This document shows, piece by piece, positions 1 through 64,000 of a stretch of 64,000 nucleotides of DNA. Each line of letters begins with the position of its first letter. The first letter of the stretch is position 1. Origin of the DNA: Calditrichia bacterium (lineage in GTDB: Bacteria > Calditrichota > Calditrichia > RBG-13-44-9 > J075). The stretch covers positions 186,001-250,000 of the forward strand of contig JANQQU010000062.1 of NCBI GenBank assembly GCA_028284905.1, in the 5' to 3' direction. Made by a program: the position numbers and the translations under genes. The notes below the pieces were generated by a model, which was not told the origin of the DNA, did not search any database, and saw nothing but the letters and a program-made list of their open reading frames with translations.

Positions 1-458
1 ATAACGCGTCTTAGGAATGGAGCGATTCCCAGTGCAAAAGGACGATCTGTCGCCTGGCCGGCATATTTCCCGGCAATTGGTAGCGCGATAGCGAACATGC
101 CCAGTAAAAGCAAGAACCATGGACTATCTTCAACGGACAAAAAACTGGCAATTTCTGCACCGGCGAACCAGGCAACGACACCACCGATGGAAGTACCTAC
201 GAGCATAAACCAAAAGAGGGTAGCCAAAGACCTGCCGAGGTGGAATTCTTTAGTCCACTCTTCCCGGCCGAACCTGAGGAATGCAGCTTGCGCCCAATTG
301 CACATCAGCATACCGCCAAATACTATCAAAGAAAGGTACAAAGTAAATCGCCCATATTCTTCCGGTGAAAAATAGCTGGTAACAATGCTAACAGTCACCA
401 TTGCGCAGAGAATGCCGATTCCTTGCATTACATATATTATAATTGCAGCTTTTAACAA
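1..458 (-). CDS. Polysaccharide flippase (Wzx/MATE-like), N-terminal part
   Basis: About 152 residues are visible before the window edge cuts the gene. They are very hydrophobic, with at least three membrane helices. The pattern YFSPEEYGRFTLYLSL after the first helix is typical of oligosaccharide flippases of the RfbX/Wzx type, which move lipid-linked sugar units across the inner membrane. I place the start at a TTG (458-456) because an in-frame TAG lies five codons upstream and an AGAGG sequence sits about nine bases before it; an internal ATG eleven codons in is the alternative. It is the last visible gene of the minus-strand polysaccharide operon, 34 bases after the GT47 gene. The family is fairly sure, the transported sugar is unknown. 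Confidence 0.7.
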   Translation of the reverse strand, partial: MLKAAIIIYVMQGIGILCAMVTVSIVTSYFSPEEYGRFTLYLSLIVFGGMLMCNWAQAAFLRFGREEWTKEFHLGRSLATLFWFMLVGTSIGGVVAWFAGAEIASFLSVEDSPWFLLLLGMFAIALPIAGKYAGQATDRPFALGIAPFLRRV

Positions 459-492
459 CGAGATATTCCTCTAGCCAGTTTTTACCGGGATT

Positions 493-1575
493 TTAAACAG
501 TCGTTTTTCTTAATTTGGGAGCAAGTGTTCTTAGTATCATATTAAAGGCGTCTGCTGGTTCAGCATCGTTGTTATAGCGAAAATGCTGTCGAACCTCCGC
601 TAGCCTTTTTTGCATTTTCACTATTTTGGCTTCTGGCATCGTTCGCAAACGTTGCACCAAACCGGGCAGCTCATCGATTCTTATTGTCAAGGTAATTTCA
701 TTATAATCAAGTATATCTGAAAATGGCGGATGGAAATCTCCCGGAATAATAACCGGAATACTGCCAACCAGTATTGCCTCATAGAACCGTTTGCTCCAGG
801 GAGTCCACCCAGCCGGACAAAGGCTGAATACGCTACCTTTAATCTCTTTATAGTAATTGTAAATATCAGTTCTACTCGCAGAGCGATTTTCACCGCCTAA
901 AGCGAATTTCAAGTCTTCGCTGATCAAGATATCCTCAGCAGGCCGGAGATAGTGAAACAATTGCTTCCTCGCCTCCGATCCCCAGCGGCGACCACGGAAA
1001 TGGATCAGTTTATTGCTGGGGATGTCCATAGCATTCACTTCATCCAATATTTCTATCCAGGGCACATAACCGGGGATTATCAGGTCTTTGTTCAAATCGA
1101 ATGCGTCTTTATCACCATACGGCACGGATTCTACTCCAAGAATAATCCCATGGCGTAAATACCGGCGAAAAGCTTGCCAGATATAGCCGGTATTTGCGCC
1201 TTCTCCCTGACCAAAAACGAAAAGATGATCGCGGCCTTGCGAACGCTTCCAATAAGGAGAGTTACCAACAATATTCATCACCTTACGAAAGGCATTACAG
1301 AGAGCCAGGTCAGGATAAATTTTCCACAGGCGACCGGTTTTGGCAATATCCAAATTTCGCCGATAAATATGTGCAGCCCGGTAAGAAGATGGATAAAACG
1401 GGACGAAGAAAAAATCGGCTGCTTCAGGATCATTTGTATAAATTTCACTTTTTAGAATGTTTTTATGAATCATGTGCTCAACATACCAAAAGTCATGCTG
1501 TAAGCCAGGCTGCTCTGCCACCATGCCTTCATGGTAAATATCCGGCAAATCATATACATAAATTTTCATTTGCAA
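493..1575 (-). CDS. Exostosin-like glycosyltransferase (GT47 family)
   Basis: This 360-residue protein has no signal peptide or membrane helix, so it should act in the cytoplasm. It starts with MKIYVYDLP, the usual opening of exostosin-type GT47 domains. It carries the ADFFFVPFYPSSY block near residues 53-65 and, in the C-terminal half, FSLCPAGWTPWSKRFYEAI followed by GSIPVIIPGDFHPPF, which matches the nucleotide-sugar binding half of exostosins. The domain is best known from animal heparan sulfate and plant cell-wall synthesis; bacterial copies sit in surface-glycan clusters, as here. Start and stop are tight between the GT4 gene (eight-base gap) and the flippase. The sugar donor cannot be read from the sequence. 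Confidence 0.82.
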   Translation of the reverse strand: MQMKIYVYDLPDIYHEGMVAEQPGLQHDFWYVEHMIHKNILKSEIYTNDPEAADFFFVPFYPSSYRAAHIYRRNLDIAKTGRLWKIYPDLALCNAFRKVMNIVGNSPYWKRSQGRDHLFVFGQGEGANTGYIWQAFRRYLRHGIILGVESVPYGDKDAFDLNKDLIIPGYVPWIEILDEVNAMDIPSNKLIHFRGRRWGSEARKQLFHYLRPAEDILISEDLKFALGGENRSASRTDIYNYYKEIKGSVFSLCPAGWTPWSKRFYEAILVGSIPVIIPGDFHPPFSDILDYNEITLTIRIDELPGLVQRLRTMPEAKIVKMQKRLAEVRQHFRYNNDAEPADAFNMILRTLAPKLRKTTV

Positions 1576-1583
1576 TCCTGCAA

Positions 1584-2741
1584 TTAAATTACCGCCTTTA
1601 GCCTATCGTCATACAATTCTTCGTACACCGTTTTCATAGTGGCAGCAATTGTTTTCCAGGAATATTTTCCATAAAGCTTTTCCCGGTCTGGTTGCCGGGG
1701 GAATTCGCTGTTTAGTAATGCTTCTGCAAAAACTTCCGGTTCACAAACGATAATGTAATTTTTTAATTCTTTATAACCACGCATCCCGAAAGGGGTAGAA
1801 ATGACCGGCAAGCCATGACCAAGGTAGTGCAACATTTTCAGATTCGTCCCACTGCCTTTCATAACCGGATTAAGGCCAATAGTGCCGGGAATAGCATAAT
1901 CCCCAAAATTCTCTTCAGAGAAATCAAAAAAAACATTATCCAAAGAATGTTTTGCAAAGGATCGGCCACAAGTACCATGGATAATAAACGCAAATTGTTC
2001 TGACAAATTAGGGGCCAGGTGATCTAAAATATAGGCAACAGTCGCCCGGTTATGTTCAACATCACTGCCGCTATAAATTGCCCGCTTGTTGAAGTTCCTT
2101 AACCCGGGAAAGCGTTGAAACATTTTGTCGCTATTTGCATGAATTGCCGGCAATTCTCGCATACCATTCGGTGCGACCGAAATTTTTTCAATGTCGATGT
2201 TATACATTTCGGATAGCTTTTTTTGATTTTCTGCAGAAACAGCAAATGTATGATCAGCCCGTTCCATCAGCGTTTTTTCCAGCTGAAATACTTTCTGTCC
2301 AACAATTTCCCGAACCCAACCGGTTTTACATTCGGCGCGATTGTAGTAGTATTCTATATTATGTGCATCATATATAACTTTTTTATCCGATGGGACCAGG
2401 TTCATCAGGGCAGCGAATTGAATATGCTCAAATTGATAAATATCGTGATCATGGAATAACTTACGCAGCATACTTGCCAACCCGGGATGAAAAGAAGTCA
2501 AATACCCATAAGGGAAAGGACGGTCCGTCAAGAGATGATGAAGCAAGAAAGGATATTTTACTTGCTTGAGAGTAAATGCCTCGTGCTCGTAATATGATCG
2601 TTTCTGGGTAAAATGAAAAGGGGTTAGCAATGTGACATCAAGTCCCAGTTCACTAAATGCTTTTGCCAGGCGGACATTACGTATCTTTCCCCCGGCCGTC
2701 ATGGGGTAAACCGGATAGGGAGATATCATTAGCAGCCTCAT
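1584..2741 (-). CDS. GT4-like glycosyltransferase, group 1
   Basis: This 385-residue GT-B enzyme begins MRLLMISPYPVYPMTAGGKI, the N-terminal Rossmann half in which the glycine-rich turn follows the first strand. The motif KVIYDAHNIEYYYNRAE near residue 120 and VAPNGM near residue 190 are typical of GT4 enzymes. In the C-terminal half, KGSGTNLKMLHYLGHGLPVIS corresponds to the donor-binding segment, although the usual E-x7-E pair is weakened. It probably adds one sugar to a lipid-linked glycan on the cytoplasmic face. Its ATG overlaps the AsnB stop by four bases, so the two are translationally coupled. Acceptor and donor are unknown. Confidence 0.82.
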   Translation of the reverse strand: MRLLMISPYPVYPMTAGGKIRNVRLAKAFSELGLDVTLLTPFHFTQKRSYYEHEAFTLKQVKYPFLLHHLLTDRPFPYGYLTSFHPGLASMLRKLFHDHDIYQFEHIQFAALMNLVPSDKKVIYDAHNIEYYYNRAECKTGWVREIVGQKVFQLEKTLMERADHTFAVSAENQKKLSEMYNIDIEKISVAPNGMRELPAIHANSDKMFQRFPGLRNFNKRAIYSGSDVEHNRATVAYILDHLAPNLSEQFAFIIHGTCGRSFAKHSLDNVFFDFSEENFGDYAIPGTIGLNPVMKGSGTNLKMLHYLGHGLPVISTPFGMRGYKELKNYIIVCEPEVFAEALLNSEFPRQPDREKLYGKYSWKTIAATMKTVYEELYDDRLKAVI

Positions 2742-4579
2742 AGCTGAACCTCATAGTCTTTCCATTGCACTAACCAGGTCGCTAAAAACAAAGCGCGCCA
2801 GGTTAATGCACCGTCCCAGCTATCAATTTTTGAGATATCCAGGACATCTGACACAATACTGGATTGTTCGTGCAGGGTTCGTATACGCTGACGCCAATGT
2901 GTTTCTTTCCAATATGCAGTTGGTATTCCAAATCCGCGTTTTTCATGATTGAGAATATAATCCGGCAGTCGATTCTCAATCGTTTTCAGGAAAATGTATT
3001 TCTCGTTATTGTTCTTAAACTTTAGTTGATAGGGGATTTGTGCTGCAAGCGCCACAATTCGATAATCCAGTAATGGCACCCGGGTTTCCAGGCTATGAGC
3101 GGATGAAGCGATGTCCACCTTCGGAAGAATGTCATCTGCCAAATACTGAGCGAATAAACCCGCAAAATAGGCGTTAACCGGATGTAAATTCGTCAACTTT
3201 TCTTTTAATGGTTCATATGTTGCCCATATATCATCTCGGGGGACTTGCCAGTGTGGTTTCAGAATATTTCGACATAATGGATCAAATAAATGGTCTCGCA
3301 GCGAAGCAAGCATCAGCCAGGTTGGTAGTTTTAATCTTTTAAGCGAATTAGACGGCCTCACCAGATCAAGAAAGGCAGCGCCATTCATTCGCCAGAAATC
3401 GGGCAATTGACAGGCGATATCAATATTTTTCGCCCCCCGACCGGTAATGTAGCCGCTAAATAGTTCATCGCCGCCGTCTCCGCTGAGAACCACTTTTACA
3501 TGTTTGCTGGCGAGTTGGGAAATCAAATACGTGGGCACAGCGGACGAGTCGCCAAATGGTTCATCATAACTAAGAACGATGCGATTTAGCAGCTGAATAA
3601 CATCTGTTTTCTCCAGCCGAAGCTGCCGATGTGAGGCCCCCCAATCTTTAGCCAGTCTTTCGGCAATTTTACTTTCATCGTTCTCTAAATCATCAAAGCC
3701 GATATTGAAAGACTGAATTGGTTCACCGCTATGATTCTTTAGATATGAGAATATAGCGCTGGAATCTAATCCACCGGATAAAAAGATGCCAACCGGTACG
3801 TCACTAACTGAATGGATATCAATAGCATCCGATAGCAAAGCTTCTAGTTCTTCTTGAAAGTCGGCAGCTTTTCGTTGGTAATCCGGGGTGAAATCAGCTT
3901 CCCAATATTTAACAGTTTTGAATTTTTCATTCCTGCCCTGCAGGTCAACAATGAGCATTTCACCTGCAGCTAATTTTTTGATGTTTTTATAAATTGTAAA
4001 AGGGGCAGGTATTACTTCTTTAACAAAAAAAAGATTTAACGCCAGAGGGTCGATTCCCCTTGGCACTTTTGCGTCCGCAAGAATTCCTTTTAACTCAGAA
4101 GCAAAGTGAATACGATCATTGTTAACATGATAATAAAGTGGCTTAATGCCGAGGCGGTCCCTTACCAAAACCAGCCGGTTTTCTTGCTTGTCAAGAATGG
4201 CAATAGCAAACATGCCATTTAAATGGTGTACAAAATCCAGCCCATATGATTCATATGCATGCAATACAACTTCACAATCACTTTGGGAGCTAAATTGATG
4301 ACCACAGGAAATTAATTTTTGCCGTAATTCCTTGTAATTATATATCTCACCATTGCAAACCGAGCGAATCTCACCGGTCTCATTTACAAAAGGCTGGTTT
4401 CCATCCGCCGACAAATCTATGATGCTTAATCTGCGAAAACCCAGGGCATTGCTACCAGAACACCATATGCCTTCATCATCCGGGCCTCTGTGTCTAAGTG
4501 AATTGGCCATGGCAAGAATGGTTTTATAATCTATATCTGATTTGTTCTCAAGCCCCGAAATCCCACATATTCCGCACAT
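2738..4579 (-). CDS. asnB: Asparagine synthase (glutamine-hydrolysing), AsnB type
   Basis: The protein has 613 residues, the normal length of long AsnB enzymes. After removal of Met, Cys2 of MCGICGI is the nucleophile of the N-terminal class II glutaminase domain (about 2-215). RHRGPDDEG and the CNGEIYN block are present. The synthetase half carries the ATP pyrophosphatase loop FLSGGLDSS near residue 265 and VLSGDGGDELFSGY near residue 365. The reaction amidates a carboxylate using glutamine and ATP. Its position at the head of a glycan operon suggests that the substrate may be a sugar acid or amino-sugar precursor rather than free aspartate, as is common for AsnB paralogues in exopolysaccharide clusters; that is inference. 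GGGGA lies upstream of the ATG. Confidence 0.9.
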   Translation of the reverse strand: MCGICGISGLENKSDIDYKTILAMANSLRHRGPDDEGIWCSGSNALGFRRLSIIDLSADGNQPFVNETGEIRSVCNGEIYNYKELRQKLISCGHQFSSQSDCEVVLHAYESYGLDFVHHLNGMFAIAILDKQENRLVLVRDRLGIKPLYYHVNNDRIHFASELKGILADAKVPRGIDPLALNLFFVKEVIPAPFTIYKNIKKLAAGEMLIVDLQGRNEKFKTVKYWEADFTPDYQRKAADFQEELEALLSDAIDIHSVSDVPVGIFLSGGLDSSAIFSYLKNHSGEPIQSFNIGFDDLENDESKIAERLAKDWGASHRQLRLEKTDVIQLLNRIVLSYDEPFGDSSAVPTYLISQLASKHVKVVLSGDGGDELFSGYITGRGAKNIDIACQLPDFWRMNGAAFLDLVRPSNSLKRLKLPTWLMLASLRDHLFDPLCRNILKPHWQVPRDDIWATYEPLKEKLTNLHPVNAYFAGLFAQYLADDILPKVDIASSAHSLETRVPLLDYRIVALAAQIPYQLKFKNNNEKYIFLKTIENRLPDYILNHEKRGFGIPTAYWKETHWRQRIRTLHEQSSIVSDVLDISKIDSWDGALTWRALFLATWLVQWKDYEVQL

Positions 4580-4795
4580 AGAACAATCCCCGAATCATTC
4601 TGTTGTTTGACGGGAGCATGCGTATGACAGCACGTCGCACTAGTTGTTTATAGCGTTTTCAGAAATATTTATTTGAGGTATAATACTGCAGATAGTACGG
4701 AGGAAATTGTTTAGAGTCACATATTACTCATATGTTTGACAAATCAAGGGAGAGGTAAAACAAAGGTGCTTTTTTGTACGAAAGTTGGGGGTGGA

Positions 4796-7700
4796 TCAAT
4801 TTCGTTTTTTGAATTCTGAAGGGGAGCAGCCAAACTCTTCCTGGAAGCAGCGGGTAAAATATGACTGACTGTTAAAGCCAACCATGTAGGCGATTTCGGC
4901 AATATTTCCGGCATCTTGCTTAAGCAGGTCGGCCGCTCTCATTAGGCGAAAAGAGCGAATAAATTCGCTGGGCGATTTATCCGCCAGCGCGCGGATTTTT
5001 CGATGTAGCTGTACGCGGCTCATCCCCATCGCATCACCAAGTTTTTCCACGCTAAAATCCTCATTTTCCAAATTTTCTTCGAGGATTTCGTTCATCTTTT
5101 CCAGGAACTGCTGATGCACAGAAGGCACCGAAACCTGACGAGGTTTGAGGAGCATTTCCGTGCTATATTTATTGCGGAGTTGATTGCGAAGTTTGATCAG
5201 GTTGCGCACCCGCACAAGCAGCTCATCGGGATCAAATGGCTTAATCAGATAATCATCCGCACCGGTTTCCAGGCCTTCCATGCGATCTTTTCGCTCCGCC
5301 TTTGCCGTCAGCAGAATAAAAGGGATATGATTGGTCTTATCACTGGCTTTCAAGGCTTTGCCAAGCGCATAACCATCCATTTCCGGCATCATCACATCGC
5401 TGATAATCAAATCCGGCACTTCTGTTTTCGCCTTCTCCAGACCAATTCGCCCATTCTCGGCTTCGATAACTTTATAGGCAGGCAACAAATGCTGACGGAT
5501 GTAATCTCTTAAATCCCTGTTATCTTCAACAACGAGAATTAAATCTTCATCTGAAGTTTTTTCTGATGTTTCTGTGGATAGTTGCTCAGTTGCCTCAACC
5601 GGTTTTTCGGAAATTGCTTCCTGGTAAATTTCTCCGTCTGAAGGCATTGCATCTTTTTCGTCGGCAGTAACAATTTGGTCCGGATGGAGGTGGGCATTGC
5701 CCAATGGCACCCTGATGCTAAACACGGTTTCACTATCGATCTCACTACTCACGGAAATCTTGCCCTGATGCAACTCCACCAATTCTTTCACCAGCGCCAA
5801 CCCAATACCGGTCCCCTCGGTTTCATAAGTATTGCTATCCTGCGCTTGGTAAAAGCGATCAAAAATATACGGTAGTTTATCCTCAGGAATTCCCTTGCCA
5901 GTGTTGCTAACCTCAATGACAACAAATTGCTGCTCGTCTACACTCTCAAGCGTCTCATCATCGACGGTGCTGACGGCGACATTTACCGCGATCGTGCCGG
6001 CATTGTTCGTGAATTTAAAAGCATTCGAGAGTAAGTTGTAAAAAATCTTTTCAAACTTCTCTGTGTCAAAATACAGATTGATTTTACTATAGCCGGACTC
6101 AGCAGTAATCGGTGCCCCGTTAAAAGTAAGCTTGATTTTTTTCTGCTCTCCCATGGAAGCAAAAGAAGCAAAAATGCGCCGCAGGAAACGAACAATATCA
6201 CCTTTCGCCGCCCTTAGTTTCATACCGCCAGCTTCCAGTTTGGCGATATCCAGTAACTGGTTTATCAGCAACAGCAGGCGGGTCGCATTTCGTTGCATCG
6301 CGCTATATTCGTCCTGAGAAGGATGTGTTTCCTTTGATTTGTGGTATTTGTTTAGCAGCCCGAGAATCAGTGTTAAAGGTGTGCGGAATTCATGGGAGAT
6401 ATTGGCAAAAAAACGAGTTTTGACCCGGTCCATTTCAGTCAGTTTCTCTGACTGCTCTTTTAAGCGGTTCCGTTGCGCAACCACTTCGGCGGTTCTTTCT
6501 GCAACTAAATTTTCCAGGTTTTTACGATAATCTTCCAGTTGCCGGACGCGGATTTTCACAATCGCAAAAATTGCCCCACCGATAAGCAGGACATAGATCA
6601 GATAAGCCCACCAACTGCGGTACCAGGGGGGCAGTACCCGAAAAACAAACTGGCTAACTTCGCTTTCCTGACGATGGAGATCGCGCCCGCGAACTTTAAA
6701 GATGTAATCACCTTCCGGTAGATTGGTGTAATCCTTCCGGTTCTCTTTCTGCCAGACAGACCACCCTTTATCGTATCCTTCTAAGAAAAACTGATATTCA
6801 TTTGCTGCAACAACTTCAAATGCCGGCATTGCAAATTCAAAACGGCAGGAGTTGAATTCATACGGCAGTTCTGGTGTCTGAAATATCCCGGACGCGCTGC
6901 CCCCATAAACCAAAGAATCTTCCGGGACAATCCTCACCGAACGAATGAGCGGTGCGTAAACACGGTCATATTGATAAGCAATTTCCGGGTTATAACGCAC
7001 AACACCGTTGTTCATTCCTAGCCAGGTGATATTGTTACGGTGAAAAGCAGTGTGAAAACTACCAATGTTAAGCAGATTGTTGAAAAAATTTCGGTCAACA
7101 GTGTAGTCACCACTGGCGGAAGCGTTCGCCAGCCAGTATACATCATCTTTACCATCAAAAACCTTGGCGATTATCCGGTCATTTGAAAAAGTAAATAAAC
7201 GGGATATCATCACCCTGGGATCGGCGAGTTCTTTGCCTAAACTTTCATTGAGAACCAGCGACTTACTGGCCTCATCGAATGTGCGAACGCCGGTCTCACT
7301 GGCAAAATATATTTCACCGTTTATTTTCGTTAATTGACCGGTCATCAATTTATTGGGATCATCAAACTTTTCCACTTTGGCATTCAGGGGATCTTTACCA
7401 CTCCCTTGAAATGTTACTCGATAAATACCTTCATCCATGGTCCCCAGCCAAAGTCGGCCGTTTTTATCCGCCTCCATATGGCGAATTTCAGCCTCAACAT
7501 CCGGCAAGTTCCCAAGCCGCTCCCAGGCAGTATTTCGATATTGAAACGCTTCCAGACCTGTCTGGGCCCCGGCAAAGAGGATCTCCGGAAAATTTGCGTG
7601 CTGATAAAGCGAGAAATATGTATCCTCGGTATTGTCAATTAAGGTTGCCCGGGTATTGTCCACCCGGTAAAGGCCGACATTTGTGCCGGCTACCAGCCCG

Positions 7701-8863
7701 CGAGAGGTCACCAGCAAATAAAAGGATTGCGCATTTAAACCGGACACCGGATAAAAACGGGGATTTACATGCCATTTTTCCGGATCGGCGCTTCTGTCGT
7801 CATTGTTGGCAGTTAGCGTAGAATAATAAACGCCCTGACTGGTCGTGACGTATAATTTATCATCATATTGTAAGAGATCCTCGACATTCCCTAGCAAGCC
7901 CTCACTTTCGCCGTAAAATGTAAATGGGGAAGGGAAACGCACCTGGGCAAAGCCGCTGTTCATCGCCAGCCAAAGGGTGCCGTCATCGTCGATATAAAGA
8001 CTTTTCACATCCTCGGATATTAGTCCGCTGGATTTGTTTAGTATCTTCACTCTCTTTCCCTGTCGATCCATAATTACCACGCCACCGCTATAAGTGCTAA
8101 AAGCAAATAAATCGCTGGGGAGGGCAACGCCACTGGATAGGCCAAAATGACTTATAAAGGCATCGATTTCATTTGAAAACTTGGATATTTTCCCGTCTCG
8201 TAAAATATGCAGCCCTTTACGACCGCTACAGATGAGGATTTCGTTGGCACTAAAGGGAAGAATTGTATGAATTGGGCTTCCGGCAATCTCCTTGCTTCCG
8301 GGGATAAGATGCAGGGAATCTCCTTCCATTCGCAATAAGCCTGTCCCGCGCTCCTGGATATAGAAAGTTTCCCCAATCAGGTAGCTGAGGAAAAAACGGG
8401 AATCTACGGACCAGTATTTAAAACCGTTACCATCCCAGAAAAAAAGTTCGTCAAATGTTTGAAAATAAACGCCACCTGGTACAGCATGAGTGCGCCAAAT
8501 TTCTCCCATCTCTCGTTTTTCTTCCGGAATTTGATCCAAAAGTGAGACAAACGCCATACGTCCCATAGAATCCGGCGCCAGGTACCCAAAATCATTTGAG
8601 CCGCCGACGTAGATCGTTCCGTCATTACCTTTGGCAAAAGAACGCCCGCGGTTATAATTTTCCGTCTCGATCAAGCGCCATTGGTAGCCATCGTATTCCA
8701 AGATGCCATTGCCATTAGCGGTATAAAGCACGCCACGATCGTCGCGAATGATCTGCCAGTTTTGAAAATGTTGTTTATAGTCTTTCGGGTCGTAATTGAC
8801 GATATAAGGATTGCCGGTAGCTGCCCAGTCTTCATTGGCACTGTTCAAGTCCTGAGCGCTCAT
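4796..8863 (-). CDS. Hybrid two-component sensor/regulator (propeller, His kinase, REC, AraC)
   Basis: From the first in-frame ATG this is 1355 residues with all parts of a one-protein signalling system. They are: an extracytoplasmic beta-propeller (about 30-640), a Y_Y_Y domain ending near 745, one membrane helix near 755-775 and a coiled coil. Then come a HisKA domain with phospho-acceptor His824 in SHEFRTPLT, an HATPase domain (DKLPYIFDRFYQ, GTGIGLALV), a receiver with Asp near 1156 in ISDVMMPEMDG, and an AraC-type HTH at the C terminus (about 1240-1355). It senses a ligand outside the inner membrane and binds DNA itself. The family usually controls neighbouring polysaccharide genes, so the divergent GH5 gene at 9119 is the obvious target. 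The export signal lies upstream in the same frame without a usual start codon; see the entry at 8864. Confidence 0.93.
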   Translation of the reverse strand: MSAQDLNSANEDWAATGNPYIVNYDPKDYKQHFQNWQIIRDDRGVLYTANGNGILEYDGYQWRLIETENYNRGRSFAKGNDGTIYVGGSNDFGYLAPDSMGRMAFVSLLDQIPEEKREMGEIWRTHAVPGGVYFQTFDELFFWDGNGFKYWSVDSRFFLSYLIGETFYIQERGTGLLRMEGDSLHLIPGSKEIAGSPIHTILPFSANEILICSGRKGLHILRDGKISKFSNEIDAFISHFGLSSGVALPSDLFAFSTYSGGVVIMDRQGKRVKILNKSSGLISEDVKSLYIDDDGTLWLAMNSGFAQVRFPSPFTFYGESEGLLGNVEDLLQYDDKLYVTTSQGVYYSTLTANNDDRSADPEKWHVNPRFYPVSGLNAQSFYLLVTSRGLVAGTNVGLYRVDNTRATLIDNTEDTYFSLYQHANFPEILFAGAQTGLEAFQYRNTAWERLGNLPDVEAEIRHMEADKNGRLWLGTMDEGIYRVTFQGSGKDPLNAKVEKFDDPNKLMTGQLTKINGEIYFASETGVRTFDEASKSLVLNESLGKELADPRVMISRLFTFSNDRIIAKVFDGKDDVYWLANASASGDYTVDRNFFNNLLNIGSFHTAFHRNNITWLGMNNGVVRYNPEIAYQYDRVYAPLIRSVRIVPEDSLVYGGSASGIFQTPELPYEFNSCRFEFAMPAFEVVAANEYQFFLEGYDKGWSVWQKENRKDYTNLPEGDYIFKVRGRDLHRQESEVSQFVFRVLPPWYRSWWAYLIYVLLIGGAIFAIVKIRVRQLEDYRKNLENLVAERTAEVVAQRNRLKEQSEKLTEMDRVKTRFFANISHEFRTPLTLILGLLNKYHKSKETHPSQDEYSAMQRNATRLLLLINQLLDIAKLEAGGMKLRAAKGDIVRFLRRIFASFASMGEQKKIKLTFNGAPITAESGYSKINLYFDTEKFEKIFYNLLSNAFKFTNNAGTIAVNVAVSTVDDETLESVDEQQFVVIEVSNTGKGIPEDKLPYIFDRFYQAQDSNTYETEGTGIGLALVKELVELHQGKISVSSEIDSETVFSIRVPLGNAHLHPDQIVTADEKDAMPSDGEIYQEAISEKPVEATEQLSTETSEKTSDEDLILVVEDNRDLRDYIRQHLLPAYKVIEAENGRIGLEKAKTEVPDLIISDVMMPEMDGYALGKALKASDKTNHIPFILLTAKAERKDRMEGLETGADDYLIKPFDPDELLVRVRNLIKLRNQLRNKYSTEMLLKPRQVSVPSVHQQFLEKMNEILEENLENEDFSVEKLGDAMGMSRVQLHRKIRALADKSPSEFIRSFRLMRAADLLKQDAGNIAEIAYMVGFNSQSYFTRCFQEEFGCSPSEFKKRN

Positions 8864-8979
8864 TGAAGTACAGCCTGCCCAAATAAGCAGTACGCTTATG
8901 AGCTGTAGATATACAGTCGTTGATTTCAGTTTTTTTGCCCCTGTCCAATCGTACTCTTTCGGGCAAAGATAAACATCAT
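8864..8979 (-). other. Signal-peptide segment of the 4796-8863 sensor, out of frame with its likely ATG
   Basis: The frame of the sensor stays open upstream of its first ATG. It encodes a basic stretch, then a hydrophobic core (YLQLISVLLIWAGC) and a cleavage-like region, as expected for a periplasmic sensor. This frame holds no ATG, GTG or TTG. The nearest ATG pair (8979-8974) is in the -1-related frame and reads MMFIFARKSTIGQGQK before a stop. The two frames meet at seven A's on the coding strand (8936-8930), written CAA AAA AAC: a single -1 slip there, or one more A, joins them exactly. Either the homopolymer is miscounted in this assembly, or the gene uses slippage, or it starts at a rare codon such as CTG. 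The merged start would be 8979. Confidence 0.55.
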
Positions 8980-9063
8980 AAGCCTAATTTCCAAAAATGT
9001 TTAACTGTGGCAGAGAAAAGAAAACAGCGATGAGAATCGACTAATATTCTTCAACAACTCTTT

Positions 9064-9094
9064 TTGATTCGCATCCCGTTGTTATTAATATAAG
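9064..9094 (+). promoter_or_regulatory. Candidate promoter of the leaderless GH5 gene
   Basis: TTGATT (9064-9069) and TATAAG (9089-9094) stand 19 bases apart, 25 bases before the GH5 start. The spacing is wider than ideal and the region is AT-rich, so this is tentative. The segment includes the 11-mer GTTATTAATAT (9081-9091), which recurs upstream of the second GH5 gene at 22242-22252. AGGAG lies at 9110-9114 as ribosome binding site. Confidence 0.3.
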
Positions 9095-9118
9095 AGCCAG
9101 AAATGCAGCAGGAGATAT

Positions 9119-10129
9119 ATGAAAAGGTATGGGTTCAATTTCCAGTGGATGTACCATTATGAAGAAGGAATATTGCCGGAGCTTCCCGATAAAAGAGCGT
9201 TGGATTTTATGGCTGATCACGGCCTCGATTTTGTGCGTATTCCGCTAAGTTATTGGTTCTGGTGTCCGAATTTCGACTACTTCCATCCCAATGAAGAAAT
9301 TTTTGAATTTATCGACAGTTATCTTGTCGCCTGCCAGGAGCGCGGGCTTCACATGTCATTAAACCTGCACCGGGCACCGGGGTATTGTATTAATGGCAAT
9401 CATTTGGAGAAGCACAATCTTTGGGTGGAATCGATCGCGCAGGATGCATTTATATTCTATTGGCAATACTTTGCCGAACGTTATAAGAGCATATCAAACA
9501 AACACTTAAGCTTTGATCTAATCAATGAACCACCGGATGTTGGTCAATATGGAATGTCCCGGACGCACCATGAGAAGGTGATTAGAGCGACTGTTGCTGC
9601 CATACGGGAAATTAGCCCGCATCGGGAAATTGTTATCGATGGCCTTTGTGGCGGTAATCTTGCCATGCCGGAATTGGCAGATCTTGACGTTATCCATAGC
9701 GGCAGGGGTTATCAACCAATGCCGGTCAGTCACTACCAGGCCAGTTGGTGGCCAGGTCATCAGGGTCTCTCGCAACCGATCTATCCGGGCACTAAATGGG
9801 AAGGGCAAGTTTGGACGAAACATACTATCCGAGCTTATTATAAGCCCTGGCGCGACCTGGAGAAGATGGGCGTGCGCATCCATATCGGTGAATTTGGATG
9901 TTACAATAAAGTGCCAAACGAGCTTGCATTGCGCTGGTTTGCTGATTTGTTATCTGTTTTTCAAGAATTCGGCTGGGGATATGCGCTTTGGAATTTTCGC
10001 GGAGATTTTGGCATTGCAGAACATGGCAGGCCCGGCACAGAATACTCCGTCTACCATGGATATGAAATTGACAAAGAATTGTTGGATCTTTATCTGGCTA
10101 ACCGGACAAAGCGCATATCCTTATCTTAA
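9119..10129 (+). CDS. Glycoside hydrolase family 5, without export signal
   Basis: The 336-residue protein is a bare (beta/alpha)8 GH5 catalytic domain. The acid/base is Glu137 in DLINEP and the nucleophile is Glu258 in HIGEFG, both in their usual places, and FVRIPLSYWFW early in the chain is the typical second-strand motif. There is no signal peptide, binding module or T9SS tail, so it should work in the cytoplasm on imported oligosaccharides, for example as a beta-glucosidase or exoglucanase-like enzyme. That separates it from the exported GH5 at 22573. It is divergent from one hybrid sensor and 522 bases upstream of another, which makes co-regulation likely. Exact substrate is unknown. Confidence 0.9.
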   Translation: MKRYGFNFQWMYHYEEGILPELPDKRALDFMADHGLDFVRIPLSYWFWCPNFDYFHPNEEIFEFIDSYLVACQERGLHMSLNLHRAPGYCINGNHLEKHNLWVESIAQDAFIFYWQYFAERYKSISNKHLSFDLINEPPDVGQYGMSRTHHEKVIRATVAAIREISPHREIVIDGLCGGNLAMPELADLDVIHSGRGYQPMPVSHYQASWWPGHQGLSQPIYPGTKWEGQVWTKHTIRAYYKPWRDLEKMGVRIHIGEFGCYNKVPNELALRWFADLLSVFQEFGWGYALWNFRGDFGIAEHGRPGTEYSVYHGYEIDKELLDLYLANRTKRISLS

Positions 10130-10148
10130 AAGATGATCAACCCGCTTG

Positions 10149-10343
10149 CTAGTATGCAGCAACTTCCAGTGAATCGTCAATTCGTTTTTTGGGGACTTTA
10201 AAATGCTGGGCGCAATTTTTGCAGTTCAGCTTTACCTGTTCGGCGTTTTCAGCTGTCGGAATATCAGTGTTTTGCCAAATGATATTTCCGTATAGATATT
10301 CTTCTTTTTTACCGCAATAGGGACACTCTAACCTGAACTTCAT
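10149..10343 (-). CDS. Small zinc-ribbon protein
   Basis: This is a 64-residue protein. I start it at the ATG of MKFRLECPYCGKK because GGAGG lies five bases upstream; a TTG four codons earlier overlaps that site and is unlikely. Two Cys pairs, CPYC near residue 8 and CKNC near residue 42, form a likely zinc knuckle. The rest is polar with a basic patch VPKKR. Such mini-proteins resemble stand-alone zinc-ribbon domains of unknown role. It is convergent with the GH5 gene (20 bases between stops). Function unknown. Confidence 0.7.
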   Translation of the reverse strand: MKFRLECPYCGKKEEYLYGNIIWQNTDIPTAENAEQVKLNCKNCAQHFKVPKKRIDDSLEVAAY

Positions 10344-10651
10344 AGAGTCCTCCAATCAGTAAGGGATGAATGGGTTATCTATATTAATTTGCTTATAGCC
10401 AGCAGTAAAAAAATCGAATTTCCCAATTTCAACCTGCTTCAAATTAAAATTAGCTTCAATTTTAATCAAGTAAAGAAAAAAACAGTGAATACAGCCGCGA
10501 TCCCACGGGCTTGCAGCACACAAAGAACTTTTATTAAATATTGGAGTTTATCTTCGCATAAACATGTTGTTTTAAGTCGCAATGTATCTAAATTAGTTGC
10601 CATAAAAGCCTGCAAAGGGTAGTAATAGTTTATTCCCTAAAGGGATTTAAA
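10344..10651. other. Intergenic region before the second hybrid sensor
   Basis: This AT-rich stretch has no gene I would support; a 77-codon open frame inside it (10389-10622) lacks a ribosome site and any family features. It should carry the divergent promoters of the zinc-ribbon gene and of the sensor at 10652, but no clear -35/-10 pair stands out. Just before the sensor start, TCCC (10634-10637) can pair with GGGA (10642-10645) around a TAAA loop and would cover the AAAGGGA ribosome site. That is a weak possible translation control. Confidence 0.4.
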
Positions 10652-13600
10652 ATGAGAAAATATACGCTACTTGTTCTTCTTTTAACCTTCATTTCAATAG
10701 CTGACGTCTTTGCTCAACAAGCAACTGTTCGTTTTCAGAAAGTTAGTTTAGACGAGGGTCTGTCCCAGAGTACTGTGCTCTGTATTTATCAAAGCAGTAA
10801 GGGGTTTATGTGGTTTGGCACCCAGGAGGGATTGAACAAATATGATGGATATGACTTTACGGTATATAGACATGATCCGGTAAATACGAATAGCTTGAGT
10901 AACGATTTTATCAGAGCGATCGTGGAAGACAAGAATGGCGATCTCTGGATTGGTACCGACAATCGAGGGCTAAACAGATTTGACCCTGCAACTGAAACAT
11001 TTAACAGATTTCTTTACCACCCCGATTCAGCAAACGGCTTAAATGACAATGCGATTTTAAAAATGTATATAGATGATTCAGGAATTATCTGGATCGGCAC
11101 CTATGAAGGTGGGTTGAACAAACTTACTTTTCATCCCAGGTCAGGAAAACCGCAATTCGAACATTTTGTTCATGATTCCCTTGCCTCGGCAAGTTTGAGT
11201 AGCAATCACATCACCGCACTGCATCGGGATCGGAATGGTGCATTATGGGTTGGCACATTTGATGGTGGGTTGAATAAGCTGGTAATTGGTGAAGATACTG
11301 CCGATTTCAACACTAGCAACTCCCTTGAAAGCATTGAACATTACAACCATAATCCGGAAATCTCTAATAGCCTGGGACATAATCACATCATGGCAATACA
11401 TGAGGACCAGGCGGGACGATTGTGGATCGCCACCCGTGGAAGTGGTATCAGCCTCTTCAATCCGGAAGGAAACAATTTTCATCAATTCCAACATGTCGCG
11501 GACGATCCCGCCAGCCTTGGCAATAACATTGTTCGGGCGATTGTCGAAGACAATACAGGCACTCTCTGGTTTGCCACTTATGGCGGGGGATTAAGCAAAT
11601 TGAGTGGCTGGGATTCCACTACGGTTGTACCCCGACCAATATTTACCAATTTTCGCAACGATCCATACTCGCCGGGCAGTCTCAGCGACGACTTCCTTTA
11701 TTCCGCATTCATTGACCATAGTAATGTCCTCTGGATTGGCACTGAAAGTGCCGGGCTCAACAAGTTAACAGCAGAAAGCGGCAGATTTACCCATTATCGT
11801 CATCATCCCTATCGATCGAAGAGTTTAAGCAGCAATTCAATCTGGTCGGTATGGGAGGATCGCTCCGGGAAAGTTTGGGTTGGCACAAATGACGGCGGCT
11901 TAAACCAATTGGACGAAAGCAACCAAAGCTTTCGTCATTACAAGCATGACCCGGCTAACCGAAACAGCATCAGCCATAATTCAGTAGTTAGCATTCATGA
12001 AGACACGCGTCTGGATGGGGTGTTGTGGCTCGGTACTATGGAAGGCGGGCTGAACCGGCTGGATGTATCTTCCGATAATTTTACCCGCTATTCTTTCAGA
12101 GAAGGCAGCACCGCCGGCCCGGCCAGCAGTGGCATTCTCGCCCTTCATCAAGATAAAAACGATGTGCTTTGGCTGGGCACTTTTGACGGGGGACTGAACA
12201 GATTCAACCCGTATGCCCCCGGAGCGCCAAACTTTACTCATTATAAGATGTCTTCCGAAGATCCAAACAGCATCCGGGATAATTTTGTTTGGGAAATCTA
12301 TGAAGATCGCGCCGGCAATCTCTGGCTCGGTACTTTTGATGGAGGCATCAACAAGCTAGCTCACAAAGATGATCCCGACTCAGCTGTGTTTACCTACTAT
12401 ATGCACGACACTGAAAATCCGAACAGCATGGCAGACAATAAAGTGATGACGATTCATCAGGACAGCGAACAAGACAACATTCTCTGGATTGGCACCAAGG
12501 CCGGCTTGAATCGCTTTGATATTACCAGCGAAAACTTCACTTTATACACCGAGAACGATGGCTTACCCAACAATCTGATTTACGGTATTCTTCAGGACGA
12601 GATGGGTTGCCTCTGGCTGAGTACGAACCGGGGATTATCGAAATTCGATCCGGCAACAGAAACGTTTAAAAACTATGACGCCGGTGATGGGTTACAAAGC
12701 AATGAATTCAATTCCTGTGCATATCATCGCGGACATAGCGGCCGCATGTATTTTGGGGGAGAAAACGGATTTAATGCTTTCTTACCGGGGCAAATTGTCG
12801 ACAACCCCTATGCGCCACCGATGGTAATCACTGCATTTCGGACATTCGACGGCATCATTCGTCAGGATTTCACCCATTCCGATGACATTGCAGTATCTTA
12901 CAAAGAAAAATATTTGACATTTGAATATGCCGCTTTGCATTATGCCAACCCGGAGAAAAACCGCTATGCTTTTATGCTTGAAGGCTTCGATGAAGATTGG
13001 ATATTCGCGGAAAATGCCCGATCAGCCAACTACACCAATCTTTCTTCCGGAAATTATACTTTCAAGATTAAAGGCGCGAACAATGATGGTGTCTGGAACG
13101 AAGACGGGGTAGCGGTAGATTTTACAATTTCAACGCCGCCCTGGCGCACCTGGTGGGCATATATGCTCTATTTGATAGTTGCCCTGGCAATTCTCTACGG
13201 GCTTTGGCGAAATGAAGTCAATCGTTTACGGCTAACCACTCAACTACGCCTGGAACAGGCCGAGGCGGAAAAATTGAAGGAGTTGGATCATTTGAAATCC
13301 AGCTTCTTTGCGAACATCTCCCACGAGTTTCGCACACCACTGACCTTAATTCTTGGCCCGATAGAGAATGCAATATCGACGGTTAAGAACAAGGAAGTTA
13401 AGCAGCAGCTGGGGACAGCATTCCAGAATGGGCGGCGGCTGTTGCGCCTGATTAATCAAATCCTTGATCTTTCCCGGCTGGATGCAGACATGATGACTTT
13501 GAAGGCCAGCCATGGCGACATCATTCCTTTTATTAAAGGCATATTTTACACCTTTGAGCATACCGCAGGGGAGAAGGGTATTCATCTGCACTTTGAAAGC

Positions 13601-14896
13601 AAAAGCGAGCAAGTCGAGGGCTATTTTGACACAGAGAAGCTGGAGCCGGTATTCTATAATCTTATCGCTAACGCCATCAAATTCACCCCGGCATCCTCTG
13701 CCGGAAAAATCTCCTGCAATGTTCAGCAGATTGCCAACTCGACGCTACCGGGTAACCAGGTGGCGGTTCAAATTCGCATTCAGGATTCCGGTATTGGGAT
13801 TCCTGCAGAGCAGTTGCCACATGTCTTTGACCGGTTTTTTCACGAAAATCGCCCCGCAGCCTCGGACCAGAAAGGAACAGGCATTGGGTTAGCCCTCGTT
13901 AAAGAAATTGTTTCCCTGCATCATGGTGAAATTTTCGTAAAGAGCACTGTTGGTGAAGGAACAGCTTTCATTGTTGAATTACCCCTCGGTAATGAACATC
14001 TGAATGATTCTGAAATCATTGATGAACCTTTGATTACACCTGCACTTGAAGCGCCTGAGTTGATGTCAGCAAACATTTCACCTTCACAGGATCACAGTGA
14101 GGGAGCTGCAGAGCGTCTTGATTCTGCGCCGGAAATATTGATAGTGGAAGACAACGCAGATTTACGCGCATATATCCGACAACATCTTGATAGCGATTAC
14201 AATGTTTCCGAAGCTGTTGATGGCAAGGCAGCTCTGGAGATGGCCATAGAAGCTATTCCGGATTTGATCGTCAGCGACGTAATGATGCCCAAGATGGACG
14301 GATTTGAACTTTGCGAAACCCTGAAGAATGATCAACGGACCAGCCATATTCCGGTTATTCTGCTGACAGCCAGGGCAGGGGAGGAGAGCAAAATTACTGG
14401 GCTGGGAACCGGTGCTGATGATTATTTAACCAAGCCGTTCAGCTCTGCAGAATTGCAGGCCCGTATAAAAAACCTGATTGTACAACGACAAAAGCTGAAA
14501 GAACGATTTACCCGCGCCGTAGTACTGAAGCCCAGCGAAATCGCCATCACTTCCGCCGACGAGAATTTTCTGAACAGAGTGAAAGCGGCTGTGGAACGCA
14601 ACATCAGCGATGAACATTTTTCAGTAGATGATCTTAGCAGTGAGGTTGGCATGAGTCGCGTACAGCTGCACCGCAAGCTGAAAGCGCTGACCAATCAATC
14701 GAGCGGTCAATTCATTCTTTCCCTGCGCTTGCAACGAGCGACAGACCTAATTCGGAGCAATGCTGGCACGGTATCCGAGATAGCATATATGGTTGGATTC
14801 AATACGCCTAATTACTTCGCAAAATGCTTTCGAGCGCAACTCGGTTGTTCACCATCGGAATACAAGCTGCAGCAAGCAGGAAATGGCGAATCTTGA
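10652..14896 (+). CDS. Hybrid two-component sensor/regulator with Reg_prop propellers
   Basis: 1414 residues. A clear signal peptide (1-21, ending VFAQQ) leads into about a dozen Reg_prop repeats built on variations of LWIGTFDGGLNKL (about 30-690), which form two propellers. A Y_Y_Y domain follows (to about 825), then one membrane helix (834-852) and HisKA with His891 in SHEFRTPLT. The HATPase (GTGIGLALV), a receiver with Asp1209 in SDVMMPKMDG and an AraC HTH (about 1300-1410) complete the chain. This is the classic periplasmic-sensor hybrid that binds oligosaccharides from polysaccharides and activates nearby genes. It shares the whole architecture with the minus-strand sensor at 4796, but the two propellers are not close copies. 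A rho-independent terminator follows directly. Confidence 0.95.
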   Translation: MRKYTLLVLLLTFISIADVFAQQATVRFQKVSLDEGLSQSTVLCIYQSSKGFMWFGTQEGLNKYDGYDFTVYRHDPVNTNSLSNDFIRAIVEDKNGDLWIGTDNRGLNRFDPATETFNRFLYHPDSANGLNDNAILKMYIDDSGIIWIGTYEGGLNKLTFHPRSGKPQFEHFVHDSLASASLSSNHITALHRDRNGALWVGTFDGGLNKLVIGEDTADFNTSNSLESIEHYNHNPEISNSLGHNHIMAIHEDQAGRLWIATRGSGISLFNPEGNNFHQFQHVADDPASLGNNIVRAIVEDNTGTLWFATYGGGLSKLSGWDSTTVVPRPIFTNFRNDPYSPGSLSDDFLYSAFIDHSNVLWIGTESAGLNKLTAESGRFTHYRHHPYRSKSLSSNSIWSVWEDRSGKVWVGTNDGGLNQLDESNQSFRHYKHDPANRNSISHNSVVSIHEDTRLDGVLWLGTMEGGLNRLDVSSDNFTRYSFREGSTAGPASSGILALHQDKNDVLWLGTFDGGLNRFNPYAPGAPNFTHYKMSSEDPNSIRDNFVWEIYEDRAGNLWLGTFDGGINKLAHKDDPDSAVFTYYMHDTENPNSMADNKVMTIHQDSEQDNILWIGTKAGLNRFDITSENFTLYTENDGLPNNLIYGILQDEMGCLWLSTNRGLSKFDPATETFKNYDAGDGLQSNEFNSCAYHRGHSGRMYFGGENGFNAFLPGQIVDNPYAPPMVITAFRTFDGIIRQDFTHSDDIAVSYKEKYLTFEYAALHYANPEKNRYAFMLEGFDEDWIFAENARSANYTNLSSGNYTFKIKGANNDGVWNEDGVAVDFTISTPPWRTWWAYMLYLIVALAILYGLWRNEVNRLRLTTQLRLEQAEAEKLKELDHLKSSFFANISHEFRTPLTLILGPIENAISTVKNKEVKQQLGTAFQNGRRLLRLINQILDLSRLDADMMTLKASHGDIIPFIKGIFYTFEHTAGEKGIHLHFESKSEQVEGYFDTEKLEPVFYNLIANAIKFTPASSAGKISCNVQQIANSTLPGNQVAVQIRIQDSGIGIPAEQLPHVFDRFFHENRPAASDQKGTGIGLALVKEIVSLHHGEIFVKSTVGEGTAFIVELPLGNEHLNDSEIIDEPLITPALEAPELMSANISPSQDHSEGAAERLDSAPEILIVEDNADLRAYIRQHLDSDYNVSEAVDGKAALEMAIEAIPDLIVSDVMMPKMDGFELCETLKNDQRTSHIPVILLTARAGEESKITGLGTGADDYLTKPFSSAELQARIKNLIVQRQKLKERFTRAVVLKPSEIAITSADENFLNRVKAAVERNISDEHFSVDDLSSEVGMSRVQLHRKLKALTNQSSGQFILSLRLQRATDLIRSNAGTVSEIAYMVGFNTPNYFAKCFRAQLGCSPSEYKLQQAGNGES

Positions 14897-14908
14897 CCTT
14901 TTCCTAAA

Positions 14909-14939
14909 AAAATAGCCCGTTACATCGACGGGCTATTTT
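14909..14939. terminator. Rho-independent terminator after the hybrid sensor
   Basis: AAAATAGCCCGT pairs perfectly with ACGGGCTATTTT around a seven-base loop. A-rich sequence on one side and T-rich on the other let it work for the plus-strand sensor gene and for the convergent gene at 14972. Confidence 0.85.
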
Positions 14940-14971
14940 CAAAATCGCAAGTATTCTGAAGACGAAAAAGA

Positions 14972-17368
14972 TTATGACTTTTTCGCAAAGAATGTTTTCA
15001 GAAGCACATCGGTACGGGTGCGCCAGCTGGTCCAGCCAAATCCTTCATTTACTTCCCGGGATTCTACGGAATAGCCTTTTTCCTTCAACAGCTTGACAAA
15101 GTTGCGGTTATTAGCACCCCAATCATAATCTCCACTGACACTGCGGTAATCAAACTTACCCCAATCCATATAAAAACGAATCGGCAGGGTTTCCGACTGG
15201 CTGATTTTGTCTCGCAGTTCTTGACCTTCCTGGCTATGGAGATGAGAAGATTGCCCGGCAACCAGGCCAAACACAGCAGGATAGTTAACCGCAGTATAAA
15301 TAGCACTATAGCCGCCTTCGTCTCCTCCCATAACCAAACGGGATTGCGGTGCAGTTACAGTGCGATAAGCGTTGTCAATATGCGGCACAAGTTCTTTCGT
15401 GATCATCTCCGAATATTGTGCCTTAGCATCACGGGCATATTCCTGAAAACGATTCCGGGTGGGATAAATAAAAACGACAACGACGGGGTCGATTTCGCCA
15501 GCAGCGATGAGATTATCCAACACAGTGGGCATGTTACCAAACTCGAGCGCCATACGACCATAATTGACATAGGCGGTTGGATAACGCTTGCCGCTATTCT
15601 CATAACCGGCTGGTAAATAGACTTGCAAGGTGCGCTCATCGGAAAGGGTTTTGCTGGCAAAAGTTTCCTCGACCAGCTTGCCACTGGGAACGCCATCTTT
15701 CTTCAGCCAGCTATCGGAGCCTTTCCAGTCCGGCATGGCAAATTCAGATTCTTCGCCATTAAAGCTATTCACTTTTTTCGGATTTAGCGGATCAGTAATT
15801 CGTTCCTCATAATTGCGGACAATCTGGTAGGCGAGATGGGCATCCGAGGGCAGCTCTTGCGTAAAGTAATAGAGGTCGGTGCCGTCGACCCGGAACATTG
15901 TTTCTTCCACACTCATATCGAACATATCGCCGCCGATAACAATATCTTCTACTGCACCATGATAAACAAAGTGCACCAGATTATCACCTTCGATAACCGG
16001 GAAGGATTTCTGTGCTGCCATAAACTCCTTCACCAATGCTTCTTTATTGCTGGCTTTTTCGACCTTGCGAACAAATTTGGCAAAATCGGAATTCGGCGCC
16101 GCCGGCTTTCTTTCCACTTTAGCGATGCTGATTGCGTTGGCAGTATTAACAACTTGCACACTGGCAATTTCGTCCAGACTACGGGCATAAATACGGCCAT
16201 TTGCAAAGCTGGGAGGGGTCCAGGCAATGCCTTCAAACATTTTCAAGTTTGCCTTCTCCTGATAGCCTTCCGGTGTTGCCGGCGCAATATGCAAACTACC
16301 CCGCTTGGTGAGAACGACCAAATTCCCGTCCACCAAAATAATAAATCCATCGCCTGGTTCCCGGGATTTCCAAACGGTTTCACCATTCTCGGCATCGACA
16401 CAGGTGATAAACTGACCGCTGTAACCATACAAATAGCCGTCATGAAATACCGGGACATTAAACGAGCGCTTCAAATGCCGGCTTTGCCAGAGTTCCTTCG
16501 CCACAAAACCGCTTTCCGCAAAGTCCACCTGAACTAGCTGGGCTGCGCTATTGGTTGTTAGCAAAATCTTATTTTTACCAATCTGAAGCGGGTTAATGCT
16601 GCCGGCGCGGCCGAGATGCTGAAATTCCCAAAGCTTACTGCCGTCTTCCAGATTGACACCCAGCAGAGAATTGTTCCCCGCGAAAAGGACATGGGTATCG
16701 CCCCCAATATTCGTCAATATTGGCGATTGATAATTCACCGCATCATCACCGTTTTGCCAGCGCAATTTTCCAGTGGATTTGTCATAGCCTGAGATCGACT
16801 TCCCTTCAGTGCCACCGGTTTCCACGACGAGTACATCTCCATAAACAACCGGCGCAGTAGTAAACCCGTGAAAAGGCTCCGTGGCATGATCATCTTCCAC
16901 AATATGGCGGGACCAGGCTTCGCTGCCATCCTTTGCATTTAAGGCGATCAACTTTCCCTTTCTTTCCAGGGCAAAAACCAGATCACCATCAATCAATGGG
17001 GTAGAGGATGGCCCGTTATGCGATCCGCCTTTGCCCATGTAAGCCGGCCCGGTGCGGTATCGCCATAATTCGTTGCCATTTTCTGCATCAAATGCAATCA
17101 CGAGATCAGATTCACCATCTGTAAACATTGTAATGGCTCTGCCATCCGCAACAGAGACGCTGGAATACCCCTGCCCCAGGGCTTTCTTCCAAACCGTTTG
17201 CAGTCCTTGTCCCTCACTCAGCGCCAGAGTACCGCTGTTACTCGTGCCGTTTTGGGTGGCACCGCGCCATTGCGGCCAATCAGTTTTTTTGTCAGAACCT
17301 TCGTTTGCCCAAAGTGCAGAGATTAAACCTGTAACTAGCAGGGCAAACAAAAAGTAAGAAAAGCGCAT
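14972..17368 (-). CDS. PQQ-like propeller protein fused to a catalytically altered esterase domain
   Basis: 798 residues with signal peptide (1-22). Residues about 28-420 form a PQQ-like/BamB-type beta-propeller (WPQWRGATQNGTS, then repeated ENGNELWRYRTG-like blades). Residues about 460-550 resemble the E-set domain in front of enterochelin-esterase-like enzymes (VDGTDLYYFTQELP, ITDPLNPKKV). Residues about 565-798 are an alpha/beta-hydrolase esterase D domain. The nucleophile elbow, normally GxSxG, reads VMGGDEGGYSA with Asp683 in place of Ser. The usual histidine of the C-terminal GGHDW-like motif is replaced by Phe777 (EGFGWTSWR). It is therefore probably not an active Ser esterase but a secreted binding or scaffold protein. 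It is alone between two terminator or promoter regions. Substrate unknown. Confidence 0.85.
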   Translation of the reverse strand: MRFSYFLFALLVTGLISALWANEGSDKKTDWPQWRGATQNGTSNSGTLALSEGQGLQTVWKKALGQGYSSVSVADGRAITMFTDGESDLVIAFDAENGNELWRYRTGPAYMGKGGSHNGPSSTPLIDGDLVFALERKGKLIALNAKDGSEAWSRHIVEDDHATEPFHGFTTAPVVYGDVLVVETGGTEGKSISGYDKSTGKLRWQNGDDAVNYQSPILTNIGGDTHVLFAGNNSLLGVNLEDGSKLWEFQHLGRAGSINPLQIGKNKILLTTNSAAQLVQVDFAESGFVAKELWQSRHLKRSFNVPVFHDGYLYGYSGQFITCVDAENGETVWKSREPGDGFIILVDGNLVVLTKRGSLHIAPATPEGYQEKANLKMFEGIAWTPPSFANGRIYARSLDEIASVQVVNTANAISIAKVERKPAAPNSDFAKFVRKVEKASNKEALVKEFMAAQKSFPVIEGDNLVHFVYHGAVEDIVIGGDMFDMSVEETMFRVDGTDLYYFTQELPSDAHLAYQIVRNYEERITDPLNPKKVNSFNGEESEFAMPDWKGSDSWLKKDGVPSGKLVEETFASKTLSDERTLQVYLPAGYENSGKRYPTAYVNYGRMALEFGNMPTVLDNLIAAGEIDPVVVVFIYPTRNRFQEYARDAKAQYSEMITKELVPHIDNAYRTVTAPQSRLVMGGDEGGYSAIYTAVNYPAVFGLVAGQSSHLHSQEGQELRDKISQSETLPIRFYMDWGKFDYRSVSGDYDWGANNRNFVKLLKEKGYSVESREVNEGFGWTSWRTRTDVLLKTFFAKKS

Positions 17369-17889
17369 AAATCCTCCTGATATAACATATTAGTGAAAAT
17401 AGATAACGGATCGCATCGAGGTGAACCAAATTCAATTGATTGGTGTTGATGATCGCTCAATCATTAGGGTGATAATCTTTAATCATGCATCCCTTTACGA
17501 CGGATCATAGTAAATGTTTGCTTTCCGGGGACAAAATCAAAAAAAAGTGATCAGATGCTATATTGAGAATGCAACTGAGCAACTAGCTCAGCGATATTTC
17601 GGTACATCAACAACGACTTCTCAAAATAATCCGGCATTACCAGCCCCTTTTTTGTTTTCATCATTCATTTAGATATATTGGACAGATTTCGCAGAACTCG
17701 CTTATTATAGTGGAAACGACTTTCCGGATAAGTAAAAAATATTACAGTTTCTTGAATTCATAAGATTTTACCATGGTATAATCTCATATTTCTGGCTAAC
17801 TTGAACTTGCTTGAATCGCTGAAAAACATTGTTTATGCCGCTGTTTATTGATGATTTCATTGACCCGGGATAAACGGCAGGGGATCAAA
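17369..17889. other. Divergent intergenic region, 520 bases
   Basis: It separates the propeller-esterase gene (minus) from the binding-protein operon (plus). No open frame worth calling. It contains a dyad CTGAGC-AACTA-GCTCAG at 17575-17591 and a good TATAAT at 17777-17782, described separately. The AT-rich remainder shows no RNA gene that I recognise. The length suggests that both flanking units have complex control. Confidence 0.5.
17752..17782 (+). promoter_or_regulatory. Candidate sigma-70 type promoter of the sensing operon
   Basis: TTGAAT (17752-17757) and a consensus TATAAT (17777-17782) are separated by 19 bases, about 100 bases upstream of the binding-protein start. The -10 is perfect, the spacing a little long. 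A housekeeping promoter would keep the sensor genes expressed at a basal level while their target uses sigma-54. Confidence 0.45.
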
Positions 17890-19215
17890 TTGGATATTTC
17901 GTTTCGCAACAGTTGGAAATTTTACTTTTTTGGAGGCTTGCTGGCTTTTGTTATTCTTGGCCTGATCATCTACCTGTTTGATATTTACAGTATAAAATCC
18001 CAACAGCGTAATATCCAGAGAGTTTATTACGTAGACAACATCTCCGAAGCGCACCAGCACCTAATTGATCTCTTCAACAAAAAGCATGAAGGTAAAATTG
18101 AAGTCGTTCCGGTTAACTTACCGTTCGACCAATTTAGCACCAATGAGCGCAAAGTTTTACTGGCACGGTCCCTTCGTGGGAGAAGTGAAGAAATAGACAT
18201 TTTTGCCGTAGATCTGATCTGGGTGCCGCGCTTTGCGCGCTGGGCAGAACCCCTGGACCTTTATTTCCCTTCTTCCCGGCGCAACAGCATCATTCCCGAG
18301 GCCCTGGAGTCCTGCTTTCACGAAGATCATTTTGTATCCGTGCCGATCTATATTGATATCGGCTTAATGTATTATCGCAAGGATTTGTTGCGCCACTTCA
18401 GCGATCCGGAAGCTTTCGAAAAACGCCTGGGAGAGTCGATTACCTGGGAAGAGTTGATTGAGCTTCGATTGGCGCATCCAGAATACCAGAATCCGTTTTA
18501 TATGTTTGCCGCGCAAAATTTTGAAGGGCTAGTTTGTAGCTATATAGAAACGTTGCATAGCATGAATGCTTCTATCTTTCAAGGAGACAGCGTTCAGTTG
18601 AACACACCTGCTTCCCGGAAAACGCTCCAGCTGCTTGTTGATATGGCCGGCTACCTAAACTTTGCCCCCAGAGACATTGTTCAGTTTGATGAAGTTGGCA
18701 TATATCTTTACGGCTTGCAAAATGATGCAGTGATGTTCCGCGGTTGGCCGGGACTGATACGGCAAGGTGTAACGGCAGATATTCCGGAAACGGTATATCA
18801 AAACTTACGGCGCGCCCCTTTACCGCATTTTGCCGGCACGAAGAAGAATGCAGTATATGGAGGTTGGAACCTGATGGTATCGAAATACTCAACAAAGAAA
18901 AGTGCTGCCATAAAATTTATACAGTTTGTTTTACAGCCGGAAAACCAGAAGCGAATGTTCGAACTAGGGGGATTTATTCCTGTAAATCAACAAGTTTACC
19001 GGGATGAAAGATTTATCAGTCAATATGCGGAGTTGCCGTTTTATCGTAAGCTGTTGGATAACGGCACCCATCGTCCTTACGTAGTTAACTACACCCAAAT
19101 TTCGGATATACTTTCATACTACATTCAAATGGCAATTAAGCAGGAAATTTCTGTCGAAAATGCTTTAGCCATGGCTACAAAGGACATAAACAACAGAAAG
19201 CCAATGGTGAAATAA
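17890..19215 (+). CDS. Membrane-anchored ABC-type solute-binding protein used as sensor
   Basis: About 441 residues. The fold is a family 1 extracellular solute-binding protein of the maltose/trehalose type: IDIFAVDLIWVPRFARW, PIYIDIGLMYYRKDLL, YGGWNLMVSKYS and the C-terminal QPENQKRMFELGGFIPVN all match. Instead of a cleaved or lipoprotein leader it has one uncleaved helix (FYFFGGLLAFVILGLIIYLF), so it stays fixed to the inner membrane facing the periplasm. I prefer the TTG at 17890, preceded by AGGGG; an ATG at 17851 in the same frame is possible but has no visible ribosome site. No ABC permease or ATPase is in the window. The next gene, three bases away, is a histidine kinase, so this protein most likely reports sugar binding to it. 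The ligand is inferred to be a cello-oligosaccharide from the downstream cellulases. Confidence 0.85.
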   Translation: MDISFRNSWKFYFFGGLLAFVILGLIIYLFDIYSIKSQQRNIQRVYYVDNISEAHQHLIDLFNKKHEGKIEVVPVNLPFDQFSTNERKVLLARSLRGRSEEIDIFAVDLIWVPRFARWAEPLDLYFPSSRRNSIIPEALESCFHEDHFVSVPIYIDIGLMYYRKDLLRHFSDPEAFEKRLGESITWEELIELRLAHPEYQNPFYMFAAQNFEGLVCSYIETLHSMNASIFQGDSVQLNTPASRKTLQLLVDMAGYLNFAPRDIVQFDEVGIYLYGLQNDAVMFRGWPGLIRQGVTADIPETVYQNLRRAPLPHFAGTKKNAVYGGWNLMVSKYSTKKSAAIKFIQFVLQPENQKRMFELGGFIPVNQQVYRDERFISQYAELPFYRKLLDNGTHRPYVVNYTQISDILSYYIQMAIKQEISVENALAMATKDINNRKPMVK

Positions 19216-19218
19216 ACT

Positions 19219-20712
19219 ATGAGTAACAACAACGATTCACAGCAGTATTTGAAAGAGAAATTCCGGAAATACAACTTCCAAATCAAACACCTTTTTCTCG
19301 TTTTCGGAATTATCTGTTTTTTTCTGATACTGGTTACATTCATCCAAAAACTCTCTCTACAAACCTTACTCCTCAACACACAACGATGGTATCAACAAGA
19401 CTTCGCAGAGCGCCTGGCGAATCTAACCGCGACTTCATTGGAATTATTGCTGGAAACCGCCTCCCAGGAAGAACTTAATAACGACCTCGCTGCCCAGGAA
19501 ATGATTCAGGCTTTCAACATTCTATTTAGCCAGCAAGTGCTACAACACCAGGTTGATGAGGTGGCAATTATCGTCACCCACAAAGGCAATAGTTATATCA
19601 TTGATAATGGGATGGTGCTATATCAGTATTTCTTTCGGGACGGCAATAATCTGCCACCGAACAGTGATGATTATCAGAGGGTATTGGCGCTGTACGACTC
19701 TATCCATCCCTATATGCAGGCAGCTGAGGAAGTTCAGAGTATTCCCACAGACAACAACAGCTTTCGGGTGTTTGTGCCTTTTGTGCCGAAAGGGGAGTTC
19801 CTCGGTGCGGTTTACGTTCGCAATACGCCGGACTTTAGCTTCATCACCGAAGAAGTTTTAGCCAATTACAATGAAACGGCATTATTCTTTTCTGCATTAA
19901 TCCTCTTTGGGCTTCTTGCCGTATTTTATGTCTCATCTTATTTGATGAACGAAAGGGATGCTGCCAGGGAATCTCTGTTTACCCAGGAACAGGATGCCTT
20001 GAAAAAGTCAATAGATCAGCAAAAAGAACACTTGTTTACCAAGCGGATTTATCACACCCATCATAAGGCTGAAAAAGTGATGGGCTTTATCAAGGAAGAT
20101 TTAAGAAATCTTTCTGCAGAGAACATTGAGGAGAGCAAGTATCGGGTAACTAAATATGCCAACTTTATGTCCCGTGTTATCTACGACATGAAGTGGTATG
20201 AGCCACCGTTGCATGCTATCCGGAATACAATTTTTCAAACAGATTTAAACGCCCTGATTCGCTTTATTGTGAAAAACATCTTTTTACGAATTGCTTCCGA
20301 TGCAGAATCACTTAAATTTAAGCTTGATTTAGATGAAACATTTCCCCCGGTTAGAGTGAATGAATTTATCATTTGGGAAATCCTTGAGCCGCTAATTCAA
20401 AACAGCATCGACCACGGCGGTGAGGCAGACAACACCATTCTGATAAAAACATATCAAGATTCCGATGGTGAGAAGCGTTATATTACAATCAGCGACACCG
20501 GGAAAGGTGTTCCGACGAATTTACTGGAAAAGAATGAAGATGGGGTGCAATTACTTTTCCTGGAGAATATCTCCACAAAAAATATTGGCAGGAACAGCGG
20601 ATACGGTTGCTATTTAGCATATGAGATATCGAAACGCTGCGGCTGGGAAATTAAGGCCGAGAATCTTGAGCAAGGTGGTTGCCGCACCACACTGACGTTA
20701 AAAACACTGTAA
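19219..20712 (+). CDS. Sensor histidine kinase of the binding-protein system
   Basis: 497 residues: a membrane helix near 16-42, a periplasmic part (about 45-215, with segments resembling a sensor domain of the Cache/PAS-like type, not firmly assigned) and a second helix near 221-242. A coiled region and a kinase core follow. The HATPase is recognisable from EPLIQNSIDHGG (N-box Asn395), SDTGKGVP (Asp426) and NSGYGCYLAYEI (G2). The phospho-acceptor region KRIYHTHHKAEK (His279, 281, 282) lacks the usual H-E-x-x-x-P context. The gene lies between the solute-binding protein and the sigma-54 activator with short gaps (3 and 18 bases), so the three form one operon. It presumably phosphorylates Asp62 of the next protein. 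Confidence 0.85.
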   Translation: MSNNNDSQQYLKEKFRKYNFQIKHLFLVFGIICFFLILVTFIQKLSLQTLLLNTQRWYQQDFAERLANLTATSLELLLETASQEELNNDLAAQEMIQAFNILFSQQVLQHQVDEVAIIVTHKGNSYIIDNGMVLYQYFFRDGNNLPPNSDDYQRVLALYDSIHPYMQAAEEVQSIPTDNNSFRVFVPFVPKGEFLGAVYVRNTPDFSFITEEVLANYNETALFFSALILFGLLAVFYVSSYLMNERDAARESLFTQEQDALKKSIDQQKEHLFTKRIYHTHHKAEKVMGFIKEDLRNLSAENIEESKYRVTKYANFMSRVIYDMKWYEPPLHAIRNTIFQTDLNALIRFIVKNIFLRIASDAESLKFKLDLDETFPPVRVNEFIIWEILEPLIQNSIDHGGEADNTILIKTYQDSDGEKRYITISDTGKGVPTNLLEKNEDGVQLLFLENISTKNIGRNSGYGCYLAYEISKRCGWEIKAENLEQGGCRTTLTLKTL

Positions 20713-20730
20713 TCGAAGGACTCCTAGAAA

Positions 20731-22176
20731 ATGCTTAAAGGCAGAAGAATCAATGTATTACTGATTGAAGACGAAGCGTATGATGTCCGTCGCATCAAAA
20801 ATACCATACGCCTATCAGAGACAGATATTTATATCCATGATGTTGTCTCTAATGGACAAAGTGCAGTGGAACTCGTCGCAGACAGCAACAATCAATATGA
20901 TGTTGTCATTATGGATTATCAAATTGCCGGCAGCTTATCGGGGGAGGACTTGATTCAGCGTTTAAAAAAGCTGGATCCGCTCCTGCAAATTATCGTTATC
21001 ACAAAAATGACCCTGAATATTACTGATTTTGATTTCGCCAACCGCTTACTTACTGCCGGGGCTATGTGGTACTGCACCAAATATCCCGGAGACATCGAAG
21101 ATTATATCTATCAACCAACGGATTTTATACTCAGTATTTACAATGCCTATGAGAAGCGCTCCCTGGAAAAAGCCCGGCGCCGTTCGGACAAGAAACTGGA
21201 TCGTAACATTGAAGAGATTGTCTTTAGCAAAAGAATCGTTGGAGAGTCCGCAACAATCGGATATTTGCGCCAGCAGATCAAAAATTGTGCGGAAACAGAA
21301 ACAACGGTATTAGTCCGCGGAGATTCTGGCACCGGAAAAGAACTGGTAGCTGCAAACATCCATTACAACAGTGCCCGGCGCTATGAAAAGTTTGTCCCGA
21401 TCAACTGCGGCAGCCTGCCTGCGGATTTGATTGAGAGTGAATTGTTTGGTTTCGAGAAAGGCGCTTTTACCGGTGCCGCCACTCAAAAACCCGGTCTATT
21501 CGAAGTGGCGAACAAAGGAACGATCTTCCTTGATGAAGTCGCAGAATTACCGCTTTCTTCCCAGGTGAAATTACTGAGAGTGTTACAGGAAGGGGAGTTA
21601 GATAAAATCGGCCGGACCCAACAGGTAAAGGTCGATGTTCGGGTCATTGCTGCAACAAATAAAAGTCTGGAAGATGCCGTGCGGGATGGCAGATTTCGAA
21701 AGGACCTTTATTATCGCTTAAATGTTGTCTTTATCCAATTGCCATCATTAAAAGAACGCAAAACCGACATTCCCCTGCTCATCAAGCACTTCCTGGAAAA
21801 ATATAGTAATGAGATGAGTTTGCCGGCACCAGAAGTTGCCGAAGCGGGTATGTCTCTGCTCGTTAATCATGGATGGCCCGGCAATGTTCGTGAATTGCAA
21901 AATGTTGTACAACGCCTGATATTTGCCCGGGAAAAAGAGATTGATGCGCCGCTCGTAAAAAACTCACTGGGAATGTTGCTGGACTCTCCGACAGGCAATA
22001 TATACGCTTGGGATCCGGATAATATTTTACCACTGCGGGAGATTGAGCGTCAATTTCGGGAGCAGTATTTTCAGTTTGTGCGGCAACATACCCAATCAGA
22101 TGCAGAAGCAGCCCGCTTGCTCGGACTGGCACCGTCCAACTATCATCGCATGTGTAAAGAATTAGGGCTGAAATAA
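20731..22176 (+). CDS. NtrC-family sigma-54-dependent response regulator
   Basis: 481 residues with three parts. The receiver (about 4-125) has the acidic pocket IEDE and phospho-acceptor Asp62 in VIMDYQ. The AAA+ sigma-54 activator domain (about 165-400) has Walker A GDSGTGKE (197-204), an intact GAFTGA loop (244-249), which contacts sigma-54, and Walker B GTIFLDEV. A Fis-type helix-turn-helix ends the chain (DAEAARLLGLAPSNYHRM). Every residue group needed for an active bacterial enhancer-binding protein is present. It is the last gene of the sensing operon. A near-consensus -24/-12 promoter and a dyad lie just downstream in front of two cellulase genes, which makes those genes its likely targets. 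Confidence 0.93.
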   Translation: MLKGRRINVLLIEDEAYDVRRIKNTIRLSETDIYIHDVVSNGQSAVELVADSNNQYDVVIMDYQIAGSLSGEDLIQRLKKLDPLLQIIVITKMTLNITDFDFANRLLTAGAMWYCTKYPGDIEDYIYQPTDFILSIYNAYEKRSLEKARRRSDKKLDRNIEEIVFSKRIVGESATIGYLRQQIKNCAETETTVLVRGDSGTGKELVAANIHYNSARRYEKFVPINCGSLPADLIESELFGFEKGAFTGAATQKPGLFEVANKGTIFLDEVAELPLSSQVKLLRVLQEGELDKIGRTQQVKVDVRVIAATNKSLEDAVRDGRFRKDLYYRLNVVFIQLPSLKERKTDIPLLIKHFLEKYSNEMSLPAPEVAEAGMSLLVNHGWPGNVRELQNVVQRLIFAREKEIDAPLVKNSLGMLLDSPTGNIYAWDPDNILPLREIERQFREQYFQFVRQHTQSDAEAARLLGLAPSNYHRMCKELGLK

Positions 22177-22228
22177 CGCAGGCAGGTGAGTACAGCATCG
22201 CTTGATCACAATTCTATGATTATTATTC

Positions 22229-22248
22229 TAATAACTCTGCTGTTATTA
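22229..22248. promoter_or_regulatory. Dyad, candidate enhancer for the sigma-54 activator
   Basis: TAATAAC-TCTGCT-GTTATTA is a perfect 7-6-7 inverted repeat about 205 bases before the -24 element, a usual distance for NtrC-family enhancer sites. It is AT-rich and has no T-run after it, so a terminator is less likely. The right arm continues into GTTATTAATAT, an 11-mer also found at 9081-9091. Confidence 0.45.
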
Positions 22249-22453
22249 ATATCATAACAATTCGCCCTGCCTGATCAGCTCCGCTTAGCCATCATCCGAA
22301 GTTTTGATCAAACCCAGCTAGTCCCGCTCCTCCGAAACCAACACCCTATGTTCACTTTTATCAATCACTTAAAGCGCCTCAGCAATATACAGTTTTATGA
22401 TTAGTATTGAAGTAAATACGCATTTCGGACTTTTTCATCCGAATGAAGAATCA

Positions 22454-22469
22454 TGGTATATTTATTGCC
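22454..22469 (+). promoter_or_regulatory. Sigma-54 (-24/-12) promoter of the cellulase operon
   Basis: TGGTATATTTATTGCC carries GG and GC exactly ten bases apart and agrees with the degenerate RpoN consensus TGGYRYRN4TTGCW at every position except the last base. It lies about 104 bases upstream of the GH5 start, with a predicted transcription start near 22481. In a scan by eye of the other intergenic regions I found no second match of this quality. It fits the sigma-54 activator encoded immediately upstream. Confidence 0.75.
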
Positions 22470-22572
22470 TTAGTCCTTTATTGGTTATATCGGGATGATA
22501 TAACTATCAGTCTGAATTAATCATAAGCAATATTCTTCCAGATAATCCCTCTATGAAAGGCTGGGTAATTGT

Positions 22573-24549
22573 ATGCAGAAATTTGGGTTACTAATTGTGG
22601 CTTTATTTGCATTGATAATTTCATCCACGAATGTTTCCGCCGGCTTCCTGAAAGCAGAAGGAACAGAGATTGTGGATTCCACTGGTACCCCAATATTGCT
22701 ACGGGGTTATGGGCTTGGTGGCTGGCTGGTACCCGAGGGCTACATGCTCAATTTTCCCGGATTTGGATCACCCACGGCCATTCGAAATACAATAGAAAGC
22801 CTGATAGGGGAGGAGAATACCGCTCAATTCTACGCCGCATATGAAGCGAACTACGTTAACCGAAACGATGTTGACATGATCGCCCAATGGGGTTTCAACT
22901 CTATTCGCATGCCTTTTCATTACAAGCTGCTCTATGATGTGGATACCGGTACTTATCTCGAAAGCGGTTTCGCTGTCATTGATTCTATGGTAAGCTGGTG
23001 TAAAGCAAACGACCTATACCTGATTCTGGATATGCATTGCGCTCCTGGCGGGCAAAATACCGGCCCGATCAGTGATAGCGACGGCATCGAAGCCCGTTTA
23101 TGGACGGAACCAGCCAACCAGGTGTTGGCAATTGACGTTTGGAAGCATATTGCCCAACGCTACGTCAATGAAAAAACAATCGGTGGATACGACCTCATCA
23201 ATGAACCGGTGCTGCCGAACAATTACAGCCTCACAGATTTCCGCAACTTTTATGTTGAGTTAACCGATACAATTCGCGCCTACGACACGAATCATATCGT
23301 TTTTATCGAGGGAAACTGGTATGCCACCAACTTCGACGGGCTAACCCCGCCCTGGGATCCTAACATGGTTTATAGCTTCCACAAATATTGGAGTGAAACG
23401 GACCTGGGATCGATACAAGGCTACCTGGCAATGCGCGCTCAACACAACGTACCGCTTTGGATGGGAGAATCCGGAGAGAATTCCAATGGCTGGTATTATG
23501 AAGCTGTTCAACTCTTTGAAGAGAACAATGTCGGCTGGTGCTGGTGGGCGCACAAAAAGTTTGACACCATCAACAGCCCATACTCTGCATACAAACCCGA
23601 TGGCTACGAATTGTTGCTGGACTACTGGAACGGGCAGGCGCCACAACCGACTGTTTCTTTTGCGGTTAATGCCATGATGGAAATGGCGGAAGCTTTAAAA
23701 CTTGAAAACTGTCTCTACCGCCCGGATATCATCAAGGCGTTATCAGATCCGACTTTTGGAACAACCCCCGAACCTTATCTGAACCACACAATACCGGGAA
23801 ATATTTATGCTGTGAACTATGATGTCGGTCATCAAGGGATTGCTTATTTTGACTCGGAGTATAAACACACCGGCAATGGCAGTTGGAACAACGGCTGGGT
23901 GTATCGCAATGATGGCGTAGACATTGAAGCTTCGCAGGATAATCAAAGCAACGGCTATAACGTCGGTTGGATTAATTCCGGAGAAAGGATCCACTACACC
24001 GTAGATATTCAAAGCAGTGGATTATATGAAATTCGTTTTCGTACGGCCAGTCTTAACGGCGGCGGCAAACTAAACCTTCTTGTTGATGATGTGATTGTCA
24101 GAACTGGTATCGACGTACCGAGTACTTCCGGCTGGCAAAACTGGACAACTGTCACCGTGTACGATATTCCTCTGCCGGCTGGCATACATAAATTCTCAAT
24201 TCTGGCAGCACCGGGCGGCTTCAACTTCAGCAATATGACATTCTTTCTCAGTGCAGTTGGTATCGATGAAGAAACCGGACCGATTCAAAAATTCGAACTC
24301 AGTCAGAATTACCCCAATCCATTTAATCCGTCCACGACGATTCAGTATCAAATTCCCAAGCGCAGTGATGTCGTTTTAACCGTTCACAATGTCTTAGGAG
24401 AGGTCGTTGCAGAGTTGGTTAATACGCCGCAGAATCCCGGTAGCTATCAGGTCGATTGGGATGCTAGCGATTATGCCAGTGGCGTTTACTATTACCGAAT
24501 TACCGCTGGTGATTTTAGTGAAACGAAAAAGATGTTGTTAATCCAATAA
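22573..24549 (+). CDS. Secreted GH5 endoglucanase with CBM6-like module and T9SS tail
   Basis: 658 residues. Signal peptide 1-23, then a GH5 catalytic domain (about 25-370) with acid/base Glu211 in DLINEP and nucleophile Glu299 in WMGESGENS. A CBM6-like beta-sandwich follows (about 395-565; GNGSWNNGWVYRNDGVDIE, AGIHKFSILAAPGG). The C terminus is a T9SS sorting domain (about 575-658) opening with FELSQNYPNPFNPSTTIQY. The enzyme should be exported through the periplasm to the cell surface or medium and cut beta-1,4-glucans; cellulose is the best guess, mannan or xyloglucan are alternatives. It is first in a two-gene unit with GH9 (14-base gap) behind a sigma-54 promoter. Confidence 0.9.
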   Translation: MQKFGLLIVALFALIISSTNVSAGFLKAEGTEIVDSTGTPILLRGYGLGGWLVPEGYMLNFPGFGSPTAIRNTIESLIGEENTAQFYAAYEANYVNRNDVDMIAQWGFNSIRMPFHYKLLYDVDTGTYLESGFAVIDSMVSWCKANDLYLILDMHCAPGGQNTGPISDSDGIEARLWTEPANQVLAIDVWKHIAQRYVNEKTIGGYDLINEPVLPNNYSLTDFRNFYVELTDTIRAYDTNHIVFIEGNWYATNFDGLTPPWDPNMVYSFHKYWSETDLGSIQGYLAMRAQHNVPLWMGESGENSNGWYYEAVQLFEENNVGWCWWAHKKFDTINSPYSAYKPDGYELLLDYWNGQAPQPTVSFAVNAMMEMAEALKLENCLYRPDIIKALSDPTFGTTPEPYLNHTIPGNIYAVNYDVGHQGIAYFDSEYKHTGNGSWNNGWVYRNDGVDIEASQDNQSNGYNVGWINSGERIHYTVDIQSSGLYEIRFRTASLNGGGKLNLLVDDVIVRTGIDVPSTSGWQNWTTVTVYDIPLPAGIHKFSILAAPGGFNFSNMTFFLSAVGIDEETGPIQKFELSQNYPNPFNPSTTIQYQIPKRSDVVLTVHNVLGEVVAELVNTPQNPGSYQVDWDASDYASGVYYYRITAGDFSETKKMLLIQ

Positions 24550-24563
24550 GAAGGAATCCACCA

Positions 24564-26573
24564 ATGACTAAATGGCTGTTTTTACTCGCTTTTGTCTGCA
24601 TCAGCTCATCCTCGGTGCTTGCCCAGGTATTTATCAACCAGGGCGGTTACTTGCCTGGCGCCCCCAAATATGTTTTCAGCAACCAGTCTGCAGACAGCTT
24701 TTATGTCCGGGATGCGCAATCCCAGGAAATTCGCTTTCGAGGCGGCGTTTCCCTTTTTCTTGCCAATGATCCGTCGACAGATATGAGCATATACCGGGGC
24801 GATTTCAGCGATTTTCAGTCTGCCGGGGAATATTATATAGAGTTGCTAAATGCTGGCAATTCATTTCCTTTTGCCATTTCCGACACGGTTAGTCAGTCCG
24901 TCTACGAAAAAGCATTGAAAGCATTTTACTTCCATCGCGTTGGCGTCGATTTGCTCGGAGAGTATGCAGCGCCATATTTTCGTTCCCGCGGACATATTGC
25001 GGATGGATTTTTTCATCCCAGCACCGGGAAAAGCGGCTTCCATCTTTCCCGAGGGGGGTGGTATGATGCTGGCGATTATGGAAAATATATCGTTAATGCC
25101 AGCATCACTACTGGCACAATGTTGATGGCCTATGAAGAATTCCCCACACTTTTCGGAGAAGACGATCTGAAAATTCCCGAAAATGGCAATGGGGTGCCGG
25201 ACATTCTCGATGAAATTCGTTTTGAGCTGGAATGGTTTTTAACAATGCAGGATGCCAGCAGTGGAGGCGTTCACCATAAATTAACCCGGGAAACCTTCAC
25301 CGGTTTTGTCATGCCGGCCAATGACAGTGGGACCCGATATATCTACGAAATTTCGTCGACAGCCACAGCAGATTTTGCCGCAGTCTTGGCGCGTGCCTAT
25401 CGTGTCTTTTTGCCGTTTGACGCGACGTTTGCCCAAACTTGCCTGAACGCCGCAGAAGCAGCATGGGATTTTCTGGAAAACAATCCCAACATCGTGCCGC
25501 CAGGAGGGTTTAGTAATCCTTCCGGCACCAACACCGGTCAATATGGCGACGGCAATGACTCGGATGAACGTCTTTGGGCTGCGGCAGAACTCTACGTCGC
25601 TACCGGGGAAACCGACTATCATTCTTATTTCCTCTCCAACTACAGCAATGGTGGACTGATTACCGGAGAAATGGCCTGGCCATATGTTAAACCATTGGCT
25701 TTGCTTGCTTATTTGCGCGGCGATCAAAACGGCATCAGCCAAGCCGCAAAAGCATTGATTCGAAATTCTCTGGATAATTATTGTCAATCACTCATCGCCA
25801 CTATTCAAAATCGCGGATTCCATGTTGCTATGTCTCCGGGAGAATATAACTGGGGATGTAATTCCCGGGTGCTGAATCGGGCAATATTGTTGATTTTCGG
25901 CTATGAGGAAATGAACAATCCGGTCTATGTGGAAGCGGCATTTGAACAGCTTAGCTATACACTTGGCGCCAATGCGCACAACATTTCATTTGTAACCGGA
26001 GTAGGGGAGCAATACCCGATGCGCCCACATCATCGTATTTCCGAAGCAGATGGCATCGTAGAACCGATTCCCGGCTTTATCGCCGGTGGTCCGGATCAGT
26101 TTTTGAGTGACCCGGTATTGCAATCGACTTTCTCTTCCGCAACCCCTCCGGCGCTCTGTTATATTGATGACCTTGGCAGTTATGCATCCAATGAGTTTGC
26201 AATTAACTGGAATGCGCCGCTGGTATTTGTCGCCGGATATTTTTCCAAAGACTCGCCACTTACCAACATAAGCCCAACGCCGGGTACACTACCTGAACGC
26301 AGTGGCCTCTTTCAAAATTATCCGAATCCTTTTAATGGACAAACAACGATTGAATTTCAATTGGCGAAATCAAGTTCTGTTTCCATCGAAATTTATGACA
26401 GCCTGGGGAAATCAATCTATAGTGAATCATTGGGGACACTTTCCCCCGGAGTACATCAATATCAGTGGGATAGTCGCAACAGTCAGAGCGCGGAAATTAG
26501 CTCGGGCGTATACTATTATACCCTCCGTGGATCGGAATTTTCCTATTACCGGAAGATGGTTTATATTAGGTAG
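24564..26573 (+). CDS. Secreted GH9 cellulase with T9SS tail
   Basis: 669 residues. After a signal peptide (about 1-21) comes the N-terminal Ig-like domain of CelD-type GH9 enzymes (VFINQGGYLPGAPKY). The (alpha/alpha)6 catalytic domain has GGWYDAGDYGKY with the two catalytic-base aspartates Asp168 and Asp171, GVPDILDEIRFELEW, LGANAHNISFVTG and the acid Glu544 in SYASNEFAINWNAP. All catalytic residues are present. Residues about 580-669 are a T9SS sorting domain (LFQNYPNPFNGQTTIEF). GH9 enzymes are nearly always endo- or processive beta-1,4-glucanases, which points to cellulose or related glucans as the target of the locus. It is co-transcribed with the GH5 gene upstream. Confidence 0.94.
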   Translation: MTKWLFLLAFVCISSSSVLAQVFINQGGYLPGAPKYVFSNQSADSFYVRDAQSQEIRFRGGVSLFLANDPSTDMSIYRGDFSDFQSAGEYYIELLNAGNSFPFAISDTVSQSVYEKALKAFYFHRVGVDLLGEYAAPYFRSRGHIADGFFHPSTGKSGFHLSRGGWYDAGDYGKYIVNASITTGTMLMAYEEFPTLFGEDDLKIPENGNGVPDILDEIRFELEWFLTMQDASSGGVHHKLTRETFTGFVMPANDSGTRYIYEISSTATADFAAVLARAYRVFLPFDATFAQTCLNAAEAAWDFLENNPNIVPPGGFSNPSGTNTGQYGDGNDSDERLWAAAELYVATGETDYHSYFLSNYSNGGLITGEMAWPYVKPLALLAYLRGDQNGISQAAKALIRNSLDNYCQSLIATIQNRGFHVAMSPGEYNWGCNSRVLNRAILLIFGYEEMNNPVYVEAAFEQLSYTLGANAHNISFVTGVGEQYPMRPHHRISEADGIVEPIPGFIAGGPDQFLSDPVLQSTFSSATPPALCYIDDLGSYASNEFAINWNAPLVFVAGYFSKDSPLTNISPTPGTLPERSGLFQNYPNPFNGQTTIEFQLAKSSSVSIEIYDSLGKSIYSESLGTLSPGVHQYQWDSRNSQSAEISSGVYYYTLRGSEFSYYRKMVYIR

Positions 26574-26585
26574 CAACAGACGTAA

Positions 26586-26605
26586 TGCCGCCAGGAATGG
26601 CGGCA
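26586..26605. terminator. Hairpin after the GH9 gene
   Basis: TGCCGCCA-GGAA-TGGCGGCA is a perfect eight-base stem with a GNRA-type tetraloop, 12 bases after the GH9 stop. Only a loose T-rich stretch follows, so it may be a weak terminator or a 3' end stabiliser for the cellulase mRNA rather than a full stop before the next gene. Confidence 0.55.
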
Positions 26606-26636
26606 AAACTCAGATTTCTTTTGAGGATTTTACCGG

Positions 26637-28568
26637 ATGATCTCACGGAAACGGAAAACTTTATTTACATTCATCGCAATACTTCTTCCATTTCTGATAC
26701 TTGGCTTAGTGGAAATCATCCTCCGCATAGCCGGCGCTTATGCACCGACGCCCTTATTTCTGGAGAAAGGGCTGAATATGCAGATCAACACCCAGGTTGC
26801 TACCCGCTATCTCAACCCACAAGAGATCACCATTCCTACGCTTTATCCGGAGACATTCCGTAAAGAAAAACCCTCGAATACTTTTCGCGTTTTTTGCCTG
26901 GGCGGATCGACAACCGCCGGTTTTCCCTTCGATGCCCAGGTCCCTTTTCCCCAACAACTACGCTTCCTTCTGACAAACGCATATCCGGAACGTCAATTCG
27001 AGATAATCAACCTGGGTATTTCAGCAATGAACAGCTTTACAGTGCTGGATCTGCTACCGGAGGTTTTACAACAGTCTCCGGATCTTTTGATAATTTACAT
27101 GGGGCACAATGAATTTTACGGGATTTATGGCGGTGCTTCAGCAATATCAATTGGTCGCCAGGGTTGGTGGATACGGACTTATTTACATCTGAACAAATTC
27201 CACCTGGTACAAATGTTACGAAGCGGGTTGACCGGCTCGAAAAGTAATTCCGCAAAACCAAGCGCCGAAAAGACACTGATGGAGCAGGTTATTGGAGATC
27301 GCTCAGTTGCTTATCGCTCTGATCAATACAACCTGACAATGAACAACTTTCGGGAGAACCTTTCCGAAATTCTCAGTTTGGCAAAATCCACAGAAGTACC
27401 GGTATTACTGAGCAATCTTGTCGCCAACGAAAAAGATCTGGCACCTTTCGGCAGTCCCCCAAAAATCACCGATGATCTCCGCGACAAACGCCAAACAGCG
27501 GCGTCTCTTCTGAAGCAGGAAGACTTCAGCGGTGCTTATCAACTGTATGCCGACATCACCAGCAAGGATTCTACCCAGGCAAATAACTGGTACCGGCTTG
27601 GTAGACTTGCACTGAAAATGCAGGACAGTGTTGCGGCAAGTAAGCATTTCAGGTTAGCAAAAGACTATGATCTTGTTCGCTTCCGGGCCAGTGAAGACGC
27701 AAACCGGATTATCGCTGAGGCAGCTGAAACTTCAGCTCACCTTGTTGATATGTCAAAGCGTTTCCGGGAGGAATCTCGTCTGGGAATTCCCGGTGACGAT
27801 CTGATATGCGACCATTTACATCCGGACCCTAACGGGTATTATCTAATGGCGTTAACATTCTTTGAAGAGATACTGAAGAATGACATACTTCCCGCAATTG
27901 GTAATGGCTTTCAGCCGCCCCCGGCCCCGGCGAACATCACTGATCTGGACTGGGATATGGGATTGTTAAAAATACACAAGCTAAAGCATCGCTGGCCTTT
28001 TCGGGAGAAGACCGTGGATTATAAGGACTATCGTCCCCGTGGCAATCCATATGCAACAAAAGCAGCTTATGATTATATTTTCAAGCATCAGGACTGGGTA
28101 AAAGCCCAGTATCAAATGGCCCGGTTCTACAGCAGTCGGAAAAATCATTCAATGGCGCGCAGGCATTATCAGGCAGTTAATTTTTTCTTTCCGGATAAAC
28201 ATGACGCGCTTATGCAGATCGCCAAATCCTACCAGGCAGATGGTGATCTTGCATCAGCCAGAGCAAGCTACAAAAAAGCACTAATCGCCGCACCGGGACA
28301 CGGACGCTATCTGGCAGACCTGGCGATGCTTTGCTGGCAGGACAAGCTTGCATCAGAAGCAATCAACTACATGGAAAATGCGCTAAACGCCACATTCGGC
28401 CTGACGAGCGATGAAAAGAACAATCTTCGTTTTTATTTGGCCGGGTTTTATTTCAACGAAGGAAATACTGACAAAGCAAGGGAAATGCTATCTCAATTAT
28501 TGGCGGCACAACCGAATCATCGCGGAGCGAAGACATTACTATCTCAGATAAATGCGCAATTGCAGTAA
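26637..28568 (+). CDS. SGNH-type hydrolase with TPR repeats
   Basis: 643 residues. One N-terminal helix (about 8-32, LFTFIAILLPFLILGLVEII) anchors or exports it. The SGNH hydrolase domain (about 80-410) has Ser91 in LGGSTTAG, Gly in NLGISAMNS, Asn in GHNEFYG and the Asp392/His395 pair in CDHLHPDPNG, so its catalytic set is complete. A TPR-like insertion (about 285-350) and C-terminal TPR repeats (about 480-640) flank it. Such enzymes deacylate or acyl-transfer on lipids or glycans. It follows the cellulases in the same direction and may remove ester groups from plant glycans, or modify the cell's own envelope; the sequence does not decide. Confidence 0.8.
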   Translation: MISRKRKTLFTFIAILLPFLILGLVEIILRIAGAYAPTPLFLEKGLNMQINTQVATRYLNPQEITIPTLYPETFRKEKPSNTFRVFCLGGSTTAGFPFDAQVPFPQQLRFLLTNAYPERQFEIINLGISAMNSFTVLDLLPEVLQQSPDLLIIYMGHNEFYGIYGGASAISIGRQGWWIRTYLHLNKFHLVQMLRSGLTGSKSNSAKPSAEKTLMEQVIGDRSVAYRSDQYNLTMNNFRENLSEILSLAKSTEVPVLLSNLVANEKDLAPFGSPPKITDDLRDKRQTAASLLKQEDFSGAYQLYADITSKDSTQANNWYRLGRLALKMQDSVAASKHFRLAKDYDLVRFRASEDANRIIAEAAETSAHLVDMSKRFREESRLGIPGDDLICDHLHPDPNGYYLMALTFFEEILKNDILPAIGNGFQPPPAPANITDLDWDMGLLKIHKLKHRWPFREKTVDYKDYRPRGNPYATKAAYDYIFKHQDWVKAQYQMARFYSSRKNHSMARRHYQAVNFFFPDKHDALMQIAKSYQADGDLASARASYKKALIAAPGHGRYLADLAMLCWQDKLASEAINYMENALNATFGLTSDEKNNLRFYLAGFYFNEGNTDKAREMLSQLLAAQPNHRGAKTLLSQINAQLQ

Positions 28569-28720
28569 TTGGAATAAAAACAAGCACATTGGAACGGAAA
28601 CAGAGCATTATCAAAATAATAATTTTTCATTTATTACTTTAATAAGCCAACGGCACCCCTTTCTTTTTACCACACCGGCAAACCTAATAAATACAACACT
28701 TTAAAAATTTTGTTTTTTTT

Positions 28721-28736
28721 TGGCACACTCTCTGTA
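28721..28736 (+). promoter_or_regulatory. Weak candidate sigma-54 promoter of the symporter gene
   Basis: TGGCACACTCTCTGTA has a perfect -24 half (TGGCAC). In the -12 half, CTGT stands where TTGC is expected, with correct spacing. It lies 38 bases before the GTG start, a sensible distance. If functional it would put the transporter under the same activator as the cellulases; the -12 mismatch makes this uncertain. Confidence 0.3.
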
Positions 28737-28773
28737 ATGTAAGATTGCTAACACCTAGAGGAGAGATACGTAC

Positions 28774-30390
28774 GTGATTGCCCTTTCATTTCCGGACATA
28801 CTCGTAATCCTATTCTACTTTATTGTAGTTGTAGGCATTGCTACATACTTCGGATACCGAAAGAGTGAAACCAGCCGCGGCTTTTTTCTTGCCGATAATC
28901 AACTCGGTTGGTTTGTTATCGGTGCATCTCTTTTCGCAGCGAATATATCTACGGAACACTTTCTTGGATTGGCAGGTTCTGGCGCCAATCACGGTTTGGT
29001 TGTTGGTAATTTCGAATGGCTGGCGATTTTCTTTATTATGGCACTGGGCTGGATTCTTGCCCCGATTTTTCTTCGCTCGAGAGTATTTACCGTCCCGGAA
29101 TTTTTTGGCAAACGCTTTAACAATACCACCCGCTTGTATCTGGCTGGCATTTCAATCCTTGCATACATCATCACCAAAAGCAGCATTTCTCTTTTTGCCG
29201 GCGGCATATTAATGGAACACATGCTTGGTTGGGACATGTATACTTCAGCGATTCTGATGATGATTATTACCGGAATTTATACAATCGTTGGGGGAATGAG
29301 CGCTGTCGTTTACACATCTGTTGTTCAGGCATTTTTCCTCATCGGCGGTGCGATTTTGATGACCTATTTCGGCTTCTTGGAGGTCGGTGGATGGGGTGCA
29401 CTAAAAGCGCAGCTGCCGGCAGATTATTTCTCCATATTCAAACCGATGAGTGACCCGGATTTTCCCTGGACGGGCATCCTGTTTGGCGCTCCAATTCTTG
29501 GCATATGGTATTGGTGCACGGATCAGTATATCGTTCAACGAGTGCTTTGCGCCAGGGACGAAAAATCCGCGCGTTATGGCGCTGTCTTTACCAGTGTGTT
29601 AAAGTTGTTGCCGCTATTCATCCTCGTTGTTCCCGGATTAATTGCGGCGGTGCTTTACCCGGGTGTGCGGGGAGATGATGCCTATCCAATGCTCCTTGCC
29701 GGCAATTTACTCCCGACCGGGATCAAGGGATTGGTTGTTGCCGGTGTCCTCGCTGCCCTGATGTCTTCTCTCGCGACCTGTTTCCACAGCACTGCAACGC
29801 TATTTACAATGGATTTCTACCGGCACTTTTATCCCGATGCACCGGAGATTCGCCTGGTTCTCATTGGCAGACTCTCAACGATGGTCATGGTGATCATTGG
29901 CCTGGTTTGGATATCCTTATCGAAATATATCAATGCGCATCTATACATATTTTTACAAAGCATCCAGGCGTTCATTAGTCCGCCAATAACAGCTGTTTTT
30001 CTCCTCGGCCTTTTTTGGAAGCGCCTGAATGGCAACGGTGCTATTATTGCCCTGGCCGGCGGTGGCGTTATTAGTGCATTTCGCGTAGGACTGATGTTTG
30101 TACCAGCGAAAACGGTTGCGCAATTTCCGACTTTACAATGGCTGGCGGATTTAAACTATCTGCATTTTGCCATTTACCTGTTTTTGATTTCATCTGCGTT
30201 GTTGATCGCTGGTAGCTTTTTATCTCAGGACGACCGCAAAGATGTTTCAGCTTATACAATTTCCGGCATCACGCTGGCACGGGGCAGAGCGGTATTAGCA
30301 GGTTTTTTATCTGCTTCTCGCCGGCAGTTGTTTTTTTTCTCTTTAATGATAATTGCAGCAATAATCAGCCTTTGGCGAAATATTTTTTAG
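28774..30390 (+). CDS. Sodium/solute symporter (SSS family), SglT-like
   Basis: 538 residues with about 13 to 14 membrane helices in the inner membrane. TIVGGMSAVVYTSVVQAFFL and the early YFGYRKSE...GFFLADNQLGW region are typical of the sodium/glucose cotransporter branch of SSS proteins, and WYWCTDQYIVQRVLCAR is characteristic of sugar-type members. It starts with GTG, preceded by GAGGAG. It should import a sugar or related compound with Na+. Placed after secreted cellulases and before a carbohydrate-binding surface protein, glucose or cellobiose is a reasonable guess, but SSS members also carry sialic acid, inositol and proline. Confidence 0.88.
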   Translation: MIALSFPDILVILFYFIVVVGIATYFGYRKSETSRGFFLADNQLGWFVIGASLFAANISTEHFLGLAGSGANHGLVVGNFEWLAIFFIMALGWILAPIFLRSRVFTVPEFFGKRFNNTTRLYLAGISILAYIITKSSISLFAGGILMEHMLGWDMYTSAILMMIITGIYTIVGGMSAVVYTSVVQAFFLIGGAILMTYFGFLEVGGWGALKAQLPADYFSIFKPMSDPDFPWTGILFGAPILGIWYWCTDQYIVQRVLCARDEKSARYGAVFTSVLKLLPLFILVVPGLIAAVLYPGVRGDDAYPMLLAGNLLPTGIKGLVVAGVLAALMSSLATCFHSTATLFTMDFYRHFYPDAPEIRLVLIGRLSTMVMVIIGLVWISLSKYINAHLYIFLQSIQAFISPPITAVFLLGLFWKRLNGNGAIIALAGGGVISAFRVGLMFVPAKTVAQFPTLQWLADLNYLHFAIYLFLISSALLIAGSFLSQDDRKDVSAYTISGITLARGRAVLAGFLSASRRQLFFFSLMIIAAIISLWRNIF

Positions 30391-30423
30391 TAAACCGGTA
30401 TCAAGTTTAATTCAGGATAGAAT

Positions 30424-31893
30424 ATGAAATACGGGTACAGTTTTCTAATTATTACAGCGCTTTTCTTTTGCCTGACCAGTTGCCAGAACAGTAACGACAG
30501 CCAGGAAGAAAAAATTGTGATTGCCGATATTGGCGAACGTACGGTTGATTGGCAGCAGCTTTGGCTTAGCTATCATCTGGAGCCAAAGTGGGGGAGAGGG
30601 CTGACAACTGAAGAGTCCTTCAACAATCAACTGGAATACCTTGTTGAGCAAAAATTGTTTGCCCAGGCTGCAGTCAGTGAAGGCGCCCTGGAAGATCCGC
30701 GCATTGCCGGTCAGGTTGCATTTATTCAGGAAAAAGAAGCGATCAAAGCGCTATACCGGAAACATGTAGAATCCAAAGTTGAAATTCAGGAAGCAGCTTA
30801 CGAGCAAGCTTATCATAACAGCAAGACCAAAGTTCAGTTCCAGTACATCAAAACAACAGACTCTTTAAAAGCTGCGGATTACCTGGTCGCTTTTGGCACG
30901 AAAGCGTTTGAGCAGATTATTGTTTCTCCAGCAGATGAAAAGGCAGTTTCTCCAATGTTTACTTTTGGTGATATGGCCGAGCCCCTGGAAGCAGTGGTTT
31001 TTCAAATGCAGCTGGATGAAATCCGTGGCCCGATCAAGGTGGATGATCAATTTATGGTCGTGAAGCTCATCAATGGGGAACGCGATGTTTTTCGCTCCAA
31101 AATGGAATTGGCGGAGCAAAAGAGCAAGCTGAAGAAAGTGCTCTTTGAACGCCGGGCTAAAGTAATATCCGACCGTTATGTCTCCCAGATTTTGCAAGGC
31201 AAAAAAGTAACCATTCACCGCGAAGCCTTCATTCAGCTTGCCAAGACATTTAATCAGGTCGTTCAGCAAAAGCAATCGGATAACTCCTTACCACTTTACC
31301 TGGACAATAATGAGATCAAGGAAACCCGTTCAACATTGAAAGATTTCCAGGATGATCTACTGATCACTTTTACCGGTGGCAGCTTGACCATTCGTGAGTT
31401 CCTCGAGGATTTATTCAATATGCCCACCGGCTTGCGTCCACAAGTCAATATGGCACCGGCACTCAAAAAAGCGCTTTATCAGGCGGTTAGAAATCACTAT
31501 CTGGCAGAAGCAGCAGCTCGGGAAGGATTAGGCGAAACCGCAGAAGTACAATCTGCAGTTGAAAGCCAAACGGACGCGATACTGGCGCGTTTCCGGATGC
31601 AGCAAATGCGGAACAACTTAACGGTCAGCGAAACAGAGATTGAAGAATTTCAGGGCAGCGAAGCTTATGCCAGGTTAAACAATCTTTCCAAAGGGAAACT
31701 GGACAATCGCGCGGTTAAGGATGTTTTACTGGATTTCAAATTCAAAAATGCCAGAATTGAACAGTCCGACAGTTTACGCAATGTTTACACCGTTAGTATC
31801 CAGCAAGAAAATCTTAGCAAGAAAATCGACAAACCGGATGAGCTTATCGCACATCAACCGGTGAGAATGTATTATCGGGAAAATTTCCATTAA
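30424..31893 (+). CDS. Parvulin/SurA-like folding lipoprotein
   Basis: 489 residues. A lipoprotein leader ends at LTSC with Cys20 as the lipidated residue. The following helical part (EEKIVIADIGERTVDWQQLW, then NQLEYLVEQKLFAQAA) matches the chaperone region of SurA/PrsA-type peptidyl-prolyl isomerases. A parvulin-like segment spans about 120-225 but is divergent, and a second helical chaperone-like stretch follows (TITFTGGSLTIREFLED-like start near 315). It probably helps exported proteins fold at the periplasmic membrane, with the large surface proteins next door as obvious clients. Isomerase activity itself is doubtful because the parvulin part is poorly conserved. Confidence 0.72.
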   Translation: MKYGYSFLIITALFFCLTSCQNSNDSQEEKIVIADIGERTVDWQQLWLSYHLEPKWGRGLTTEESFNNQLEYLVEQKLFAQAAVSEGALEDPRIAGQVAFIQEKEAIKALYRKHVESKVEIQEAAYEQAYHNSKTKVQFQYIKTTDSLKAADYLVAFGTKAFEQIIVSPADEKAVSPMFTFGDMAEPLEAVVFQMQLDEIRGPIKVDDQFMVVKLINGERDVFRSKMELAEQKSKLKKVLFERRAKVISDRYVSQILQGKKVTIHREAFIQLAKTFNQVVQQKQSDNSLPLYLDNNEIKETRSTLKDFQDDLLITFTGGSLTIREFLEDLFNMPTGLRPQVNMAPALKKALYQAVRNHYLAEAAAREGLGETAEVQSAVESQTDAILARFRMQQMRNNLTVSETEIEEFQGSEAYARLNNLSKGKLDNRAVKDVLLDFKFKNARIEQSDSLRNVYTVSIQQENLSKKIDKPDELIAHQPVRMYYRENFH

Positions 31894-31956
31894 GAGAGAA
31901 GCGTCGAAAAATGTTATCACCTAAAATCACTAGTTCATTTAATATCCATCTAACGC

Positions 31957-31963
31957 AGGAGGT
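31957..31963 (+). promoter_or_regulatory. Very strong ribosome binding site
   Basis: AGGAGGT, a full anti-Shine-Dalgarno match, eight bases before the ATG at 31972. It agrees with the biased codon use of that gene and indicates high translation. Confidence 0.75.
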
Positions 31964-31971
31964 CTAGCATT

Positions 31972-34461
31972 ATGAAGAAATGCTGGCTATTGTTTTGTGC
32001 GATTCTGATGATCAGCGTAACTGCGCAAGCGCAGTCCTTTATGTTTGATCCATTGGATGAGCACCCCGATTCAAACTATATCAGTACGTATGCATCTGTT
32101 TCTGATACAAGCTGGGTTGCACTTACTGTTGAAGAAACCATCGTTAACCAAGGCGCTGCCGCACTCGGGTATGAGTGGCAGGTGCAAAGAGCCGAGAGTT
32201 GGGGTGGTTTTACCAAATACGAAATCTGGCACCCGGATTCATTCTCTGTATGGGATTTTTCCGCATTCGAGAATCTCTCTCTCTGGTATTATAATGAAAC
32301 ACCATCCTCTGACCCGGGCCGTATTCATTTACGCCTGCAGCTTTTTGATGTAAGTGATGCTCCGGTCAACACTTATGATGCAGGTAATACCGAGCTTTGG
32401 TATTCTTTTGAGTATGTGCTTGATGACGCAGCTGGCTGGACAGAAATCGTTTTACCGTTGGAAGACGTTGGTTCTGCAGCGACATCCGGTAGCAACGGTT
32501 TCTGGAGAACAGGTTGGTCTGGCGTTGATGGTAACAACACCCTGAATCTGAATGCCATTAAAGGTATCGGTATGGAAATTTCTATCGATGCGCCGCAGGA
32601 TTTTTCAGTACACACCGGGAAAATCATCTTCGACGCACTTGGTTTCTCCGGCGCTCGCGCATTGCCGGTTATTTTCTTTAATGGTAATGTTATTCCTGGC
32701 AACATCAACAATCACTTTGCCTGGAATGGTAGTACGGAAATTGTTCCGGATGCAGGTGCAACCCCTGGTACCGGCGCTTTAAAATGGACCCAGGGTGCTG
32801 GTCAGCCGTGGACTGGTTTTGTTTTCGAGTTTGATCCGCAGTTCCTGACTTTCCGCTGGGGTATTGACTCTTTGAAATTCAAGATTAAAGCCCCGACTGG
32901 CACCAGCACACTGCGCGCTCAGTTCGCTGATGCAGCTGGTAATATCGTCAAGAAAACGATAGACGAGCCAGGTGGTGGCTATAACGATCAGTGGTGGGAT
33001 GTCGAAATTCCGCTGCGCGACATTGTAGATTTTGAAGCTGGCAGCAGCTTTGATACTTCTGCAGTTGTTAAGTTCGAATTTATGGCTGAAGGCACCGGTA
33101 ATGGCCATGTGATTTATTTCGACGACATGTGGACCGGTACTCCGGAAATCGACATTATTCCTCCGGCAGCACCGAATCCCGTATTCGCTGTTGCGGACAA
33201 TCTGTCCAACCTGGTTACCTGGTCGGATACTCCGAACGAAAGCGACGAGACTTATAATGTTTACTACTCTTTTTCCCCGATTACAGACATCAATGCACCG
33301 GGTATTGAAGTCGTAGAAAAAGGTATTGCCGTTCCGGAAAACACCGGCTCCCTGGCACACCTGCTTTTCTCCCCGCTGACTGCTCAGCAGCTGGACATTT
33401 ATTATGCGGTTACTTGTGTTGATGCAGCTGGTAACGAGTCTGAGCCGGCATTGATGCCGACGGTTGTTAGTAACACTGCTCGCGCTATTGCGACAATTCA
33501 ATTAGACCCGACTGTTTCTTCCAGCTTTGCCGCAGATGGTAATCTCGGTGAGTGGGCTGGCGTTCAGCCGATCTCTATCCGTCCTTCTGAAGGCGCACAC
33601 ATCGTACCGAACACCGTAGTTAGTGGTGATAATGATCTGAGCATGGACCTTTATCTTGCCACTGATGACAATTATCTCTATTTTGCTTTTGAGATGGATG
33701 ATGATGTTGTTGATACAACTGCTGTAAACAGCTGGGAAAAAGACAGTCCGGATCTCTTCCTCGGTCTGTACGACTGGCATGGTCCGCAACACCAGGCATA
33801 TCAGAGTGGTGCAACCCCGGATTTTCAGTTCCGCATGCTTCCCGGTAAAGTGGTTATCGCCAGTCAGGGTGATGCACTCTTCCTGAACGCTTCCGGCGAC
33901 GATTATCACTGGCAGCTGACCCCGCCGTTTGGTTACATGGCTGAAGGTCGTATTTCCTTTACTGAGCTTTCCGCAGTTGGTGGTGGCGATATTTTCCTTC
34001 CGAGAAACGGTTATCGTATTCCTTTCGACGTCGCAATTAACGACGCGGATGCCGGTAACGGTACTCGTGAAGGTATCATGACCTGGTCTCCCTACAACAA
34101 CGACAACTCCTGGGCATCTCCCTCTAACTGGATGTATACCTGGGTTGGTGATCAAATGATGACCAGCATCGATGAAGATTTGACCGCCGGTGTTCCGGTT
34201 GAATTTGAACTGAAGCAAAACTATCCGAACCCCTTCAACCCGTCGACAACAATCGAATATGCGATTGCCAAGCCGGGCCTGGTAACACTGGATGTTTATA
34301 ATACATTAGGCCAAAAAGTAGCTATTCTGGTTAACCAGACTCAGTCTGCCGGCCGTTACACTGTAAACTTCAACATGCCGAATTTACCGACCGGTATTTA
34401 TTTCTATCGCCTGCAAACCAACCAGTTTGTTGACGTACAGAAAATGATCTTGTTGAAGTAA
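31972..34461 (+). CDS. Secreted multi-module carbohydrate-binding protein with T9SS tail
   Basis: 829 residues. Signal peptide 1-20 (ending TAQAQS). Two galactose-binding-like beta-sandwiches of CBM11-like type follow (about 22-220 and 230-390), then an FN3 domain (about 395-500) and a CBM9/DOMON-like domain (about 505-735; FAADGNLGEWAGVQPI, YLATDDNYLYFAFEMDDDVV). A T9SS sorting domain ends the chain (about 742-829; FELKQNYPNPFNPSTTIEY). There is no catalytic domain, so it looks like a surface glycan-capture protein. Gly codons lean to GGT and Leu to CTG more than in neighbouring genes, and the ribosome site is perfect, so it is likely abundant. A 13-bp hairpin separates it from the TonB receptor gene. 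It could fill the capture role that SusD plays elsewhere; this is inference. Confidence 0.8.
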   Translation: MKKCWLLFCAILMISVTAQAQSFMFDPLDEHPDSNYISTYASVSDTSWVALTVEETIVNQGAAALGYEWQVQRAESWGGFTKYEIWHPDSFSVWDFSAFENLSLWYYNETPSSDPGRIHLRLQLFDVSDAPVNTYDAGNTELWYSFEYVLDDAAGWTEIVLPLEDVGSAATSGSNGFWRTGWSGVDGNNTLNLNAIKGIGMEISIDAPQDFSVHTGKIIFDALGFSGARALPVIFFNGNVIPGNINNHFAWNGSTEIVPDAGATPGTGALKWTQGAGQPWTGFVFEFDPQFLTFRWGIDSLKFKIKAPTGTSTLRAQFADAAGNIVKKTIDEPGGGYNDQWWDVEIPLRDIVDFEAGSSFDTSAVVKFEFMAEGTGNGHVIYFDDMWTGTPEIDIIPPAAPNPVFAVADNLSNLVTWSDTPNESDETYNVYYSFSPITDINAPGIEVVEKGIAVPENTGSLAHLLFSPLTAQQLDIYYAVTCVDAAGNESEPALMPTVVSNTARAIATIQLDPTVSSSFAADGNLGEWAGVQPISIRPSEGAHIVPNTVVSGDNDLSMDLYLATDDNYLYFAFEMDDDVVDTTAVNSWEKDSPDLFLGLYDWHGPQHQAYQSGATPDFQFRMLPGKVVIASQGDALFLNASGDDYHWQLTPPFGYMAEGRISFTELSAVGGGDIFLPRNGYRIPFDVAINDADAGNGTREGIMTWSPYNNDNSWASPSNWMYTWVGDQMMTSIDEDLTAGVPVEFELKQNYPNPFNPSTTIEYAIAKPGLVTLDVYNTLGQKVAILVNQTQSAGRYTVNFNMPNLPTGIYFYRLQTNQFVDVQKMILLK

Positions 34462-34468
34462 GTTTTTT

Positions 34469-34499
34469 TCGCATCGGGAGGGTCAACCTCCCGATGCGA
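34469..34499. terminator. Strong intercistronic hairpin
   Basis: TCGCATCGGGAGG pairs perfectly with CCTCCCGATGCGA around a five-base loop, starting eight bases after the stop of the surface-protein gene. Only ATTATTAATT follows, not a proper U-run; a T7 run precedes the stem. It may partly terminate or stabilise the upstream message so that the abundant protein is made in excess over the TonB receptor. Confidence 0.7.
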
Positions 34500-34543
34500 T
34501 TATTAATTCATCAACTATCGTATTACTAAAGGCAGAAGATAAG

Positions 34544-37249
34544 ATGAAAGTTGTTAAATCCATTTCTCAGACAAAACGCCCTCGCCTGGCAAGCATATCC
34601 TGCATTTGGATCCTTGCCGCAATGCTTGCTGTTTTTATGCCGCTGTTCGCTGGCACAACTGGCAAGATTGCCGGGGTTATTAAAGACAGCCAATCTGGTG
34701 AAGCATTACCGGGAGTCAACGTCTTTATCGAAAATGAATTGATGGGATCAGCAACCGATGGAGATGGGTACTATTACGTCCTGAACGTGCCGCCCGGCAC
34801 CTATACGGTTATCGCCCAACTAATCGGTTACAAAGAAACACGGATCACAAATGTCAAGGTTAATGTGGATCTAACGACCCAGATCAACTTTGATTTACAG
34901 ACCGAAGCAGTAGAAGGGGATGAGGTCGTCGTTGTTGCGGATCGTCCATTAATCCAAAAGGATTTAACATCCTCATCGGTCCAAATTACCGCGGATGAAA
35001 TCGAAGCACTCCCGGTGGATAACTTCGGCGAAGTAGTCGCACTGCAGGCGGGTGTCGTCGCCGGCCACTTTCGCGGCGGCCGTACCGGCGAAGTATCCTA
35101 CATGGTCGACGGTATTCCGGTAAACGATCCGTTCAACAATTCCATCGCTATTGAAGTTGAAAATTCTTCCATTCAGCAACTGGAAGTGATCAGCGGGACG
35201 TTTAATGCTGAATACGGCCAGGCAATGTCCGGCATCGTTAATATTGTCACCAAAGAAGGTAGCAATAAATACGAAGGTCAGGTAAGTGCTTATGCGAGCA
35301 GCTTCTACTCGACCCACGAAGATGTATTTCTAAATTTAAATGAATTTGATCTTGATGGCGCGCAGAACTTTCAGGGATCACTCAGTGGCCCGATTCCTTT
35401 TCTAAAAAAAGTGCGCTTTTTTGCGACTGCCCGAGCGCTGCAGGATGATGGTTTCCTCTACGGCGCGCGTGCCTACAAAACCAGCGATAACGAGCCGCTT
35501 TTCCCCAGTGGAGACAGCTCCATTGTCTCGATGAATCCTTCCGAGGAATTATCGCTGCATACAAAGTTAACTTACTACCTTACACCGGCGCTGAAGCTCA
35601 ATTATGGCTTTTTATGGAATGACAATGAAAACCGCTATTACGACCATGCCTTTCGCTTAGCGCCGGACGGCCTCATGAATCATTTTCGCAATAACTGGAA
35701 CCACAACATTGTTGTGAATCATGGGCTTTCCAATTCTACATTCTACACAATGCGTTTTGCCCGTAACTTCAGTGATTACGAAGGTTATCTCTATGAAGAT
35801 CCGTTGGATGAGCGTTATGAGATTCCTGAATGGGGCCAGCCGCAGTCGAATTACACTTTCCGCTCCGGCGGCAATCAAACCTGGCGTTACAATCGCAATA
35901 CAACAACTTCGCTGGCCAAGTTCGATCTATCCAGTCAGGTATCCAAAGAGCATAAAATCGGCATCGGTTTTCTCTATCGTACTCACGATGTTTACTCTTT
36001 TGGCACCGGTTTTTTTAGTGAAGTTGTCGGCTTTAATGCCGCTACCCTGGAAGATATTTACGATATTCGCTATCCGGCAGAATTCGCACCGGGACGGGAA
36101 GAGTATGATCGCTCCCCCCGGGAATTTTCCGCCTATCTTCAGGATAAAATGGAGTATGATGATTTCATTATTAATGCCGGACTCCGCCTGGATTACTTCG
36201 ATCCTAATTCTGACATTCTTTCCGACAACCGCAATCCGGAATTCAACGAACTGTTTCCGGCCGGCAACGTAGCAGCATCGACCAAGTTGCAGCTCAGTCC
36301 GCGCCTCGGTGTCGCTTTCCCGATTTCAACCAAAGGGGTTATTCACGTTTCTTACGGGCATTTCTTCCAAATCCCTAATTTTGAATTGTTATACCAGGGA
36401 ATCAACGACTTCCCGGATGGCAGCACGCGTTTCGCAATCGAAAAGACGTCGCTGAATACGATTATCGGAAATCCGGATATCGATGCCCAGCGCACGGTTA
36501 CCTACGAAATGGGTCTGAAGCAGGAAATGGCCACGAATCTCGGACTGGAATTTACCGCTTACTATCGCGATATTCGTAATCTGGTCGGTACTGAAATTAT
36601 CGAGACTTATGACCAGAACAAGTATGCCCGCTATATCAACGTGGATTACGGTAACGTCCTCGGTATTATTCTTTCCATGGAAAAGCGGTTTGCTGACTAC
36701 TGGGGCATGCGGGTAGATTACACTTACCAGATTGCCAAAGGAAATGCATCCGATCCGCGTTCGGCCTTTTTTGACAATCAGGCCAATCCCCCGAGAGAGC
36801 CGGAAAAGCAGCTCTCCCGACTCGACTGGGATCAACGTTCCACGTTGAATGTCAGCCTCAACACCGGGAAACCGGGTAATTGGACAATCGGTTTTGTTAG
36901 CAAGATTGGTTCCGGAAGCCCGTATACTTCCGATGTTCGTTTTACCGGCGTAAATGTGAATTTCCAGAACAACCGGGTAAAACCAACCTCAGTACTATTT
37001 GATGCCCGCGCGGAAAAGACCCTGACAATTGCCGGCACAAAAGTATCGACTTTTCTCTGGGTTCAAAACTTATTTGACAGACTTAATGAATGGGGTGTTT
37101 ACGGATCCAGCGGTCGCGCGAACAACGATCTCAACACTCAATTTGCCGGTGATATTATCGGTATAAATACTATAGATGAATATGTAACGAATCCGACATT
37201 CTATTCACCGCCGCGGCAAATTCGCCTGGGCATGTCTTTTGGATTCTAA
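34544..37249 (+). CDS. TonB-dependent outer-membrane receptor with CarboxypepD_reg domain
   Basis: 901 residues. N-terminal export signal (about 1-38), then a carboxypeptidase regulatory-like beta-sandwich (about 40-125; GKIAGVIKDSQSGEALPGVN, VPPGTYTVIAQLIGYKE). A plug domain (about 130-240; VSYMVDGIPVNDPFNNSI, IVNIVTKEGSNKYEG) and a 22-strand barrel follow. It imports a bulky substrate across the outer membrane using TonB energy, or serves as a secretion partner. The N-terminal domain is the same as in SusC proteins, but no SusD gene is next to it. Instead the neighbours are a 1070-residue surface protein (28-base gap) and a PorV-like barrel. A glycan substrate is inferred from the locus. 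Confidence 0.92.
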   Translation: MKVVKSISQTKRPRLASISCIWILAAMLAVFMPLFAGTTGKIAGVIKDSQSGEALPGVNVFIENELMGSATDGDGYYYVLNVPPGTYTVIAQLIGYKETRITNVKVNVDLTTQINFDLQTEAVEGDEVVVVADRPLIQKDLTSSSVQITADEIEALPVDNFGEVVALQAGVVAGHFRGGRTGEVSYMVDGIPVNDPFNNSIAIEVENSSIQQLEVISGTFNAEYGQAMSGIVNIVTKEGSNKYEGQVSAYASSFYSTHEDVFLNLNEFDLDGAQNFQGSLSGPIPFLKKVRFFATARALQDDGFLYGARAYKTSDNEPLFPSGDSSIVSMNPSEELSLHTKLTYYLTPALKLNYGFLWNDNENRYYDHAFRLAPDGLMNHFRNNWNHNIVVNHGLSNSTFYTMRFARNFSDYEGYLYEDPLDERYEIPEWGQPQSNYTFRSGGNQTWRYNRNTTTSLAKFDLSSQVSKEHKIGIGFLYRTHDVYSFGTGFFSEVVGFNAATLEDIYDIRYPAEFAPGREEYDRSPREFSAYLQDKMEYDDFIINAGLRLDYFDPNSDILSDNRNPEFNELFPAGNVAASTKLQLSPRLGVAFPISTKGVIHVSYGHFFQIPNFELLYQGINDFPDGSTRFAIEKTSLNTIIGNPDIDAQRTVTYEMGLKQEMATNLGLEFTAYYRDIRNLVGTEIIETYDQNKYARYINVDYGNVLGIILSMEKRFADYWGMRVDYTYQIAKGNASDPRSAFFDNQANPPREPEKQLSRLDWDQRSTLNVSLNTGKPGNWTIGFVSKIGSGSPYTSDVRFTGVNVNFQNNRVKPTSVLFDARAEKTLTIAGTKVSTFLWVQNLFDRLNEWGVYGSSGRANNDLNTQFAGDIIGINTIDEYVTNPTFYSPPRQIRLGMSFGF

Positions 37250-37277
37250 GTAATCCAATTTATTCCGGAGGTTAGGA

Positions 37278-40200
37278 ATGAACCGTTTTATTTACATTTG
37301 GCTTATCTTTTTAATCGCATCTCTCGTGCAGACGTTGCCCGCCCAAGAGCCAGCGGCAGTTATCGAGGCCTACCGTCAGGAGCCCCACGGCGACAACCGT
37401 TTTCGTCGTGACGGGATAATGGACGGTAATCTGATGCGTACAATTTATGTTAACAACGGCGAGGTAGGGCAGTGGCCTTTCCAGCCGTCCGGTGAATGGC
37501 CGAAAGGTACCGGGCACTCTTATCTTGATGGCGTTTGTTTGCTGGTGGGTGCAAAAGTACCGGTGACCATCGGCGATCTGGACACATTTATTACCCCGAT
37601 GTCCGCCTCATACCGTGAACATATGGATGTCGACCCGGTCACGGGACTTCCCTGGGGCTGGGAACCGGTTCCCGGTTACGTTTTTGAAGGCGATGGTGTT
37701 CAGGGAAGTTCGCAAATTCCGGCGATCAGTAATGATGCCAGCAGCTGGCCGGCATTATGGCCCAGTGCCATTTTCACTTTCCTCAATGTTAGCCAGACAG
37801 AATGGATTAACGAGGCGGAAATAAATGGTACACCGGGCGTCGATGATGATCGTGACGGTGATGTGGACAACTTCACTTACTGGTATGGTTTCTTTGGCCG
37901 CGGCATCAAAAATGCGGACATTGAATCGTTTTTTGTTATCGATGATGCCGCAGACCAGGAGTGGACCCGCGGGCCATATTTCTACCATCCGCTGGAATCC
38001 GATATGGAGCGAGGCGGACTGGGCTTGCGTGTAGAAGCAAGAGGTTTCCAGTGGTCGCAGGTGCTTGCAGAAGATAACATTTTCTGGCTGTATGATATTG
38101 TCAATCTTTCAGATACCACTTATGACGAGACCGTCTTCGGTTTTCTAACCGACGTTGGTATCGGTGGTACAAACGATTCCGGCGATGACAATGCGTCTTT
38201 CGACCTTTTACTGGACATCGCTTACGGCTTCGACACAGACTTGATCGGTATTGATGATGTTGGGACCTGGGGCCCGACCGGAGTGCTTGGCTATGCTTAT
38301 CTGGAGAGTCCCGGGAACCCTTTTAACAACATCGATGATGACCTCGACGGTTTGATCGATGAACGCCGTGACGATGGCATCGACAATGACGGCGACTGGA
38401 CACCTTACACCGATCGTAACGGTAACGGCCAGTGGGACGACACCGAACCGCTGAACGATGACCTTGGTCAGGATGGTGTAGGACCGTTTGATCGCCAGTA
38501 TAATGGTCCCGATGAGGGTGAAGCAGATGGTATTCCGACACTGGGAGAACCGAATTTTGATCGCACAGATGTTGAGGAGTCTGATCAGATCGGTCTGAAT
38601 AGTATGTCCATCTACCGTCTTGTTGACGGTGGCGGCGGCGACGGTTGGCCGAAACACGATGAAGGCCTCTGGCGGAGAATGAGCTTCCAGAGCTTTGACA
38701 CAACACTCCAGAATGCCAATATTCAGATGCTCTTTGCCTCTGGTCCTTTTGAATTACGCCAGGGATATCGTGAGCGCTTCTCAATGGCTTTATTAAACGG
38801 CAGCGATCTGGAAGACCTTGTATTCAACAAAATTACCGTTCAGGAAATTTATAATGCAGATTACAACTTCTCCAAGCCGCCACTGAAGCCTTTCGTTACG
38901 GCTGTTGCCAGCGATGGCAAGGTCTTTTTACAGTGGGATGCCATTGCGGAAGAATCCCGCGATCCATTTCTGCGGGACTCTTTAGGGAATCCCAGAAAAG
39001 ACTTTGAAGGCTATCTGGTATATCGCAGCACCGAACCGGAATGGAATGATATTAAGGTAATTACCGATTCCCGCGGAGAAGCCCGCTACTGGAAACCAAT
39101 TGCTCAGTTTGATCTGGTTAACGATATATCCGGGCCGGATCCCATCGGCATTAATGGGGCCCACTTCTGGCGGGGCAGTAACACTGGTTTACGACGCTCC
39201 TACATTGATGAAGATGTTGTCAATGGTCAAACTTATTACTATGCGATATCCGCCTATGACCAGGGCGATCCGGATCGCGGACTGGAAACCGGTTTGCAAC
39301 CGACAGAAACAACCAAGATTATCCGGGAAGACTTCCGGGGCAATATTCTTTTCACCGACATCAACACCGCGGTTGTTACCCCAAATGCCCCGGCAGCGGG
39401 TTATGTGCCGCCGGAAATCATTGGTGACCTGGAAAGCGTCAACGGCCTTGGCAGTGGATCAATGGAAGTAGAAGTGCTGGATCCCGCCTTAATTCAGGAC
39501 AATGCAACCTACCGGGTCGAATTTACCTCTGTAAACGACTTCCCGGAGCATCGTACAACAACTTACAGCGTCTATCAGGATATGGGCGACACATTATTGC
39601 CAATTCTGCCTGACCAGGATGCAACGGAAGTGGGTCCGGAGAATCCGACACTGCCCGTCGATGGTTTTGTAATGGCAATTACCAATCCCACGGAAGTTGA
39701 AATTATCCCTGAAGAAACTGGTTGGTTGACTGGTATCAGTAATATCAACATGGTTGTTCGCCAGCCTCCCCCACAATTTGGCAGCTTTACACTGCGTTGG
39801 CCGGCAGACTACAAAATCACTTTCTTTGAGGATATTGTAGACTCCAGTTTTGAAGCATCTGGTGGGTTGCCTGTTAATTTCAAGATTCAGAACATTACCG
39901 AAGATCGTCAGGTAGATTTCTGGTTCTGGGATGCTGACGGAAGTGGTGCGCTTTCGGTTGGGGATTCACTCTCGATCCTCGAGCCATTGGAAGGCACAAA
40001 CTTTCCGCGTTTCACTCACAATGTCTGGTTTGCCCAGCCATTTGGTCAGATCGGGCGTTTACCGGAGCCCGGCGATGAATTCCTGATCACTACTACCAAG
40101 CCGTTTATTACCGGTGATTACTTTGAATTTTCTACCAAGTCCGCAGGGATAGATCTTAATTCTGCGCTCAATGAATTAGATAACGTAAAAGTGGTTCCGA

Positions 40201-40490
40201 ATCCGTACATCGTTGCTGCTAGCTGGGAAAAACGGACGCTTTTTGGCGCTGGTCGTGGCGATCGAAAAATCGACTTTATCCATCTGCCGCAAAAATGCAC
40301 AATTCGTATTTTTACCATGTCCGGCAGAAAGGTAAAAACATTAGAAGTTGATAATCCAATTACTGATGGCGCGACATCCTGGGATCTCGTGTCGGACGAT
40401 GGCATTGAGATTGCCTACGGGGTCTACATCTATCATATCGATGCCCCCGGTATCGGAAAATCCATCGGTAAATTCGCGGTAATTAAATAA
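37278..40490 (+). CDS. Large surface protein with calcium-binding-like Asp repeats
   Basis: 1070 residues with signal peptide (1-22, ending LPAQEP). It has no recognised enzyme domain. Three Asp-rich segments look like thrombospondin-3/EF-hand-type calcium loops: DDDRDGDVDN near 191, DDDLDGLIDERRDDGIDNDGD near 353-373 and DRNGNGQWDD near 378. An FN3-like part sits near 530-660 (KVFLQWDAI). The C terminus (about 970-1070) is a FlgD/T9SS-like sandwich (VVPNPYIVAASWEK, GVYIYHID), a variant of the sorting domain without the NYPNPFNP motif. GGAGG lies six bases before the ATG. Its stop overlaps the PorV gene start, so the two are coupled. Probably a surface partner of the TonB receptor; function unknown. 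Confidence 0.7.
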   Translation: MNRFIYIWLIFLIASLVQTLPAQEPAAVIEAYRQEPHGDNRFRRDGIMDGNLMRTIYVNNGEVGQWPFQPSGEWPKGTGHSYLDGVCLLVGAKVPVTIGDLDTFITPMSASYREHMDVDPVTGLPWGWEPVPGYVFEGDGVQGSSQIPAISNDASSWPALWPSAIFTFLNVSQTEWINEAEINGTPGVDDDRDGDVDNFTYWYGFFGRGIKNADIESFFVIDDAADQEWTRGPYFYHPLESDMERGGLGLRVEARGFQWSQVLAEDNIFWLYDIVNLSDTTYDETVFGFLTDVGIGGTNDSGDDNASFDLLLDIAYGFDTDLIGIDDVGTWGPTGVLGYAYLESPGNPFNNIDDDLDGLIDERRDDGIDNDGDWTPYTDRNGNGQWDDTEPLNDDLGQDGVGPFDRQYNGPDEGEADGIPTLGEPNFDRTDVEESDQIGLNSMSIYRLVDGGGGDGWPKHDEGLWRRMSFQSFDTTLQNANIQMLFASGPFELRQGYRERFSMALLNGSDLEDLVFNKITVQEIYNADYNFSKPPLKPFVTAVASDGKVFLQWDAIAEESRDPFLRDSLGNPRKDFEGYLVYRSTEPEWNDIKVITDSRGEARYWKPIAQFDLVNDISGPDPIGINGAHFWRGSNTGLRRSYIDEDVVNGQTYYYAISAYDQGDPDRGLETGLQPTETTKIIREDFRGNILFTDINTAVVTPNAPAAGYVPPEIIGDLESVNGLGSGSMEVEVLDPALIQDNATYRVEFTSVNDFPEHRTTTYSVYQDMGDTLLPILPDQDATEVGPENPTLPVDGFVMAITNPTEVEIIPEETGWLTGISNINMVVRQPPPQFGSFTLRWPADYKITFFEDIVDSSFEASGGLPVNFKIQNITEDRQVDFWFWDADGSGALSVGDSLSILEPLEGTNFPRFTHNVWFAQPFGQIGRLPEPGDEFLITTTKPFITGDYFEFSTKSAGIDLNSALNELDNVKVVPNPYIVAASWEKRTLFGAGRGDRKIDFIHLPQKCTIRIFTMSGRKVKTLEVDNPITDGATSWDLVSDDGIEIAYGVYIYHIDAPGIGKSIGKFAVIK

Positions 40491-41551
40491 TGAGAAAGGA
40501 TGTCAGGATGATGATGAAAAAGATTATTATTTACAGCCTTTTCCTGAATCTTATCGCCCTGGGCAGCCTTTTCTCCCAGGTTCGAAACTTTGAGGAAAAC
40601 ATATCCAAGCGCGGCACCACAGCAGCTGCGTTTCTGGAAATCGGCGTGGGTGCCCGCGCATTGGCCCTTGGTGGTGCCTTCACGGCACTGGCGGACGATC
40701 CTAGTGCAGTATACTGGAACATTGCCGGTATTGCGAAACTGAAACGGAGTGGCGTTATCTTTAATCACTCCGAGTGGATTGGTAACACCAGCTTCGATTA
40801 TTTTGCCGGCGCTTTTCAGATGGGACGTATGGGCGCTTTAGCGGTTAGCATTACGTCCTTATCCATGGATGAAATGGAAGTAACCACGGTCGATCAGCCT
40901 GATGGTACCGGACAATTTTTCCGGGCCGGGGACTATGCGGTTAGTCTGGGCTATGCCCTGCGTTTAACCGATCGCTTTTCCATTGGTTTTAATCCGAAGT
41001 TTATCCATCAGTTTATTTGGGAAATGTCCGCTACGGGATTTGGCATCGATATCGGCGTTCATTACGATACTCCCTTCAAAGGCATCAAGCTTGGCTTTAG
41101 CATGACAAACTTTGGTGGAGATCTGAAAATGACTGGCGATAACACCCGGGTGCTTTTTGACCTGCAGCCAGGCTCCACCGGTAACAATGAACGTGTACCG
41201 GCGAATCTCGAAACAGACCCATGGCAGTTGCCACTCAACTTCAAAATTGGCTTACTTTATGACGCATTTCAGACCGATCGTCATCAGGCCCGTTTGATTC
41301 TTGATGCGCAACATCCCAACAATGACTATGAAAGCCTGAACGTTGGTGTAGAGTATATCTATAACAAACTCTTCTCCCTGCGCGGTGGCTACAAGTCCAT
41401 GTTCCTGCAGGATTCGGAAGAATCGCTGACATTGGGCGCCGGATTAAATTACCAGCTGCTCGGCAATGTGGTCTTCCGTTTCGATTATGCTTACATGGAT
41501 TTCGGACTGCTGGAAAATGTTCAGAAGTTTTCCATCGGAATCGATTTCTAA
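40490..41551 (+). CDS. PorV/PorQ-family outer-membrane barrel
   Basis: 353 residues. The signal peptide is followed by KRGTTAAAFLEIGVGARALALGGAFTALADDPSAVYWN, split here over residues about 40-77, the typical start of PorV/UPF0164 family FadL-like 14-strand barrels. In Bacteroidota PorV shuttles T9SS cargo from the translocon to the attachment complex. The ATG overlaps the previous stop (ATGA); a later ATG triplet with AGG in front (about 40508) is an alternative start. Being coupled to a surface protein and TonB receptor suggests a dedicated shuttle or partner rather than the general one. A terminator follows. Confidence 0.82.
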   Translation: MRKDVRMMMKKIIIYSLFLNLIALGSLFSQVRNFEENISKRGTTAAAFLEIGVGARALALGGAFTALADDPSAVYWNIAGIAKLKRSGVIFNHSEWIGNTSFDYFAGAFQMGRMGALAVSITSLSMDEMEVTTVDQPDGTGQFFRAGDYAVSLGYALRLTDRFSIGFNPKFIHQFIWEMSATGFGIDIGVHYDTPFKGIKLGFSMTNFGGDLKMTGDNTRVLFDLQPGSTGNNERVPANLETDPWQLPLNFKIGLLYDAFQTDRHQARLILDAQHPNNDYESLNVGVEYIYNKLFSLRGGYKSMFLQDSEESLTLGAGLNYQLLGNVVFRFDYAYMDFGLLENVQKFSIGIDF

Positions 41552-41570
41552 GAATTTCCGAGACACACAT

Positions 41571-41610
41571 AGCGCGCCCGGTCATTGAGGAGCCGGGTGC
41601 GCTTTATTTT
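41571..41610 (+). terminator. Rho-independent terminator after the PorV-like gene
   Basis: AGCGCGCCCGG pairs with CCGGGTGCGCT (one G-T pair) around an 11-base loop and is followed by TTATTTT. It closes the receptor/PorV operon. Confidence 0.8.
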
Positions 41611-41710
41611 AAGACATGTCTAATTTTTTCCTGTCCGGGAATAAATTAGACTATGTTGTTTTATGGCCGTAAGGCGTTGTTGCATCACCAGGATCTTCCA
41701 CAAAGCATTT

Positions 41711-41730
41711 GGAATAGCTGTTAATATTCC
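41711..41730. promoter_or_regulatory. Dyad upstream of the CotH-type surface gene
   Basis: GGAATA-GCTGTTAA-TATTCC, a 6-8-6 inverted repeat 50 bases before the ATG at 41780. It could be an operator. No regulator is tied to it by sequence. Confidence 0.35.
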
Positions 41731-41779
41731 GTTTATATAATCTCAACTAATAATTATGAATTGACTTTATGGGTGACAT

Positions 41780-44700
41780 ATGAATATTAGATTGGCCTTT
41801 CCCTTCTTACTTCTCCTTTTAATCTCATTTTCTGCACAGGCACAATCTATTGTTATCAATGAGGTTATGGCCTCTAATGACACAACATTATTTGATGAAG
41901 ATGGCGACAGCCCGGACTGGATAGAGTTATACAATAGTGCTACCACCTCTCAAAGCCTTGCTGGATTTACCCTGAGTGACAATCCGGAATCTCCGGATAA
42001 ATGGGCGATCCCCGAGCTTATTATGGGCGCAGGTGAATTCTTGACAGTTTTTGCTTCCGGGAAAGATCGCACTTTTGGCGCTGCGCACTGGGAAACTGTC
42101 ATCGATCAGGGCGACGATTGGCATTATTATGTCGCCACAACCGCCGCCCCGGCAAATTGGAAAGATGTTAGCTTTAATCCGGTCTCCTGGCCACAAGGCC
42201 CCAGTGGCTTTGGCTATAGCGATGATGATGATGCGACCATAGTGCCGCAAACGCTCGCCTTGTTTGTTCGTAAATCTTTTCAGATTGACGATATTAACGA
42301 TGTTACTGCAGCATACTTTCATGTAGACTTCGATGATGGATTCGTTGCTTATCTCAATGGTGTTGAAATTGCCCGTGATAATCTTGGTATTCCCGGCACC
42401 CCGGTGCCACATACGCAGGGCGCGGATACCTGGCGGGAAGCGGAAATGTATCAGGGAGGTCAACCGCTGGCGTATAATCTGAATGATGTTCAGTCCCTGC
42501 TGCAAACCGGCGAAAATGTATTAGCCATACAGGTCCACAACAATGTTGTCACATCCTCGGACATGTCTTTAATTCCTTTCCTGACACTCGGATTATCACA
42601 GACGCCGGCAAACCCGCGGGGCATTAACCCATTATTGACATTTTCACTACCCAATCTGCATACGAATTTCAAGCTTAGTTCCGCCGGCGAACCGGTTGTA
42701 CTCGCTGATGCAAGCGGACAAATCATAGATCAGGTAGAACCCGGCGAAATTTTAACAGATGTTTCCTTTGGCCGGCAGCCGGACGGTAGTTCCAATTGGG
42801 CCTACTTCCCGCATGCGACGCCCGGCGAAGCGAATACCACAACAGGATTTAGCGGATTTGCAACTAAACCGACTTTTTCACATAATGGCGGGTTTTATAC
42901 CAGCAGCATCTCCTTGACGCTCAACGCACCGACCGGCACAATTATTCGCTATACAACAGATGGCACGGAGCCACATGCTGCTTCTCCGATCTATCAGAAT
43001 CCCATTGTCATCGCTAGCACAACCGTTATTCGGGCAAGAGGATTCTCTTCGGGCATGCTAACCGATCGCGCAGTGAGCCACACATATTTTATGAATGAAT
43101 CCATAACATTGCCGGTCATTTCAATTTCAACCGCCCCGGCAAATCTTTGGGATGAAGGCATCGGCATTTATGCCTTTGGCAATAACTATGATCCCAATTT
43201 TCCTTTCTTTGGTGCAAACTTTTGGGAGGATTGGGAGCGGCCGGTTCATATTGAACTGTTTGAGCCGGATGGCACTCTCGGATTTAGCGTCGATGCCGGC
43301 ATTAAGATTTTCGGCGGATGGTCCCGGGGAAATCCGCAAAAATCGCTCTCCGTCTTTTTCCGCGGTGAATATGGCACATCCAAAATTGATTATCCGCTGT
43401 TCCCCGGATATGATGTTGACACTTTTCATTCTTTTGTCCTGCGTAATTCCGGAAATGACTGGAATAATACCATGTTCCGGGACGCCCTGGTCCAACAACG
43501 CGCATTCGAAATGAGCAACCTTGATGGTCAGAATTATCGCCCGGCAATTCTCTTCCTGAATGGTGAATATTGGGGATTACATAATATTCGCGAAAAACTG
43601 AATGAGGAATATCTATCAACCCATTTTGGTGTCGATCCGGACAATGTCGATATGCTGGAATTGGACGCATCCATCATCGAGGGCAGCAATCAGCACTACC
43701 TGGCATTGCAAGGCTTTATGACCGGTAACTCTCCGGCCAATCCGCAGAACTACGATTACATCCAAACCCAGATGGATGTTGACAACTTTATCACCTATCA
43801 AGCATTGCAAATTTATGTAGACAACACCGACTGGCCCGGCAACAACATCAAATACTGGAGACCGCAAACATCCACCGGCATTTGGCGCTGGCTGTTGTTT
43901 GACACCGATTTTGGCCTTGGTCTCTTTAATGGTAGTAATGCACAAAATAATACCCTGGCATTTGCAACTGCAGATGACGGCCCCGGTTGGCCAAACCCAC
44001 CCTGGTCAACTTTTATGCTGCGGAGATTGTTGCAAAACGCCCAGTTTAAATTCCAGTTTATCAATCGCTTTGGCGATATTATGAACACTGCTTTCCGCCC
44101 GGCAAATGCACTGCTGAAGATTAATGAGATGCAAAGCACCCTGTTTCCGGAAATGCAGCGCCACTTCGATCATTGGGGCGGGAATTACACTGGTTGGTCC
44201 GGCAGGGTTAATTCGCTAAAAACATTTGTTAATCAGCGTCCTATTAATATGATCAACCATATCAACAGTTACTTCAACCTGCCTGGTACTACGACCCTTA
44301 TCCTGGAACTGTCCGAGAACAATGCCGGCAGTATTCAGGTAAGCTCTATTCAACCGGACGTTTATCCCTGGTCCGGCACTTACTTTCAAAATGTGCCGCT
44401 GACGCTGACCGCGATTCCCGCAGATGGTTACGAATTTGTTCGCTGGGAAGGCGATATGAGTGCGACGACACAGTCGATCACTTTTACGCCGAACAGTAGT
44501 CAATCCAATCTAACTGCGGTCTTTCAGCCAGGAAATACTATTAGTAGCGAGATTGTTATTAATGAGATCAATTATAATTCATTGGTCGCAGTAAACCCGG
44601 AAGATTGGGTCGAGCTCTACAACAACTCAGACAACACAATAGACCTCTCCGGATGGCAGTTTAGAGATGAAGAGGATATTCATATTTTTTCCATCCCCAA

Positions 44701-45328
44701 TGGCACAACCCTGGCCGCTGGTGAATATATTGTTTTATGCCGTGATACAACCCAGTTTAAAACCGTTTTTCCTGCCGTAGATAATATGATCGGAAATATC
44801 GGCTATGGTTTCAGTGGGGGAGGGGAATTGCTTCGCGTCTTAAACCCCCAGGGAGTGCTTATCGACTTTGTTATTTACGACGACGTCGCCCCCTGGCCAA
44901 CAACACCGGATGGCGACGGTCCTACCCTGTCTTTATTAAATCCGGGTCTCGATAATGCCTTGCCGGGAAGCTGGGCAGCATCTAATGGCTTTGGCACTCC
45001 CGGTGCAATTAATGATGTATTCACTACCAACATCGACACGGAAGCTGGAAATCGCTTGCCTGAAAGATTTGCACTCGCCCAGAACTACCCAAATCCGTTC
45101 AATCCGCGCACCGAATTTCGCTTTGAACTGCCGGAGCGGCAAAAGGTAACCTTAACCATTTACGACATTCTCGGGCGCAAGGTAAAAACCCTGCTAAATG
45201 AAACTTTGCCTGCGGGGCATCATCGGGTTTCCTGGCAAGCAGCGGCGAATATTGCCAGCGGTATTTACGTTTACGAATTAAGCGGCAGAAGCGAACGATT
45301 GCGTAAAAAGATGATTCTGTTAAAATAG
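41780..45328 (+). CDS. Secreted CotH-kinase/lamin-tail protein with T9SS tail
   Basis: 1182 residues. Signal peptide 1-21. Modules in order: lamin-tail domain (about 22-100; IVINEVMASNDTTLFDEDGD), a galactose-binding-like insert (about 110-280), and a chitobiase C-terminal-like domain (about 365-440; IIRYTTDGTEPHAASPIY). A CotH kinase domain comes next (about 443-820; FRGEYGTSKIDYPLFPG, LRNSGNDWNNTMFRD, WRWLLFDTDFGLGLF). An InlB B-repeat (about 840-915), a second lamin-tail domain (about 920-1050) and a T9SS tail (about 1085-1182; FALAQNYPNPFNPRTEF) finish it. CotH domains in spore formers phosphorylate coat proteins. Here the kinase would act outside the cell, where the ATP source is unclear, so binding or a different chemistry is possible. 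It stands alone between terminators. Confidence 0.85.
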   Translation: MNIRLAFPFLLLLLISFSAQAQSIVINEVMASNDTTLFDEDGDSPDWIELYNSATTSQSLAGFTLSDNPESPDKWAIPELIMGAGEFLTVFASGKDRTFGAAHWETVIDQGDDWHYYVATTAAPANWKDVSFNPVSWPQGPSGFGYSDDDDATIVPQTLALFVRKSFQIDDINDVTAAYFHVDFDDGFVAYLNGVEIARDNLGIPGTPVPHTQGADTWREAEMYQGGQPLAYNLNDVQSLLQTGENVLAIQVHNNVVTSSDMSLIPFLTLGLSQTPANPRGINPLLTFSLPNLHTNFKLSSAGEPVVLADASGQIIDQVEPGEILTDVSFGRQPDGSSNWAYFPHATPGEANTTTGFSGFATKPTFSHNGGFYTSSISLTLNAPTGTIIRYTTDGTEPHAASPIYQNPIVIASTTVIRARGFSSGMLTDRAVSHTYFMNESITLPVISISTAPANLWDEGIGIYAFGNNYDPNFPFFGANFWEDWERPVHIELFEPDGTLGFSVDAGIKIFGGWSRGNPQKSLSVFFRGEYGTSKIDYPLFPGYDVDTFHSFVLRNSGNDWNNTMFRDALVQQRAFEMSNLDGQNYRPAILFLNGEYWGLHNIREKLNEEYLSTHFGVDPDNVDMLELDASIIEGSNQHYLALQGFMTGNSPANPQNYDYIQTQMDVDNFITYQALQIYVDNTDWPGNNIKYWRPQTSTGIWRWLLFDTDFGLGLFNGSNAQNNTLAFATADDGPGWPNPPWSTFMLRRLLQNAQFKFQFINRFGDIMNTAFRPANALLKINEMQSTLFPEMQRHFDHWGGNYTGWSGRVNSLKTFVNQRPINMINHINSYFNLPGTTTLILELSENNAGSIQVSSIQPDVYPWSGTYFQNVPLTLTAIPADGYEFVRWEGDMSATTQSITFTPNSSQSNLTAVFQPGNTISSEIVINEINYNSLVAVNPEDWVELYNNSDNTIDLSGWQFRDEEDIHIFSIPNGTTLAAGEYIVLCRDTTQFKTVFPAVDNMIGNIGYGFSGGGELLRVLNPQGVLIDFVIYDDVAPWPTTPDGDGPTLSLLNPGLDNALPGSWAASNGFGTPGAINDVFTTNIDTEAGNRLPERFALAQNYPNPFNPRTEFRFELPERQKVTLTIYDILGRKVKTLLNETLPAGHHRVSWQAAANIASGIYVYELSGRSERLRKKMILLK

Positions 45329-45342
45329 ATTATGTTATTTTA

Positions 45343-45400
45343 AACTGTCAACAGGGGATATACCTTCTTCGACATTTATCCCCTGTTGACAGTTGTTTTT
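45343..45400 (+). terminator. Long rho-independent terminator after the CotH-type gene
   Basis: AACTGTCAACAGGGGATA pairs with TATCCCCTGTTGACAGTT in an 18-bp perfect stem with a 16-base loop, followed by GTTTTT. Very stable. Confidence 0.9.
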
Positions 45401-45626
45401 AATCGGTTTAAAGCGACAAACTCCTTTCCCTGGCGAAAATCCTCAGCAGCCTAATCTTCTCAAAACTATCACAGGCCTCTAACATTTAAAATCCCTCAAC
45501 CGACTTTCGGCTTTTTATCCTATATTTTTTCAAGGCACGATAAAATCTTTTCCGGTGCCAATGAAACAGTCCACGATTTTTTACGCTATTAACAGTCACA
45601 TTCAAACCAAAACGTTTGATAAGATT

Positions 45627-46721
45627 ATGAAAACTCGCCTAAAATCATCGCTCATAATTTTAATCTTCCTGCTGGCAGGGAAGTTGGCAATGGCATATCC
45701 GGCAACGCCTGAATACGAAAAAGGAGTAATGCTCTTTCAGAATAAACACTATGCCGAAGCAGAAGTTGTTTTTTCCAATTTAGCCGGATTGCCGTTGTAT
45801 CAGGCCAGCGCCTCCCATTATCTTGGGCGAATTTCCTATCATTTTTGCGAGTATGACTCTGCTATTACCTGGCTGAAGAAAGCCGCTTCATTGGATTCAA
45901 CCAATGCTGACAACTATCTTTGGCTGGCCCGCAGCTATATCAAAAAGGGATTAAATGCCAGCATCTTCAAACGCCCCTTCCATGCGAAAAAAGCGAAATC
46001 ATATTATCAGGCCGGGCTGGAAGTCGACCCGGGCAACGTATATATCCGCCACGACCTTATACAGTATTATATGCATGTGCCGGGATTGCTGGGCGGGGGA
46101 AAAGACAAGGCCCTGTCTGAAGCGCAATTATTGGCAACAGAAAACCCCTGGGAAGGTTTCAAAGCCTATGGCACGGTATACACTCTTGATAAAAAATTCG
46201 CCCGGGCAGAAGAGAATTATCTTGACGCCCTGAAAGCGTATCCGAAAGATTTTCAATTCTATCTTCTTCTCGCAGGTTTGTATCAGCAGATGAATGACGA
46301 TGAGAAAGCATTGTCAGTCTATCGGCAGGCGGTGCAAGCCGCGCCAGAGCATTATTCTGAAATTTATTATAACAAGGGTCTTTTTTTACTGGCAAACAAG
46401 CAGTATGAAGATGCTTTCCTGGCTTTCGAAATGATTATCCGGAATGATCCAAATCATATGAGTGCTTATTATCAGTTGGGGTATACTGCTTTCGCCTGGG
46501 GCAACCACCTGGATGTCGCCGAAACCTGCCTGACAATCTACCTGCGCAATCAACCAAACACCTGCGATCCGACATTGGTTTCTGCCCACTACTATCTCGG
46601 AAAGATTTATGACTACCTGGGAAGCCCGGACAAGGCAGTTCAGGAATATCAATCCGCACTGGCAATCAATCCCGGTTATGATCCCGCCAAGAAGGCACTG
46701 AAGACATCCCGAAAGCCCTAA
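45627..46721 (+). CDS. Exported TPR protein
   Basis: About 364 residues. I start it at MKTRLKSSLIILIFLLAGK, a proper signal peptide ending AMAYP; an ATG 24 codons earlier would bury that signal and is unlikely. The mature part is a run of about eight tetratricopeptide repeats (YEKGVMLFQNKHYAEAE, YLAGLYQQMNDDEKAL-like units, YYLGKIYDYLGSPDKAVQEY). TPR superhelices bind other proteins, so it probably helps assemble an envelope complex; there is no partner in the immediate context. It stands in its own unit between a terminator and the sucA promoter. Confidence 0.8.
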   Translation: MKTRLKSSLIILIFLLAGKLAMAYPATPEYEKGVMLFQNKHYAEAEVVFSNLAGLPLYQASASHYLGRISYHFCEYDSAITWLKKAASLDSTNADNYLWLARSYIKKGLNASIFKRPFHAKKAKSYYQAGLEVDPGNVYIRHDLIQYYMHVPGLLGGGKDKALSEAQLLATENPWEGFKAYGTVYTLDKKFARAEENYLDALKAYPKDFQFYLLLAGLYQQMNDDEKALSVYRQAVQAAPEHYSEIYYNKGLFLLANKQYEDAFLAFEMIIRNDPNHMSAYYQLGYTAFAWGNHLDVAETCLTIYLRNQPNTCDPTLVSAHYYLGKIYDYLGSPDKAVQEYQSALAINPGYDPAKKALKTSRKP

Positions 46722-46798
46722 TTCCTCAGAATTCCAGGCTTGCCAACGCTATATTTTTAAATGTTTTTATCGCTACTGTTATTATTTCTCTTTCCTAA

Positions 46799-46827
46799 TT
46801 GACATTGAACAACATTCATAGTATTTT
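46799..46827 (+). promoter_or_regulatory. Promoter of the 2-oxoglutarate dehydrogenase operon
   Basis: Consensus TTGACA (46799-46804), exactly 17 bases, then TATTTT (46822-46827). Predicted start of transcription near 46834, giving a leader of about 100 bases before the preferred sucA start. Confidence 0.6.
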
Positions 46828-46836
46828 TTAGCCCTA

Positions 46837-46858
46837 TTCTTACGGTCATCGGTAAGAA
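46837..46858. promoter_or_regulatory. Dyad in the sucA leader
   Basis: TTCTTAC-GGTCATCG-GTAAGAA is a 7-8-7 inverted repeat at the predicted transcription start. It could be an operator or a 5' stem. An ATG at 46859 follows directly but has no ribosome site. Confidence 0.35.
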
Positions 46859-46936
46859 ATGGCGGCAGAAATCGATGGTTCTTCGAGTGGAAGCGGCTGC
46901 CTCAATCAGGGTAGAAAACAAAGATGTAAGGATGAC

Positions 46937-49699
46937 ATGGACAAATTATCGTATCTCAATAATGCCCATCCAGATTATATAGATTCCCTATACAAAGATT
47001 ATCAAAAAGATCCGGAGTCGGTAGATGCCGGCTGGCGGAAATTTTTTGAAGGGTTCGAATTTGCGCAATCGCAGGGGAATGGCAAACCCGCGCTGCAGGG
47101 ATTATCCCCGGAACGGCGTAAAGAAGTAAATGTGTTGAACCTGATCAATGCCTACCGCACCCGGGGACATCTATTCACCAACACCAATCCAGTGAGAGAG
47201 CGGCGTAAATACAAACCGGGCTTAGAATTAAGTCAATTCAGCCTTAGTGATGAAGACCTGGATACTACCTTCGAGGCCGGTTCTGAAATCGGCATTGGCC
47301 CTGCGAAACTCAGTGAAATCATCAATCACCTCGAGACCACTTATTGCAGCTCGATTGGTGCGGAATATATGTTTATTCGGGTGCCGGAAAGAGTAAAGTG
47401 GCTGCGGAATCGAATGGAAAGCTCTCGTAATATTCCGAATTTTAGCATCGAAGAAAAACGCCATATCCTCAAAAAACTCAACCAAGCTGTTGTATTCGAA
47501 AACTTTTTGCATACCAAATATGTCGGTCAAAAACGATTCGCGCTTTCCGGTGGGGAAACAATCATTCCCGCCCTGGATGCCATCATCCAAAAAGGGGCTG
47601 CATTAGGCGTGGAAGAATTCGTGATCGGCATGGCCCATCGCGGACGCCTGAATGTATTAACGAATATTCTTGGCAAATCCTACCAGGATGTCCTTGCTGA
47701 GTTCGAGGGCGCGGATTATGAAGATGCGGTATTTGAGGGAGATGTAAAGTATCACCTCGGATTTTCCAGCAATGTTCAAACGATGCGCGGCAAACAGGTT
47801 CACCTGAGTCTCGCAGCAAACCCTTCGCATCTGGAAGCTGTGAATCCGGTGGTAGAAGGCATGGTTCGCGCTAAAATGGACAAACGCTATAATGGCGATC
47901 CGAAAAAAATTGCCCCGATTCTTATTCACGGCGATGCAGCGATTTCCGGCCAGGGGATCGTTTATGAAGTGATTCAGATGTCTCTGCTGGATGGTTATAA
48001 AACCGGGGGCACTATACATCTTGTCATCAACAATCAGATTGGTTTTACAACCAACTACCTCGATGGCCGCTCCAGCACTTACTGTACCGACGTTGCCAAA
48101 GTGACCCTGTCACCAGTGTTTCACGTAAACGGAGACGATGTCGAAGCGGTTGTTCAGGCAATTATTATGGCGATGGAATATCGGCAAACGTTCCATACGG
48201 ATGTGTTTATCGATGTTCTCGGATATCGCAAATACGGCCATAATGAATCTGATGAACCGCGCTTTACCCAGCCGAAACTTTATAAGGCGATCTCCAAACA
48301 TCCCGACCCGCGGCAGATTTACGAACGGAAGCTGCTCCAGAAAAGTGAAGTGGAGCAAGGGCTGGCTCGCGAAATGGAAAAAGAGTTCCAGGATTTACTC
48401 CAATTCCGCCTGGAAGAAGCGCGCAACATGAAAAAGGCCAAGGATATCTCCGCCTTTAAGGTCGATTGGAAAAAATATCGCAAACCGAAGGCTGAGGACT
48501 TTGAGAAGTCTCCGCCAAGTGGTATTCCAGCGAAAACACTTGATGCGATTGCAGAGAAAGTTTTCAAGATTCCCAAAGAGATTAACGCCTTTCGTAAAAT
48601 TCGCCGAATATACGAGGATCGTGAAAAACGGTTTGACTCCGGCGAGAATTTCGATTGGGCAATGGGAGAAGCTCTTGCCTATGGATCAATGCTCAACGAA
48701 AGCATTCCCATTCGGATTTCCGGACAGGATGTTGAAAGAGGCACCTTTTCACATCGCCATGCGATTGTTATCGGGGAAGAAAAGGAAGATGAATACATTC
48801 CCCTGAAGAATATTCATCCTGATCAAGGACAATTCCAAATCTATAATTCACTGCTCTCCGAGTATGGCGTTCTGGGATTCGAATATGGATACGCAACATC
48901 TTATCCGGATGCATTAACGATTTGGGAAGCGCAGTTCGGCGATTTTGCCAATGGCTGTCAGATCATTTTTGATCAGTTCATTTCCTGTTCCCAGGCAAAG
49001 TGGAAGCGCTACAATGGCCTGGTGATGTATTTACCGCATGGCTACGAAGGACAGGGGCCGGAGCACTCCTCAGCCCGTATCGAGCGTTATTTGAGCCTAT
49101 GCGCCCAGAACAACATGATTGTCGCAAACTGCACCACGCCGGCAAATCTTTTTCATATTCTCCGCCGGCAAATCGCTTATCCATTTCGACTACCCCTAGT
49201 GCTTTTCACCCCAAAGAGCCTGTTACGCCACAGCAAATGCGTTAGTAAACGCTCAGACTTTATTGGCAAAAAAGCCTTTCAGGAAGTCATCGATGATAGC
49301 TACGTTGATGTGAAAAAAGTGAAGCGGGTCTTGTTCTGTAGTGGGAAAATCTACTATGATTTATTAGAGCAACAAGAAAATGATAAACGCAAGGATGTTG
49401 CCATTATCCGCCTGGAGCAACTGTATCCATTTCCGGAGAATCAGCTAAAAGGAATCATTGCCCGTTACAAGAATGCCGATGAATATTTTTGGGTTCAGGA
49501 AGAGCCGGAGAACATGGGCCCCTGGGGATTTCTCCGCCGTAAATTTAAACTGGTCCGGACGCGCCTGATCGCCAGACAGGAAAGTCCCAGTCCGGCAACC
49601 GGTATTCACAGTCATCATGTGCGGGAACAGCAAGCGATTGTAGACCACGCATTTGGTAAAGCCCTGACGCATCAGAAAGTGGTTGATGCACCTCAATAA
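46937..49699 (+). CDS. sucA: 2-oxoglutarate dehydrogenase E1 component
   Basis: 920 residues from the start MDKLSYLNNAHPDYIDSLY, which is where SucA proteins normally begin; TAAGGA lies six bases upstream. An in-frame ATG 26 codons earlier encodes a Ser/Gly-rich stretch without counterpart in the family. The thiamine-diphosphate enzyme decarboxylates 2-oxoglutarate and passes the succinyl group to E2. Seen: the N-terminal E2-binding segment, GMAHRGRLNVLTNIL, HGDAAISGQGIVYE with INNQIGFTTN for the cofactor, SHRHAI and YGVLGFEYGYATSYP in the transketolase-like domain. The odhB gene follows after 30 bases. No E3 (lpd) is in the window. Confidence 0.96.
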   Translation: MDKLSYLNNAHPDYIDSLYKDYQKDPESVDAGWRKFFEGFEFAQSQGNGKPALQGLSPERRKEVNVLNLINAYRTRGHLFTNTNPVRERRKYKPGLELSQFSLSDEDLDTTFEAGSEIGIGPAKLSEIINHLETTYCSSIGAEYMFIRVPERVKWLRNRMESSRNIPNFSIEEKRHILKKLNQAVVFENFLHTKYVGQKRFALSGGETIIPALDAIIQKGAALGVEEFVIGMAHRGRLNVLTNILGKSYQDVLAEFEGADYEDAVFEGDVKYHLGFSSNVQTMRGKQVHLSLAANPSHLEAVNPVVEGMVRAKMDKRYNGDPKKIAPILIHGDAAISGQGIVYEVIQMSLLDGYKTGGTIHLVINNQIGFTTNYLDGRSSTYCTDVAKVTLSPVFHVNGDDVEAVVQAIIMAMEYRQTFHTDVFIDVLGYRKYGHNESDEPRFTQPKLYKAISKHPDPRQIYERKLLQKSEVEQGLAREMEKEFQDLLQFRLEEARNMKKAKDISAFKVDWKKYRKPKAEDFEKSPPSGIPAKTLDAIAEKVFKIPKEINAFRKIRRIYEDREKRFDSGENFDWAMGEALAYGSMLNESIPIRISGQDVERGTFSHRHAIVIGEEKEDEYIPLKNIHPDQGQFQIYNSLLSEYGVLGFEYGYATSYPDALTIWEAQFGDFANGCQIIFDQFISCSQAKWKRYNGLVMYLPHGYEGQGPEHSSARIERYLSLCAQNNMIVANCTTPANLFHILRRQIAYPFRLPLVLFTPKSLLRHSKCVSKRSDFIGKKAFQEVIDDSYVDVKKVKRVLFCSGKIYYDLLEQQENDKRKDVAIIRLEQLYPFPENQLKGIIARYKNADEYFWVQEEPENMGPWGFLRRKFKLVRTRLIARQESPSPATGIHSHHVREQQAIVDHAFGKALTHQKVVDAPQ

Positions 49700-49729
49700 T
49701 CCAGACGATTGATAACCGAAGGAATAAGC

Positions 49730-51301
49730 ATGAGTTTTGAAATAAAAGTACCGGCAGTTGGCGAATCGATTACAGAAGTGACTATCGCTCAGTGGCTCAA
49801 GAAAGATGGGGATTTTGTCAATCCGGATGATTTAATCTGTGAGATTGAATCGGATAAAGCCTCCTTCGAAATTCCTGCCGAACAAGCCGGTATTTTGAAA
49901 ATTTTGGTACCGGAAGGTGAGATTGCCCAGGTTGGCGGCAACATTGCCCGCATCGAAGCAGGCGGAACAAATGGCAAATCCGCAACGCCAGAAACAACCG
50001 CTGAAGCAGCAACGCCTCCCGCAGCGACACAACCTGCGCCGGCTACCGGCAGCAGTGGCGGCAGCACCCATGCAATACGGATCCCCACTGTTGGCGAATC
50101 GATTACAGAAGTCGTCCTGGCCCAATGGCTCAAAAAGGATGGAGAGACCGTTTCAGCAGATGATTTGGTTTGTGAAATCGAATCAGATAAGGCATCCTTC
50201 GAGATTCCGGCTGAACAAGCTGGTGTGCTCCGGCACAAAGTCGGCGAAGGCGCCACTGTCGAAATCAATGCTGTGATTGCAGAAATTAGTGGTGACGGCA
50301 CAGCAACTGCGCCCGCTGCAACACCGGCAGCAGAAGCGCCCGCTGCAACAAGTCCGGCACCTGCGGCGGCGGCAGCACCGACCAGTAATCCGGAACGCAC
50401 ATTTAAAATTTCTCCTGTCGCCGAGAAGATTCTTCAGGAGGCAGGTTTATCACCGGCAGATGTCACTGGCAGCGGTCCCGGTGGACGTATCACAAAAGAT
50501 GATGCACTTTCTGCAATCATTCACGCCTACAAATCTGCAGGCAATGGCGGTGTTGGCACAAAAGCACCGGAAACTCCTGCTGCTGAGGATTCATCGGGCG
50601 AACGGGAAACCCGGCGGGAACGTCTTTCATCCCTGAGAAGGACCATTGCGAAACGCCTGGTAACCGTTAAGAATGAAACGGCCATGCTCACCACTTTTAA
50701 CGAGGCGGATATGTCTGCCATTAAAAAGCTGCGCGGACAATACAAGGAGATGTTTAAAGAAAAGCATGAAGTGGGATTAGGTTTCATGTCCTTCTTTACT
50801 AAGGCCGTCTGCATGGCAACAAAGGAATGGCCGGCAGTTAACGCGATGATTGATGGCGACTATATTGTTTATAACGACTATTGTGATGTCTCAATCGCAG
50901 TTTCCACGCCACGCGGTTTGGTGGTGCCGGTTATTAGAAATGCCGACAAAATGTCTCTGGCCGAGATAGAGAAAGAGATAATTGTATTGGCGAAAAAAGC
51001 CCGCGATGGTAAATTAACCATAGAAGAAATGACCGGTGGGACCTTCACGATTACTAACGGAGGCGTCTTTGGTTCGATGATGTCCACCCCAATCATCAAT
51101 GCCCCACAGTCGGCGATTCTGGGAATGCACAACATTGTTGATCGCCCGGTTGTTGTCAATGGAGAGGTGGCGGTTCGGCCGATCATGTATTTGGCGCTGT
51201 CTTATGACCATCGGATTATTGATGGGCGTGAGTCTGTCAGTTTTCTCTATCGGGTAAAACAATTACTTGAAGATCCGGCAAGAATGCTATTGGACATCTA
51301 A
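49730..51301 (+). CDS. sucB: Dihydrolipoyl succinyltransferase (E2) with two lipoyl domains
   Basis: 523 residues from [13 protein letters not shown], preceded by GAAGGA; an upstream TTG is not needed. Two lipoyl domains (lipoylated Lys43 and Lys154 in identical [15 protein letters not shown]), joined by Ala/Pro/Thr-rich linkers, precede an E1/E3-binding domain (about 224-255; [21 protein letters not shown]). The catalytic core ends with SYDHRIIDG (His494, Asp498). It transfers the succinyl group to CoA. Most SucB proteins have one lipoyl domain, so the duplication is unusual for a 2-oxoglutarate complex; a branched-chain or pyruvate E2 is possible, but pairing with sucA argues for succinyl transfer. 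Confidence 0.9.
49757..50112 (+). repeat. Direct repeat from lipoyl-domain duplication
   Basis: A 23-base exact repeat at 49757-49779 and 50090-50112 (333 bases, 111 codons apart) marks the start of each lipoyl domain. The segments around both lipoyl lysines are also highly similar at DNA level. This points to recent tandem duplication or gene conversion. Confidence 0.85.
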
Positions 51302-51312
51302 TTGCGGAATTT

Positions 51313-51334
51313 GGTTTGATAAATTCGTCAAACC
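51313..51334. promoter_or_regulatory. Dyad between sucB and the ferredoxin gene
   Basis: GGTTTGA-TAAATTCG-TCAAACC, a perfect 7-8-7 inverted repeat, 11 bases after the sucB stop. TATATT (51338-51343) follows and could be a -10 element, so the dyad sits where an operator of the ferredoxin promoter would be. No T-run, hence a terminator is less likely. Confidence 0.45.
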
Positions 51335-51372
51335 GCTATATATTAGCCACTAATCAATCTGAGGAGCACATT

Positions 51373-51669
51373 ATGACCTACATTATTACTGAACCCTGTG
51401 TTGGCGTATGCGATACTGCCTGTGTGGATGTTTGCCCGGTAGACTGTATCTACCCAGCTGAAGGACTCGAATTGAACGACGAAGACAAAGAAAAAATGAG
51501 AACGACGAAAGAGATGCTCTACATTCATCCCGAAGAATGTATCGATTGCGGCGCCTGCGAGCCGGAGTGCCCGGTCGAAGCTATTTTCGCTGAGGATGAA
51601 GTGCCGGAAGAGTGGAACGACTTCATTAGCAAAAACTACGAACGTTTCGACATGGAGCCGGAAGGCTAG
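51373..51669 (+). CDS. fdxA: FdxA-type ferredoxin with two iron-sulfur clusters
   Basis: 98 residues from MTYIITEPC, preceded by GAGGAG. Cysteines at 9, 13, 17, 21 and 25, and a second set in [12 protein letters not shown], match the 7Fe or 8Fe ferredoxins that carry electrons for oxidoreductases in the cytoplasm. The two halves are joined by an insertion of about 15 charged residues ([16 protein letters not shown]), longer than in typical FdxA. It sits after the 2-oxoglutarate dehydrogenase genes, so a role as electron acceptor in 2-oxoacid or related metabolism is conceivable, though the complex itself uses NAD+. A strong terminator follows. Confidence 0.9.
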
Positions 51670-51711
51670 CAGCCCAAATCGTTTAATTTGATTTTATAGT
51701 CAACAAGCCTT

Positions 51712-51780
51712 AGTGGCAGTTGCAGTAGCAGTGGCAGGAATTGAAGTATACTGCCGTTGCAAATGCAACTGCCACTTTTT
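51712..51780 (+). terminator. Rho-independent terminator after fdxA
   Basis: AGTGGCAGTTGCA (51712-51724) pairs with TGCAACTGCCACT (51764-51776), with a second inner stem GGCAG/CTGCC, then TTTTTGTTT. It forms a long two-tiered hairpin. Confidence 0.85.
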
Positions 51781-51812
51781 GTTTATTCCTAATCGTATTG
51801 ACAAGGTTTTCT

Positions 51813-52802
51813 ATGCCAGTTATTGAGTCTACCTATCGCCCTCCTGCGTTGCTTTTCAATGGTCATTTTCAAACGATTTACACTTCTTTGTTTCGCCGTA
51901 CGCCGGATGTTCCCTATGAACGGGAAAGAATTCTAACCCCGGATGATGATTTTCTCGACCTGGATTGGCTGAGGGTAGGGGAGCGCAAAGTTGCGATTCT
52001 CTCTCACGGTCTGGAGGGCAATACCCAAAGAGATTACATGAAGGGAATGGCGCGAACCCTGACGGCAGGCGGTTGGGATGTGCTCGCCTGGAATTTTCGG
52101 GGATGCAGCGGAGAGCCGAATCAGCAACTCTACTCGTATCACAGCGGCGCCACTCATGACCTGCATACAGTAATTTCTCATGTTCTTGAGAACCACTCTT
52201 ACAGCGAGATCGCGTTAATCGGATTCAGTCTCGGCGGAAATATGACCTTGAAATATCTCGGGGAACGTGGCGCGAATGTTTATCCGCAAATCAAACGGGC
52301 AGTTGCTTTCTCGGTGCCGATAGATTTGGCTTCCTCCGGCGTAGAATTGGCCAAACCGGCTAACAGGATGTATATGATTCGCTTTCTACGTTATCTGCGG
52401 GAAAAGTTGGAAATCAAACAAATGTTATTCCCCGGCGAAATCGATCTTACTGATTACAATAAGATCAAAGATTTTCAGGGATTTGACGATCGTTACACCG
52501 CGCCATTACATGGTTTTCGGGATGCGCAGGATTACTGGGCGCAAAGCAGCAGCAAACAGTTCCTCACCAGCATCACCGTGCCCACCCTATTGATAAACGC
52601 CAAAAATGACCCTTTTCTCTCCAAAGAATGTTTTCCGGTATCAGAAGCGGAACAAAATGGTAATTTTTTCTTAGAAGTACCAGCGTCCGGTGGACATGTC
52701 GGTTTTATCACCTTTGGCAATTCCGGGCATTATTGGTCGGAAGCCCGGGCCGCGGTATTCCTCAACAGTGAAAATCCGGAAACCGTTTCCGTGCCGGCAT
52801 AA
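51813..52802 (+). CDS. Alpha/beta hydrolase of the YheT family
   Basis: 330 residues from MPVIESTYRPPALLFNGHFQ, the usual family start; an upstream ATG only adds a stretch lying in the fdxA terminator. It has the HGLEGN oxyanion region, WNFRGCSGEPN, the nucleophile Ser139 in IGFSLGGN, an Asp in NAKNDPF and a His in SGGHVGF near the C terminus, so the triad looks complete. YheT proteins are predicted carboxylesterases of unknown natural substrate. No signal peptide: cytoplasmic. The next gene starts 14 bases on, so they may share a message. Confidence 0.88.
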   Translation: MPVIESTYRPPALLFNGHFQTIYTSLFRRTPDVPYERERILTPDDDFLDLDWLRVGERKVAILSHGLEGNTQRDYMKGMARTLTAGGWDVLAWNFRGCSGEPNQQLYSYHSGATHDLHTVISHVLENHSYSEIALIGFSLGGNMTLKYLGERGANVYPQIKRAVAFSVPIDLASSGVELAKPANRMYMIRFLRYLREKLEIKQMLFPGEIDLTDYNKIKDFQGFDDRYTAPLHGFRDAQDYWAQSSSKQFLTSITVPTLLINAKNDPFLSKECFPVSEAEQNGNFFLEVPASGGHVGFITFGNSGHYWSEARAAVFLNSENPETVSVPA

Positions 52803-52816
52803 AAGAAACTTTTGTA

Positions 52817-54574
52817 ATGGAAAGTGGGAAATTGCGACAAGTATTTTTTCTTATCACATTATTCTTTTTCACCGTAAACGCACAATCGAACCTGATTCGA
52901 ATAAGCGCAATCTTTCTGCATAGTGAAGCGGATGCCCGCGCGGTTTTAGAAGAACTACAGGCTGGCGGGAGTTTTGAATCACTTGCAGAAAAGCATTCTG
53001 TTGGGCCAGGCAGCAATAAACGCGGCGACCTGGGCTTTTTTACGCCCGAGGACATGATGCCGGAGTTTCGCAAAGTAGTATCGACTTTAACTATCGGTCA
53101 GTTTAGCGGCATTATTCCGGTAAATTCCGCATTTTGTATTCTAAAAAAGACCGACCAGCAGGACGCAGCCGCCGTCGCAACACTTGATCAATTGAAAAAG
53201 GACTGGGAATATTATACTGCCCAGGCCAATGAAAATTATTTTCAGGGCAAGCTCGATGCGGCGATTCAATCGGCACATCAGGCAGTAGAGATTGCTCAGA
53301 AAGTGTTTGGTCCCGAACACCCGAAAACGGCAACCAGCTTTAACGACCTCGCCGTGCTTTACTATTCCCAGCAACAATTGGACACAGCAATTCCATATTA
53401 TCAAACAGCGATAAAGATTCGGGAAAGAGCGTACGGAAATCAGCATCCTATTTACGCTATCACCCTGAACAATCTCGGAAAGCTATACGCTGCGCAGAAC
53501 AAGTACACCAAAGCCGACTCATTGTACAAAATTGCCCTGAAAATCCAGGAAGCTCATGCAGAAGAAGGTCCGCTGAATTTATCGGAAGTATTATTGAACT
53601 ACGCGGAGCTTTACCACATCCAGGGCAACTACCAGGGGGCTGAGGATGCCTACACACGGGCGATCGCACTGGAAGAGGCATCATTAGGTAAGGATCACCC
53701 GAACCTCGCGACATCTTATAATAATTTCGCGGAATTATACCGGGAAATGAGTTTACCGGAAAAAGCGGCACCGCTATACAACAAAGCGCTGGAAAATTGG
53801 CGAACCAATCTTGGTGACAGTCATCCGAACGTGGCGATTGCCCGGAATAACCTTGCCCTGGCATATCAATCCCAGGGGCAATACAGCGTTGCGGAAACAC
53901 TATTTAAAGCAGCCCTGAAAGCCTGGGAGGAATCACTGGGGGCGAACAATCCCAATGTAGCCTCGGTAATCAACAATCTGGCTTCCCTCTACAACGATCA
54001 ACAACGGTATGACGAGGCAATTAACCTGCTACAGCGCACCATCGATATTCGAAAAGTCAATTACGGAGAGGAGCACCCCGGCATAGCTGTTTCCCTGAAC
54101 AATATGGCTTCGATCTACCTGAAACAGATGAAATTTTTTGACGCGGAATACTCAATTAATCGCGCTGTAGAAATTCAGAAAAAAGCCTATCCGGTAAATC
54201 ATCCGGAGTTTGCTGTATCAGAAAAGCATCTCGGAGATTTGAATTACTTGCAGCAAAAATATGTCGTTGCGGAAGGGCACTATCAACGGGTGTATGACAT
54301 TAATCGGGAGGCTTATGGAGAGAGCCATATCAACACGGCTGCGGCGCTGGATGATCTCGGTAAAGCTTACCAGTCTTTACAGAGAAACACCGAAGCAGGA
54401 AACGCCTACCGGCGGTCATTGCAAATCATGGAAAACCTGCTCGGCAACGAGCATCCCGGTTTGATTCCGGTACTAAAAACGCTGCAGGCATTTTATCGCC
54501 AAACCGGCCAGGAAGACGAAATGATTGCCACTCAATCGCGTATATCCGCACTAACTCCGAGCGAAGAGCAATAA
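52817..54574 (+). CDS. Exported parvulin domain fused to kinesin-light-chain-type TPRs
   Basis: 585 residues. Signal peptide 1-23 (ending VNAQSN). A parvulin rotamase domain (about 27-115; FESLAEKHSVGPGSNKRGDL, FRKVVSTLTIGQFSG) is followed by about nine 42-residue TPRs of the kinesin-light-chain/Nephrocystin type (about 150-560), each with the HPxxAxSxNNLAxLY pattern. The rotamase would help folding of exported proteins and the TPR array would hold the client or partner. The combination of these two in one periplasmic chain is unusual. It is downstream of the YheT gene and otherwise isolated. Confidence 0.82.
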   Translation: MESGKLRQVFFLITLFFFTVNAQSNLIRISAIFLHSEADARAVLEELQAGGSFESLAEKHSVGPGSNKRGDLGFFTPEDMMPEFRKVVSTLTIGQFSGIIPVNSAFCILKKTDQQDAAAVATLDQLKKDWEYYTAQANENYFQGKLDAAIQSAHQAVEIAQKVFGPEHPKTATSFNDLAVLYYSQQQLDTAIPYYQTAIKIRERAYGNQHPIYAITLNNLGKLYAAQNKYTKADSLYKIALKIQEAHAEEGPLNLSEVLLNYAELYHIQGNYQGAEDAYTRAIALEEASLGKDHPNLATSYNNFAELYREMSLPEKAAPLYNKALENWRTNLGDSHPNVAIARNNLALAYQSQGQYSVAETLFKAALKAWEESLGANNPNVASVINNLASLYNDQQRYDEAINLLQRTIDIRKVNYGEEHPGIAVSLNNMASIYLKQMKFFDAEYSINRAVEIQKKAYPVNHPEFAVSEKHLGDLNYLQQKYVVAEGHYQRVYDINREAYGESHINTAAALDDLGKAYQSLQRNTEAGNAYRRSLQIMENLLGNEHPGLIPVLKTLQAFYRQTGQEDEMIATQSRISALTPSEEQ

Positions 54575-54801
54575 AGAAATAACAACGAATAAATTGTCAT
54601 CGCTATCCCGGATTCCCGTGAGAAGCGACCTCGTTACTGAATTCACCTTACCTCACGCTGAACTCCTGCAAAAAATCATAATCATCTTTTAATCAAACAT
54701 AATTCATCCTAATTTCTCCTCTTCAAAGTGGTTAGTATTCGCAGCATACTGAAAGCAAATTAATTACAACTAAGACATATAGCAGACCGGAGGATTTCAG
54801 A

Positions 54802-56202
54802 ATGTCAGCAAAAAAGGGTTATAGAATTGAAAAAGATTCGATGGGGGAGATGAATGTACGCGAGGATGCATACTGGGGCGCACAAACACAAAGAGCGGTA
54901 GAAAACTTTCCGATCAGCAATCTCCGTTTTCCGCGCCGTTTTATCAGCGCAATGGGGATGATCAAACTGGCAGCTGCCCGCACGAATCACTCTCTTGGCA
55001 GATTGGACAAAAAACTGGCGGATGCGATTGTTGCCGCCGCGGAAGAAGTGATCGCCGGAAAGCTCGATGAGCATTTCGTTCTGGATATCTTTCAGACCGG
55101 TTCCGGTACTTCTACCAATATGAATACCAATGAAGTGATCGCTAATCGGGCCAATGAAATCCTCGGTGGTAAAATTGGCGATCGCCATCCGATCCATCCG
55201 AATGATCACGTCAACAAAGGTCAGTCCAGCAACGACACCATTCCCACAGCGATGCATGTTTCCGCACAGGAAGCAATCGTCCGCGATCTGGTACCAGCCC
55301 TGGAAAGTTTGCAGTCCGTACTAGAAGAAAAAGCGCGCGATTTCGACAAAATCATCAAAATTGGCCGCACCCACCTGCAGGATGCAACTCCGATTCGTTT
55401 GGGTCAGGAATTCAGCGGATATGCGAGCATGATCAAGCATGGTATTAAACGCCTGGAATTAGCGGCTGGCCACATGACCGAATTAGCCATTGGCGGCACA
55501 GCAGTTGGTACCGGCATTAATACGCATCCCGATTTTTCCGCCGGCGTTTGTAAAGAGATCAGTAAAATGACCGGCATTGAATTCCGGGAAGCGGAAAACC
55601 ATTTCGAAGCACAAGGTGCAAAAGATGCCTATGTGGAAACCAGCGGCGCGCTGAAAACGATTGCTGTCAGTTTGATGAAGATTGGCAACGATATTCGCTG
55701 GCTCGGCTCCGGTCCCCGCTGTGGTATTGGAGAAATCCTCCTGCCGGAAGTACAGCCGGGCTCCTCAATTATGCCGGGCAAAGTAAACCCGGTGATTGCA
55801 GAAGCACTATGCATGGTCGCTGCACAGGTCATCGGTAATGATGCAGCAATTACCATTGGCGGCATGTCTGGCAATTTCGAATTGAATGTGATGATGCCGA
55901 TGATGGCCCATAACATGTTGGAATCGATCACGATTATGGCCAATTCAGTAAACGTCTTCAAAGAAAAATGTGTAGACGGCCTGAAAGCTGACGAAGCTCG
56001 TAACGCCGAAATGATCGAGAAAAGTCTGGCGATGTGCACATCCCTGGTACCGCTCATCGGTTATGATGCCTCTGCAGCAATCGCGAAAGAAGCTTATAAA
56101 ACCGGACGGACAGTACGGGAAGTCGCCCTGGAAACCTCCGGCCTTTCTGCGGAAGAGTTGAATGCCGCGTTGGATCCGATGTCCATGACCAAACCCAGCT
56201 AA
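54802..56202 (+). CDS. fumC: Fumarate hydratase class II
   Basis: 466 residues, normal length. Converts fumarate to malate in the TCA cycle in the cytoplasm. Seen: GSGTSTNMNTNEVIANRA, HPNDHVNKGQSSNDTIPTA, IGRTHLQDATPI and the family signature GSSIMPGKVNPV. GGAGG lies eight bases before the ATG. It is in its own unit, but shares the neighbourhood with sucA, sucB and isocitrate dehydrogenase. Confidence 0.96.
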   Translation: MSAKKGYRIEKDSMGEMNVREDAYWGAQTQRAVENFPISNLRFPRRFISAMGMIKLAAARTNHSLGRLDKKLADAIVAAAEEVIAGKLDEHFVLDIFQTGSGTSTNMNTNEVIANRANEILGGKIGDRHPIHPNDHVNKGQSSNDTIPTAMHVSAQEAIVRDLVPALESLQSVLEEKARDFDKIIKIGRTHLQDATPIRLGQEFSGYASMIKHGIKRLELAAGHMTELAIGGTAVGTGINTHPDFSAGVCKEISKMTGIEFREAENHFEAQGAKDAYVETSGALKTIAVSLMKIGNDIRWLGSGPRCGIGEILLPEVQPGSSIMPGKVNPVIAEALCMVAAQVIGNDAAITIGGMSGNFELNVMMPMMAHNMLESITIMANSVNVFKEKCVDGLKADEARNAEMIEKSLAMCTSLVPLIGYDASAAIAKEAYKTGRTVREVALETSGLSAEELNAALDPMSMTKPS

Positions 56203-56318
56203 TAAAGAACTATGCGCATTGCATGCTTGCGACCAACAAGTTTGCAATGCGCACCTTTATCTGCAACTCAGAAGCCTTTCCAGGAGTATAATCCTCTTAA
56301 ACAAATCCCGGAGGACCC

Positions 56319-56873
56319 ATGCAGCCTTTCCTAAGAATCAAAAGCTCAAGAAAAATCGCTACTACTATTTTAGCAGTCACCATCCTTTTCGGCTGCAATT
56401 GGGGTGTCGCCACTGAGAACTGGCAGATTCAAATTACCGAAGAAGAGGAACCGGGCGACAAAATGCTTATTCAAGGGATTGTATACAACAAGGCCGGCGA
56501 AGTTTATCCCGGCGTGACTGTTCACGTATATCATACCGACAACACCGGCTATTATTCGCCGAATGGCGAAAATGAACGGGATCATCGGCTGAAGGGGGAT
56601 ATGACGACAAATAAGCAGGGCGTTTATCAGTATCACACCATTCGCCCGGCGCCCTATCCCAACAATCGTATTCCAGCCCATGTTCATTATGTCGTAACGA
56701 CACCGGATGGTAATGAGCAGGACTTCGAACTGGTTTTTGAAGATGATCCGAGAGTCACCGAGCGGCAGCGCAGCCGGGCGGCCAGAAAGGGAGATTTCTG
56801 GGGAATAACAAAATTAACCAGGAATGATAAAGGCGTCTGGGAAGGCAGTTTCGATCTTTATCTAAAGTATTAA
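56319..56873 (+). CDS. Lipoprotein with intradiol-dioxygenase fold
   Basis: 184 residues. A lipoprotein leader ends at LFGC with Cys26. The rest is the beta-sandwich of intradiol ring-cleavage dioxygenases: GVTVHVYHTDNTGYYSP, GVYQYHTIRPAPYP and IPAHVHYVV. All four expected Fe(III) ligands are visible: Tyr79 (G-x-Y), Tyr113 (PYP), His121 and His123. Classical enzymes of this family are cytoplasmic and cut catechols. This one is short, membrane-attached and exported, as in a group of bacterial and fungal extracellular relatives proposed to act on plant phenolics. In a plant-glucan degrader, attack on lignin-type aromatics is an attractive guess. GGAGG precedes the ATG. Confidence 0.8.
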   Translation: MQPFLRIKSSRKIATTILAVTILFGCNWGVATENWQIQITEEEEPGDKMLIQGIVYNKAGEVYPGVTVHVYHTDNTGYYSPNGENERDHRLKGDMTTNKQGVYQYHTIRPAPYPNNRIPAHVHYVVTTPDGNEQDFELVFEDDPRVTERQRSRAARKGDFWGITKLTRNDKGVWEGSFDLYLKY

Positions 56874-56897
56874 GAACTAAAAAATCTCGGCAAATTA

Positions 56898-58301
56898 TTA
56901 CCCGGCATCAAAATCAATCAATTCATCACGAAACGTTTTTCGGTTCAGATAACTGTTGATGATTTTCCTGATATCTTGATTGTCAGGGCGGGTTTTAACT
57001 AATGGACGAATAAAATCCAGTTCTCTTTTCAACTTTCTTTTTCCAACAAAACCAAATCCCTGGTAGATGCCATTTTCCACTAAAACCACAGAGTTTTCCC
57101 GTTTGCTGCGTCCTTCACCAATAATTGCGAAAGTAGGGGAGGGGTAGTTAAATCTCTGCAATGCGTCCTTCACCCGCGCATTATAAGCATCTGGCGACTC
57201 TGCACCAACACATGCCCCATGGCACGCCTTTAAATGATATTGGAAGCAGGCTTCCTTGCTTTTATCAATTCCGGCCATTTTCTGACAAAGTTCATATTTT
57301 TTCACAAGACTCAAAACATAGTTTTCCGCTTTTGCCCGATTGGAAAAAGCCATCAGGGGATCATCTGCTTTTCCGTAATGATCCAGCGAGAGACGATGAT
57401 AGCCTTTTTTGTCGATTGAGGCAACCAGTCCATAGCGATATTTTACGTTTCTCTGACTGCGGTTAAATGGCGGCTGTTCACTCTTAATAAAATCCGATTC
57501 CAGTAGCAAAGCGACCAACTCACTGCCGGTGATGATGAAATCAATATCCCGCACCAGCGCTTTCATCTTTTGCGATTTACTGGTGGACATATCATTGGAG
57601 AAATGACCGAGCACTCGCTTGCGAACGGAGAGGCTCTTTCCCACATACAGTAATTGGCCCTGGATGTCATAGAAAAAATAGATGCCGGTTTCTTCCGGCA
57701 AGGTCTGGATTTTTTCCCGGGAAATACCTGCCGGCAACACTGATGTTTTTAATTCTGTCTGGAGCATCCCGGCAAAATCATCTTCCTCATCGATGGAAAT
57801 GTCTTCCAGTGATTTTAATAATGCCAGGGTCGTTTCCGCGTCTTTTTCTGCACGATGTCCGGGCAAGGCCAACCCCAGTCGTTTCGCCAGGATAGATAGC
57901 CGGTAAGATGGCAATCCCGGCATTATTTTTCGGCTGAGGCGCATAGTGCAGAGATGTTTCCGTACATAGCGATAACCGAGACGGGAAAATTCGTGACGTA
58001 AAAAAGCGTAGTCGAAGCGGACATTGTGCCCAATAATAATGGCACCATCCGTCATGGTTACAATTTTTCGGGCAATTTCGTAAAATTTTGGTGCATCTTT
58101 CAGGAGGGAATTATCGATGCCGGTTAAGCGCACAATGCCCGGAGAGAGGCGGATTTCCGGATTTACGAGAGTGGTAAACCGGTCAACAATTTCCCGACCA
58201 TCATACTTTAGCACGGAGATTTCGATCACCCGATCCTCTTTCGGGCTGAGACCGGTCGTCTCTACATCAATGATGGCATATTGTTGTAATTGATCTGTCA
58301 T
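56898..58301 (-). CDS. DnaQ-like exonuclease fused to a UvrC-type GIY-YIG nuclease
   Basis: 467 residues. The N-terminal DEDDh 3'-5' exonuclease (about 1-175) has ExoI DVETTG, ExoII GHNVRFDYAFL and ExoIII HRAEKDAETT. A GIY-YIG domain follows (about 205-290; GIYFFYD, LLYVGKS, catalytic Arg in VRKRV, Glu in ALLLESDFIK). A C-terminal part has four cysteines spaced C-x12-C-x7-C-x3-C (YELC to HGAC), nearly the pattern of the iron-sulfur site in UvrC. The UvrB-binding and RNase H-like halves of UvrC are missing. It should cut and trim DNA in the cytoplasm, probably in nucleotide excision or a related repair path, like Cho-type proteins. It is divergent from the flavoprotein gene at 58527. Confidence 0.9.
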   Translation of the reverse strand: MTDQLQQYAIIDVETTGLSPKEDRVIEISVLKYDGREIVDRFTTLVNPEIRLSPGIVRLTGIDNSLLKDAPKFYEIARKIVTMTDGAIIIGHNVRFDYAFLRHEFSRLGYRYVRKHLCTMRLSRKIMPGLPSYRLSILAKRLGLALPGHRAEKDAETTLALLKSLEDISIDEEDDFAGMLQTELKTSVLPAGISREKIQTLPEETGIYFFYDIQGQLLYVGKSLSVRKRVLGHFSNDMSTSKSQKMKALVRDIDFIITGSELVALLLESDFIKSEQPPFNRSQRNVKYRYGLVASIDKKGYHRLSLDHYGKADDPLMAFSNRAKAENYVLSLVKKYELCQKMAGIDKSKEACFQYHLKACHGACVGAESPDAYNARVKDALQRFNYPSPTFAIIGEGRSKRENSVVLVENGIYQGFGFVGKRKLKRELDFIRPLVKTRPDNQDIRKIINSYLNRKTFRDELIDFDAG

Positions 58302-58526
58302 ATCCGCCTTAAGTAAACATCCTTTCCACTTATACAGAATAAATTTTTCCCAACTTTAAATCAACCGGAAAAATTAGCAACAGGGCAGCTGCCCAAATAT
58401 TCTCCTTTCTTGCAATCTACTGCATTTTTCCATTATATTCTGCCGGCTGACAACACTGTAAAATGCTGCTTACCGCATCGGATTATCAGCAGGTTCTTTT
58501 AGTGAATTTTTCAGGAGATGACATTA

Positions 58527-59747
58527 ATGAGCACTCATTACGATATGATTATTGTCGGTGGAGGTCCCGGTGGTGCAACTACCGCGCTTTACGCCGAACG
58601 ATTAGGTCTGAAAGTCTTAATGCTGGACAAAAAGGGATTTCCCCGGGATAAAATTTGCGGGGATGCCATCTCCGGGAAAAGCGTTTTTTATCTCCAGGAG
58701 CTAGATCTGATAAAAGATATAGACGCCTCCCCCCAGGTTTATGTAGATAGTATTCTGTTTTCTTCCCCGAAACAAAAAGTCGTCGATATTAAGCTGATAC
58801 CTTCCGCAATGCATGGTATTACCGAAGGCTATGTTTGCCGCCGAATGGTTTTTGATGACATTCTCTTTCAGGCCGCAAAAAAGAAGGTAGAAACCCATGA
58901 AGGGTTTACCGTTAAGGAAGTCATCAGAAAAAATGGACAGGCCTGTGGTATTCGTGGCCGTAACAAAGATGGAGAGACCGTTGAATTCAACGCTTCAGTA
59001 ATTGTTGGTGCTGATGGGGCCAACTCCATTGTCGCCCGCAAAATGGAGTTATTTGACAACGACCTGGACCACGTTCTTGTGGCGACCCGTGCTTATTACA
59101 AAGGAATTAAAGGGCTTGGCCACGCTATTGAATTGCATTATGTCAATGTTGTTCACCCCGGTTATTTTTGGATTTTCCCTCTGGAAAACGGCATGGCTAA
59201 TGTTGGACTTGGGATGGTGAAAAGCGAATTAAAGCAAAGAAAGATCAATCTGCGTCAGGCACATCTAGAGGCTGTCGAGTCGCCCTTTTTTAAAGAGCGA
59301 TTTCAGGATGCCGAACAGCTAGGCGATATTGTTGGCTGGAATCTGCCGGCCGGGAGCAAGAAACGAAAAATTCATGGCGCTGGCTGTATGCTTGTCGGCG
59401 ATGCTGCCAGCTTAATTGACCCATTTACCGGTGAAGGCATTGGCAATGCCATGTGCTCAGCAAAGATTGCCGCGGAAACCTGTGCAGAACTCAAAGCAGA
59501 GAACAATTTCGGGGAAAAGGCGCTGAAACGTTATGAAAAAAGAGTTTGGAAGAGCCTCGGTGGAGAACTAAACCTCGCCTACAAACTACAACGAGTTGCC
59601 CGATTTAAACCATTGGTTGAACTTGTCATTCATCGCGCAAACAAACGCCAGGAAGTATCAGATTGGATGTCTAAGATGATCGCCGGACAAGTTAGTAAAA
59701 GAGAACTGCTTTATCCGCAGACATATTTCAAATTATTGTTCAAGTAA
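58527..59747 (+). CDS. Geranylgeranyl-reductase-family FAD oxidoreductase
   Basis: 406 residues from MSTHYDMIIVGGGPGGA. I choose this ATG because AGGAG is nine bases upstream; an ATG three codons earlier overlaps it. FAD is bound by the N-terminal GGGPGG fold and by VGDAASLIDPFTGEGIGNAM near residue 295; FPRDKICGDAISGKS near residue 42 is the family signature. Members reduce isoprenoid double bonds (menaquinone or lipid side chains) or act as halogenase-like monooxygenases. The gene heads a three-gene unit with the epimerase and an unknown barrel protein, with gaps of 12 and 18 bases. Substrate unknown. Confidence 0.88.
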   Translation: MSTHYDMIIVGGGPGGATTALYAERLGLKVLMLDKKGFPRDKICGDAISGKSVFYLQELDLIKDIDASPQVYVDSILFSSPKQKVVDIKLIPSAMHGITEGYVCRRMVFDDILFQAAKKKVETHEGFTVKEVIRKNGQACGIRGRNKDGETVEFNASVIVGADGANSIVARKMELFDNDLDHVLVATRAYYKGIKGLGHAIELHYVNVVHPGYFWIFPLENGMANVGLGMVKSELKQRKINLRQAHLEAVESPFFKERFQDAEQLGDIVGWNLPAGSKKRKIHGAGCMLVGDAASLIDPFTGEGIGNAMCSAKIAAETCAELKAENNFGEKALKRYEKRVWKSLGGELNLAYKLQRVARFKPLVELVIHRANKRQEVSDWMSKMIAGQVSKRELLYPQTYFKLLFK

Positions 59748-59759
59748 GCCGGAGAAATT

Positions 59760-60692
59760 ATGCATATCGTCATTACCGGAGGCACCGGTTTTATTGGCAG
59801 CAGACTTTGCAAGCATTTTAGCGATCAAGGTATACAAGTATATGCGTTAACGCGTAATGCCGCACGCGGACAAGCGCAACTGGGAGACACTGCAGAGTGT
59901 CTTCAGTGGGATGGTAAATCCAGCGATGGCTGGCAGGATAAAATCGATGGCGCCTTGGCCGTCATTAATCTTGCTGGAGCGAATGTCGCAGAGCGCCGCT
60001 GGTCCGATGAATACAAACGGATCATTATGGACAGCAGGGTCAATGCCGGGCAAGCAATTACAGCAGCGATCCAGGCGGCAAAGAAGAAACCGAAATTGTT
60101 ACTTCAGGCTTCCGCCACAGGCATTTACGGGTCTCGCGATGACGAAATTCTCTCCGAAGAAAGCAGTTATGGCGAAGGCTTTCTGGCCGATGTTGTAAAG
60201 GCCTGGGAAGAGAGCGTTTCCCCGGCAAAATCAATTAAAGGCGTACGCGTGGTATTTATGCGCATCGGGGTTGTTTTAGGCAAGGAAGACGGCGCTTTAA
60301 AGAAGATGCTCCTGCCATTCAAAATGTTTGTCGGTGGTCCTGTCGGTTCTGGTAAGCAATGGCTTTCCTGGATTCACATCATGGATGTTATCAATGCTGT
60401 TCAGTTTTTCATCGACAACAAAAAGACTGCTGATGTCTACAACCTGGTTTCTCCGAATCCGGTACGAATGAAAGAGTTTTCCGAAACTGTTGGACGCGCT
60501 CTTTCCCGGCCATCATGGCTGCCAGTGCCGGATTTTGCGGTTAAACTCCTCTTTCAGGAAATGGGCAACGAGACGGTGCTTTCCAGTCAAAAGGTGCTCT
60601 CTAACCGTTTACAGGAAGACGGCTTCAAGTTTCGTTATCCCGACCTGCTGCCTGCGTTGGATCATCTGCTCAACAGCGACGTCACTGCATAA
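59760..60692 (+). CDS. TIGR01777-type NAD-dependent epimerase (YfcH/SDR39U1-like)
   Basis: 310 residues. Short-chain-dehydrogenase fold with TGGTGFIGSRL at the start, NLAGANVAERRWSDEYK near residue 70, and SATGIYG near 120. The C-terminal DUF1731 region is seen in PSWLPVPDFAVKLLFQEMG. Homologues occur in almost all phyla; their substrate is unknown. Spacing suggests co-transcription with the flavoprotein upstream. Confidence 0.9.
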   Translation: MHIVITGGTGFIGSRLCKHFSDQGIQVYALTRNAARGQAQLGDTAECLQWDGKSSDGWQDKIDGALAVINLAGANVAERRWSDEYKRIIMDSRVNAGQAITAAIQAAKKKPKLLLQASATGIYGSRDDEILSEESSYGEGFLADVVKAWEESVSPAKSIKGVRVVFMRIGVVLGKEDGALKKMLLPFKMFVGGPVGSGKQWLSWIHIMDVINAVQFFIDNKKTADVYNLVSPNPVRMKEFSETVGRALSRPSWLPVPDFAVKLLFQEMGNETVLSSQKVLSNRLQEDGFKFRYPDLLPALDHLLNSDVTA

Positions 60693-60710
60693 ATTGGAGA
60701 AAATTCTACA

Positions 60711-61970
60711 TTGAAATTTTGCTCAGTATTCTTACTACTCTTTACGATGCTTCTGAACGCCCAGGTAACAGATAAAGTACCATCCGCATTGCAGATTTTT
60801 CGGGAATACCCGGTTGGTGAAATGCGCAACTTTGGTATCGGCAGCTATGGGTTTGATGCCCTGGAAAATCGCTACAATCCCCAATATGATTCCCTAGATG
60901 CATCGTTTTATTTCTCTACCGGCGGCAACCTGACACTTTCCGGGGATCGTCAATTTGAGCAACAACTGGCGGGCTATGACGCGCTTCAGAACTATCAGCA
61001 TAGCACCGCCTATCTCCCCAGTTTCACCGCAAAATTACAGTATTATCCCTTTCAATTACACGCTGGTTACCATAACGAAGTTTTATACAACCGCAAGTTG
61101 ACAAATACGACGGAAACACTAGCATTCTCCTCGCAGACGGTAATTGCGGAATCACAGACACATGAGATATCTCAAAACAGTCTTTACCTGGCGCTATCCA
61201 TGCAAACCAGTCCAACACTTTCCATTACGCTTGGTGCATTCAGCAGAAGTTTTCGCCACCAATGGGACGTGCAATCTGCACCGGAAAGTCCGCGAGCTAT
61301 CGAAGCACCAGCCAAGTTCAGCTCCAGCCTATTCAACAATCTACAATATCTTTTTAGTACTACCTGGCAAATGTCGCCGCGCGCTAAATCGTATTTGACC
61401 TTTCAGACTCAAAAGTCGCAAGTTTCCTTAACCGAGGATCAGTTACGGCTGGATTTTATCACCTCTAATTTCTCGGCTGCGAATGTCGGGTATTATGGCC
61501 ATGTCGGCTATGGGCTCAGTTATAAAATGAGCGACAAGATATTGTTATCATTAGAGTTAAGACATCAGTTCTTGGAAGAATCCGACACAACATTTGCAGC
61601 CCGTAGCGCCGGGGTAGGGGAGCGGCATATCTGGAACAATGAAATTATCCTCGGCAGCCGTTGGCAGGCGAGTAACGCCTTTACTTTCGGTGCTTTGTTC
61701 TCTTACTACTACAAATATGACAATGTCATTTATCCCCGTTTTGCATTTTCTGATGGCAGCAGTAGTGGCGGAGAAGAAGTATTGGCATTTGCACATATCA
61801 ACCAACCATGGGCGCTGGTTTTTTCCGGGCAGTATCAACGGGGCAATTTTTTTGCGCGGGGCTTTTTTCAGTGGGCTTCCGCTGAATACCAACTAAACGA
61901 TGGGAGCGCCCTTGTCAGCGATCCGCAGGCTGCACTAACCCTGATGATCGGTTGGTTGTATAATCTTTAA
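60711..61970 (+). CDS. Unknown outer-membrane barrel-like protein
   Basis: 419 residues with TTG start and signal peptide (about 1-18, ending LLNAQVT). The mature part is rich in alternating hydrophobic and polar strands ending in aromatic residues (LSLELRHQFLEE, FTFGALFSYYYKYDN), and it ends LMIGWLYNL, as in outer-membrane beta-barrels. I do not recognise the family. It is 18 bases after the epimerase gene, in the same unit. It may be a porin or an envelope structural protein. Confidence 0.6.
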   Translation: MKFCSVFLLLFTMLLNAQVTDKVPSALQIFREYPVGEMRNFGIGSYGFDALENRYNPQYDSLDASFYFSTGGNLTLSGDRQFEQQLAGYDALQNYQHSTAYLPSFTAKLQYYPFQLHAGYHNEVLYNRKLTNTTETLAFSSQTVIAESQTHEISQNSLYLALSMQTSPTLSITLGAFSRSFRHQWDVQSAPESPRAIEAPAKFSSSLFNNLQYLFSTTWQMSPRAKSYLTFQTQKSQVSLTEDQLRLDFITSNFSAANVGYYGHVGYGLSYKMSDKILLSLELRHQFLEESDTTFAARSAGVGERHIWNNEIILGSRWQASNAFTFGALFSYYYKYDNVIYPRFAFSDGSSSGGEEVLAFAHINQPWALVFSGQYQRGNFFARGFFQWASAEYQLNDGSALVSDPQAALTLMIGWLYNL

Positions 61971-62020
61971 AATAGAACTAGAAATAAAAATATATAAATT
62001 GAAAACACCTTGGAGGAGAA

Positions 62021-63022
62021 ATGTCCTATAAAGTAACGATAATCCCCGGAGACGGCATTGGCCCGGAAGTGGCCGACGCCACCAAAGCAGTAATTAACGC
62101 TACCGGACTTGAAATCGAATGGATCGAAAAACATGCCGGTGCTGAAATGGTTAACCGTCATGGCACGCCGCTCCCGGATGAAACGCTCGATGCAATCAAA
62201 GAGAATCGATTTGCCCTGAAAGGCCCGATTGGCACCCCGATCGGTACCGGCTTTCGTTCGGTAAATGTTGAATTGCGGAAGCGTCTGGACTTATATGCGA
62301 ATTTTCGTCCGGCGAAAACGATACCGGGCATCAAAACCCGCCACGAGGATGTCGACCTGATTGTTATTCGCGAAAACACCGAAGGGCTTTACAGCGGTCT
62401 GGAACATATGGTCGTTCCCGGCATCGTCGAAAGTCAGCGTGTGATTACCGAAAAAGGCTCCGAACGCATCATTCAGGCCGCATTCAAAATTGCCCGTCGC
62501 TACAACCGCAAGAAGGTAACGGTTGTCCATAAGGCAAATATTCTGAAAATGAGTGATGGTCTTTTCCTGGAAGTTGCCCGGGAAGTATCGAGACAATACC
62601 CGCAAATCGAGTATGATGAAGCTATCGTTGATGCAACCGCAATGAAGCTGGTAATGGATCCCAGTCAGTTTGACGTTCTCGTAATGGAGAACCTTTTTGG
62701 TGATATTATCTCGGACCTTACCAGTGGCCTGATCGGCGGCCTCGGTGTTGCCCCCAGTGCCAATCTCGGCGACGATTATGCCGTTTTTGAAGCAGTGCAC
62801 GGCAGCGCTCCGGATATTGCCGGCAAAGGCGTCGCCAACCCAACAGCCTTACTGCTGAGCGGTGCGCTGATGCTTCAGCAAATGGGTGAACCGGATGCGG
62901 CTGAAAGAATCAGAAAAGCCGTGACAAAAGTTATTGGCGAGGGAAAAAGAACCACTATGGATCTCGGTGGCCCCTGCAACACGAAAGAGTATGTTGAGGC
63001 TTTAATTGAAGCTATGGAGTAG
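62021..63022 (+). CDS. NAD-dependent isocitrate/isopropylmalate dehydrogenase family, likely isocitrate dehydrogenase
   Basis: 333 residues, the short homo-oligomeric form. It oxidises isocitrate to 2-oxoglutarate with NAD+. Seen: [10 protein letters not shown], the substrate loop [45 protein letters not shown], the metal Asp in [14 protein letters not shown], and [17 protein letters not shown], which favours NAD+ over NADP+. The [11 protein letters not shown] form suits isocitrate rather than isopropylmalate enzymes. GGAGGAG precedes the ATG. Its product feeds the sucAB complex of the same window. Confidence 0.88.
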
Positions 63023-63162
63023 AGATTCGTCTCTGTTTTGGTGGAAGACATCCTGAATGCACTTTTATTTCCAGCAGTTCGGGATTACATTTAATTTTGT
63101 GAAAGCGCCAAGCTAAAAACATGACATGAAACACCTGTTTTTATTTAACTTAAAGACCAAAC

Positions 63163-63477
63163 ATGATAATTTATGAAGTGAATTTGACAGTAAACAGCGG
63201 TTTTGCCGATCAGTATCGCCGCTGGCTGCAGGAACATATTGATGAAATGCTCACCCTGGATGGCTTTGAAAAAGCAGCATGGTATGAAGTTGAAGGGGAG
63301 GACATGACCAAACAACTTTGGTCCGTGCATTACTATTTAACTGACCGGGACAGTTTGGAAGATTATTTTGAGAAACATGCTCAGCGGATGCGCCAGGAAG
63401 GACTGCGTCGATTCGCTGGTAAATTCAGTGCACATCGCCGAATATTAAACACCATTGAGAAGGAGCCGTTATCATGA
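63163..63477 (+). CDS. DUF4286-family protein
   Basis: 104 residues, single ferredoxin-like alpha/beta domain with MIIYEVNLTVNSGFADQYR and FEKAAWYEVEGED, matching DUF4286. Function unknown; possibly a small monooxygenase-like fold without known activity. It overlaps the next start by four bases (ATGA), so the two genes are translationally coupled. Confidence 0.75.
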   Translation: MIIYEVNLTVNSGFADQYRRWLQEHIDEMLTLDGFEKAAWYEVEGEDMTKQLWSVHYYLTDRDSLEDYFEKHAQRMRQEGLRRFAGKFSAHRRILNTIEKEPLS

Positions 63478-64000
63478 TGATGAAGGCGATAATAGCCGGC
63501 ACTCCCGGCGATGCCAGTCAGTTGACTTTTAAAGAATTCCCCAAACCCCGTCCGGGCCATGAGGAATTACTGGTAAAGATAAAAGCAACTGCTATTAACC
63601 GGGCAGACATCCTTCAACGCCAGGGACGATATTCTCCACCGAAAGGCAGCACACCAATTTTTGGTTTGGAGATGGCCGGCGAAGTCGAAGCGCTTGGACC
63701 GGATTGCCCCGGTTGGGAAGTTGGCGATCGGGTATGTGCACTACTTGATGGCGGTGGGTATGCTGAGTATGTGACCATTCCGGCGAAACGGGCGATTCCG
63801 ATCCCGGAAAACCTCTCATTTGAGCAAGCTGCGGCAATCCCGGAAGTTTTTCTCACTGCTTACCAGTCCTTGTTCTGGCTGGGAAAAATTAAGCATGGTG
63901 AAAAAGTACTCGTCCATGCGGCGGCCAGCGGTGTTGGTACTGCAGCGATTCAGCTGATCAAAGAAGCGGGTGCAGTACCAATTGTTACCGCGCGTTCTGC
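63474..64000 (+). CDS. NAD(P)H-quinone oxidoreductase (zinc-free MDR), N-terminal part
   Basis: About 175 residues before the window ends. Medium-chain reductase fold of the zeta-crystallin/PIG3 type: NRADILQRQGRYSPPKGSTP, GLEMAGEVEALGPD, AAIPEVFLTAYQSLFWLG and the nucleotide-binding VLVHAAASGVGTAAIQL. It reduces quinones with NADPH. The start has three ATGs in a row; AAGGAG lies 11 bases before the first, nearest to the second and third. Truncated by the window edge, not broken. Confidence 0.9.
   Translation, partial: MMMKAIIAGTPGDASQLTFKEFPKPRPGHEELLVKIKATAINRADILQRQGRYSPPKGSTPIFGLEMAGEVEALGPDCPGWEVGDRVCALLDGGGYAEYVTIPAKRAIPIPENLSFEQAAAIPEVFLTAYQSLFWLGKIKHGEKVLVHAAASGVGTAAIQLIKEAGAVPIVTARS

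Follow-up and report, generated by a model that had tools for sequence, protein, structure and literature searches.

The closest described structures to the protein considered here are those of the CBM48-CE1 feruloyl and acetyl-xylan esterases, which couple an E-set domain to a CE1 esterase domain. The D. mossii enzymes of this type retain a Ser-His-Asp/Glu triad, which in DmCE1B sits in a groove between the CBM48 and CE1 domains (PMC8040265). The CBM48 domains of two D. mossii CE1 enzymes showed no affinity for any of the glycans tested (PMC8040265). An E-set domain and an esterase fold are also found together in the enterochelin esterases Fes and IroD, while propellers matching PQQ_2 are known from BamB and other PQQ-like propeller proteins.

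In a stretch of 64,000 nucleotides from a Calditrichia bacterium (the window), one reverse-strand gene with an ATG start (14972..17368) combines modules of all these kinds in a protein of 798 aa. A probable Sec signal peptide, read from the sequence (residues 1-21, MRFSYFLFALLVTGLISALWA; 17306..17368), is followed by a BamB/PQQ-like beta-propeller (residues about 29-408; 16145..17284), a CBM48/Fes-N-like E-set domain (residues about 455-548; 15725..16006) and a CE1/esterase-D domain (residues about 560-795; 14984..15691), all of these and the codons given below being on the reverse strand. Pfam recognises PQQ_2 (5.5e-32) and Esterase (PF00756, 5.2e-20, above the gathering score) as well as, weakly, Enterochelin_N. 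The AlphaFold2 model, built from a 57-row alignment, has a mean pLDDT of 91.7 and a pTM of 0.88, and the only segment below 50 comprises residues 1-27. Its best PDB matches by Foldseek are CBM48-CE1 feruloyl esterases, BamB and Fes; the alignments to 8bf3, 6rzn and 7b5v extend over about 360 columns and span both the E-set and the CE1 domain, which thus form a CBM48-CE1 unit. The fusion of propeller, E-set and esterase proposed in the first-pass annotation is therefore seen by Pfam and Foldseek alike. Export is predicted from an N-terminal hydrophobic stretch, which is present in 64 of the 68 fused proteins whose N-terminus can be read, and the 798-aa protein is probably exported as well. Its sole Cys is Cys323 and its signal peptide has no lipobox, so that the lipoprotein anchor of BamB is missing.

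Two of the three triad residues have disappeared from the CE1 domain. Residue 683, at the place of the nucleophilic Ser, is Asp within the motif GGDEGG (codon 15320..15322), and residue 777, at the place of the catalytic His, is Phe within NEGFGW (codon 15038..15040). In a phmmer search against the PDB, the nucleophile elbow GLSMGG of ferulic acid esterases aligns with GGDEGG. The same correspondence is obtained with an intact paralogue from the same genome that has no propeller (L010), whose GSSAGG falls on GGDEGG and whose EGHSYGFWR falls on EGFGWTSWR. Of the triad, the acid alone is left: Asp740 (15149..15151) occupies a position that is D or E in intact relatives and in 49 of 57 fused proteins. 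Tyr603 (15560..15562) replaces the Asp of the HDG loop, which is invariant among intact relatives. The fold residues Gly681, Ser707, Trp779 and Trp782 persist, and membership of the CE1 fold and sequence family is evident from both PF00756 and Foldseek. An esterase D domain with Asp for Ser and Phe for His, fold motifs retained, is what had been claimed for this gene, and the alignments to PDB homologues and to the paralogue bear it out. Misalignment could in principle have hidden a different, intact triad elsewhere in the domain, but this is barely credible. The alignment is unambiguous on both GxSxGG and EGH.W..W and shows no other conserved Ser-His pair; the domain conserves no His, and Ser707, its one conserved Ser, is conserved in intact relatives too. 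At the level of sequence, the status of the domain as a dead enzyme is well supported, and we call it a pseudo-esterase below.

The loss extends well beyond this gene. The genome to which the window belongs (8.55 Mb) encodes three proteins of the full propeller, E-set and pseudo-esterase architecture, and related genera (G002, G003) contribute four more. Among these seven, the nucleophile position is occupied by D, D, G, E, E, L and F, and the His position by F, F, S, G, S, I and A. Within the window's phylum, where 40 genomes were searched, the fused form is confined to a single family, where three genera have it. Two further fused members, G311 and G121, both devoid of Ser and His, came from two other phyla in a spread of 385 genomes; searches of these two phyla at E <= 1e-60 yielded matches, including a few unfused ones, in 7 of 343 and 19 of 347 genomes, and additional fused members were found in the class of G922. 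Genomes with multiple fused copies are frequent in the two other phyla, and the divergent copies in one genome can number five or more. Three copies stand in tandem in G1050 (L118:998-8675), about 80% identical where compared and none with a Ser-His pair. When 57 fused members were scanned with Pfam, PQQ_2 was found in all, Esterase in 55 and a significant Enterochelin_N match in 16.

After removal of duplicates, Ser and His occur together in none of 65 fused proteins versus 54 of 55 testable non-fused homologues. With later members included, the pair is absent from all 77 distinct fused proteins, one of which ends at a contig edge, leaving its His position uncovered, and lacks Ser. Single survivors do occur, namely Ser without His in four fused proteins and His without Ser in three. 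A profile of intact esterases, applied to 25 genomes carrying the fused form, brought up no fused protein with an intact triad among the new fused hits that were followed up. L187, which looked like an unfused exception, is a distant, lone protein resembling esterases; it has Ala in the nucleophile position and lacks an E-set. Of the other doubtful cases, L104 is a contig-edge fragment, L057 was masked, and L190, which had been misaligned, retains GKH. When named genomes were scanned with the single sequence, the sole match was a distantly related propeller from a Planctomycetaceae MAG.

The first-pass annotation had pointed out that Ser and His in homologues of the same architecture would mean a local mutation. 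None has both, and a local mutation, chance or a sequencing error is ruled out by the paralogues and homologues. Conservation of the replacing residues, which had been put forward as a check, did not hold up: Asp683 is kept only in a sub-clade, in seven of its eight members, and Phe777 is shared there only by the nearest homologue. An Asp/Phe pair as a new active site of the whole family is excluded, both columns being variable. That at least 77 relatives in three phyla have lost the Ser-His pair and kept the domain points to an unrecognised family of esterase-derived proteins whose chemistry would no longer be that of an esterase. Judged by its sequences, this is a multi-phylum family and not one odd protein, something invisible from a single window. 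A literature search found no paper describing a propeller-fused CE1 pseudo-esterase architecture.

In a tree of the E-set plus esterase region, a single branch with SH-aLRT 100 separates the fused proteins from the rest, and a mixture-model tree that included outgroup esterases gave the fused clade once more. The first outgroup tree placed a very long outgroup row beside the long fused row L128; when three outgroup rows were removed, the fused clade was whole. By parsimony, the simplest history is that the loss took place on the fused stem, since the GxSxGG elbow is retained in outgroups and unfused homologues alike. The association between fusion and loss is strong, yet it counts as one phylogenetic event since the fused proteins form one clade.

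Ser683, His777 and Asp603 of the HDG loop do not vary among intact relatives and have been lost from the fused proteins, while the four fold residues named above, Asp526 and others are kept in both groups, and Trp736, His466, Asp475 and Asp749 are conserved mainly in fused proteins. Within the domain, position 777 lies at the 93rd percentile of column entropy and position 683 at the 66th. Such freedom of the catalytic positions is what one would expect of a decaying relic, an esterase half carried along as neutral baggage on its way to loss. This is nevertheless very improbable: long open frames span both halves in fused proteins of three phyla, and the dN/dS of the pseudo-esterase is as low as that of the propeller. 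For the pair L042/L075, the values are 0.094 for the propeller, 0.104 for the E-set region and 0.090 for the pseudo-esterase, and the pseudo-esterase ranges from 0.09 to 0.30 in other pairs with measurable dS. Among the pairs behind this estimate L042/L075 alone is unsaturated; the few others are moderately diverged. In these close pairs the domain is thus under purifying selection. Loss of catalytic residues across homologues and purifying selection on the domain, the two marks of a pseudoenzyme family, are both present.

Variation of the old active-site columns across most of the family also lends weight to a structural scaffold, in which the pseudo-esterase would be kept only because it packs on the propeller and E-set or, as BamB does within the BAM complex, on a partner protein, and would hold no small ligand. 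A conserved ligand pocket would forbid that variation, the conserved positions are mostly fold residues, and the propeller is BamB-like. We nonetheless consider a pure scaffold rather unlikely, because one sub-clade retains a specific set of residues at the old site and the divergent copies within single genomes suggest several specificities.

The sub-clade in question has eight members, among them the 798-aa protein, and spans all three phyla, the window's included. All eight keep Glu684 and the motif Glu643-Tyr644-x-Arg646, which reads Glu643-Tyr644-Ala-Arg646 in the window (15431..15442); seven have Asp683, the eighth His, and six have Tyr603. Positions 603, 643, 644, 646, 683 and 684 are variable in the remaining fused family. 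As relatedness inflates simple association tests, we put weight on the persistence of the pattern at 27-59% identity to the 798-aa protein. Co-conservation of the motif with Asp683-Glu684 (codons 15317-15322) at the former active site suggests that part of the family may have rebuilt the pocket, and judging from the fold these residues may touch one another. Formally, Asp at the nucleophile elbow together with Phe for His is the arrangement of the engineered HaloTag dehalogenase, although this is an analogy only. It is conceivable, if unlikely, that the rebuilt site of the sub-clade (Asp683, Glu684, Arg646 and usually Tyr603, with no His) binds a specific ligand or covalently traps an electrophile.

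A step further, the site formed by Asp683, Glu684, Arg646 and Tyr603 might have been rebuilt for a reaction other than Ser-dependent hydrolysis, or the propeller might itself be catalytic. The occurrence of the residue set in seven of eight sub-clade members from three phyla, with only His683 in the eighth departing from it, would agree with a different chemistry. We hold this to be distinctly unlikely, however, since the set is not seen outside the sub-clade, no His in the pseudo-esterase reaches 80% conservation, and the propellers lack the adjacent Cys of quinoprotein dehydrogenases and score far under the cut-off of those models. The adjacent Cys-Cys pair that forms the PQQ-site disulfide was found in none of 68 family propellers, and a PQQ-dependent quinoprotein dehydrogenase is ruled out on these grounds.

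The window is a polysaccharide-degradation island with GH5 and GH9 cellulases bearing secretion tails, CBM6/CBM9 modules, a symporter and a TonB-type receptor. Between 9119 and 45328 it encodes GH5, GH5-CBM6, GH9 and GDSL-TPR proteins, an SSS symporter, a CBM9 protein, a TonB-plug receptor, a PorV-like protein and CotH, four of the products carrying a Por_Secre_tail; for proteins of 1070 aa (37278-40490) and 489 aa (30424-31893), Pfam gives nothing at 1e-5. Hybrid two-component regulators with Reg_prop propellers are encoded at two places, 4796-8863 and 10652-14896, the second directly adjoining the fused gene. Two of the three fused copies in this genome adjoin such a regulator (10652-17368 in the window; L135:3040-9626). 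No neighbour or operon partner is conserved in 20 loci besides the window, so that a carbohydrate role is suggested by context, not established. No RNA family was found at the locus, and promoter matches were only at chance level. At 17848-22176, three consecutive genes encode a solute-binding protein with a hydrophobic segment at its N-terminus, a protein resembling histidine kinases, and a sigma-54 response regulator; together they look like a three-gene sensor, the binding protein feeding the kinase.

Taken as a whole, the data somewhat favour a family of exported pseudoenzymes that extends over several phyla. A CBM48-CE1 esterase, feruloyl/acetyl-xylan-esterase-like or Fes-like, would have been joined once to a BamB/PQQ-like propeller; the catalytic Ser and His and the HDG-loop Asp would have been lost on the fused stem, and purifying selection would then have maintained the esterase fold as a non-hydrolytic module. 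Displayed by the propeller, either within the periplasm or on the cell surface, this module would most likely use the cleft where the E-set and CE1 domains meet to hold either a protein partner or a ligand, be it a glycan or some other molecule that bears an ester. The 798-aa protein itself is probably an exported pseudoenzyme with a ligand- or glycan-binding module, and the secreted pseudo-esterase of enzyme ancestry imagined at the outset is supported to that extent. Glycan binding by the fused family is not assured, however, given that the D. mossii CBM48 domains bound none of the glycans tested (PMC8040265). A Pfam match would label propeller-fused CE1 proteins as esterases, although the whole fused family appears to be catalytically dead, and esterase counts for genomes of these phyla would be inflated accordingly. 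The family also offers a clean bacterial case in which loss of catalysis goes together with a single domain fusion and selection maintains the fold, and its 77 sequences are a set for testing an alternative role of the esterase fold.

How does this architecture compare with known systems? With the CBM48-CE1 esterases wtsFae1A/B (6rzo/6rzn), DmCE1B (7b5v) and Bacint_01039 (6ne9), the 798-aa protein shares the E-set and CE1 unit at 19-23% identity. These structures have no propeller, whereas here a propeller stands in front and Ser and His are gone. Fes/IroD, among the best Foldseek and NCBIfam matches, are similar in their Enterochelin_N E-set and esterase fold, but they are active enzymes without a propeller, and in NCBIfam the 798-aa protein scores 77 where the cut-off is 222. 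In propeller fold and PQQ_2 match it resembles BamB and PQQ-like propeller proteins, and the window's genome encodes many propeller-only paralogues; unlike BamB, it reaches only 71.9 bits with TIGR03300 (equivalog cut-off 285), lacks a lipobox and is fused to a pseudo-esterase. The neuroligins and cholinesterase-like adhesion proteins are animal members of the cholinesterase subfamily with an unrelated architecture, but in them too an alpha/beta-hydrolase fold that has no esterase function is kept, serving for interactions outside the cell (PMC5943944).

Follow-up and report, generated by a model that had tools for sequence, protein, structure and literature searches.

The locus described here lies in a 64-kb stretch of a Calditrichia bacterium genome ("the window," meaning the whole of the DNA analysed) and comprises a run of regulatory genes, two predicted enhancers, two sigma-54-type promoter elements (P1 and P2) and the genes behind them (Table 1).

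Table 1. Genes and predicted regulatory elements of the locus, in order along the window.
Feature	Position	Strand	Basis and remarks
Sugar-binding protein (SBP_bac_1), predicted membrane-anchored; proposed sensor	17848..19215	+	Pfam, structure model; ATG at 17851 a possible start
Sensor histidine kinase	19219..20712	+	HATPase_c (Pfam); fold matches to solved kinases including ZraS
NtrC-type sigma-54 activator	20731..22176	+	Pfam; receiver, AAA+ with GAFTGA, C-terminal DNA-binding end
Enhancer 1, predicted	22220-22257		Palindromes 22220-22234 and 22243-22257, starts 23 bases apart; between activator and P1
P1, predicted sigma-54 -24/-12 element TGGTATATTTATTGCC	22454-22469	+	Consensus and matrix score; 196 bases after enhancer 1
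Secreted GH5 + CBM6 protein, type IX sorting tail	22573..24549	+	First gene behind P1
GH9 endoglucanase-type protein, sorting tail	24564..26573	+	P1 unit
GDSL-type protein with TPR repeats	26637..28568	+	Pfam; P1 unit
Enhancer 2, predicted	28608-28645		Palindromes 28608-28622 and 28631-28645, starts 23 bases apart; upstream of P2
P2, predicted sigma-54-type element TGGCACACTCTCTGTA	28721-28736	+	Score 12.4; 75 bases after enhancer 2
SSF sodium:solute symporter	28774..30390	+	First gene behind P2
Rest of P2 unit, probable	30424..41551	+	Five genes (following rows)
489-aa protein	30424-31893	+	P2 unit; no Pfam match
CBM9 protein, sorting tail	from 31972	+	P2 unit
TonB/SusC-like receptor	from 34544	+	P2 unit
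1070-aa protein	37278-40490	+	P2 unit; no Pfam match
PorV/PorQ family protein	from 40490	+	P2 unit

In its structure model, the sugar-binding protein has a single N-terminal helix (17-52), which looks like a membrane anchor, followed by a binding-protein fold whose best solved match is 1eu8; the nearest solved relatives of the model bind trehalose or maltose-type sugars, with binders of beta-oligoglucosides lower in the fold list. The kinase fold search returned ordinary kinases. Pfam matches in the activator cover a receiver, Sigma54_activat and AAA_lid_14; the GAFTGA loop is present, as the initial annotation had it, and Asp62 and FTGA are invariant across 14 aligned orthologs. The C-terminal end is also conserved and reads by eye as a Fis-type helix-turn-helix, with no Pfam match listed. 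A single RpoN gene was found in the genome (Sigma54_DBD match, 7.7e-58), and the 16 window proteins scanned (14972-49699) include no ABC permease.

This trio of genes recurs in other genomes. An activator ortholog (57–67% identity; two are fragments) occurs in 20 of 60 genomes, the present one included, and the next full-length relatives in the 60 fall to ~44% identity. The scan of named genomes found 230 stretches encoding a relative, and 80 loci were kept. Their labels are Calditrichota or Calditrichia, KSB1, Ignavibacteria, Melioribacteraceae, Neomarinimicrobiota, or just Bacteroidetes/bacterium, with single loci labelled Caldisericaceae and BMS3Bbin03. Across 86 loci examined, the gene next upstream of the activator encodes the kinase in 80 of the 83 with room for it, and the binding-protein gene comes before it in trio order in 73 of the 74 with room. 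One genome (G011; completeness 89%) has the activator, and RpoN was not found there. In another, two activator paralogs sit 34 kb apart on one contig (G003 contig C43; L032 and L033), each with its own promoter, one 5′ of an SSF gene and the other 5′ of a gene resembling GH16/GH5-type hydrolases.

The genes behind the two promoter elements form two apparent units. The solved relatives of the GH5 protein include a putative beta-xylosidase, endoglucanases and exo-1,3-glucanases, and the GDSL-type gene is probably the last of the P1 unit, because enhancer 2 comes next. The genes of the P2 unit would be co-transcribed, since they share a strand and are separated by gaps of <90 bases. Among them, the TonB/SusC-like receptor scores below the RagA/SusC family cut-off, and no SusD match was found among the scanned proteins. 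Relatives of the 489-aa and 1070-aa proteins adjoin TonB-type and PorV-like genes beside another activator ortholog (L032).

A near-perfect sigma-54 promoter directly after a sigma-54 activator gene had initially been proposed at P1. The 16-mer is present at this position on the + strand, between the end of the NtrC-type activator (22176) and the secreted GH5-CBM6 gene; its GG-N10-GC spacing holds, and the one mismatch to the consensus is, as claimed, the last base (C). Standing alone, however, it is just a fair consensus match: at ≤1 mismatch, the degenerate consensus has 22 matches in the 64-kb window vs. 17.25 expected from shuffles. By itself the motif is weak evidence; its surroundings are strong. 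A first promoter matrix was set a priori, and the matrix used for scoring was built from 48 sites of related loci (48 of 52 rows; three odd or overlapping matches and the window site were dropped, such that window sites are excluded). P1 scores 15.3 on this matrix (maximum 22.1), a value reached in 2 of 2000 mononucleotide shuffles of 22258-22572, and only one position in the 64 kb, counting both strands, scores higher (30063, within the symporter gene). Its transcription start is predicted near 22480. That P1 was the only match of this quality in intergenic regions proved nearly right, but a second, better-placed site, P2, had been overlooked. P2 reads GG-N10-GT, i.e., the canonical C of the -12 GC is missing, and its score is reached by 3 of 2000 shuffles of its region; a close match to it, TGGCACACTCTCTGCA, lies upstream of an SSF gene in L003/L032.

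The weak point of the promoter case is the unusual distance of P1 from enhancer 1—196 bases, vs. a usual 59–76. The gap is long but not out of kind, since a review places such enhancers ~100–150 bp upstream, acting by looping that is often helped by IHF (PMC7057263), and there are a few long-gap parallels at 158 (L081), 160 (L047) and 222 bases (L071). One might nonetheless suppose that P1 is a chance match, with the enhancer and P2 real and the GH5 unit transcribed from an unrecognised promoter or by read-through from the activator gene. The 196-base gap and the frequency of loose consensus matches in the window speak for this, yet we consider it unlikely: P1 is the sole candidate between enhancer 1 and the GH5 gene (the runner-up scores -5.9 on the same matrix) and is rarely equalled in shuffles, a + strand scan of 22150-22620 returned no sigma-70-like promoter, and L047 has TGGTATGTTTATTGCT, a 14/16 match, at a similar distance from its tandem and upstream of its carbohydrate unit. 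The pattern TTTG-N17-24-TANNTTTG is likewise absent from 22177-22572 and 28569-28773, and one very loose TTG[AC]/TANNNT match, at 22202, overlaps enhancer 1. The bases of P1 are known from one genome, the comparison set being without another genome of the genus. P1 has very probably been called correctly as a promoter and forms one piece of a larger conserved enhancer–promoter system.

The enhancers of this system were spotted by reading the DNA 3′ of activator orthologs, where a 15-base palindrome, TTATNANNNTNATAA, is repeated in tandem; these tandem palindromes look like the activator's enhancer. The earlier account of the locus was incomplete in this respect, having missed both enhancers as well as the second promoter. 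The exact tandem occurs twice in the 8.55-Mb genome, both times in the window (enhancers 1 and 2), and the reversed pattern 0 times. With ≤2 mismatches, a whole-genome search at the 23-base distance again returned just these two, and one at the 22-base distance returned no tandem. Across 87 related loci (1.34 Mb) there are 96 tandem pairs with ≤1 mismatch in all, vs. 0.2 in local shuffles; as some overlapping pairs are double-counted in this figure, merging leaves 85, with start spacings of 19–23 bases (22 in 47 and 23 in 21 of the 85). A pair is found in 55 of the 80 named loci, ≤700 bases 3′ of the activator in 36 of the 55, and no tandem occurs within the stretch examined in the other 25. 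The exact tandem is present in 14 of the 60 genomes, all of them within the 20 that have the activator ortholog (14/20 vs. 0/40), although the genomes are related and the 14 cannot be treated as independent cases.

In several Ignavibacteria-type loci (L074:6953-6989, L093:7024-7060, L127:6142-6178 and similar) a tandem also lies just 5′ of the sugar-binding-protein gene and -24/-12-like sites face the divergent gene, as if a divergent transporter gene were a further target in such loci.

The tandems are accompanied by promoter-like elements at a fixed distance. Specifically, when the sides of the 85 tandems are pooled, [TC]GG[CT][AG]N7TG has 48 matches at 60–79 bases and 7 at 40–59, vs. counts of 0–4 for any other bin of 20 bases up to 419. 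A -24/-12 element stands 50–79 bases away from 50 of the 82 non-window tandems, vs. 1–5 of 84 tandems (the window's two included) in each of seven equal-width control bins. The distances form two groups, 59–63 and 68–76, about one DNA turn apart. Genome-wide counts of the -24/-12 pattern against its reversal (384 vs. 175, 17 vs. 11, 118 vs. 21) were set aside, and nothing is drawn from them because the reversed pattern is not composition-matched and the three ratios disagree.

A gene was called behind 81 of the 85 tandems, and 65 of these promoter-first genes, nearly all from activator loci, were scanned for domains. The selection was made by hand: the 16 omitted (the second L060 row and L062, which are repeats, and L051, L054, L067, L075, L079, L083, L085-7051, L093-7024, L094, L099-4619, L100, L107, L121 and L129-5661) mostly score <10, except L094 (10.9) and L129 (10.2), and L066 (9.3) and L084 (8.1) were retained. 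The genes scanned include matches to SSF (32), GH2 (9), GH5 (4), GH3 (3), GH16 (3), GH9 (2), GH125 (1) and MFS (2) proteins, and 17 of the 65 carry type IX sorting tails.

Eleven further tandems, found by pattern alone in nine genomes, lie away from any activator and serve as an independent test. Every one has a TGGYA..TG element 52–77 bases off on one side (scoring 8.9–16.9 in 10 and just 3.7 in L154), with the -12 C retained at 3 of the 11. The next genes, domain-scanned for 10, are SSF (7), GH16 (2) and GH5 (1); L154, with masked bases, stood outside the domain scan, and the start of its next gene reads like an SSF protein. These tandems bear on whether the palindromes could instead be bound by another regulator, or be a terminator behind the activator gene, with the activator driving other promoters. 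Such an alternative draws on the symmetry and AT-richness of the palindromes and on a link to the activator that is one of co-occurrence, but it is very improbable, as the tandems are confined to activator-ortholog genomes, the 11 distant ones stand 5′ of promoters, and no terminator-like site was found in 22150-22620. From the co-occurrence, we infer that the activator is the protein that binds the palindromes. It is very improbable, too, that some sigma factor besides RpoN acts at the TGG...TG element. In favour of this, the base after the -12 TG is C in just 10 of the 52 position-locked elements (L050–L129; T in 21, A in 16, G in 5). Against it, the spacing between the GG and the -12 G is that of sigma-54 (a partly independent point only, the GG/TG spacing being in the search pattern), the regulator paired with these elements is an AAA+ protein carrying GAFTGA, and RpoN is present in all 14 tandem-bearing genomes.

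We hold it highly likely that P1 functions as a sigma-54 promoter within a dedicated three-component system made up of the sensor, the kinase and the regulator, together with the tandems and the P1 and P2 units. The points that weigh against this are the long P1 gap, the single genome of the genus available for P1, the -12 that often lacks C (in P2 as well), the 25 named loci with no tandem in the stretch examined, and G011, in which RpoN was not found at 89% completeness. Sequence comparison documents the conserved trio, the tandems, which in this genome are restricted to the locus and across genomes co-occur with the activator, the fixed spacing to -24/-12 elements, the carbohydrate targets and the one RpoN gene; the ligand (a beta-glucan oligosaccharide), the phosphorylation, the looping and the start sites we infer. 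In this model, the membrane-anchored sugar-binding protein (17848) would sense a glucan-derived sugar and signal to the histidine kinase (19219), which would phosphorylate the NtrC-type regulator (20731). The regulator would bind both tandems (22220-22257; 28608-28645) and open RpoN–polymerase complexes at P1 and P2 through looping of the DNA, P1 yielding GH5, GH9 and the GDSL-type gene, and P2 the symporter, the CBM9 protein, the TonB-type receptor and others. The RpoN control initially claimed for the hydrolase operon gains sequence-based support from the locus-only tandem enhancer, its co-occurrence with the activator, the position-locked -24/-12 elements and the distant targets, and from the negative + strand scan of 22150-22620 for sigma-70-like promoters. 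The further claim, that the hydrolases act on plant polymers, goes beyond the evidence: targets of the GH5/GH16 kinds would suit beta-glucans of any origin, and the GH5, GH9 and GH16 targets together suggest beta-glucan as the ligand.

Sigma-54 control is better known from nitrogen and motility genes, and polysaccharide loci in Bacteroidota are governed by hybrid two-component, SusR and ECF regulators. In the role of these, we probably have an undescribed sigma-54 signalling system—an anchored sugar sensor, a kinase, an NtrC-type activator and a tandem-palindrome enhancer code, with the -12 C largely given up—that extends across genomes labelled Calditrichota, KSB1, Ignavibacteria/Melioribacteraceae and Neomarinimicrobiota. 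Its components are of known kinds; the combination and range look new.

CuaDSR of Ruminiclostridium cellulolyticum, in the part of its description available, likewise groups solute-binding protein, kinase and response regulator genes, uses an extra binding protein for sensing and turns on genes for using a cellulose product, but its regulator is of the YesN/AraC type rather than an NtrC-type sigma-54 activator, its host is Gram-positive, and its targets are an ABC importer and a phosphorylase (PMC10384115). As in systems of that kind, the binding-protein, kinase and regulator genes here are adjacent, with no ABC permease among the window proteins scanned around them. The initial remark that RpoN control of plant-polymer hydrolases is rarely described must be set against the sugar-gene precedents of LevR at the B. 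subtilis levanase operon and CelR at the cel operon of B. thuringiensis, which share with the present locus a sigma-54 promoter, an upstream activating sequence and sugar-use genes and, in the levanase case, a polysaccharide hydrolase target, though those are PTS-type activators of Firmicutes, with PTS regulation domains and PTS transport and, in the available part of the source, no receiver, kinase or binding protein (PMC10864463). The present activator has no PRD or EIIA match in Pfam and carries a receiver domain instead. In published Clostridiales sigma-54 regulons, as far as the accessible text goes, receivers occur on ~10% of activators. NtrC-family two-component systems (ZraSR, AtoSC and the like) resemble ours in the ZraS-like kinase fold and in a regulator that joins a receiver, an AAA+ domain and a DNA-binding C-terminal end; unlike them, the present system scores well under the cut-offs of all the named NCBIfam equivalogs listed and adds a sugar-binding third partner and carbohydrate targets. 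LuxPQ–LuxO of Vibrio also joins a periplasmic sugar-binding-like protein, a kinase and a sigma-54 response regulator, but it serves quorum sensing via a phosphorelay and controls small RNAs. No description of the present combination was found in the open-licence literature searched; the main text of a sigma-54 survey (PMC12316311) holds no word beginning Calditrich or Ignavibacter, and the accessible part of the Melioribacter roseus genome paper describes cellulose use and does not mention this regulator.

If this reading is true, it would supply a rule (tandem TTATNANNNTNATAA, then TGGYAY-N6-TG ~50–80 bases on) by which polysaccharide regulons could be predicted in several groups that are mostly uncultured, and a sugar-to-promoter pathway that is testable in cultured relatives; the loci include one from Stygiobacter electus (L114) and one from a MAG labelled Melioribacter roseus (L092). 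It would also link sigma-54 with secreted glycan degradation in bacteria that use TonB-type uptake together with type IX sorting, for which other regulators are the textbook case.

Two minor features of the window remain. A perfect 8-base inverted repeat, GTTATATC-GGGAT-GATATAAC (22484-22504), lies just past the expected P1 start and could be an operator; a hairpin in the 5′ leader of the P1 transcript was dropped as a candidate, RNA folding being no better than in shuffles (z -0.17). Finally, the 16-mer TGGCGAATCGATTACA occurs twice, at 49759-49774 and 50092-50107, 333 bases apart; both copies fall in one ORF (49709-51301), a hint of a repeat within it.
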